A DNA stretch of 31,246 nucleotides from a virus, in the IMG/VR virus record IMGVR_UViG_3300025872_000200, positions 1-31,246 of that record. The stretch is one strand, 5' to 3'. This document shows, one piece after another, positions 1 to 31,246 of this stretch. The notes below the pieces were generated by a model. It was not told the origin of the DNA, made no database searches, and saw only the letters and a list, made by a program, of their open reading frames with translations. How positions within the stretch are numbered: position 1 is the first letter of the stretch; every line of letters starts with the position of its first letter. The position numbers and the translations under genes were made by a program.

Positions 1-2
1 AC

Positions 3-278
3 GCCGTTGGCGAGGCCGATGCTGGCGACGACAGCAAGCGCTGGGTGACCGGCGTTGTGCGCGCGTTCTCCGGCGGCACGGCCAAGGTCGTCAGCCACGG
101 CGTTTGCCCCGGGGTTCTCTCCGGCGCGACCGCTGGCGACAAATACTACGTGCAGGACGGCGGCGGCATCGGAACAACTCAGCCGGGCGCTGGCAAAAAC
201 CTCATCCTCGTGGGCTTTGCCATGAACGCGACCGACCTGTTCGTGTCCATCATCGACCAGGGCAAGAAGGCCGCCTGA
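3..278 (+). CDS. Virion surface / head decoration-like protein, 3' part
   Basis: The frame is open from the left edge (first full codon at 3), so the gene starts outside the window; 91 codons are visible. The C-terminal half is small, Gly/Ala/Thr-rich and beta-like, with a pattern of a 'GVLSGATAGDKYYV' strand, a Gly-rich turn, and a final 'LVGFAMNATDLFVSII' strand. This resembles small beta domains at the ends of DUF2190-type capsid proteins and phage head fibres. Its position just before the tail genes fits the last head-module gene. A hairpin directly follows (291-338), so it may end a transcription unit. The family assignment is from general resemblance only; any small surface beta-domain protein would look similar. 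Confidence 0.5.
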   Translation, partial: AVGEADAGDDSKRWVTGVVRAFSGGTAKVVSHGVCPGVLSGATAGDKYYVQDGGGIGTTQPGAGKNLILVGFAMNATDLFVSIIDQGKKAA

Positions 279-290
279 TAGCGACCTGAC

Positions 291-338
291 AACGAAGGCG
301 GGGCATGACTTCCACACGGTCATGTCTCGCCTTTCGTT
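291..338 (+). terminator. Long hairpin, probable terminator or mRNA-processing hairpin
   Basis: Bases 291-309 pair with 319-338 around a 9-base loop, giving about 19 pairs with two G-T wobbles and one bulged base. The stem begins AACGAAGGCG and closes CGCCTTTCGTT. Only a short, interrupted T run follows, so it may be a weak terminator that separates head from tail transcripts, or a stability element. Confidence 0.6.
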
Positions 339-403
339 TGTCTGACGTGATGTGTGCAGAGTGCACGCAACGTTCTTTGAAAATTATCAAGTGAGGTTTG
401 GTG

Positions 404-691
404 GTGGCAGCAAAAACGCTTCTCGTGCGCGCAGTTGGCAACGGGCTTGTTACGAGTTTTGAACACATCAAAGTGAGTCCGCCCGTCTTTGTCGGTCGCG
501 AATGGTGCGAAATCGACGGATCGCCAGCGCTGCGAGCGCGCACCGAACCCTCACAAATACCTGCCCGCTCCGAATACGTGCGAGCCGTGCGCGAAGGTCA
601 TTTGGAGCCTTGCGACCAGGCCACCGCTGAAGCGTGCGGTGTTGCGTTCAAACCGCTTTTGAACCCCCCAACCCAAAAGGCTAAAGAATGA
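404..691 (+). CDS. DUF2635-like small protein upstream of tail sheath
   Basis: A 95-residue protein. Three possible starts follow one another: TTG 398, GTG 401 and GTG 404. I chose GTG 404 because a GAGG at 393-396 gives 7 bases of spacing. The middle has 'SEYVRAVREGHLEPC', resembling the Tyr-x-Arg-x2-x-Gly-Asp/His-Leu segment of the small DUF2635 proteins that precede the sheath gene in Mu-like phages. Its stop overlaps the sheath start (ATGA, 688-691), so the two are probably translationally coupled. The function of the family is unknown; placement next to the sheath suggests a tail assembly role. Residues 1-30 look like short beta strands. Confidence 0.6.
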   Translation: MAAKTLLVRAVGNGLVTSFEHIKVSPPVFVGREWCEIDGSPALRARTEPSQIPARSEYVRAVREGHLEPCDQATAEACGVAFKPLLNPPTQKAKE

Positions 692-2214
692 GCACAATTA
701 CTTTGCCTGGGCTCACGGCAAACGATCCGGTCCCAGGGAATTACGTCTACGTCGGGTTTGCGCAAGGGCAGGCAGCCGGCGCGTCGGCAGCGCGCGACAT
801 TCTGATTGTCGCACGAAAATCGGCGGCAGGTTCCGCCACAACCAACACCATGATTTACGGTCCGTCGAGCATCCCTTCGCTCACGACCGAAGGTGACGCC
901 ATCGCCCTTTTTGGCGCAGGCTCCCCGGCGCACCGAATGTGGCGCCGCGTCGTGAAGGTGAACCCGTCGGCGCGCGTGAACGTTGTGTGCCCGGCCGATG
1001 TTTCGGGCGCAGCAGCCACCGGCACCATCACTTTTTCAGGTACGGCTTCGACTGCCGGAACACTCAAAGTGTTCGTCGACGAAGAGTCCTTTGAAATCAG
1101 CATCGCAAAGGATGCATCTGCGGCATCGGTCGCCGCGCTCGTCGCTCCCGCCATCAACGCTATCTCTTCGCTCGGCGTCACCGCCGCTGTGTCGGGCAGC
1201 ACGGTGACGTTGACCGACAAGGTCAAAGGTAGCCAGGCGCACTTTTCCTATTACAACGCCACTCTTGTTGGCGTGTCCGGGCTCACCGTGACGCCCACCG
1301 CTCCCACCGCGCTTGCGGGTGGTGACAGCACGTCGGTGGATTACTCGGGCGCCCTCGCCACAATCAAACCTCACAAGTTCTATTACATCGTCACCGAGCA
1401 ATCGGCACGAGAGGGCGTTAGCTCAAGCCTTGCGGCCCTCATGGCGCAAGTCGATGAGATGGCTCTTCCCATCAACGGCGTTCGCCAGCGCGTGTTTGTC
1501 GGCTCAAACGACACGCAAGCGTTCACGACCACGATTGCGAAGAACACCAACCACGCCCGCGCCGAATTTGTGTGGCTCCCTGAAAGCGATCGCCGCCCAG
1601 AGGAGCTTGCCGCCACCGCTGTCGGCGTCTACTCGTTTGAGGAGGGGCAAGCAGAACCGAGGGCAAACTTCTGCGGATATGGCCTCGACGCCCTTACGGC
1701 AGCCTCGTGGGACATCAAAGCTCCGCGCAGTGGCCGCGCGCTTACCCGCGCCGAAATCGTCGCCGCGCTCAACAACGGCGTAAGCCCGATTGCAACCAGC
1801 GCACGAGGAAAGACTTACCTCGTCTCGCGCATCACGTCGTACTGCCAAACCGGACTTCTTTCCGATTACCGCATACGCCCCGCGCACAAGGTCACGTATG
1901 CGGACTTCTTTGCCGACGATTGGGAAGCCATCGTCAATCAGCAATTCTCTGGCAAAAAAATTGGCAACGATCCTGTCAGCGGCCAACGCACGCCAGGCCC
2001 CGACGTTGTGACGCCTTCCATGTTCAAGGCGGCTCTTGCGGCCCTCCTTCGCAACCACGAAGCGAAAGACCGAATCGAGAACGTGAATCAAACGCTCGCG
2101 AATCTCGTCGTTGAGCGCGCCGGCAATCCAACGTCGCGAATGGGCGCCCGCGTCGAGTTGGACATCATCGATATTGCTGACCAGTTCACAACCGACATCG
2201 CACAGGTGGGCTAA
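688..2214 (+). CDS. Tail sheath protein (Mu gpL-like)
   Basis: A 508-residue contractile tail sheath protein. The N-terminus has the usual 'FAQGQAAGASAARDILIVARK' region with a PSIPSLTTEGDAIALFG strand-helix block. An inserted Thr/Ala-rich Ig-like domain lies at about residues 105-215. The conserved sheath core follows ('FYYIVTEQS', 'RVFVGSNDTQ', 'VWLPESDRRPEELAATAVGVYS'), and the C-terminal domain ends with 'GNPTSRMGARVELDIIDIADQF', the arm that links sheath subunits. The length is typical for the Mu-like class. It overlaps its upstream gene by 4 bases and the tube gene by 1 base. Polymerised sheath surrounds the tube and contracts on infection. Confidence is high from both sequence pattern and synteny. 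Confidence 0.93.
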   Translation: MSTITLPGLTANDPVPGNYVYVGFAQGQAAGASAARDILIVARKSAAGSATTNTMIYGPSSIPSLTTEGDAIALFGAGSPAHRMWRRVVKVNPSARVNVVCPADVSGAAATGTITFSGTASTAGTLKVFVDEESFEISIAKDASAASVAALVAPAINAISSLGVTAAVSGSTVTLTDKVKGSQAHFSYYNATLVGVSGLTVTPTAPTALAGGDSTSVDYSGALATIKPHKFYYIVTEQSAREGVSSSLAALMAQVDEMALPINGVRQRVFVGSNDTQAFTTTIAKNTNHARAEFVWLPESDRRPEELAATAVGVYSFEEGQAEPRANFCGYGLDALTAASWDIKAPRSGRALTRAEIVAALNNGVSPIATSARGKTYLVSRITSYCQTGLLSDYRIRPAHKVTYADFFADDWEAIVNQQFSGKKIGNDPVSGQRTPGPDVVTPSMFKAALAALLRNHEAKDRIENVNQTLANLVVERAGNPTSRMGARVELDIIDIADQFTTDIAQVG

Positions 2215-2585
2215 TGAGCACTCAGCTATACACGATTGCGGAAGTTTTCATCGATGGCAAAAAGCTCATGGAAGAAGCGTCTGTCAAAGTGACGCGCGAC
2301 ACCAAGGCCCAACCCGTCAACACCGTGGCGCGCGGATTTGCTGGCATGAGCCAAGGCTCACGCGAGCTTCAAATCTCTGTCGAATCGGCCGTGCCCTCGA
2401 CGGATTTTGAAATGAACCCGGCCCAGTACATGAACACCACCAAGGCCGTCACCATCACCATTCGCGCTGCGGGAAGAAGCCTGTCGTCTCAAGGCTTCAT
2501 TACCAAAGACGACTTTAGCCACTCCGTAAACTCCGAAGCAAAACTGTCTTTTGAGTTTATGGGTGAATATGCCGATTGGACGTAA
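2214..2585 (+). CDS. Tail tube protein (Mu gpM-like)
   Basis: A 123-residue protein that follows the sheath gene and overlaps it by one base (TAATG). It begins 'YTIAEVFIDGKKLMEEASVKV' and has a beta-rich body with a 'GFAGMSQGSRELQISVESA' loop. It ends in a strand, 'KLSFEFMGEYADWT'. This is the size and secondary-structure pattern of Mu-type tail tube proteins, which stack as hexamers to form the inner tube through which DNA passes. Position between sheath and tape-measure genes supports the call strongly. Confidence 0.88.
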   Translation: MSTQLYTIAEVFIDGKKLMEEASVKVTRDTKAQPVNTVARGFAGMSQGSRELQISVESAVPSTDFEMNPAQYMNTTKAVTITIRAAGRSLSSQGFITKDDFSHSVNSEAKLSFEFMGEYADWT

Positions 2586-2592
2586 TACCTAA

Positions 2593-3237
2593 ATGAATTT
2601 GCCTCCCAAGGACGTCGCCGCGTCCGATCTCTTTCTCAAGCTCACAAGCACCACAAGGCCTCATCGCATCACCGACATCCCCCGAAAAGGGCCGGATGGA
2701 AAGCCAGTCGCCGAAGTCGCGCTTGTGGTGCTTAGTCAGGAAGAGATGAACGTGGCGGCGGCCGAGGCAGAGCGGCGCACGCGCAAACTGTTAGGGGCAG
2801 ACATCCCCAAAAAAGAAGATGCGCGCGTCGGGTATGAAGATTGTTACAACAATCTTGCCGCCGTCGAAATCTTGTTCCGTGCGTGCAAAGACCCGGCGGA
2901 CACAAGCAAGTCAGCGTTTCGTACGCCCCACGAGATTCAATCCGGGCTGACAAGCGACGAGGTTGGCGTCTTGTTCAACGCTTACCTCACGGTGCAGCGG
3001 GAGCTTGGTCCCATCGTCTCCCGGATGAGTGATGATGAAGTGGAAGCGTGGATCAAGGTGCTCGCGGAGGGGGGCACCTCCGCCCCTTTAGAGCTGCTCT
3101 CCTGGGGAGCGTTGACAACCCTAGTGCTTTCTATGGCCAAGCAACTGCATCCTTACTTGACGGGCAAATTCTCGGATGGATTGCTTGCCGCCGAAATCGA
3201 AAAGATGGAAGCTGAGATTGCGGAAGACGACTCCTAA
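2593..3237 (+). CDS. Tail assembly protein (chaperone position)
   Basis: A 214-residue, mostly helical, acidic protein that lies between the tube and tape-measure genes, where tail assembly chaperones are encoded. It contains a 'VVLSQEEMNVAAAEAERRTRKLL' helix, a 'YNNLAAVEILFRACKDPAD' segment and 'TSDEVGVLFNAYLTVQRELGP', a pattern seen in phage proteins that count or bind tape-measure protein. Unlike lambda G/GT or Mu gp41/42, there is no second overlapping reading frame: the tape-measure frame has a TAG at 3248-3250, so a frameshift fusion is not possible there. It is therefore a single-product chaperone candidate. The call rests mainly on synteny. Confidence 0.6.
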   Translation: MNLPPKDVAASDLFLKLTSTTRPHRITDIPRKGPDGKPVAEVALVVLSQEEMNVAAAEAERRTRKLLGADIPKKEDARVGYEDCYNNLAAVEILFRACKDPADTSKSAFRTPHEIQSGLTSDEVGVLFNAYLTVQRELGPIVSRMSDDEVEAWIKVLAEGGTSAPLELLSWGALTTLVLSMAKQLHPYLTGKFSDGLLAAEIEKMEAEIAEDDS

Positions 3238-3262
3238 AAAGCGCGATTAGAGAAACTTCCAA

Positions 3263-6200
3263 GTGGCCTCTCCCATTCGCGTCGACTTTCAAGTCGGCGG
3301 CATAAAGAACGTCCTTGAAGCGTTCCGTAGCGTCATTCAAGCGCAAAGGGACGTGGAGGCCGCTATCAATCGGCAAGCAGCCGATGAGATGAAAAAAGCG
3401 GCGGCCGTCGCCAACGTCCACAAGAAGTCTGCCGAAACGCAAGAAAAGGCCCAAAAAGACCTTACCCAAGTCACGCAATCCGAACAGACCAAGCGTGACA
3501 ATGTTGCCGAAGCAAGCGGCAAAAAGAAGAAGAAAGTTGTAAGCGACGAGGTTGCCGCTCACGCCAACGCCGAAAAACAAAAGACGGCGACCACGCAAGC
3601 CGAGCAAGAAAACCGCGTAAAGGCCGTTCAGCGCGGAAGCGTTCGGATGAGCCGCCTTATCGCGATGCACCAGTTTCGTGCGCTAAGCCCGGAACAACAG
3701 CAGGCGTCGCTCGCGCGGGCTATCGCGGGAAATGCAAACCTTCAAAAAAGGTTTGGTGGTGACCCTAGAGCTCTGAGTGTCATCAGTGCGCCCTTTGATT
3801 TGCAAGAGATTGCGGCCATGCGCGACTGGCAGGCGTTGAAGCCGGGTGAGCGCAACTCGGTCCGCAAAAGCCTCAAGGCTCAAAACCAGCTTGTCTACTT
3901 GCCCGAGGAGTTCAAAAACTACCAGGCGAAGGCAAGGGATTACGTTCAGGGTAGCAAGAGAGTTACAAAGCTCCGCGACGATTACCTAGCAAACGAACAA
4001 AAGCTCGAAGAGGGAGCCAGGAAATACCTCGAAAACGAGGAGCGCGAAAAGGCGGATGCCAAGCGTAAACAGCAAAAGGCGGACGCAAAAAAGCAGTTGC
4101 GCGAACAGGCGCAAAGAGATCGCGACAACGCCGCCAGAGCCAGCGCGATTTCGCGGCAGCTTGACGAGAAAGATCGCCGAGACTTGTTTGCAAAAGCTCG
4201 GCTTGCCGCTGACAAACTCAAGGTAGATCGCGCAAACCGCCAGCTCCCTCATGACTTCCTGCAAACGGGCGCCGCTAAATCGCTGGAGGAACAGCGTGAA
4301 GAAGCAAGGCGTGAGCGCGAATACAAGAAACTTTTTCAGCCCATTTTCGACCGTGAAGATAAAGAGAAGAAAGAGCGCGAGTTAGAGGAAAAGAAAGCAA
4401 AGCGACAGCAAGAGATTGCCAAAAACGGGCAAAAGCGCCTTGAGGATATTCAAAAAAGAACGGCGCAAAGCGAGGCAGACGCGTACCTCAAACAAGAGGC
4501 GCTTCGCAACAAGTCGCAAGATACAGAAAGGCGCCGTTACGAACGCTATTGGGAACAGCGCCTAGCGGCCGAAGATCGTCACCAAGCGCGCATTCACCGG
4601 CAAACCGAGCAAGCGCGCCGCGTGGCGGAATCCAAGCTGCTTGCCAAGGTGCAAAGCTACACGAGCGCAGTCAAAAGCAGCGTTCAAAACAGCATCGGCA
4701 CCATCGCCCGCGTGGGTGGCCTTGTAACCGGCGTGCTTGGCGGGTTCTCTGTCGCGGATAGCGTTGAGCGGTACGCCTCGCAGGAGAGCGAGGCTACGGG
4801 AATTGAACTTGTTACAAAAGGTCAAATCAAAGGAAAAGAGCTGCGCAAAAAAGCTGCGGAAATCGGCACAGAGACAGGTTTAGACCCTCTTGAGCTATTG
4901 AAGGGTTACAGGCACTTTATTGACATTGCCGGCGTCCGAAAGGCGGAGAAGCACCAGGGTCTTCTGCGCTACATGGGCCAAGTGTCATTGGCCACGCAGG
5001 TGCCGATTGGTGCCATTTCCGAAATGGCCGCACGTCTGGTTGCGGAACCATCGCTGGAAAGTAACTTTCCCGCCCTTCAAGAAGTTATTGCCAAAGCCGC
5101 CGGCGTAGGTCGCAAAGGGTCCATAGATATAACCCAATTTGCGCAATACGGAGGACGCCTTGTTGGTCCTTCACTGAAATACGCGGACAAAGACAAGGCG
5201 CTACGCGAGCTTTTGGCACTTGCAGAAATTGCTGCAAACAAATCGTCATCGACAACACCGGCGGAAATCATGATTGCTCTGCCGAGAATAGGGGAGTCGA
5301 TTGTTCAAAACTCCGCTGCTCTAATCAAAGCTGGAATCAATCCGTATGAACCAAACAGCAACAAGCTTCGCCCAATCTCACAGCTTGCGATTGAGCTTAT
5401 ACAAAAATCGGGTGGTGCCGAAGTACAGACGCGTCAGTTGATCAAAAACATAAGGGGATTTAGGGCTCTCGAAGGCCTTGAGGCCATGTACAATGATGCG
5501 CTGGAACAAGGCAAAAACCCTCTTAAGGTTTTGGAGGACGAGATAAGCTACTTTGCGGACGACACCATGACGGCCGCTGAAATACAGGCTGATGCTGCCC
5601 GCAAGATACAAGACGCCACAAACCGTATGGCAATGGTGATGAACGAGCTTCGCGAAAAGCTCGCGAACGAAATCATGCCTGTGCTGGACCGGTTGCTTCC
5701 AAAGCTAAAGGAAGCCATTCCTGACATTGTAAAACTGGTCGAGTTGTTGGCAAAGGTTGCCTCGTTTATCATCGAAAACCCCAAGACGGCGGCTGCCGGG
5801 TTTGTGGGCGGGAATATCGCTTACGACGTGGCGGGTGTCGCGGTGTCCGCGTTCATGGCAAAAAAGACCGCCGAATGGGTAGCGGCTCATGTGGCCAAGC
5901 AATTTGCTGCAACGGCGGCGGCGACAGGTGCGGCCGTTGCGGGTCAGGAAGCGGTCGCGGCGGCGGCGACAGGTGCGGCGGCAAGTGTGGCGGCGTTTGG
6001 TACTGCGGCCACCGTCACAGTTGGTGCTCTGCTTGCGGTTGGAGCTGCGGCTGGAGCATTGGCTCTAAAAGCCAACATGGACTTATTGGATGACGAAGAA
6101 AAGTCAGGAAGAGTGGCGGATGTTGGTTTTGGGTCTGTTCGCGAATTGCGGCGCGAAGCAAGCCAAATAAAAGATCCAAAAAGCCCAGAGGCGATCGAGC

Positions 6201-6559
6201 TAAGAAACAAGATTAAGGGCGAAATTCAAAGAATGTTTGGTCTGATCGATCAACAGTCTGAGGTCAAGGAGAACCAAGGGAGCGCCATTGCAAAAGCGTA
6301 CTACTTTCTCAAGGATTTCGGTGACCTCAGCGAATACAATGGTGTTGTCAAAGCGGCCGGAACGCCGCAAGAGGTAGCGATAAAAAGTCTTCAATTATCA
6401 ATCGAAGAGCTTTCAAATGTATTGATTGCTATCTCTGACAAAAATGGCAACCCTGAAGACAGTGGTGTACCGCTTGGTATGCGATTTACGCCGACTGTCA
6501 TTCCGTCAAACTACCCCATGATTGGACCGCTTCGGAGCGGCTGGAACTCGTCCAGGTAA
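3263..6559 (+). CDS. Tail tape measure protein
   Basis: A 1098-residue protein and the longest gene of the tail module; it sets tail length and is ejected during infection. It starts at GTG 3263, 25 bases after the preceding stop. Residues 1-460 are extremely rich in Lys/Glu/Gln/Ala/Arg heptads (coiled coil). Residues about 470-700 contain the tape-measure core ('GLVTGVLGGFSVADSVERY', 'GTETGLDPLELLKGYRHF', 'QVPIGAISEMAARL'). Residues about 770-830 are helical, and residues about 845-945 are Ala/Gly/Val-rich and hydrophobic, probably the membrane-inserting part. A 22-base sequence is repeated 45 bases apart in that part (5913-5979). The assumption of about 0.15 nm per residue gives a tail near 160 nm (inference). 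It is followed after 3 bases by a gpN-like gene. Confidence 0.92.
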   Translation: MASPIRVDFQVGGIKNVLEAFRSVIQAQRDVEAAINRQAADEMKKAAAVANVHKKSAETQEKAQKDLTQVTQSEQTKRDNVAEASGKKKKKVVSDEVAAHANAEKQKTATTQAEQENRVKAVQRGSVRMSRLIAMHQFRALSPEQQQASLARAIAGNANLQKRFGGDPRALSVISAPFDLQEIAAMRDWQALKPGERNSVRKSLKAQNQLVYLPEEFKNYQAKARDYVQGSKRVTKLRDDYLANEQKLEEGARKYLENEEREKADAKRKQQKADAKKQLREQAQRDRDNAARASAISRQLDEKDRRDLFAKARLAADKLKVDRANRQLPHDFLQTGAAKSLEEQREEARREREYKKLFQPIFDREDKEKKERELEEKKAKRQQEIAKNGQKRLEDIQKRTAQSEADAYLKQEALRNKSQDTERRRYERYWEQRLAAEDRHQARIHRQTEQARRVAESKLLAKVQSYTSAVKSSVQNSIGTIARVGGLVTGVLGGFSVADSVERYASQESEATGIELVTKGQIKGKELRKKAAEIGTETGLDPLELLKGYRHFIDIAGVRKAEKHQGLLRYMGQVSLATQVPIGAISEMAARLVAEPSLESNFPALQEVIAKAAGVGRKGSIDITQFAQYGGRLVGPSLKYADKDKALRELLALAEIAANKSSSTTPAEIMIALPRIGESIVQNSAALIKAGINPYEPNSNKLRPISQLAIELIQKSGGAEVQTRQLIKNIRGFRALEGLEAMYNDALEQGKNPLKVLEDEISYFADDTMTAAEIQADAARKIQDATNRMAMVMNELREKLANEIMPVLDRLLPKLKEAIPDIVKLVELLAKVASFIIENPKTAAAGFVGGNIAYDVAGVAVSAFMAKKTAEWVAAHVAKQFAATAAATGAAVAGQEAVAAAATGAAASVAAFGTAATVTVGALLAVGAAAGALALKANMDLLDDEEKSGRVADVGFGSVRELRREASQIKDPKSPEAIELRNKIKGEIQRMFGLIDQQSEVKENQGSAIAKAYYFLKDFGDLSEYNGVVKAAGTPQEVAIKSLQLSIEELSNVLIAISDKNGNPEDSGVPLGMRFTPTVIPSNYPMIGPLRSGWNSSR
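5913..5979 (+). repeat. 22-base direct repeat, 45-base period, in tape measure gene
   Basis: The same 22 bases (GGCGGCGACAGGTGCGGC within them) occur at 5913-5934 and 5958-5979. The 45-base period is exactly 15 codons, so the repeat encodes Ala-rich 'AAATGAA' twice in the hydrophobic region without shifting the frame. This is a likely site for slip-strand length change. Confidence 0.75.
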
Positions 6560-6562
6560 CCG

Positions 6563-7537
6563 ATGGCCGAATTTTTCCGAGTTGCGCTTTTAGAAGCGAA
6601 GTTCCGTGACGTGTCGTTTCCGGTCACGGATTTTCGTATCCAAATCTCGCACGACATTGCGCAACACAAACGGCCCGACCAAGACGGCGCTCGGGTAGAA
6701 TCAACGGGCCGAAACCCGATGACGTTTTCGGCAAGCATCCCGTTTTACAGAGGGATTGCAACGAACGTCACGGAAAACTGGCCCGAGCTTTACCCAGCTC
6801 ATCATCGCGCGTTTCTGTCGTCGATGGCGGACCGCACCGCTGGCGTTCTGAGCTGCCCGTCGTTTGGCGACATCATCGTCAAGCCTGTAAGCTGCACATC
6901 CAACCTGCGGGCCGACGCGCGCTCAGGCGAAGACGTCTCTGCCGAATGGATCGAAGCGCCTCAAGATGACATCGCCGCTCGCGCAGCGTTTGCGATGCCG
7001 TCCCCACTCAATGCGGCACTTGAAGCGGCCTCCACACTAAACGATCCTGCCATCACGCCAGCGCTCAAGAAGGTCGACCCTGACGATCGAATCAGCATCT
7101 TTGAAGCAATGACAAAGATTGCGGCGGTGATGGACCAGTCGCGCCTGTTCATACAGCAGAACGTGGCCATGATTGACCGGCTGACCTACCGGCTCAACGT
7201 GATTCACGAGTCGACGTCCTCACTCATGGATCCGCAACTTTGGACCGTAAAAGAGCCCGTCAACCGTTTGCGAGACGCGCTCTACAGGCTCAAACTCCTT
7301 GGCGCCGGCGTCACCAAAGATGTGTCTATCTACATTGTTCCAGCGCAGACAACGGTGGCCAACCTTGCTTCCGATCTCAAAACCGAGGTGCGTTGGTTAT
7401 TGGAACTAAACCCCCGCATCACGTCCGTCTTCTTTGTCGAGAAGGGCACGTTCATCCGTTATTACAAGCGTGATGTGAACCCGGTGGCCGTGGCAATCAA
7501 TACCGGCGGCATGTCGCCGATTGTTGGCGACCTCTAG
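6563..7537 (+). CDS. Mu gpN-like baseplate/tail protein (DNA_circ_N family)
   Basis: A 324-residue protein. The N-terminal 100 residues match the so-called DNA circularisation N-terminal domain found in Mu gpN and relatives: 'FREVALLEAKFRDVSFPV'-type start, 'ESTGRNPMTFSASIPFYRG' and 'HPSFGDIIVKPVS'-like strands (here 'LSCPSFGDIIVKPVSC'). The C-terminus from about residue 265 ('YIVPAQTTVANLASDLKTE') looks like a LysM-type module that could bind peptidoglycan. Despite the family name, in contractile phages these are structural proteins near the baseplate hub. Gene order (tape measure, gpN, gpP) agrees with Mu. The start ATG follows the tape-measure stop by 3 bases. Confidence 0.82.
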   Translation: MAEFFRVALLEAKFRDVSFPVTDFRIQISHDIAQHKRPDQDGARVESTGRNPMTFSASIPFYRGIATNVTENWPELYPAHHRAFLSSMADRTAGVLSCPSFGDIIVKPVSCTSNLRADARSGEDVSAEWIEAPQDDIAARAAFAMPSPLNAALEAASTLNDPAITPALKKVDPDDRISIFEAMTKIAAVMDQSRLFIQQNVAMIDRLTYRLNVIHESTSSLMDPQLWTVKEPVNRLRDALYRLKLLGAGVTKDVSIYIVPAQTTVANLASDLKTEVRWLLELNPRITSVFFVEKGTFIRYYKRDVNPVAVAINTGGMSPIVGDL

Positions 7538-7551
7538 TGTGCAAGTAAATC

Positions 7552-8982
7552 ATGCCCGCTGATTCCGAGGAATGCACGATTCACATCGAAGACTTGAACG
7601 TCAACGTGGATCGATGGAACAATTACACGTTTTTTTCTGACTTTTTGACGCCTGCCGACAACTTTGTGTTTGAGGTTGGAGACCCCGACTTCCCGGATGA
7701 TGTTTCGCGAAGGCTCGCACCGGGAATGAAGGTGCGAATCCTGCTTGATGACCGGACGGTATGCACGGGCCACATTGACGAAGTGGCCGCTGGCGCAGAC
7801 CGAGGCAGCGGAACCTTGTTTCGCATATCGGGGCGCGATGTGCTTGGCGATGTGATTGATTCAAGCATCGACCCGTACATGAACTTTACGCCCGAGCAAT
7901 CCTTGATTGACGTGGCAACCAAGGTGCTCACACCGTTTGGTTTGACGGTGATTTCCTCCGACAACGATGCGGAAAGGTCGATTCGCTCCGCAAACAAGTT
8001 TGGGGAAAAGAAGAATTACAAGAAGGGAAAGCAGAAAGAGACTATTACTCACACCGCAAAAGCCTGGAATGCGCAAACGGGCAAAGTAGAGAACAAGACC
8101 ACCGTGTTGCAAGGCCCTAAGCAGCCGAAGCAATACGTCCAATACAAAGCGGTGATGTTTGATGCAGTAAAAAACAAGCCGTACATTGGCACAGTCGTTC
8201 TTGAAAAGCCCAAAGGTGGCTCACTCAGCAGCGCTCAACAACATCAAACAAAACCGTATCCCCACGAAGGCGCGTACGAGTTTCTTTCCCGTATCGCAAA
8301 GCGGGAGGGTTTGCACATCTGGGCAAAAGCCGACGGAACGGGCGTTGTTATTGGCAAACCGTTCTTTTCACAACAGCCGATTTACAGGTTGATTCGTCGT
8401 CGCGGCCCCGGTCGCGGCTCGGAAAACAACATCATTAGCGGCTCGGTCAAACATGCGCGCACCGAACAGCCGAGCGTAATCATTGCGGGCGGTCGCGGAG
8501 GCGGCGGGGACTTTCCGCGAGCAACCATCCGTTGCGCCATGGTCAACGAACTTGTGGGGCTAGGTCTCGACGGTGAACCGGTGCCTGGCGTCAAAGAGGT
8601 TTTGAAGCGTTTTCCAAAGGCGTATCAAATCACAGAAGCTGATTTTGAAGACGGTAGCGCTCCGAGTGCTCGCAACCCATACCCGCGAGCGAGGCCCATG
8701 TTCATCATGGACCAAGAGTCCAACAATCTAAAACAGCTCATCAACTTCACGAAACGCGAGATGGCGTCACGGCAAATGCAAGCGCTTCAATGCGTTTACG
8801 TTGTAGCCGGGCACACGCAAGACGGGCGCTCGTGGGCCGTTGATACCACGGTCGAAGTCGACGACGACGTGGCAAACCTGCATGAAACCATGTGGGTCAA
8901 AAGCATCGAGTATCACAAATCACGCAGCGGCGGCACGACCACGACGCTCACGCTCATCCGACCGAACACGCTTCGCCTCTAA
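7552..8982 (+). CDS. Baseplate hub protein (Mu gpP / late control D-like)
   Basis: A 476-residue hub protein. The N-terminus carries the gpP/gpD pattern: ligand-like beta domain with 'MKVRILLDDRTVCTGHIDEV', 'LFRISGRDVLGDVIDSS', then 'EQSLIDVATKVLTPFGLTV'. It is followed by the 'GAYEFLSRIAKREGLHIWAKADGTGVV' segment common to hub proteins at the tail tip. A lysine-rich insert at about residues 145-200 is not typical and may be a surface loop. The C-terminus ends with 'DDDVANLHETMWVKSIEYHKS', also a hub signature. The stop TAA overlaps the next ATG by one base. The product forms the trimeric hub that joins the spike to the tube. Confidence 0.85.
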   Translation: MPADSEECTIHIEDLNVNVDRWNNYTFFSDFLTPADNFVFEVGDPDFPDDVSRRLAPGMKVRILLDDRTVCTGHIDEVAAGADRGSGTLFRISGRDVLGDVIDSSIDPYMNFTPEQSLIDVATKVLTPFGLTVISSDNDAERSIRSANKFGEKKNYKKGKQKETITHTAKAWNAQTGKVENKTTVLQGPKQPKQYVQYKAVMFDAVKNKPYIGTVVLEKPKGGSLSSAQQHQTKPYPHEGAYEFLSRIAKREGLHIWAKADGTGVVIGKPFFSQQPIYRLIRRRGPGRGSENNIISGSVKHARTEQPSVIIAGGRGGGGDFPRATIRCAMVNELVGLGLDGEPVPGVKEVLKRFPKAYQITEADFEDGSAPSARNPYPRARPMFIMDQESNNLKQLINFTKREMASRQMQALQCVYVVAGHTQDGRSWAVDTTVEVDDDVANLHETMWVKSIEYHKSRSGGTTTTLTLIRPNTLRL

Positions 8983-9662
8983 TGGATTTTCTAGCTTTCA
9001 AACCGGTTTGGGATCGCGGAATTGGAATCCTAAATACGGTTCGCGACGCCGCCACCAACACCATCCTCGCCATCCTTGGCGATGAGGAGGGCGACGTCAC
9101 CGAAAGCGTTGAAGCCGAGTGGGTGCAGCACATCGGATTTGCTTCACGGCCATCGAAACCCGAGCGCGATAAGGGCGGTCCGCAGGCTGTTATTTTGCGG
9201 GCGAGCGACCGCGATTGCGTGATTGGAAGCCGTGACGTGCGCTGTCACGGGCTCTACGCCAGCCTCGATTACGGCGAAACGTGCATGTATGCGCCGGGCG
9301 AAAACGGCAATTCGCAGGGGCGCGTTTTCTTGAAAAAAGACGGCTCAATTCATCTCTACACGCGCGCCGGTAACTCAGGCTCGGGCGATGGGATGACCGT
9401 CAGCCTCGACCCGAACGCGAACAGGCTTGTGGCCATCAACGGCAAAGGTTTCGGAATCATCGCCGACGAGGATGGTGTGACCATCACGGCAGGAAACGCA
9501 GCTCTGACTCTTCGTGCAAGCGGGGACATTGCGCTTGTCGGGTCGGGCACAACGCTTCTCGACGGTTCTGGCGTCATGATTGGCAACGCCGCCGTGTTGA
9601 CGGCCGTGCGTGGCCCAACGGGCGTTGCGGCGGCGCCGTCGGTCAAAGTCAAAATCGAATGA
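8982..9662 (+). CDS. Baseplate spike protein (gpV / Mu gp45-like)
   Basis: A 226-residue protein. I start it at ATG 8982, which overlaps the hub gene stop by one base, rather than at an upstream in-frame codon at 8892 that would lie deep in the hub gene. An OB-like N-terminal half ('ESVEAEWVQHIGFASRP', 'GETCMYAPGENGNSQGRVFLKKDGSIHLYT') is followed by a C-terminal beta-helix of short regular repeats ('GFGIIADEDGVTITAGNAALTLRASGDIALVGSGTTLLDG'-type, cut here). This is the membrane-puncturing spike at the tail tip in Mu and P2. Its last codon overlaps the following proline-rich gene by 4 bases, so that protein is probably made in step with the spike. Confidence 0.86.
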   Translation: MDFLAFKPVWDRGIGILNTVRDAATNTILAILGDEEGDVTESVEAEWVQHIGFASRPSKPERDKGGPQAVILRASDRDCVIGSRDVRCHGLYASLDYGETCMYAPGENGNSQGRVFLKKDGSIHLYTRAGNSGSGDGMTVSLDPNANRLVAINGKGFGIIADEDGVTITAGNAALTLRASGDIALVGSGTTLLDGSGVMIGNAAVLTAVRGPTGVAAAPSVKVKIE

Positions 9663-9994
9663 GTTGCGGATTCCCCACGATAGGCATTCCCGGACTACCG
9701 ACTTTGCCGAGCTTGCCTAGCTTGCCTTCCTTAGCTTTCGGCATACCCATCACGCTGCCTGCATTTGACCCAACGTTGTCCTTGCCAACGTTGCCGATGC
9801 CTGGCCTTCCGTTGTTGCCGTCGCTTCCGTCACTGCCATCTCTCTCGTTCGGAATACCCATCATGTTGCCGCAGTTCGACCCGGCGCTTTCGTTGCCGTC
9901 GATTGCGATGCCTGGCCTTCCGTTGTTGCCGTCACTGCCAACGCTTCCGTCACTTCCGTCGCTCACGCTCCCCGAACCAATCTGCCCCCTGTAA
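9659..9994 (+). CDS. Pro/Leu-rich tandem-repeat protein of the spike region
   Basis: A 111-residue protein of unknown function made almost only of Pro, Leu, Ser and small residues. It contains 2.7 copies of a 37-residue unit: PGLPxLPSLPSLPSL, then xFGIPIxLPxFDPxLSLP. Copies start at about residues 11, 48 and 85. A Cys near each end (C3 and C109) frames the repeats. Its ATG overlaps the spike stop (ATGA) and its own stop overlaps the next ATG by one base, so it is held within the baseplate operon and is very likely expressed. The Mu order has no gene between gp45 and gp46. It could be an extended polyproline-like spike tip, hub plug or linker (inference). Coding on this strand is supported by operon fit; the antisense frame is a shadow. 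Confidence 0.7.
   Translation: MSCGFPTIGIPGLPTLPSLPSLPSLAFGIPITLPAFDPTLSLPTLPMPGLPLLPSLPSLPSLSFGIPIMLPQFDPALSLPSIAMPGLPLLPSLPTLPSLPSLTLPEPICPL
9796..9933 (+). repeat. 111-base tandem repeat within Pro/Leu-rich gene
   Basis: A 27-base identical block starting GATGCCTGGCCTTCCG occurs at 9796-9822 and 9907-9933, 111 bases (37 codons) apart. Diverged copies extend to about 9690 on the left and 9990 on the right. The period is a whole number of codons. Confidence 0.85.
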
Positions 9995-10209
9995 TGGCCC
10001 TCAATCCGCAAACGTTAGCCTCCGCGCTCATTTCAGCGACGGGCGTGCAAGCAACGGACACGGCAGGCCGTGAAGCCATGGCTCGCATGGCTCAGGCGAT
10101 TCACAACTACCTTTTGCAAGCGACGGTCACGGTTGACGTCACAGGCACGGCGGCAACGGGCACCGGACCCGCTCCGGTCACCGGCACAGGGACGGGTGGA
10201 CTCACGTGA
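9994..10209 (+). CDS. Small baseplate-operon protein, unknown function
   Basis: A 71-residue protein with a helical first half ('ALNPQTLASALISATG', 'EAMARMAQAIHNYLLQATV') and a Thr/Gly/Pro-rich tail ('VTGTAATGTGPAPVTGTGTGGL'). It overlaps the previous stop by one base and the next GTG by 4 bases. I recall similar short proteins with an N-terminal helix and a 'GPAPVTGTG' tail in phage baseplate regions but know no assigned role. The placement between spike and gp46-like genes suggests a minor virion protein. Confidence 0.65.
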   Translation: MALNPQTLASALISATGVQATDTAGREAMARMAQAIHNYLLQATVTVDVTGTAATGTGPAPVTGTGTGGLT

Positions 10210-10661
10210 TTGGCGTCGGCAAGTCGCCCGTTGGCAAAGCGCCGGCGGGGCTTGGTGTTCCCGATGCGGCACCATCCAACGCAGGGACTTCGCTTGTGGA
10301 CGCGAACGGTGTTCAGCAATCGACACGCCTTGTCGACCCCGTGACGGGCCAATACGTGATTGACGAGCGCGGGCGCTACGTTGGAGTTTCGGCCGTTGCA
10401 CAACGCGTGCAACTGGCCCTTACGACGACGGTAGGAAGCGCAAGCGTCTACACGCTTGGCATCGACACGCCCGGCGGCGTTATCGGCAACAACTTCGTTT
10501 CCAGGCGTAAGGCCACCATCCTTCAAGCCCTCGCGGCGATGGTGAAGGAAAAGACCATCGAGGTCGTCGACATCACCGTCAACACGTCCGTGCGACCCAT
10601 CTTCACCCAAGTTCGTTGGCGTGACCTCACAACCGAAGTTGAACAGACAACCCAAATCTAA
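10206..10661 (+). CDS. Baseplate wedge protein (gpW / gp25-like, Mu gp46 position)
   Basis: A 151-residue protein starting at GTG 10206 (GTGA overlap with the previous stop). The segment 'RVQLALTTTVGSASVYTLGID' followed by 'AMVKEKTIEVVDITVNTS' and 'VRWRDLTTEVEQ' matches the gpW/gp25 pattern: an N-terminal region, a helix with an 'aL.T..Gs' core, and C-terminal strands. A Gly/Pro/Ala-rich N-terminal extension of about 40 residues is present. It sits directly before the J-like gene as in Mu and P2. The product connects the sheath to baseplate wedges. Confidence 0.75.
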   Translation: MIGVGKSPVGKAPAGLGVPDAAPSNAGTSLVDANGVQQSTRLVDPVTGQYVIDERGRYVGVSAVAQRVQLALTTTVGSASVYTLGIDTPGGVIGNNFVSRRKATILQALAAMVKEKTIEVVDITVNTSVRPIFTQVRWRDLTTEVEQTTQI

Positions 10662-12163
10662 TGGCTGACTTTACCGTCAAATCATCGTCGGATATTCGCG
10701 ACGATTTTCTTCGGACGTACCGCGCCGGCCTTGTCGGCATTGGAGTCAAAAGCCCTAACGTCAGCCAAGGAACCGACACGTACATTTTGGCGCAAGCCAT
10801 CGGCGACCAGATTGAGGTCGCGATGGCCAATGCCCAGGTCAAAGCCGACGAGGTCATGCCCGACACGGCGACGGGCGACGAGCTTGACGGGATTGCCAAC
10901 AACATCGGCATGCCTGAACGGCGCGGAGCGGTTGGTGGCGCTGGTAGCGTTATCCTGACCTCGACCGCAAAGACGACGGTGACGGTAGGCGCGGAGCTTG
11001 TCGACCAGGCTGGCTTTCGCTTTCGCGTGTTGACTGGCGGCGTCTACGCAAGCGGCGACACGATACCCATCGAGGCCCTCGACACGGGAGCTGCGACCAA
11101 TCACCCGGCGGGCGATGTTTTCCGTTGGGTGCAGCCTCCGCCGTTCAGCGACTCAAAGGCTACCGTTGCGACTGGTGGAATTACGGGCGGATCCGAAGCT
11201 GAGGATGACGAGACGCTTCGCCAACGCATTTTCGATTGGTTACGCAACCCTCCGGCTGCCGGCAATGCGGCGCACGTTGCGCTGCTCGCCGAGCAAGCGG
11301 ACGCTATTGTTCAAAAAGCATTCGTTTACCCTGGCGTCGCCGGCTCCGGCTCGCTTGCGGTGGCGGTCGTAGGCTACCCGAGCGACACAAGCAAAGGGCG
11401 AAAGGTCACCGACGCCGTTGTTGCCAACTCAGTCAAACCTTACATCGACGGGCTCTACCCCGAGGGCGTGTCCACGATTGTCACGTCGGTTGACGAGGTG
11501 CCTTTCGACGTGTCGATGGCCATCGCCATCCCTTCATCACCGAAGGCTAGGCCGCCGGGGCCTGGTGGCGGGTGGACGGATGGCGCGACGTGGCCGAAGA
11601 ACATCAACGGAGCGTCGGATTTCAAATCGTCCGTGTTGAACGTTACGACCAACGCGAGCGTTACCTATTACACCGTGCAAGCGCCAAGCATGCCCATCGC
11701 TGGCGTCACGCAGATTGCTTGGTTATCGCCGTACACTTGGCAGGTGTACACGGCCACCGTGATGACGGCGGAGGTTGTTGGTTACCTCCCAAACATCAGC
11801 ATCACCCTCGACAAGCCGCTTCCTGGCATCACCGTTGGTTGTTTGATTTCGCCGAACGCCACAAACATCGAAACCTATTTCGACGCCATCATTCAAGCCT
11901 TCGCGGCGCTTGGCCCTGGTGAAAAGTTGGCGTCGGATTCACCCCTTTACGGTCGCGGGTTCCGGCATCCACCGCCTGCGCAGTCGTGGCCGTACCGCGT
12001 GGATGCGGCGATGCTTCGCGCCGTCGTTGTGAGTAGCGACGAGGTGCAAGACGCGGCCTTTCTTTTTCGCACGCAAGCCACGGCGCCCGATGTGCCGGCG
12101 AGCCTTAGTGCAGCGCCAAAGATATACATTCCGCGCCACATCGCGCTTTATGAGGCCGTCTGA
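10661..12163 (+). CDS. Baseplate J-like protein (Mu gp47-like)
   Basis: A 500-residue wedge protein. The N-terminus has the J pattern 'DIRDDFLRTYRAGLVGIG' and 'GSDTYILAQAIGDQIEVA'-like helices (here 'QGTDTYILAQAIGDQIEVA'), then 'TGDELDGIANNIGMPERRGA', 'AGSVILTSTAKTTVTVGAEL' and 'GGSEAEDDETLRQRIFDWL', all standard marks of the baseplate J family. The region 'GNAAHVALLAEQADAIVQKAFVYPGVAGSGSL' (shortened) also fits. An insert at about residues 290-400 contains 'PPGPGGGWTDGATWP', longer than in Mu. It overlaps both neighbours by one base. Confidence 0.9.
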   Translation: MADFTVKSSSDIRDDFLRTYRAGLVGIGVKSPNVSQGTDTYILAQAIGDQIEVAMANAQVKADEVMPDTATGDELDGIANNIGMPERRGAVGGAGSVILTSTAKTTVTVGAELVDQAGFRFRVLTGGVYASGDTIPIEALDTGAATNHPAGDVFRWVQPPPFSDSKATVATGGITGGSEAEDDETLRQRIFDWLRNPPAAGNAAHVALLAEQADAIVQKAFVYPGVAGSGSLAVAVVGYPSDTSKGRKVTDAVVANSVKPYIDGLYPEGVSTIVTSVDEVPFDVSMAIAIPSSPKARPPGPGGGWTDGATWPKNINGASDFKSSVLNVTTNASVTYYTVQAPSMPIAGVTQIAWLSPYTWQVYTATVMTAEVVGYLPNISITLDKPLPGITVGCLISPNATNIETYFDAIIQAFAALGPGEKLASDSPLYGRGFRHPPPAQSWPYRVDAAMLRAVVVSSDEVQDAAFLFRTQATAPDVPASLSAAPKIYIPRHIALYEAV

Positions 12164-12636
12164 TGCCGTTGCCTGATGCATCCAACATAACCAACTACGG
12201 GGCACCCAAGCGCAATTACGAGATTGCCCCCGTCGACCCCGAAACGGACCTCGACGCCAACGAGTTCAACCGTTTGGCGTGCGATGTGGCCATGGGTTCG
12301 CGCATGGTCGACCGCGTTGAGGTGGTGTTCACGGCGGGCGCTACGCCGTTGGTCACGAGCTTTGAAGCGGTTTGGAAAAAGACAACGACGACGGTGCCGA
12401 GCATCGTAAAGACGGCCACGGGCACGTTTACCATCACCGTGCCGCTATCGGTGCAAGACGAGCTGCAAGGCTCGCACACGGTCAACTTGAAGTCAGCGCT
12501 AGGCACCGCCACGGGTTCGCAAGCTAGGCACGTCCAGGCGGCGGCGACGGGAAACGTGATTGCCGTCTATGTGTTTGACATGGCGGGGGCCGCCGTCGAC
12601 GCAACGGGCGAGACCTTCGTGGTGCGGGCGCGCTAA
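12163..12636 (+). CDS. Unknown baseplate-operon protein between J-like and gp48-like genes
   Basis: A 157-residue protein with no family I can name. Residues 1-50 are polar with 'DPETDLDANEFNRLACDVAMGSR'. Residues 50-157 form alternating strands ('RVEVVFTAGATPLVTSFEA', 'GTFTITVPLSVQDEL', 'NVIAVYVFDMAGAAVD', 'ETFVVRA'), suggesting a beta-sandwich. The final strand pattern is similar in style to virion beta domains. It overlaps J-like and gp48-like genes by one base on each side, so it is likely a virion or assembly protein. It has no equivalent at this place in Mu. Confidence 0.65.
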   Translation: MPLPDASNITNYGAPKRNYEIAPVDPETDLDANEFNRLACDVAMGSRMVDRVEVVFTAGATPLVTSFEAVWKKTTTTVPSIVKTATGTFTITVPLSVQDELQGSHTVNLKSALGTATGSQARHVQAAATGNVIAVYVFDMAGAAVDATGETFVVRAR

Positions 12637-13559
12637 TGCCAACCTTTGGCGGTTACGCACCGTTCCCGGCAAAGCTCGGAGGCTCTGGGCCGTCAATCGT
12701 CAAAGGGCTTACGCAGGCCGTTGGCCAGTCGCGGGGAACGGCTTTTGTTGCGGCGGAAGGCACAAACGTGTGGGTCGAAAACCACGCTATCGCCCGCGCT
12801 ATCGCAAGCGTGTGGCACACCAACGCGCAGCTTTCAAAAAGCTACGACCTACGCTCGACGCCACTCCTTGCAAGGTGGGAAGCCATTTTTGGCATCGTCC
12901 CGCAACCGAACGCAACGCTTGGCGAGCGTCACAAGCGACTTGTTGAACGCCGGCGGCTGACGTGTTTCGTGCCCACGAGGCAAGCCATCATCGACAAGCT
13001 AACGCCGCTCCTGTCGCCGATTCCGTTCGTCATCGAAACGCAGGAATGGAATGACCCATTCGTCGCGCGTAACGACCCCGGCACGTGGCGGGTTGATTGC
13101 GACGTTATTGGCGCTCCCATTCCCACTGTCGCGGGGCTTGTGATGCAAGACGTTGTGCTTGATATGGTGGTCACGCAAGCCGGTGACCGCTCGCAAGCCG
13201 AGTTGACCGTAACGTGGACCGTCGGCGATCAAATAGAGCGGCAGGTTTTCAAAACCAAAGACGTCGTCACCATTGGGCAAACCGGCCTCACACTTACGTG
13301 TCCAGTTGGCAGTTATGCACTCAATACCCATTACTCGTGCAAGGCGCTTGTCGACGGCTGGACGTCGTCGGTCGCCCACGTGCAAGTCGTCACAACGCCG
13401 CCGGATTGGATGAAAGCCGCAGAATACTCGGACATCACATCGAGCGTTTACGGCTTTCTCGATTCCGTTTTGCCTGCGTGGGTGACGTTTGAAGTCGTAC
13501 GCGGCGACATATTCCGACTTGATGTGTCTCAAAACCTTGACCGCTTGAAGTTGGCATAA
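12636..13559 (+). CDS. Mu gp48-like (DUF2313 / tail protein I type) baseplate protein
   Basis: A 307-residue protein. Residues about 45-125 contain 'AIARAIASVWHTNAQLSKSYDLRSTP', 'LLARWEAIFGI' and 'LGERHKRLVERRR', the pattern of the DUF2313/YmfQ family: helix, 'P.....l..We..lGl', then an 'R...v......g' helix. The C-terminal half is beta-rich ('LVMQDVVLDMVVTQAGDR', 'QVVTTPPDWMK') and longer than in Mu gp48. Position after J-like and before the fibre genes agrees with that role, which links the baseplate wedge to the tail fibres. The family call is by pattern and order, not by a search. Confidence 0.65.
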   Translation: MPTFGGYAPFPAKLGGSGPSIVKGLTQAVGQSRGTAFVAAEGTNVWVENHAIARAIASVWHTNAQLSKSYDLRSTPLLARWEAIFGIVPQPNATLGERHKRLVERRRLTCFVPTRQAIIDKLTPLLSPIPFVIETQEWNDPFVARNDPGTWRVDCDVIGAPIPTVAGLVMQDVVLDMVVTQAGDRSQAELTVTWTVGDQIERQVFKTKDVVTIGQTGLTLTCPVGSYALNTHYSCKALVDGWTSSVAHVQVVTTPPDWMKAAEYSDITSSVYGFLDSVLPAWVTFEVVRGDIFRLDVSQNLDRLKLA

Positions 13560-13560
13560 G

Positions 13561-14886
13561 ATGACCATCAACCGAACCAAGCAAGCGGGCTGGAATCAGC
13601 TCGACACGTTCACACACGACGAAGCCAACGCCATCGATACGGCGCTCACCAAGGCGCTCGATAAAACGCCTGCTGGCGACACGCTTAGCGGTCGCATCGT
13701 GCTTGCGGGCGGCGGCAGGTTTGCGCAGTCAGTCTTTGCGATGCCAAATGCTGACACGACGCTCACGGTCGGAAATGGCAACACCATCGTCGAGATAGGG
13801 ACGGCGGTAACGGTAAACCGAACGCTCACACTTTCCACATCGAACGTCGTGACGGGCGAGGTTGTGTCCGTATTTGCCGACCCTGAATTTGTTTGGACGG
13901 TGACGGTTACAGCATCGGGCGCGACGTACGAGATTGGCAACGGCCAAAGGGCCGATGGTCCGTGGGCGTCGTTCATCTTTGCAGCGGGCGCGTGGCGGCT
14001 TTACCAGTCGGCGCAAGGCTCGCGATTGCGCAAAGAGGAGATTCTCAACAATCAAACGTTTGTCGTTCCGAGAGGCGTCACGCAGCTACTTTTGTACGGT
14101 TATGGTGGCGGTGGCGGTGGTGGAAACGGTGGTGACGGAAACACCGGTTCCGGTACGGTCGGTCAGCGCGCCGTAGGTGGTGGAGGTAGCGGCGGTGGCG
14201 GATCGCTTGCTCGTTGGCAAAGCGTGTCTGTCACAGCGATGCAAAGCTATGATGTGACGATTGGGCAGAGCGCCCCCGCAAGCAACGGCGGCGACACATT
14301 GCTCAAACAGGGAACAACTGTCCTAGCTTCCTTCAAGGGTGGCCGTGGTGGAGCGTCCGGGCGCACGGCGCTGCAAGTGCAGCAGGACAGGGCACAGGGT
14401 ACGCCGAGCCCGGTTCCGACCCCTGGCGTTCCTTACGAGTTTTGGAATAGTTATCAGTCGTCAACCCTTTCAATCGCCAATCGAGACGCGTCATTTTTTA
14501 GCGTACCTTCTGCCGGTGGCACGGGAGGCGTGTACACCGAACTGGTGACCACTACGCCGTATGAGGTGCACGCTCGATACGGTGTTGACTCTCCCGATGG
14601 TCGCTACACCGCTGGCCTTCCTGGTAAGCGATGGATTGACGGTGTTGCGTCCGGCAACTCGGGCGCTGCTGGCGGCGGCGGCGGCGCTGGCCCTGGTGGC
14701 AACGGAGGCAACGGAGGCGATTCGCTTGCTGGCGACCTTTTTGGCTCGTGGCCCTCGTCCTACGGCCAACACGGCTCCACCAATAGCGGAGCCGGTGGCG
14801 GGGGAACTTCTGGCGCGTGCAACACCTTGGCGGCTTTTGGCGGCTACGGCGGCAGCGGCAAACTTACCATTTACTACGTGAAATAA
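13561..14886 (+). CDS. Glycine-rich tail fibre / adhesin
   Basis: A 441-residue protein. Residues 1-35 ('INRTKQAGWNQLDTFTHDEAN') look like a baseplate-attaching segment. Residues 40-150 are beta-rich with 'TLTVGNGNTIVEIGTAVTVNRTLTLS'-type strands. From about residue 160 comes a domain of glycine-rich loops ('YGGGGGGGNGGDGNTGSG', 'GGGGSGGGGSL', 'GGGGGAGPGGNGGNGGDS', 'GAGGGGTSG') between short strands, ending 'FGGYGGSGKLTIYYVK'. This resembles the polyglycine-sandwich receptor-binding domains of phage adhesins (T4-like gp38, glycine-rich domain proteins). It probably recognises a host surface receptor. Its stop (14884-14886) abuts the next ATG. Confidence 0.72.
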   Translation: MTINRTKQAGWNQLDTFTHDEANAIDTALTKALDKTPAGDTLSGRIVLAGGGRFAQSVFAMPNADTTLTVGNGNTIVEIGTAVTVNRTLTLSTSNVVTGEVVSVFADPEFVWTVTVTASGATYEIGNGQRADGPWASFIFAAGAWRLYQSAQGSRLRKEEILNNQTFVVPRGVTQLLLYGYGGGGGGGNGGDGNTGSGTVGQRAVGGGGSGGGGSLARWQSVSVTAMQSYDVTIGQSAPASNGGDTLLKQGTTVLASFKGGRGGASGRTALQVQQDRAQGTPSPVPTPGVPYEFWNSYQSSTLSIANRDASFFSVPSAGGTGGVYTELVTTTPYEVHARYGVDSPDGRYTAGLPGKRWIDGVASGNSGAAGGGGGAGPGGNGGNGGDSLAGDLFGSWPSSYGQHGSTNSGAGGGGTSGACNTLAAFGGYGGSGKLTIYYVK

Positions 14887-16404
14887 ATGCCATCACCAGC
14901 ATGCACAGTGCGCAGCGGAAACGGCGCACCTCAAACTACGCCGCCGGTCGCGCAGGTAGCCGTTTCGGCCGAAGTAACCATCGCGCTCGCCGACCCAACC
15001 GGCGTCGACGTTTGGTCCATCGCCTGCATCTCGGGTGACGAGACCGCAAACGTCGCCAACATCAACGCCGACCTTGTCGTCAACGCGGCGGCAAAGACGG
15101 CGACGTTCACGGCGCCTTTGGCGGGCAAGTCGCTAATTTTTGAAAGCGTGGTCAACCGTGGCGTCGACCGCTTTGGAAGGCCCGATCCGTCGCTTCGTTC
15201 GACGTTCAAAGTGGCCGTTCCAACGGGCGACGGTTACGTGGTTCTCGCCACGAACGAGACCTACGAGCACAACGCAGAGCACGGCTGGACGGGCGTCCTC
15301 AACCAAATCATCCGAGGAGGCGCGGGTAGCGGTGGCGGTGGCGCTTCGTTGCCTGCTTACGCCGAGGTTACTGGCGCGGCCCTTGTCGAAGGAGATGGCG
15401 GCGGCACATCGGGCGGTGTTCAGTTTCGCTCGCTTGCCCCTGGCGACATCAAGCAGACAGGCAACAACACCGTGCTTGGAACCGACGGGACCGGCAAAGC
15501 GGTTGCTCGCAAAGTCACCAAGGACGACATCAGTACGACCGGCGAGACGGCGACAAACAAAGCGCTTGTCACCAACGGGTCGGGTGGCGCGGCATTTCGT
15601 CAGCTTACGGCAAATGACATCAGTGGCCTTTCGATGGCCAGCGTCGCCACGCCCATCAACGTACGCGGTGCCGTCATCGTCGAAGACCCTGCGGGAACGT
15701 TTACGGTTCGAAAGCTACGGTCAAGCGACCTCGCTCCCGATTTCGGGATTGCCACGTTCACCTCAAATCTCACCGCTACGGTCGCGCGAGGTACGGCCTT
15801 CACCGGCACCACGTTCGCAGCAACGTACAGCAACGGTGCTCCCGAGACCGCAACCATCACCAAGACGGACACGGGCTCGACGAACGGCAGCGACACGGAC
15901 CTCACGGTCTCCTTCGCCACCCCATTCGCCTCGGCATCCACGACGGGCACGCTGAAGAGGCTCGGGACCGATAGCGGCAGCGATCCCGTTGTCACGTTCA
16001 CGCTATCGGCGACCGATACCGATACCGGCGTGACGGCAACAAGAACGTTGACTGTAACGTTCACAAGTCACGTGTATTCGGGCACGTCGACCGCTTCATC
16101 CGTTGTCGGAACGGACGTGTACAACAACAACGCCTTACAGTCAGGATTTAGCGAGGCGCTTTCTGCGACGAAAACGCAAACGCAAACCATTACGGCGTCG
16201 AGTCAATACGTGTACTTCATTTGGCCAAACGCTTCGCCGTACACGAGTGCAGCACCAACGTTTATCGATCTAAACACTACATTTGCATTCGATACAACGG
16301 CGGGAGCAACCGTGAGCATTACACGCAACGGTGTGACGCGCACGTATGCCGTTTGGCGAAGCGTTGAAAAGCTCAGTGGCACCTTCAAGGTTCAGGTTAC
16401 CTAA
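14887..16404 (+). CDS. Tail fibre protein with Ig-like domain
   Basis: A 505-residue protein. Residues 1-140 form a beta domain starting 'MPSPACTVRSGNGAP' and containing 'WSIACISGDETANVANINAD', suggestive of an Ig-like fold for baseplate proteins. A Gly-rich hinge is at about residue 145-155. Residues 165-280 contain repeated shaft-like motifs ('LGTDGTGKAVARKVTKDDIS', 'LVTNGSGGAAFRQLTANDIS'), then an Ig-like part ('FTSNLTATVARGTAFTG', 'VTFTLSATDTDTGVTATRT'). The C-terminal 110 residues are a separate beta domain with 'YVYFIWPNASPYTSAAP'. The protein is very poor in charged residues, as expected for a surface fibre. It overlaps the next gene by one base. Confidence 0.68.
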   Translation: MPSPACTVRSGNGAPQTTPPVAQVAVSAEVTIALADPTGVDVWSIACISGDETANVANINADLVVNAAAKTATFTAPLAGKSLIFESVVNRGVDRFGRPDPSLRSTFKVAVPTGDGYVVLATNETYEHNAEHGWTGVLNQIIRGGAGSGGGGASLPAYAEVTGAALVEGDGGGTSGGVQFRSLAPGDIKQTGNNTVLGTDGTGKAVARKVTKDDISTTGETATNKALVTNGSGGAAFRQLTANDISGLSMASVATPINVRGAVIVEDPAGTFTVRKLRSSDLAPDFGIATFTSNLTATVARGTAFTGTTFAATYSNGAPETATITKTDTGSTNGSDTDLTVSFATPFASASTTGTLKRLGTDSGSDPVVTFTLSATDTDTGVTATRTLTVTFTSHVYSGTSTASSVVGTDVYNNNALQSGFSEALSATKTQTQTITASSQYVYFIWPNASPYTSAAPTFIDLNTTFAFDTTAGATVSITRNGVTRTYAVWRSVEKLSGTFKVQVT

Positions 16405-17408
16405 TGGCCAACAAGGGTCTGACGTTTACGCCAATCGCAGCGGGCGAGTTTCCCGACGGTTACGCCAACCGTTTGCAAGGCGGAATCCACGTTGTAGCCG
16501 ACATAACGGCTCGCGACGCCATCGCAAGCTACAGGTTGCTGCAAGGCATGCTTGTGCATGTGCTCTCAGACGGGTGCGTGTATCGGCTTACGGCGGTTTC
16601 CCCGTTGACATGGCAAAAGGTCGTCGTGGCGACGACTGGAACTGGCGACAACGGCAAGGTGCTGACCGTCGCAAGCGGGGAGCCATCGTGGCAAACCCTC
16701 AACGCGTTGCCGTCGGGTGGTGCGTCTGGCAAGTTCCTCGGGTACGGCTCCTCAGCAGAGTGGAAAGACGGCTACCTGCCAAGCTACGCGCTGCCAGCCA
16801 TCGCGAGTGGCGACGCGCGAAAGCTATTTATGGTCGACAGCACCGGAGCGGCTGCGCTTACTCCGCAAGGTGCAGACGGCACGTTTCTTTACGTCAAGAA
16901 TGAGAGCGGAACCCTATCTGTCGCTTGGCGCCCTATCTCAGAGGTTCCATCGTCGGTCGCAGCGGACGAAGGCAAAGTGCTACGCGTCAACGCGTCTGGC
17001 ACGCCAGCGTTTGCGTATCCGCTTTCGAAGCGAATGAACATCCTTGGAAGCACCGCAACGAACGACACAGCGACCTATGCGGTGGTTGGGTCCATAGCGT
17101 TCGATAGGACACTTCTCGACGTACGCGGCGCGCAAAACATATCCCTTCGCTACTTGCTCGAAACAAGCAACGCGAGCAATGCTGCGAAGGTTCGCCTTTT
17201 CAATAAGACGGCAAGCACCATCGTTGGCACCGAGCAAACAACTACGTCGACCAGCGCCACATCGCCCACGACGTACGGCGTTCACGCAACGCTGAACGCC
17301 CTAGCGTCGGAGACCGTGCTTGAAGTTCAGATTTGCCTGACGACCGACGCCAGCGCGGACGGGTCGGCGGTTGCCACGCTCAAGGCGGCGTGGATTGAAG
17401 CGGTATGA
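16404..17408 (+). CDS. Tail fibre / shaft-repeat protein
   Basis: A 334-residue protein. From about residue 70 to 215 it contains five loose repeats of about 30-35 residues following the pattern G-x-G-K-x-L-x-V-x2-S-G-x-P-x-W ('GDNGKVLTVASGEPSWQTL', 'GASGKFLGYGSSAEWKD', 'DARKLFMVDSTGAAALT', 'GADGTFLYVKNESGTLS', 'DEGKVLRVNASGTPAFA'), a layout of trimeric fibre shafts. A C-terminal beta domain ('VRLFNKTASTIVGTEQTTT') would be the tip. It sits in a run of fibre genes and overlaps the next by 4 bases (ATGA). No named family is recognised. Confidence 0.62.
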   Translation: MANKGLTFTPIAAGEFPDGYANRLQGGIHVVADITARDAIASYRLLQGMLVHVLSDGCVYRLTAVSPLTWQKVVVATTGTGDNGKVLTVASGEPSWQTLNALPSGGASGKFLGYGSSAEWKDGYLPSYALPAIASGDARKLFMVDSTGAAALTPQGADGTFLYVKNESGTLSVAWRPISEVPSSVAADEGKVLRVNASGTPAFAYPLSKRMNILGSTATNDTATYAVVGSIAFDRTLLDVRGAQNISLRYLLETSNASNAAKVRLFNKTASTIVGTEQTTTSTSATSPTTYGVHATLNALASETVLEVQICLTTDASADGSAVATLKAAWIEAV

Positions 17409-18892
17409 AGCGCAAAGTCTACAAGATGCGCGGCTACCGCGCAGCATCGAGCGATTACGTCACGTGGACGTCGACGGAAACACCAAGCTCTACGCCACCG
17501 TCAGGCCCCTACGCCGGCGAGACGCTTTCCAACGTCGTCATTGATTCCGCCATCACCCGCATCGTTCCAACCATTACGGCCATCTCGCCGACGGTGACGA
17601 TCAAGGGTAGCGGTAGCGTGGCGCTGGAAATCACGGGAACCGATTTTTTCCCAACGTCAAAAATCTATGTCGATGGCGACGAGCTAGTTACAACGTTCGT
17701 CACGAGCAACACGCTACAAACGACAATTCCGAGCACGAAAACGTCAAGCTACGGGCAGCGGCAAATTACCGTTGTGACCCCGAACGTGCGCCGCACGAAT
17801 CCCATTGGTGGCACAAGCAACGCGGTCGCTTTTGACGTTGGCGTAAGCGCAACAAGCATCTCTCCAGCGGCGGTGACACGCTTTTCTGGGGCATCCAACA
17901 CTGTCACTATTGGGACTGACATCATTCTCACCGCGCCCATCAGCGCCCGCTACATCCTGCCCGACGGTACGGTGTTGACTGGACCGGCTGACGTTGCCGG
18001 CGAAACGAGCGCACTTTGTTACGTGCCGGAGCAAGCCATCGACGAAACGGGCACGGTAACAGTGCAGGTGTTTGCCGAGGGTGCCTACTCCGCCACTAAG
18101 ACATTCAGCGTGTCCAATCCGTCATGGCTTGGTGCCGAGTATCGTGCCGATAGGGGCATCGTTGTCGTTAGTGGCACGACGCGGGTTAGTGGTTGGCAGA
18201 ACACCGAGGGCAACACTGACACGAATCGGCACTTGGCACAGGCTTTGACCAATCGACAGCCGTCGCTGGTGTCCAGCAGCTCCGAGTTCAACGGTCGGTC
18301 CATCATCCAATTCGACCGGGACGGAACGAACACCTACGATTGGATGGCCTCGGGTGTGTGGAACGATACAGGCAATCCGATAAAGGCTCCCTGTCATCAT
18401 TGGATGGCGGCAAAGAACACTGTCAACAGTGCGGTCGCCGGAACAACGTTCTCAGCGTTATCGGGCCTCAACGCGTCTTATTCGCACGGTTTCGGGGTAA
18501 CGACGGCAAGCGGTTCGGCCAAGATATACAGCAAGGCGGCGGCGACTCCATGGCCAACCGTCAATGCCTCGTGGGCCACACCAACCGTCGTCGGAATGCT
18601 TTTCGCGGGCAACACCAGCCGCATTTATGCCAACGCCGCAAACTCATACACCAGCGTTGCACTGAGCACGTTTGGCGGCGGACTTACCGCGACAAGCTAC
18701 CTGGCAAGCAACACGGCAGCCGGTGTTGAGCCAACCAACACGCAAGTCGGAGTGTCGCGCTTGACCGATGCCGTAGGAAGTTGGAACGGCCCGATTGCTC
18801 ACATCTTGCTATCGCGCTCGCAAGTCACCGACACCGAAAACGCCCACGTTATGCGTTACCTCGGTCGACGCTACGGAATCACCATCACATGA
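17405..18892 (+). CDS. Tail fibre with TIG domains and lectin-like C-terminus
   Basis: A 495-residue protein. A basic N-terminus ('MKRKVYKMRGYRA') is followed by two TIG/IPT-type Ig domains at about residues 52-140 ('PTITAISPTVTIKGSGSVAL', 'ITGTDFFPTSKIYVDGDELV') and 145-235 ('SATSISPAAVTRFSGASNTV'). Residues 240-495 look like a LamG/concanavalin-like sandwich: 'WLGAEYRADRGIVVVSGTT', 'SIIQFDRDGTNTYDW', 'GPIAHILLSRSQVT' and the terminal 'NAHVMRYLGRRYGI', which is typical of the C-terminal helix of such lectin domains. A carbohydrate-binding, host-recognition role is inferred. It overlaps neighbours by 4 bases at both ends. Confidence 0.68.
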   Translation: MKRKVYKMRGYRAASSDYVTWTSTETPSSTPPSGPYAGETLSNVVIDSAITRIVPTITAISPTVTIKGSGSVALEITGTDFFPTSKIYVDGDELVTTFVTSNTLQTTIPSTKTSSYGQRQITVVTPNVRRTNPIGGTSNAVAFDVGVSATSISPAAVTRFSGASNTVTIGTDIILTAPISARYILPDGTVLTGPADVAGETSALCYVPEQAIDETGTVTVQVFAEGAYSATKTFSVSNPSWLGAEYRADRGIVVVSGTTRVSGWQNTEGNTDTNRHLAQALTNRQPSLVSSSSEFNGRSIIQFDRDGTNTYDWMASGVWNDTGNPIKAPCHHWMAAKNTVNSAVAGTTFSALSGLNASYSHGFGVTTASGSAKIYSKAAATPWPTVNASWATPTVVGMLFAGNTSRIYANAANSYTSVALSTFGGGLTATSYLASNTAAGVEPTNTQVGVSRLTDAVGSWNGPIAHILLSRSQVTDTENAHVMRYLGRRYGITIT

Positions 18893-19200
18893 GCCTATTC
18901 GTTACCGGCGCGCGCGAGACCATCGAGATGCTCGCCGACGAAATCCATAAACGTCTCGGGTATCCCAAGTTCGGAATGCGCGTCGATACGGGTGAGTACA
19001 TCTTGCCCGAGCCTGGCCAAGACCCGTCGACAGTGTTTGGCGTCACCCTCGGGTACGCGGAAGTCATGCCAAGCACCAAACACGACGACGTGGCCGCCTA
19101 CGTTGCCGACGGCACAACGGAGCCCATCATTGACGAACTTCGAAATGACGCAACCTTTGCATTTGTTTCCGCCCCCACCGAGCTGCCTGCCGACTGGTGA
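18889..19200 (+). CDS. Small unknown protein after the fibre genes
   Basis: A 103-residue protein; the frame is open further upstream, but ATG 18889 gives an ATGA overlap with the fibre stop and is chosen. It starts 'MSLFVTGARETIEMLADEIHKRLGYPK', then has 'LPEPGQDPSTVFGVTLGYAEVMP' and an acidic, Thr-rich C-terminus. It is soluble and partly helical. Its position between the last fibre and the lysis genes would fit a fibre accessory protein, but no family is recognised. Confidence 0.6.
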   Translation: MSLFVTGARETIEMLADEIHKRLGYPKFGMRVDTGEYILPEPGQDPSTVFGVTLGYAEVMPSTKHDDVAAYVADGTTEPIIDELRNDATFAFVSAPTELPADW

Positions 19201-19240
19201 CGTGACGCCACGCTAGGCCGCTCTGCACGAAAGGCGAGCT

Positions 19241-19753
19241 ATGGCCGAGCAAGACGATGTGACCAAAGGCTTCGTTCGCCTCGAATTGCTCATTCAGCAA
19301 CTTGGCCGCGACATGGAACGAAGGATGGTGCCGCTCGAAGCTACCGTGCGAACCATTGGCACCGAGGTCGCAACGCTTCGGTCTCGCTACGCAGCCCTCG
19401 AAGAGCGCATCGGGCATGTGCAAGAGACTGCGCACGGCGCCATGCGAAAAGCAGAGGATTCGGTGACCGAAGTGCAGTCGATGGGCACTGGCCTCATCAA
19501 TCACATCGACCGCACGGAACGGGCTCGCGTTGAAGCCTCAAAGGCTCACGCCAAGCGATTTGATGCTCACCACGATTCGCTTCGCAAACAGGCCGAGGCG
19601 ATTGGCTCATTGCAACGCAACATCAATCATCGAGGGCAAACATCGACGGTGCTGATGATCGTGTCGATGGTGCTGATTCCGGCAATTACGGCGTCGGCGA
19701 TTGCACTCATTCAAGAACTCAAGACAACGAAGCTCATGGAGACCCGACCTTGA
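19241..19753 (+). CDS. Coiled-coil membrane protein of the lysis region
   Basis: A 170-residue protein, preceded by AAGGCGAG at a suitable distance from ATG 19241. Residues 5-125 form long heptad helices ('LELLIQQLGRDMERRMVPLE', 'LRSRYAALEERIGHVQETA'). Residues 130-158 form one transmembrane segment ('STVLMIVSMVLIPAITASAIALI'-like). Small phage proteins with coiled coil plus C-terminal membrane anchor near holins include XhlA-like proteins and i-spanin-like proteins. Its stop overlaps the TTG start of the next gene by 3 bases, so the two are coupled. It may be a holin partner (inference). Confidence 0.62.
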   Translation: MAEQDDVTKGFVRLELLIQQLGRDMERRMVPLEATVRTIGTEVATLRSRYAALEERIGHVQETAHGAMRKAEDSVTEVQSMGTGLINHIDRTERARVEASKAHAKRFDAHHDSLRKQAEAIGSLQRNINHRGQTSTVLMIVSMVLIPAITASAIALIQELKTTKLMETRP

Positions 19754-20043
19754 AAGAGCTTAGACTCACGTGGCCTATCGTCGTCTTGATTCTTTTCGTC
19801 ACGACGCTTGTTCTCGTGCTCCTTGCATGGCTCATTCAAACGGGCAAGGCCAGCGCAAGCGTGCTTCTCGCCCCGCTGTCGAGCCTTGTAGTCGGCGCAT
19901 CGGCTTACGTCGTTGGCCTTATGCGAACGCCGCCGTGGATGGACGGTAGCAACCTGCACATGCCGCCCGACCCTAAGACGCCGATGATTCCAACGCCGCC
20001 GCCTCCAGCGTGGGGCATGAGCAAAGATGAAACGAAAGATTGA
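19750..20043 (+). CDS. Putative holin (two transmembrane segments)
   Basis: A 97-residue protein starting at TTG 19750, overlapping the previous stop. It has two hydrophobic segments: about residues 9-29 ('WPIVVLILFVTTLVLVLLAW') and 37-59 ('VLLAPLSSLVVGASAYVVG'), then a Pro-rich, charged C-terminus ('PPDPKTPMIPTPPPPAW'). Size, topology and location just upstream of the endolysin fit a class II holin, which would permeabilise the inner membrane. No family is recognised by sequence; the call rests on topology and context. Confidence 0.55.
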   Translation: MKELRLTWPIVVLILFVTTLVLVLLAWLIQTGKASASVLLAPLSSLVVGASAYVVGLMRTPPWMDGSNLHMPPDPKTPMIPTPPPPAWGMSKDETKD

Positions 20044-20260
20044 TCGTGAGCTTGTGCAATTCGTTCTCGTCGTCATTGTCGGCGTTACGGTCGGGGCGTG
20101 GGCAGCTTTTCTCTTGTCGTCGTGCGCGCCACGAAAGCCCTACGATTGCGCATGGAAATTCAGGCAAGAGATGCTCGCCTGCGTTCAGCATAACACCCGC
20201 GACGAGTACGAAGCGTGTCGCGAGCGCGTTGAAATTGAATGGGGGTACCCTCATGATTAA
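20027..20260 (+). CDS. Small lipoprotein candidate (possible o-spanin-like)
   Basis: A 77-residue protein whose ATG lies inside the end of the holin candidate (17-base overlap). A basic N-terminus is followed by a hydrophobic stretch ('FVLVVIVGVTVGAWAAFLLSSC') that ends with a possible lipobox, LSSC, at about residues 30-33. The mature part is charged with three more Cys ('PYDCAWKFRQEMLACVQ', 'EACRERVEIEWG'). A short lipoprotein nested in the holin/endolysin cluster is a common place for an outer-membrane spanin, but the lipobox is only a fair match and the protein may simply be membrane-anchored. Confidence 0.55.
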   Translation: MKRKIDRELVQFVLVVIVGVTVGAWAAFLLSSCAPRKPYDCAWKFRQEMLACVQHNTRDEYEACRERVEIEWGYPHD

Positions 20261-20450
20261 TTCAGCGACCGTGCAGGCCCTTGTGCGGTGGATACTTGAC
20301 CGATCTCGCGACGGTGCTGCGTTTATGATTTCCGAGCTTGTCGACATCCTCGGAGCCCAAACCGTGCGCGATTACGTCGACGCGTTCGACGAAGCTCGCA
20401 AAGACGCGGACCGTCTCGCCGATGACAAGTTTGGGCCAAAGGACAAGTAG
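20253..20450 (+). CDS. Small helical protein of the lysis region
   Basis: A 65-residue protein. The frame is open from 20040, but ATG 20253 is preceded by a GGGGG at 20241-20245 and overlaps the previous stop by 8 bases, so I start it there. It is mostly helical ('INSATVQALVRWILDRSRD', 'FMISELVDILGAQTVRDYV'), ends in charged residues ('KDADRLADDKFGPKDK') and has no membrane segment. Its stop overlaps the endolysin GTG by one base. Function unknown. Confidence 0.55.
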   Translation: MINSATVQALVRWILDRSRDGAAFMISELVDILGAQTVRDYVDAFDEARKDADRLADDKFGPKDK

Positions 20451-21508
20451 TGCACACCGAGCAAAGCGTCTTATGGTCTTCCTACGATAGATGGGAGGGG
20501 CCGGTTGTGTACGGCAAGTGCCCGTACAACGTCGACACGAAGACCGCCACGTGGAACGAACGCGTGATGCACATCGTGTCGGCGACCGAGGGTAACCTCG
20601 ATTCGGTCAACATGTACGACCGCGCGATTTGTTCCGTCGGGGTGATTCAGTTTACCGAGCTAACAAATCAGAACGTTTCCAACATGCTCGGGGACGTTGC
20701 TGATAAGGCTCCGCAAGCACTCTCCCATCTCGCTGCCGTCATGAAAGAAGCGGGCGTCACGTTCGCTCGCAAACCCACCGGCTTTTGGCGCTTTCGCCGA
20801 GGCGATGCGTGGTTCGATGGCGTCGACCAGATGCGCCATCTTTTCCTTCGGGGCGCCGGTCTCCGAGGCACGTGGGGGCCAGAACAGCGGGCCTACGCAA
20901 AGCGCTGGTGCGCCTCGATTGCCAACGTGTTCACCAGCCCCGAAGCGCAGCGTGTGCAGGTCGACTTTACCGCCTCGCGCATCCAATCGTTTGCCCTTGA
21001 GCCAGCACGCCGGCTGCTATGGGACGGCACCAGCGAAGGCAACGATGGCTACCACGGCGCCGTACGAGCCGCGTTCCTGAGCTACGCCATCAACCTGCCG
21101 GCGGTCGCCAGCAAGTGCGTCGTGTCGTGCAAGTCGACCGCGCCCAAGTGGAGCGAAGCGTGGGCCGTCGACATGCTTCGCACATTTGTCGTCGATTCCA
21201 AAGTTGCCATTTGGCCCGACCGTTACGACCGTATCCGCCCACGACTCGAATCCCACTTTGCCGTCAATCTACCTGACTTTGCCGACGACCTTCGCAACGC
21301 AAGCGATGGTCTCGACTCAATTCGCGCCATTCAACGTGCGCTGCTTAAGCTTGGCTTCGATCCCGGCCCGATTGACGGGGTATGGGGCACACAATCCAAA
21401 GCAGCCGTGCGCGACTACCAGCGGGCGCGGGGGCTCGAAGATGATGGCCACGTCGGGCCGATTACGCGCGCCAAATTGCGATTCGACCTCGACTCCAACA
21501 TGCCTTAG
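20450..21508 (+). CDS. Endolysin: lysozyme-like fold plus peptidoglycan-binding domain
   Basis: A 352-residue protein starting at GTG 20450. Residues 40-70 hold a lysozyme-superfamily active-site pattern: 'SATEGNLDSVNMYDRAICSV' gives candidate catalytic Glu47, with Asp57, Ser62-x-Gly64 and Gln67. A helical catalytic domain continues to about residue 270. Residues about 287-345 are a PG_binding_1 repeat ('IRAIQRALLKLGFDPGPIDG', 'VWGTQSKAAVRDYQRARGL'). It would cut the glycan strands of peptidoglycan at lysis. The C-terminal position of the binding domain is less common in Gram-negative phages than the N-terminal one. No signal peptide is visible, so release would need the holin. Confidence 0.8.
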   Translation: MHTEQSVLWSSYDRWEGPVVYGKCPYNVDTKTATWNERVMHIVSATEGNLDSVNMYDRAICSVGVIQFTELTNQNVSNMLGDVADKAPQALSHLAAVMKEAGVTFARKPTGFWRFRRGDAWFDGVDQMRHLFLRGAGLRGTWGPEQRAYAKRWCASIANVFTSPEAQRVQVDFTASRIQSFALEPARRLLWDGTSEGNDGYHGAVRAAFLSYAINLPAVASKCVVSCKSTAPKWSEAWAVDMLRTFVVDSKVAIWPDRYDRIRPRLESHFAVNLPDFADDLRNASDGLDSIRAIQRALLKLGFDPGPIDGVWGTQSKAAVRDYQRARGLEDDGHVGPITRAKLRFDLDSNMP

Positions 21509-21621
21509 ATACGGGCCTTAGCGCGTGAGTGTGCCGCGTGCATTCAGCTGAGCAAATCGAAATTCAAACCTTCGATTTGTCACCGCTGCGTTCACGCGTC
21601 GTGCCCACGCACGGAGACCCT

Positions 21622-22152
21622 ATGGACTTGATCGATTACGTACTTGCCTTTTTGCTTTCCGCCGTACCCCCATCGCATCACGCAAACGTTGAGCCTGAAT
21701 CGGTGACCATCGAACGGTACGGCAGCATCGCCGAAGACATCGCGATGGTGGCAAGCGACCCCAACGTGGAACCGCTTTATTCGGGACGTGACGGGCGAGC
21801 AAAAACCGCCATCGTCCTCGCATCCGTAGCAGTGAGCGAAAGCATGCTCCGGGGCGACGTCGACCGTTGCGAAGTCACCGGCGACGGCGGCAAATCAGTG
21901 AGCTTGTTCCAGCTGCAACGGGCAAGCAAGGCGGTGTGCAGCGACCGTCAAGAAGCGGCGCGGGTGGCCTTAGAGCGCGTTAGGGCGAGCCTCATGCAGT
22001 GTAGGAAGGCACCAGCCTCCGAACGCCTTGCCGCGTACGTCTCTGGGCGTTGCGATAGGGCCGTCGGCGAGAGCCGAAGGCGACTCGAAAAAGTGACGAA
22101 GTGGCTGCGTCGGTATCCTGTTTTAGACGCGCCGAATACCGAAATGCAGTAG
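21622..22152 (+). CDS. Small transglycosylase-like peptidoglycan hydrolase
   Basis: A 176-residue protein; the frame is open from 21529, but ATG 21622 has GGAGA 6 bases upstream and is chosen. The N-terminus ('MDLIDYVLAFLLSAVPPSHH') may be a signal peptide or anchor. The core 'VAVSESMLRGDVDRCEVTGD' followed by 'GGKSVSLFQL' matches soluble lytic transglycosylase/lysozyme folds: catalytic Glu73, then a Gly-Asp-Gly-Gly-Lys-Ser-x-Ser-Leu-Phe-Gln97 loop. Four cysteines (C83, C108-region, C129-region and C146-region) could form disulfides if exported. This is a second hydrolase next to the endolysin. It may serve lysis or be packaged for entry. Terminator follows 44 bases later. Confidence 0.7.
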   Translation: MDLIDYVLAFLLSAVPPSHHANVEPESVTIERYGSIAEDIAMVASDPNVEPLYSGRDGRAKTAIVLASVAVSESMLRGDVDRCEVTGDGGKSVSLFQLQRASKAVCSDRQEAARVALERVRASLMQCRKAPASERLAAYVSGRCDRAVGESRRRLEKVTKWLRRYPVLDAPNTEMQ

Positions 22153-22195
22153 GGTTCATCTCGGACTGCTCCTGCGTTCGAATCGAAATCGGAAG

Positions 22196-22225
22196 ACGGT
22201 CGGGCTTACGCCCGGCCGTTTTTTT
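22196..22225 (+). terminator. Rho-independent terminator of the late operon
   Basis: Stem 22196-22205 (ACGGTCGGGC) pairs with 22210-22219 (GCCCGGCCGT) with one G-T wobble around a TTAC loop, followed by TTTTTTT to 22225. It is a strong terminator for the plus-strand lysis genes. Confidence 0.9.
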
Positions 22226-22237
22226 CATTTTGTCGCC

Positions 22238-22423
22238 ATGAACCTAGCAACACTTGCCACCATCGCCCGATTAGCAAGCATGAGCCGATTGGACCTTGTT
22301 CGTGCGTTTGCTGCTTTGGACACTCTCGGATGGGAGCCGACCGACCCACGCTATTTGGAACTTGAAGCGGCCTTGATTGCCGCTCGCATCCGTGTCGACA
22401 AGCGCGAACGCAAACGCAACTAG
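22238..22423 (+). CDS. Short helical protein, unknown
   Basis: A 61-residue protein starting at ATG 22238, just past the terminator. It is helical throughout ('LATIARLASMSRLDLVRAFA', 'LELEAALIAARIRVDKRERK') and ends in basic residues. Its 3' end overlaps the convergent minus-strand gene by 4 bases. It has no clear ribosome site and no promoter of its own that I can see, so it depends on read-through. The sequence 'RLDLVRAFAALDTLGWEPTD' looks like a real protein rather than a shadow. No function can be proposed. Confidence 0.45.
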   Translation: MNLATLATIARLASMSRLDLVRAFAALDTLGWEPTDPRYLELEAALIAARIRVDKRERKRN

Positions 22424-22911
22424 CCGGCTTTTGCAATGTCACGAAGCAACGGCAAGTGGCGAATCTTGCGAATGCCTTGGTGCTCGATTTGCCGCGCCCT
22501 TTCTCGTGTAATGCCAAGCACATCACCAACCTCGTCGATGGTCATACCCTCGCGCCTTGTTAGATCCAGTGAACACGTCGCCGGCACCTCGTCGACGTCT
22601 ATCCCGTAGTGATTGAGATGCAGGCCACCGCTCGGTGTTACGTCCAAATATAGGTGATGACGGCACGAGACCCACGGGCAAGGCCTTGGGCCGTATTCAC
22701 AATCCGCACGCGTTACCGGTCTTTCCACGTCGGGATAAGGCGCCGGCAACATCCTTGCTCGCTGGAGATCGCGTCGAGAAATGGTTTTTCCTCGCCGCGT
22801 GTGCGCGGGAAGGTCGGCGTAGATCGGATGGGTTACAGCTCGCGTTCGCGCCACGATGCCGAACTGTACGGTAAGCAACACCTCGAAGGAAAGACAGAAA
22901 ACGAACGTCAA
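22420..22911 (-). CDS. Sigma-70 region 4-like helix-turn-helix protein with Cys block
   Basis: Up to 163 residues. The TTG at 22911 overlaps the upstream stop (TTGA), which supports that start, but the conserved part begins later and an internal ATG (residue 54) is possible. Residues about 69-90 hold a Cys-rich block, 'CEYGPRPCPWVSCRHHLYLD'. Residues about 115-157 match sigma-70 region 4: 'CSLDLTRREGMTIDEVGDVL' and 'GITRERARQIEHQGIRKIRH', in which TRERxRQIE is the DNA-recognition helix. No regions 2 or 3 are present, so it is not a full sigma factor. I recall similar small proteins in Myxococcota. It is the last gene of the recombination operon and may regulate phage or host transcription (inference). 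Confidence 0.72.
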   Translation of the reverse strand: MTFVFCLSFEVLLTVQFGIVARTRAVTHPIYADLPAHTRRGKTISRRDLQRARMLPAPYPDVERPVTRADCEYGPRPCPWVSCRHHLYLDVTPSGGLHLNHYGIDVDEVPATCSLDLTRREGMTIDEVGDVLGITRERARQIEHQGIRKIRHLPLLRDIAKAG

Positions 22912-23417
22912 AATGGCATATCGTCAATATGCTCTTCAAACGTTGCTTGAGGAGCAAACGCGTTAGGCTTCACCATCGCGGGAGGCACCATTGGCGCGAC
23001 GGGTTTGGGCGGAGACATCGGCCTTGGCGGGCTCGTAATTACTTTCTCGCCAAGCTCAAAGCGCACGATAAACCGCGCAGCAACGGCGGCTTTGCGGCGC
23101 GTAAATGGCGCTTGCGGCTTGCCATTCCATTGCGCGTTTTCGCGCAACTCTTTTTCGTACATGTTCATCAGAGCTTGACGGTAGCCGCGCAAAAACTTCG
23201 CATCCGTCTCGGAAAACTTTTTGCCTTTGAAGTTTGTTTTGCCAATTTCAAACTTCACATCAAAATCATCCGAGGTTTCCGCGCTCGCGATTCCGCAAGC
23301 ATCCGAGCGAAACTCAAACTCCAGCGCCGCGCGGTGAACAACTTTTTCGACACGCAGAATGGCCTGAGCAATCTCTTTCTGCGTTTGCAAAAGGGCAGTC
23401 GCCAAATCTTCGTTCAT
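22908..23417 (-). CDS. Protein with SSB-like acidic C-terminal tail in recombination operon
   Basis: A 169-residue protein. ATG 23417 overlaps the nuclease stop (ATGA) and is preferred to a start 48 bases upstream. Residues 1-35 are helical, and residues 40-120 are mixed with 'DDFDVKFEIGKTNFKGKKF' and 'ARFIVRFELGEKV'. A Pro-rich linker (about 125-157) leads to the end 'FEEHIDDMPF'. An acidic linker ending in Asp-Asp-hydrophobic-Pro-Phe is the hallmark of single-stranded-DNA-binding proteins, where it recruits repair and replication enzymes. Neighbours are a RecB/Cas4-like nuclease and a RecT-like protein. I do not recognise an OB fold here, so this could be an unusual SSB or another protein that mimics its tail. 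Confidence 0.65.
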   Translation of the reverse strand: MNEDLATALLQTQKEIAQAILRVEKVVHRAALEFEFRSDACGIASAETSDDFDVKFEIGKTNFKGKKFSETDAKFLRGYRQALMNMYEKELRENAQWNGKPQAPFTRRKAAVAARFIVRFELGEKVITSPPRPMSPPKPVAPMVPPAMVKPNAFAPQATFEEHIDDMPF

Positions 23418-24478
23418 CGCCTTTTCATCTCTCTCACTTGCGTCGACGTGGTGAATTTTTTGCACGATTCAATCTCTTCGTCGGTTGCACCTTTGGCCTT
23501 TGCAAGCGCGACAAGTTTGGCGGTTTCCACGGTCCCCCTTGTTTGCGGCTCTCCCTCGCGCAGCTCCAACGTGTCACTGATTGGCAACGGCGTAATTTTG
23601 GCGAGCTTGCGAAGGTTTTCGTCGATTGTGTCGGCGAGCTTGGAAATCCGCTTGTTGAGCACATACGCCTTTCCGCCTTCGTCGGGCGTCATGGCGGCGA
23701 TACGGCTGGCCACGTTTTCGAGGTCCGTGGTCGCCGAACGAACGAGCGCGACGTTGGCCGGGCAAGCGTGAGTTGCGGGGCAGTATTGGCACCAGTCGCC
23801 GAGTGTCACATCGGGCATGCGGCCTTGCTCGACAAGTGCGTGAGCCTTGCGGACACGTTCGTGTGTGGCCCGCAATTCGGCAACGTAAACGTCGATGTCA
23901 AACGCGTCGAACGTGTGAGCGTCCACCGATTCCCGGCCGCTCTCGTCGATGTACACAATCTCGGCGCGCACGCTTTGGGCTTCGGCCTGATACATGGCGA
24001 CGGTGGCCGCAAAGAGCATCTGCGCGTTCTTTTTGCATTCGGTCACGCGCAAAAAGCCCGTCTTGAAATCCTTCACCACGGGGATATTGCGAAACGTGTC
24101 GAACGCAACCATGTCGACCGTTCCAGGTACCTCGTTCTCAAAGGTCACGTAGGCGCGGCCGATGTTTTGCCCAAGCTCGCGCACGGTCGAATCGGTGAGG
24201 TTGAGCGCGTACGCCACTTCCGTGCGCATGTTTCCGAGGCCCGCTGTAAGCGCGGCAATGTTGATGGCCTCGCAGCGCTTTTTTAGCGCTTCGGGCAACT
24301 TGGCAAGAGCCTCGTCTTGCGGCACGCCGGCAATCCGGTCATGCAGGTAGCTATGAATGTGCGTTCCCGTCTCGGCCGCTTCGTGGGTTGTGTACGCGTG
24401 GGGCAGCACCGCGCTGGCCGCGCATCGCATCGTACGCCCAAGACTAGACGCGCTCCCGAGCCGAATCTCAGTAGGCAT
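23414..24478 (-). CDS. PD-(D/E)xK nuclease, Cas4/RecB-like, with Fe-S cysteines
   Basis: A 354-residue protein. ATG 24478 has GGGG upstream and overlaps the RecT-like gene by 11 bases; a GTG at 24508 would add 10 residues. The nuclease core is visible: 'ETGTHIHSYLHDRIAG' (His40/42), 'RTEVAY' (Glu87), 'EVPGTVDMVAFD' (Asp122), 'VVKDFKTG' (Asp137-x-Lys139) and Gln153. Four cysteines, C19, C230, C233 and C239, have the C...C-x2-C-x5-C layout of Cas4 and AddB [4Fe-4S] nucleases. It probably resects double-stranded DNA ends to expose single strands for the RecT-like annealing protein. There is no Cas1/Cas2 or CRISPR array in the window, so it is read as a phage recombination nuclease. Confidence 0.82.
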   Translation of the reverse strand: MPTEIRLGSASSLGRTMRCAASAVLPHAYTTHEAAETGTHIHSYLHDRIAGVPQDEALAKLPEALKKRCEAINIAALTAGLGNMRTEVAYALNLTDSTVRELGQNIGRAYVTFENEVPGTVDMVAFDTFRNIPVVKDFKTGFLRVTECKKNAQMLFAATVAMYQAEAQSVRAEIVYIDESGRESVDAHTFDAFDIDVYVAELRATHERVRKAHALVEQGRMPDVTLGDWCQYCPATHACPANVALVRSATTDLENVASRIAAMTPDEGGKAYVLNKRISKLADTIDENLRKLAKITPLPISDTLELREGEPQTRGTVETAKLVALAKAKGATDEEIESCKKFTTSTQVREMKRR

Positions 24479-25352
24479 CCGGGTTATCCCCGCGATCGAT
24501 GTCGTCACTTGCAGCCGTCACCACTTCGGCGACAACCAGCGCGGGCTCTTGCACGGCGGGGGCTTCCTCGCGCGGTGCGGCCTTGGTCTTCTTGGGCGCA
24601 AATTTCAAGGTGTAGGCGGCGCGGAGTTTTTCGGCTTGGTCTTTGGTGACGTGGCCTGCGTCAACGGCCAACTTGATGTCGGCGACAATCTTGTTTTTGT
24701 CGCCAGGGGCAGCGTCGGCAATCGTGGCCAGAAGCGTATCGGCCAAGCCGTCGATGACCGTCGTAAGCTGTGCGGGCGGGGCATGGGTAGCGGACGCAGA
24801 GGGCTGTGCGGACGCGTCGCGGTCGACTTCCTCGGTCGCCAAAATGCCGAAGAGCATGTCAGAGAACACAAGGCGCGCAAGCTCGCTCTTTGCGCGAGCA
24901 TTGAGCATTTGGCGAGGGAATTTGGACCACGTGCCGCGCCCCAACAGTCCAGCACGCTTCGCATCTTCTAGCGTCCACGTCACGCGCTGCTCTGCTTCGC
25001 CTCGACGCTTGGCAACCCATGTCACTTTCTCGTCAGAGGCGAACTCGCACTCGAAGCGCTCAAAATCTGGCGCTCGTCGACAGATGGCGACCATCGCGTC
25101 GGACGCGATGACGGCTTTGCCCTCGATGACATGGATGGCGCGAATGGAAGCCATCGAACCCAAGCCGAGACCATGGCCCGTAAGAATCCGCGTCAGCGCG
25201 TCGTGCGGGCTCTGCACGCCGTTGAGGCGCGTTTCGGCGACATAGCCCGCGAGCGTGCACGCCTCCGTAAAATCGCCAGGTTCGAGGTCGCCGTATTGGC
25301 GCGCTGCCGAGGCGGTTGCGGTTGCGGTTGCGTTTGACTTTACGATGTTCAT
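24468..25352 (-). CDS. RecT-like single-strand annealing recombinase
   Basis: A 294-residue protein starting at ATG 25352, which overlaps the upstream stop (ATGA). It shows the phage RecT-family pattern: 'HDALTRILTGHGLGLGSMAS' and 'IRAIHVIEGKAVIASDAMVA', then 'WTLEDAKRAGLLGRGTWSKF', 'PRQMLNARAKSELARLVFSD' and 'MLFGILATEEV'. The C-terminal third (about 200-294) is Ala/Pro/Glu-rich and probably flexible. It would anneal complementary single strands during phage recombination, together with the neighbouring nuclease. The call is by recall of the family pattern; the specific RecT subfamily was not checked. Confidence 0.78.
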   Translation of the reverse strand: MNIVKSNATATATASAARQYGDLEPGDFTEACTLAGYVAETRLNGVQSPHDALTRILTGHGLGLGSMASIRAIHVIEGKAVIASDAMVAICRRAPDFERFECEFASDEKVTWVAKRRGEAEQRVTWTLEDAKRAGLLGRGTWSKFPRQMLNARAKSELARLVFSDMLFGILATEEVDRDASAQPSASATHAPPAQLTTVIDGLADTLLATIADAAPGDKNKIVADIKLAVDAGHVTKDQAEKLRAAYTLKFAPKKTKAAPREEAPAVQEPALVVAEVVTAASDDIDRGDNPDAY

Positions 25353-25582
25353 GACTTGAAAAGTTCCAATCTCCAATTTTCGTAGGCGAGTTGAGCTTTG
25401 ATTTCGGAAGCGTCGGCCATGGCTTCGATCGCGTGCGCAAGCCGGTTCACCGTCAAAAGCGCATCGGTGTCCGACCACGGCAGCGCGCACAGGTTGGTGC
25501 GCACGGTATGGAGCGCGTCAGCGGTCTCCCGAAGCACCCTGGCCTCCGTGGCCGTGCGGCGGGCATCATCAATCTTGTTCAT
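25349..25582 (-). CDS. Small helical protein upstream of RecT-like gene
   Basis: A 77-residue, fully helical protein ('MNKIDDARRTATEARVLRET', 'LLTVNRLAHAIEAMADASEI'). It overlaps both neighbours by 4 bases with ATGA junctions, so it belongs to the minus-strand early operon. It contains one Cys and two Trp residues and no recognisable domain. Function unknown. Confidence 0.62.
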   Translation of the reverse strand: MNKIDDARRTATEARVLRETADALHTVRTNLCALPWSDTDALLTVNRLAHAIEAMADASEIKAQLAYENWRLELFKS

Positions 25583-25896
25583 CCCGCTTCCTGAGCGCGA
25601 AGACGGAGTGCGCTTGCCAAAGACGCGTAAGCGCTTGACCGAAGCGAAAACTCAAAGGCTCGTTCGTGGCTAAGCTCGCCAGCAAGCAAAAGTTCCTCGC
25701 TGGCCGCAAGGGCTTGTTCGCTTACGGTTTGCGCATTGTCGGCATGCCGCTCAAATTCGTCGGTGGTCGCCGCGTACACGACGCAAATCTCGGCCGCCAA
25801 GTGTTCGCAGACGGCGGCAAAAAGGTCGCTCGGCACCGGGCGCCAAAGGTTTCGCAAGCGCGCGTCGAAATAATGCCTGGCTTCGTCGCGATCCAT
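25579..25896 (-). CDS. First gene of minus-strand early operon, unknown
   Basis: A 105-residue, helical, acidic protein. I start it at ATG 25896 because GGGGAGG lies 5 bases upstream; the frame extends 7 codons further to a TTG at 25917. It begins 'MDRDEARHYFDARLRNLWRP' and continues with 'LFAAVCEHLAAEICVVYAAT'. Its C-terminus is Leu/Ala-rich. It is the promoter-proximal gene of the recombination operon, about 60 bases downstream of the predicted start of transcription. No family is recognised. Confidence 0.62.
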   Translation of the reverse strand: MDRDEARHYFDARLRNLWRPVPSDLFAAVCEHLAAEICVVYAATTDEFERHADNAQTVSEQALAASEELLLAGELSHERAFEFSLRSSAYASLASALRLRAQEAG

Positions 25897-25958
25897 AAAA
25901 GCCTCCCCTTCTCGCAACCAATCGCGCCAAGTGGCCGATGGTAGATCAAGAGTCGGAT

Positions 25959-25969
25959 GTCATTATGAC
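25959..25969. promoter_or_regulatory. Palindromic operator candidate over the -10 box
   Basis: GTCATTATGAC is a perfect 11-base palindrome around a central T and overlaps the predicted -10 box of the early promoter. It is a likely repressor half-site pair or an element bound by a dimeric regulator. Confidence 0.55.
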
Positions 25970-25972
25970 CAC

Positions 25973-25984
25973 AATCATATGATT
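25973..25984. promoter_or_regulatory. Palindromic operator candidate in promoter spacer
   Basis: AATCATATGATT is a perfect 12-base palindrome located in the spacer between -35 and -10. Its centre is about 14.5 bases from that of the neighbouring palindrome. Both share TCAT/ATGA arms, so one dimeric protein could bind each site. Confidence 0.58.
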
Positions 25985-26025
25985 TGGCAAGCCTTCGCTA
26001 ATAATGGCCGAGGAAGGATGGGGTG

Positions 26026-26103
26026 ATGACCTCGAAATCGTCACCTAAACGGCGAGGAAAGGCGATTTCGTGCATCAATGCAACAACGGTGTCGCAAACT
26101 TGA
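26026..26103 (+). CDS. Possible 25-residue leader-like peptide
   Basis: A short frame from ATG 26026 to TGA 26101-26103 encodes 'MTSKSSPKRRGKAISCINAT' plus five residues. GGAAGGATGGGG lies immediately upstream and is a good ribosome site. It is basic and precedes the next small gene by 25 bases. Coding status is uncertain, since a frame this short arises by chance. Confidence 0.22.
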   Translation: MTSKSSPKRRGKAISCINATTVSQT

Positions 26104-26128
26104 AGGATGAGAGGGGAGAGCGGCTCGT

Positions 26129-26341
26129 ATGACAGATGACGATCGTGCGCCTGACAGTTCGTCTCATGCGACGAGTTGCACACGTTTGCGAGCAAAGTCA
26201 CCGTGCCACGATGAGGTGCATCATATTCTTCGTGATGCCTGCACTCGCTTGCGCGCGCTGGCCAAAGCACAAAACTCTGTTGTGGCCGCCGTGGTTGCTC
26301 ACGCCATCGCGCGCATCGTCCAGGCTATGGATGAACCTTAA
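26129..26341 (+). CDS. Small unknown protein between operator region and XRE regulator
   Basis: A 70-residue protein from ATG 26129 with GAGGGGAGAG about 9 bases upstream. It begins 'MTDDDRAPDSSSHATSCTRL' and ends with a helical 'AKAQNSVVAAVVAHAIARIV'. It stands alone on the plus strand, convergent with the XRE gene (22-base gap) and divergent from the early operon. It could be a small regulatory protein such as an antirepressor or Cro-position gene, but no motif shows this. A minus-strand frame over the same bases (25998-26270) looks less protein-like. Confidence 0.45.
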   Translation: MTDDDRAPDSSSHATSCTRLRAKSPCHDEVHHILRDACTRLRALAKAQNSVVAAVVAHAIARIVQAMDEP

Positions 26342-26362
26342 CGGAACCCCCCAAGTTGCCCC

Positions 26363-26896
26363 CTAAGTTCCTGGCTTCTTGTTCTTTTGCTTAGGTTCGG
26401 CGTCAAGATCGTGAATAGCTTCCGTCAGCGCCTCATTGATTTTGGCGACGAGACGGCGTAGCTCGTGCGATTGGACGCGCGGGTTTTGTTTGAGGATCCA
26501 GTCGGCCTCAAGGAGCTTCCACGCCTGGGCCGCAGTTAAGTCTTGCGGACGTTCCACGTCTGGAGTCCACGCGCTGACCCACTCGGAATCAAAACCTTCC
26601 GACAGCGCGATCGCCCTGGCCGCCGCGACCGCTCCGGTAACAGCGTCCGCGTTGAGCCGCCATACCTCGACAGGTTCCGGTCCCAACAGTGTTTCCGGGT
26701 CCACTCCTGCAAATTTCGCAAGACGAAGCGCAATCGTGCGCGAAGTGCCGGTCTTGCCGGTTTTTATTGAGCTTATGGTCGACTGGTCAACCCCCACGGC
26801 AGCCGCGATCTGTACCTGCGTATGACGCGTTAGCAGGTCTGTAACTAGACGCGTCACACGCTCGTTCTGCTCTTTGGTTAGATTGTAGGTCGCCAT
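26363..26896 (-). CDS. XRE-family helix-turn-helix regulator (candidate phage repressor)
   Basis: A 177-residue protein started at ATG 26896 (an upstream in-frame start at 26962 would cross the operator-like repeat). Residues about 8-70 form a Cro/CI-type helix-turn-helix: 'LVTDLLTRHTQVQIAAAVGV' then 'DQSTISSIKTGKTGTSRTIA', with 'GVDQSTISSIKTGKT' as the recognition helix. The C-terminal 100 residues are helical, with no LexA-type autocleavage motif (no Ala-Gly or Ser/Lys pair seen), so it is not a lambda-CI-like cleavable repressor. It is encoded alone on the minus strand, next to palindromic repeats that may be its own operators. Candidate lysogeny regulator. Confidence 0.75.
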   Translation of the reverse strand: MATYNLTKEQNERVTRLVTDLLTRHTQVQIAAAVGVDQSTISSIKTGKTGTSRTIALRLAKFAGVDPETLLGPEPVEVWRLNADAVTGAVAAARAIALSEGFDSEWVSAWTPDVERPQDLTAAQAWKLLEADWILKQNPRVQSHELRRLVAKINEALTEAIHDLDAEPKQKNKKPGT

Positions 26897-26908
26897 AATC
26901 AAACAATT

Positions 26909-26925
26909 CCAAGTGTTTGCAAACA
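26909..26925. promoter_or_regulatory. Palindromic operator candidate upstream of XRE gene
   Basis: TGTTTGCAAACA (26914-26925) is a perfect 12-base palindrome 18 bases before the XRE start codon. It is preceded by CCAAG, giving the shared string CCAAGTGTT(T)GC that recurs at 27059-27069. Probable autoregulatory site. Confidence 0.58.
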
Positions 26926-26951
26926 ATCGCACCACAGCATGCGAGGTACTC

Positions 26952-26979
26952 TTGATTTGCATTCTAGGAGACGTATGGT
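26952..26979 (+). promoter_or_regulatory. Possible rightward promoter in the regulator-integrase intergenic region
   Basis: TTGATT (26952-26957) and TATGGT (26974-26979) are 16 bases apart on the plus strand and face the integrase operon that begins at 27111. The -10 match is moderate. The 214-base region 26897-27110 otherwise holds only the repeats listed and no convincing gene; I did not find an equally good promoter for the XRE gene. Confidence 0.3.
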
Positions 26980-27058
26980 GGCGCCCGTATGGTCAACCAA
27001 ACACACTCTCATATGTGTCTTACGCTGCATGGCGCCAACCCCCTGCACAATGACTATA

Positions 27059-27079
27059 CCAAGTGTTGCGCATACGCAA
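27059..27079. promoter_or_regulatory. Second operator-like repeat near the integrase operon
   Basis: CCAAGTGTTGC at 27059-27069 repeats the 26909-26920 motif with one base missing. It contains the inverted repeat TTGCG-CATA-CGCAA (27066-27079). It lies about 32 bases before ATG 27111, so a regulator bound at both copies could control the XRE gene and the integrase operon together. Confidence 0.5.
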
Positions 27080-27110
27080 ACAGCCCCCCAAAAATCCCGT
27101 CTCTGCAAGC

Positions 27111-27251
27111 ATGAGAGAACTTGGATGGTTCGGTTTTGCCGCCAAAATTGCAATTTTTCTTGTGGAGCGCGCCGAGCGGTGGGCGTGGAGGCGCCGAAAG
27201 GTTCGCAAGCGTCGAGAAGAACTGAGGAATCTTGAACGGAGGATGCGGTGA
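27111..27251 (+). CDS. Small membrane-type basic protein
   Basis: A 46-residue protein, started at ATG 27111 (the frame is open to 27063). A short hydrophobic helix, 'GWFGFAAKIAIFLVERAERW', is followed by a strongly basic tail 'RRRKVRKRREELRNLERRMR'. It overlaps the next GTG by 4 bases, so it appears to be the first gene of the integrase operon. A membrane-anchored or nucleic-acid-binding peptide is possible. There is no recognised family. Confidence 0.45.
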   Translation: MRELGWFGFAAKIAIFLVERAERWAWRRRKVRKRREELRNLERRMR

Positions 27252-27637
27252 AGTTTGCTTGTTGCGAGTGTGGGTCGCCTATCGTTGACCATGTTATGGG
27301 GCGGGTTGTTTGGTTGGCTGGCGGATTTTACGCCGGTAAACGCTTGGCTAAATGCGTCATGCTCGTTCATGTTGGCCCATGCTGCTCCGAGCTGGCGGAG
27401 CGCGTGGTAGCTGGGAAATACGGCGAATGTCGTGAACTTGGAAGCCTTCCGCTCGTGTCGTTTGACGGCTCGGGCGACCGTGTTGCGACGGTGAGGCAAT
27501 GGAATCACTTTACGCAGGCGGACGTGCTCCGCCTCCGCGAGATTGATTTCGCGAGGCATAAATATGAGTCGACGCAGCGGCGCGAGCGCTCGCCGTGGGT
27601 CAGACTCATACGAGGACTGAAGGAGCGGTTCGCATGA
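27248..27637 (+). CDS. Cys-rich small protein, possible zinc-binding
   Basis: A 129-residue protein starting at GTG 27248 (GTGA overlap; AGGATG upstream). The N-terminus 'MKFACCECGSPIVDHVMGRV' has a CCxCG knuckle. A second Cys pair, 'HVGPCCSELAE', is near residue 45, which together could hold one zinc ion. The remainder is mixed, and the C-terminus is basic ('RHKYESTQRRERSPWVRLIR'). It overlaps the following gene by 4 bases. Function unknown; nucleic-acid binding is a guess from charge and Cys layout. Confidence 0.55.
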   Translation: MKFACCECGSPIVDHVMGRVVWLAGGFYAGKRLAKCVMLVHVGPCCSELAERVVAGKYGECRELGSLPLVSFDGSGDRVATVRQWNHFTQADVLRLREIDFARHKYESTQRRERSPWVRLIRGLKERFA

Positions 27638-27819
27638 CACGCAATCAGTTACGGGCACGCCTGCACGAGCTACTGGAAGAGTCGATGGACATCCTTGAGA
27701 AGCTCCATCCCGTGCCGACGGACCTCGAAGTTCGTCGCGCGGAAAACATCCTGTCAAACCCATCGCGTGACTTAGCCGCGCGTATGGCGGCGACGATTCG
27801 GAAAGCGCAACAGAAGTAG
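27634..27819 (+). CDS. Small helical protein before the integrase
   Basis: A 61-residue protein. The frame is open from 27595, but ATG 27634 has AGGAGCGG upstream and an ATGA overlap with the previous stop. It is helical ('RNQLRARLHELLEESMDILE') with a charged C-terminus ('RDLAARMAATIRKAQQK'). The size and location would allow a small DNA-binding or excisionase-type role, but no helix-turn-helix or winged-helix pattern is evident. Confidence 0.52.
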   Translation: MTRNQLRARLHELLEESMDILEKLHPVPTDLEVRRAENILSNPSRDLAARMAATIRKAQQK

Positions 27820-27829
27820 GGGGACTGCC

Positions 27830-29659
27830 ATGCCGCGCATGAAAAAGTACGCATACATCGACAAGCTCGAAAACGGCAAATGGCGCGTCCGCGTGCCGGT
27901 GCGCGATGCCGACGGCAAACAGATTCTTCGTCAGCCGGAGGGCACAAAGCCGTTTGATTCGCTTGCCGAAGCGAAAGCGTTTGCCAGCGAGGCCGGTCGG
28001 CTTATGCGCCACCAAAAGCGCGCCGAGGCCGGTGAGGGGTACTCCGTTCGCGAGATTGCGGCGTCGCTGGTGCACGAACGGCTCATCAAACGACCGAAGG
28101 CGGGAGCGCGCATTCAGTCTCTTTTTCTTGCGCACATCAAAAACGACCCGATTGGCGACATCGACGTCAACGCCCTCAAAACATCGGACGTCAAAGCGTT
28201 TCGTGACAGGCTGATGGAGCGCAAAGCGACGCAAGTGAAGCGTGTGCGAAATGCGGAAACCAAGGCGTACGAATTGAAGCACGTGGAGTGCGATCGCACC
28301 ATTGCCACGCAAACGCGCCGAAATGTGCTCACACTTTTGCGGGTCGTCTTCAAGTACGCCAAATCCGAGGGCAAGTGCTCGCAAGAAAATCCTTTCAAGG
28401 ACCTCATCGCCGAAGACGAGGGAACGACGGAAGTGAAGCGCTCGACCGCTCTGAAGGAGAACGAGCTTCACAAGCTCATTGAGGCGATTGATGGCCCAGA
28501 AAAGTGGATGATTGCCTTCTGTGCATACCAAGGCCTGCGCGCGGGCGAGTTGGTCTCCCTCCATTGGCGAGACGTGCACATGGATGCGCCGCAGCCGTAC
28601 ATGGTCGTGCGTTACGGCGGAACACCCATCGTCATCAAGGGTGAGTCCGTTTGGCCGCCAACCAAGGGCGGCAAGCCTCGCGAGATCCCATTGCTGCCGT
28701 TGGCCATCGAGGCGCTCAAAAATTGGAAGCGTGAGTCGGAAGGGTGGTGGCAAGGCGATGGTCAATGGGCCGCGCAAGGGCTCGTGTTTCCGTCGCGCCG
28801 AGGTGGCCGGCGCAACGCTTTGCACCTGTTTCGGCAGGAGGCCTGGAACGCCATCAAGAAGCGGTCGGGCCTTAGCCCCAAGCTCAGGTTCCACGACCTC
28901 CGGCACACGTGCGCGACGAGTTTGCTCAACGGCTACTGGGGTGAGAAGTGGAGCCTTCAAGGCGTGCAACACTTTTTGGGCCACGCCGAGCTGAAGACGA
29001 CCGAGAACTACCTCCATCAAGACAAGGGCGGCATGGCAGCATCTGCTCAAAAGACCACTGGACGCGTACGCAGCAAGAAAGTTGGTCAAGAGGGCACCAA
29101 ACCTTTCGCGACAGAGGCATTTTCGCTCACGGAAACGAGCACAGCCCTTGAAGGGGCTGACTTTGGTTCAGTGGCAAAAACTTTCCAGAAACTTACCATT
29201 TCAGAATTTGAGGCCCTAGCTAAGTTGTTGAAATCATTGGCACCCCCGGCAGGAGTTGAACCTGCGACCCGCGGCTTAGGAACCCGTTTTGTAACCCAAG
29301 GATCTCAATCACTTAGCTCCGATTCTGGGTCCAAATTCTTTCCGCGATTCTTCCACGCAATTTCTGGGCTCAAACCGATTGCCGAAACCCTGGCGGACGA
29401 GACCAAAAAACGCTCACCAGGAACCGCTGCGTTAGCAACCGGCCTGGCCTCATCAACGCTCGTCGTTTGTTCCGTAGATGAAGCGTCCGGAGACCCGCAT
29501 CCCTTGGTCGCCGAACTCGTCGCCAAGGCGAAGGAAGTGCAGGCCTCCGACGCCGTCTACGTCGTCATGGCGGGCCTCGCTCTCGCCGAGGCCATCATTG
29601 CCGCCGCTTCGCTCGTCACTCTCGGGGCCGGCACCGAGAGTCAGGCGGTGGGCACATGA
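27830..29659 (+). CDS. int: Tyrosine integrase with long C-terminal extension containing the att core
   Basis: A 609-residue site-specific recombinase with GGGGGA upstream. Residues 1-60 are an arm-binding-type N-terminus ('KLENGKWRVRVPVRDADGKQ'), and 70-205 form the core-binding SAM-like domain. The catalytic domain is complete: Arg237 ('AYQGLRAGELVSLHW'), a 'PTKGGKPREIPL' beta-hairpin Lys, His355-x-x-Arg358 ('FHDLRHTCAT'), His385 ('LGHAELKTTENYLH') and nucleophile Tyr394. The fold normally ends near residue 420. Here 190 more residues follow. They read through the tRNA-derived core (codons 470-485, 'LAPPAGVEPATRGLG') and end in an Ala-rich hydrophobic stretch. The stop overlaps the next ATG (ATGA). 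It would catalyse insertion into a tRNA-Arg gene. Confidence 0.9.
   Translation: MPRMKKYAYIDKLENGKWRVRVPVRDADGKQILRQPEGTKPFDSLAEAKAFASEAGRLMRHQKRAEAGEGYSVREIAASLVHERLIKRPKAGARIQSLFLAHIKNDPIGDIDVNALKTSDVKAFRDRLMERKATQVKRVRNAETKAYELKHVECDRTIATQTRRNVLTLLRVVFKYAKSEGKCSQENPFKDLIAEDEGTTEVKRSTALKENELHKLIEAIDGPEKWMIAFCAYQGLRAGELVSLHWRDVHMDAPQPYMVVRYGGTPIVIKGESVWPPTKGGKPREIPLLPLAIEALKNWKRESEGWWQGDGQWAAQGLVFPSRRGGRRNALHLFRQEAWNAIKKRSGLSPKLRFHDLRHTCATSLLNGYWGEKWSLQGVQHFLGHAELKTTENYLHQDKGGMAASAQKTTGRVRSKKVGQEGTKPFATEAFSLTETSTALEGADFGSVAKTFQKLTISEFEALAKLLKSLAPPAGVEPATRGLGTRFVTQGSQSLSSDSGSKFFPRFFHAISGLKPIAETLADETKKRSPGTAALATGLASSTLVVCSVDEASGDPHPLVAELVAKAKEVQASDAVYVVMAGLALAEAIIAAASLVTLGAGTESQAVGT
29238..29282 (-). 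other. Attachment site core (attP): 3' half of tRNA-Arg(CCU)
   Basis: On the minus strand, bases 29282-29238 spell the 3' part of a tRNA gene. In order they are: anticodon loop TTCCTAA (anticodon CCU), 3' anticodon stem GCCGC, variable loop GGGTC, T-stem GCAGG, loop TTCAACT, CCTGC, acceptor strand CGGGGGT, G73 and an encoded CCA. The T-stem pairs perfectly. The matching 5' acceptor strand (ACCCCCG), D-arm and 5' anticodon stem are not found to the right, so this is not a complete tRNA gene. tRNA 3' halves are the usual identity segment of integrase att sites. It lies 226 bases after the Tyr394 codon. Confidence 0.82.
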
Positions 29660-29892
29660 CCGACGAGGAACTTGAGGAGCTGATCGAGGCCATCAAGGTG
29701 CTGACCGGCGAGCGCCTGGAGCACCTAAGAGCGACCGTGACCAAGTGCTTGATCGCCGAGAGCGTGGTGGCGACACATCAATTCGTTCAAGCGTGCGTAA
29801 CGGAGGGCTTCGCCTTCGACGATGGCGCAGACGACTCGCCAACGTCGCTGGAGACGCCGAGGGCCAAGGCGCTCAAACGGGAATCGAATTGA
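29656..29892 (+). CDS. Small acidic protein downstream of integrase
   Basis: A 78-residue protein whose ATG overlaps the integrase stop (ATGA). It begins 'MTDEELEELIEAIKVLTGER' and is helical and acidic, ending 'ETPRAKALKRESN'. It has no recognisable motif. Coupling to the integrase frame indicates that the extended integrase C-terminus is translated in the form of the genome seen here. It precedes the HNH gene by 30 bases. Confidence 0.55.
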   Translation: MTDEELEELIEAIKVLTGERLEHLRATVTKCLIAESVVATHQFVQACVTEGFAFDDGADDSPTSLETPRAKALKRESN

Positions 29893-29922
29893 GCCGGTGC
29901 CTACGGGCGCGGCGGAAATTTC

Positions 29923-30135
29923 ATGAAGGGAAAGGATCCAAGAACCCTTCGCTCAAAGAAGCTCCGTCTGGCGCTTTATCTGAGTGCGGGGGGCAAGTGT
30001 TGCTTGTGCGGGGACGAGCTTGGTGAGGGGTGGCACGCTGACCACATCGTTCCCTGGTCAAGCGTCCAAAGCACAAATGTTTTCGACATGCAGGCGCTGT
30101 GTCCGCGCTGCAACTTGAAAAAGGGAAATCGGTAA
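29923..30135 (+). CDS. HNH endonuclease (small, stand-alone)
   Basis: A 70-residue protein. A zinc-bound HNH fold is clear: Cys26-x2-Cys29 ('KCCLCGDELG'), Asp40-His41 ('WHADHIVPWSS'), Asn52 ('STNVFDMQAL'), Cys60-x2-Cys63-Asn64 ('LCPRCNLKKGNR') and Lys67. All metal and catalytic positions of the family are present although the protein is short. It has a basic N-terminus ('KDPRTLRSKKLRLALYLS'). The helicase ATG starts immediately after its stop, so the two are co-translated. It could nick or cut DNA for packaging, homing or defence; the partner helicase argues for a joint nuclease-helicase function. Confidence 0.82.
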   Translation: MKGKDPRTLRSKKLRLALYLSAGGKCCLCGDELGEGWHADHIVPWSSVQSTNVFDMQALCPRCNLKKGNR

Positions 30136-31246
30136 ATGGTTTATCGTCTGTACAATCATCAAAACCAGATGGCTGAACTTGCAGAGAAGGTGTGTTCGAG
30201 TTCTGATAAAGTAAAAATAACGACTGACACGTATCCCGGCGCTGGCAAAACTGGCCAAGGAATCATTTTGGCAAGCCAATCTCTTGGGAAGCGTAAAGCT
30301 GAAAAGGTGATTTGGCTCACGCCGCAAAAGGCTCTGCAAAGTCAGGTGGCAGATGCAACATTGAATGAATCTAGCCATATGTTTAAGACCGGCGGTCGAG
30401 ATGTTCGTCTACAGACGTACAACGGGCTTTTCCCGCGCGAAGATAGAGACGGAATGGTTGCGACGTACTCGCAACTTCAGCACGCGCTCCCTTTCTTTAC
30501 CGAATTTACCAAGAAGTATTCGTGCGTGGTGATTCTTGATGAGCTTCACCAGCTCTCCTTGTCCGCAAACGGACAAGATGGTGTTTGGACAAAGAATGTC
30601 CACAACCTTGTCAGTCACCCAAACGTTACGGTCACGCTCGGTATGACCGGAACCAATGCTAGGCACGACAACAACAAAATATACCTAATGGATTACAAGC
30701 TGCTGTCAGACGGTAGCTATTTACCTCAACCTGACATCCTGTGTACCTATAAGGACGCTATTGCTCAAAACATCGTCTCGCTTTCCAGGTACAACCTTGT
30801 GGACGGTGTGTCCAAGTACATGGACACCAGCAACGATGTTTACGAGATTGCTTTGACCGAAGCAGAGGCGGAGGAGCACGCAAAAGCCTTGCTAACCGCT
30901 CTTACGAGCAAAGAGTATCTCGACCAAGTTCTCGATGTGGCGTTACGCGATTACAACGAAAGACTCAAAAAGTGGCCCCTCTACAAGGGTATGGCTTTCG
31001 GTTATTCAGCCGCGCACGCAAGACAGATTGCCGACATGCTGAATCGTCGAGGCATTCGTGTCGGTGTCGCGTTGTCGGAAGACGAAGATGTTGCATACAG
31101 AACCTTAAATTCATTCAAGGAGGACGACAACTATCAGTGGATTGTCACTGTCGGTATGGCCTCTCAAGGTTTTGATGTCCCAAGGGTCAAAGACATTATT
31201 TATTTGAACAACTGGCGCTCGAAGCCTGCGCTTATTCAAACGTTTG
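30136..31246 (+). CDS. Superfamily 2 DExH helicase, 5' part
   Basis: A helicase of at least 370 residues that continues beyond the window; ATG 30136 directly follows the HNH stop. Motifs are in order: a Q-like start 'YRLYNHQNQMAELAEK', Walker A 'YPGAGKTGQG' (Gly35-Thr39), motif Ia 'VIWLTPQKALQSQV', Walker B DELH (Asp135-His138, 'CVVILDELHQL'), motif III TGT (171-173, 'LGMTGTNAR'), motif IV 'GMAFGYSAAHARQIADML'-like and motif V 'VGMASQGFDVPRVKDIIYLN' (near 340). Motif VI begins at the edge ('ALIQTF'). It is the type used by restriction, defence and phage replication helicases. The residues do not say which. Base composition is less GC-rich than the tail genes. Confidence 0.85.
   Translation, partial: MVYRLYNHQNQMAELAEKVCSSSDKVKITTDTYPGAGKTGQGIILASQSLGKRKAEKVIWLTPQKALQSQVADATLNESSHMFKTGGRDVRLQTYNGLFPREDRDGMVATYSQLQHALPFFTEFTKKYSCVVILDELHQLSLSANGQDGVWTKNVHNLVSHPNVTVTLGMTGTNARHDNNKIYLMDYKLLSDGSYLPQPDILCTYKDAIAQNIVSLSRYNLVDGVSKYMDTSNDVYEIALTEAEAEEHAKALLTALTSKEYLDQVLDVALRDYNERLKKWPLYKGMAFGYSAAHARQIADMLNRRGIRVGVALSEDEDVAYRTLNSFKEDDNYQWIVTVGMASQGFDVPRVKDIIYLNNWRSKPALIQTF

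Follow-up and report, generated by a model that had tools for sequence, protein, structure and literature searches.

A candidate attP core in frame within a phage integrase gene

Gene layout of the integrase region

The window, i.e. the whole stretch of DNA analysed here, corresponds to an entire IMG/VR record (31,246 bases) that is classed as a linear fragment. Its left part carries a contractile-tail module with sheath, baseplate hub and wedge, and endolysin genes, followed on the minus strand by the genes of an exonuclease and RecT and by a repressor-like HTH gene. Next comes a rightward run of genes, the last of which are the integrase gene int, a 78-aa ORF (hereafter the 29656 ORF), an HNH endonuclease gene and a helicase gene (Table 1). 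In the minus-strand block at 23414-25490, the gene of a PD-(D/E)XK exonuclease (DUF2800 / Cas4-like match) adjoins that of a RecT-like annealing protein, which together represent a phage recombination pair. A simple scan for sigma-70 promoters gave no match within 26200-30200. On the minus strand, a 689-codon open frame (27020-29089) runs antisense to int and the genes preceding it; long chance ORFs do occur in this genome.

Table 1. Features of the integrase region (positions in the window)
Feature	Position	Strand	Remarks
HTH repressor-like gene	26363..26962	-	divergent from the int operon; core not inside
int, tyrosine integrase ORF, 609 codons	27830..29659	+	PF00589, E 2.4e-26; phrog_1 integrase; runs through the tRNA core
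Catalytic domain	28451..29026	+	catalytic Tyr394 at 29009-29011
Linker, catalytic domain to core	29027..29236	+	GC falls to 0.50; CAAAAACTTTCC / CAGAAACTTACC at 29175 and 29186, 11-nt spacing
Inverted repeat, left arm	29218..29240	+	19/23 matched
Candidate attP core: 3' half of tRNA-Arg(CCT), anticodon loop to CCA	29237..29281	-	opposite strand reads LAPPAGVEPATRGLG; T-arm at 29249-29265
Post-core tail, first half	29282..29470	+	open; weak codon signal
Inverted repeat, right arm	29296..29318	-	pairs with 29218-29240
Post-core tail, second half	29471..29656	+	codon use gene-like in the int frame
78-aa ORF (29656 ORF)	29656..29892	+	start ATG overlapping with the stop of int (ATGA); without match to any family
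HNH endonuclease, 70 aa	29923..30135	+	PF01844; phrog_2118
DNA helicase	30136..31246	+	PF04851; phrog_16; cut by the record end

The Pfam domain Phage_integrase covers residues 208-399 of the int product, which possesses the full set of tyrosine integrase catalytic residues; R237, H355-x-x-R358, H385 and Y394 are invariant in an alignment with three related integrases that are introduced below (L046, L126 and L127). The linker that follows the catalytic domain probably constitutes one of the attP arms. It also contains a terminator-like hairpin (29142-29159), a kind of match that is found at chance rate in this region.

A tRNA-Arg half within int

A sequence-only reading had placed the 3' half of a tRNA-Arg(CCU) gene in frame within int at 29238-29282, about 75 codons past the catalytic tyrosine, and had the frame continue for 125 codons up to an ATGA coupling with the next gene. 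On recount the half lies at 29237-29281, 76 codons after Tyr394, and 125 codons indeed precede the stop, with the ATGA at 29656-29659. In antisense orientation, the element consists of the CCA end, the acceptor strand, a five-pair T-stem with the loop TTCAACT and an anticodon loop TTCCTAA. In a collection of 84,980 species, the 26-mer spanning its T-arm is found in 27 contigs, in all cases inside tRNA-Arg genes (25 CCT and 2 TCT). The Rfam tRNA model scores the core at 21.6 bits, short of the gathering score of 29, as no more than the 3' half of a tRNA fits. The presence of this tRNA half in int is more than chance.

The same reading had named a complete tRNA-Arg directly right of 29282, or a different att core elsewhere, as observations that would speak against an attachment site. 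Within the window, ARAGORN finds no complete tRNA, the other tRNA half being missing, and a T-arm scan over the full length gave no other convincing core. Since the CCA end faces int, an integrated copy would be expected to show a complete tRNA gene at the core; as such a gene is absent, the core would represent either attP or, in a tandem array, the inner junction. With the sequence, the relatives and the Mx8 precedent (both below) taken together, the assignment of the core as attP is well supported.

The post-core tail and the repeats around the core

The frame downstream of the core falls into two halves. The first 63 codons carry little codon signal (GC3 about 0.48 for 29285-29470), and the first half of the tail is probably the other attP arm. 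The last 62 codons, which end in the ATGA overlap, are gene-like in the int frame (GC3 0.79). When the region 29282-29655 was subjected to dinucleotide shuffling, the frame stayed open in 636 of 5000 shuffles (13%) and, taken alone, the open frame of the window goes only weakly beyond chance. The case for a read-through of the core turns, as far as sequences can tell, on the comparison with relatives and not on the open frame alone.

No homologue of the tail was detectable in this comparison (Z 1.96 with L046 and about 0 with the others), and structure prediction modelled it at very low confidence without resolving a fold. The tail terminates in AVGT; an ssrA-like degron was considered as a general feature of such tails and rejected, with an AA end occurring in L127 only.

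The inverted repeat that flanks the core was equalled by 2 of 3000 shuffles with one statistic and by 15% with another score. In L126 and L127, inverted arms of 20-23 nt, which consist partly of 11-nt tandem units, likewise surround the core within the coding region, and none of 60 shuffles was as strong; the repeat of the window is comparable but weaker.

Related integrases with an in-frame core

Two profile scans of viral contigs yielded about 120 distinct tyrosine integrases, of which L045, L044, L046, L054, L130, L126 and L127 are nearest to that of the window by model score. Three of these, namely L046 (tRNA-Thr, CGT) as well as L126 and L127 (both tRNA-Arg, CCG), also possess a tRNA half in frame within int followed by a further 102-110 codons, and all three are unintegrated. 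In the window and these three relatives, i.e. in four of four unintegrated in-frame members, the int stop overlaps the start of the next gene, by ATGA in the window and L126, GTGA in L127 and ATGGCTGA in L046. In the integrated member L054, the int frame passes a complete tRNA-Arg(TCT) and continues into the flanking DNA up to the contig end; this contig carries one junction only, the other end with the orphaned tail lying outside of it. In L044 and L045, by contrast, int stops first and tRNA-Arg(CCT) cores are located 20 and about 210 bases past the stop, respectively. No core was recognised in L130.

Among the about 120 integrases, no genuine tRNA core was found inside an integrase ORF outside the window's clade; the cores detected in those other integrases mostly lie 20-170 bases past the int stop. 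Matches to the core pattern within the ORFs of L179, L180, L185, L189 and L194 were counted as chance, since they lack the CCA and fall inside the catalytic domain.

All three reading phases of the tRNA are used, one being shared by the window, L054, Mx8 (see below) and L206, a clade member from a bacterial genome bin, another by L126 and L127 and the third being that of L046, so that it is not the tRNA that sets the frame. In a small maximum-likelihood tree, the out-of-frame members L044, L045 and L130 cluster together (85/95), as do L126 and L127 (100/99); as the tree leaves the place of the window unresolved, we refrain from proposing one common origin for the in-frame arrangement.

The tails of L126 and L127 are alike in the int frame only (Z 9.1 versus at most 2.6 for every other pair of frames). 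In L127 the similarity begins at codon 34, whereas no ATG, GTG or TTG occurs before codon 47; since the similarity thus precedes any start codon, the L127 tail has to be translated from int. For at least one pair, L126 and L127, the sequences hence indicate that the tails are translated as part of the integrase. The gene that overlaps the end of the L127 tail (from 4520) begins with VTLAIGSLFSGIGGLELGLE and, as read from its sequence, looks like a C5 cytosine methyltransferase.

One could argue that attP is real but that its read-through is fortuitous. The integrase would then need nothing past about residue 420, the arms would merely happen to be free of stops, and 29471-29656 would be a small separate gene, possibly starting with the TTG at 29504, that lies in frame by chance, so that a change of the C-terminus would be inconsequential. 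The proportion of shuffles that stay open, the lack of a codon signal in 29285-29470, the stops ahead of the core in the nearest out-of-frame relatives L044 and L045, the long chance ORFs of this genome (such as the 689-codon frame opposite int) and the missing structural support for a folded tail would all be compatible with such a scenario. However, the layout recurs in L046, L126 and L127 with similar tail lengths, the similarity between the L126 and L127 tails is confined to the int frame, the L127 tail has no usable start codon, and the stop/start overlap is present in all four unintegrated in-frame members. In addition, the TTG at 29504 is preceded by just a distant GGAG. On this evidence we regard a merely fortuitous read-through as unlikely.

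Searches for lysogens and the host

Searches of the viral contigs with int, the core and the 29656 ORF returned no relative, and an integrated copy of the phage was found in none of the collections searched. The core pattern with a relaxed stem was absent from the genome collection, in which neither an attB site nor a host was found. With the integrase as query, 19 tRNA-bearing genomes gave distant matches only. There was no match at threshold in 46 genomes from one phylum and none in 398 from another, while 246 genomes of a third phylum contained one clade member, L206, in which int runs in frame into the core and the contig ends there. This end (position 1 of L206, G261:C665, in a 10.2-Mb bin) falls exactly inside a tRNA-Thr(CGT)-like core, as would be expected for an assembly break at an att site.

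It could also be imagined that two elements at one tRNA have been joined and that the part right of the core stems from another element, given that the inner junction of a tandem array would logically resemble attP and that the GC3 of the helicase gene (0.54) is lower than that of most genes left of the core. We consider such a hybrid very improbable, as the layout recurs in independent contigs such as L046, where the core is likewise flanked by phage genes to the left and right, the HNH and helicase genes belong to phage-type families, and a tandem array would in any case still swap integrase tails through the core. That the tRNA half is a captured remnant instead of an attachment core, as might be suggested by the lack of an attB and of the relaxed-stem pattern in the genome collection, is hardly credible, given its position just 3' of the catalytic domain in antisense orientation with the CCA toward int, as in many of the surveyed integrases, the tRNA-Arg(CCT) cores of the related integrases L044 and L045 and the absence of any other T-arm core in the window.

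Predicted consequences of integration

From our point of view, it is likely that the window represents a temperate phage with a contractile tail in its unintegrated attP form, the core and its probable arms being located in the 3' part of int, so that a crossover would rewrite the integrase and could place the tail and the early genes under the control of integration. The free phage can encode a 609-residue integrase, with a frame that runs through the core into the 125-residue tail and overlaps the next gene. A crossover in the core would keep int up to about residue 484, that is the catalytic domain, the linker and the core, and its end would consist of antisense host tRNA sequence. By geometry, the tail, the 29656 ORF, the HNH and the helicase genes would be moved to the opposite prophage end, away from a promoter upstream of int. 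That a crossover would rewrite the integrase C-terminus and shift the downstream genes in this way, as had been claimed from the sequence of the locus, is well supported by the sequence, by the in-frame relatives, one of them integrated, and by the Mx8 precedent.

To illustrate the effect of such a tRNA on the reading frame, the int frame of the window was joined to 25 real tRNA-Arg(CCT) genes, which are not known hosts: a stop followed 6 codons past the core in 19 cases and after 15-37 codons in the other 6, and the predicted prophage integrase would comprise about 490-521 residues as compared to 609.

With respect to function, the tail might tune the activity or the direction of the integrase, such that the enzyme acting before integration would differ from that of the lysogen, and transcripts running through int would extend into the early genes only when the genome is free or has re-circularised. 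This logic is the one described for Mx8, and a regulatory switch by integration is plausible. One could further speculate that in this integrase clade the tail serves as a dedicated sensor of the unintegrated state that would be produced from the free genome only, be translationally coupled to the early genes and alter the direction or activity of the integrase, with the att crossover switching both the form of the integrase and early-gene expression, and that the same design evolved independently in Mx8; we put this forward tentatively and, at present, would rather lean against it.

Comparison with known systems

The closest precedent is the Myxococcus phage Mx8 (D86464.1, AF396866; PMC6070905), for which our comparison rests on a review, the record annotation and the Mx8 sequence. 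As in the window, a tyrosine integrase gene contains a tRNA 3' half in frame, followed by a long tail: in D86464.1 the intP CDS (1154-2755) includes the annotated recombination site (2387-2415) with repeats on both sides; in the int frame the site reads VARSTGLEPVLL, and about 113 codons follow. Integration of Mx8 gives rise to a recombinant int with a new 3' end, whose product is changed in specificity and not inactivated (PMC6070905). The two systems differ in the tRNA used and have unrelated tail sequences, and in Mx8 the int stop is set apart from the following annotated gene (6809 to 6857), unlike in the window. The two integrases share only remote similarity (24% over 232 aa, E 0.007), which suggests that the arrangement has evolved on more than one occasion.

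The attP-in-repressor arrangement of mycobacteriophages, to which the sequence-only reading had likened the locus, does share the position of attP within a gene but is more distant than Mx8. In these phages, integration-dependent immunity relies on an attP core in the repressor gene, so that integration removes the 3' end and alters the protein; the lost end carries an ssrA-like tag, and arm-type sites are absent (PMC9934374, PMC9635641). In the window, by comparison, the gene that harbours the core is int and the repressor gene is uninterrupted; the tail has AVGT at its end. The suicidal integrases of archaeal elements (SSV1, pTN3, pT26-2) also have their att site inside the integrase gene, and integration splits the latter into inactive parts (PMC8371274); the core of the window, in contrast, follows the catalytic tyrosine, so that the catalytic part stays whole, and its Pfam match is PF00589 as opposed to the Phage_integr_3 domain of the archaeal enzymes (PMC8371274). 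Neither class thus fits the window. Ordinary tRNA-targeting integrases (such as L072, L082 and L100, and the sister integrases L044 and L045) likewise have an antisense tRNA 3' half just past the catalytic domain, but their own int stops before the core.

Beyond Mx8, we found no other phage in the literature that is described with attP inside int. As Mx8 is known, the arrangement is not new in kind; the present data suggest that it is more widespread than this single case. The additional phages, a different integrase subfamily, several tRNA targets and the coupled tails suggest that an integrase form which depends on the integration state is recurrent. For annotation, this means that a prophage integrase may carry host tRNA sequence as its C-terminus, and that a free phage and its prophage can encode distinct integrase proteins, a point of relevance to the mining of integrases as tools for genome insertion.

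Further observations on the phage

A search with the tail sheath led to another record of almost the same phage (L003; IMGVR_UViG_3300006641_003645, 1-12472, metagenome 3300006641). It matches the window in the left part, with a sheath that is identical over 508 residues, adds only ~736 bp to the left and stops short of attP. Lastly, the window contains an imperfect direct duplication of ~86 bases (9737-9822 and 9848-9933), the two copies of which are 83% identical.
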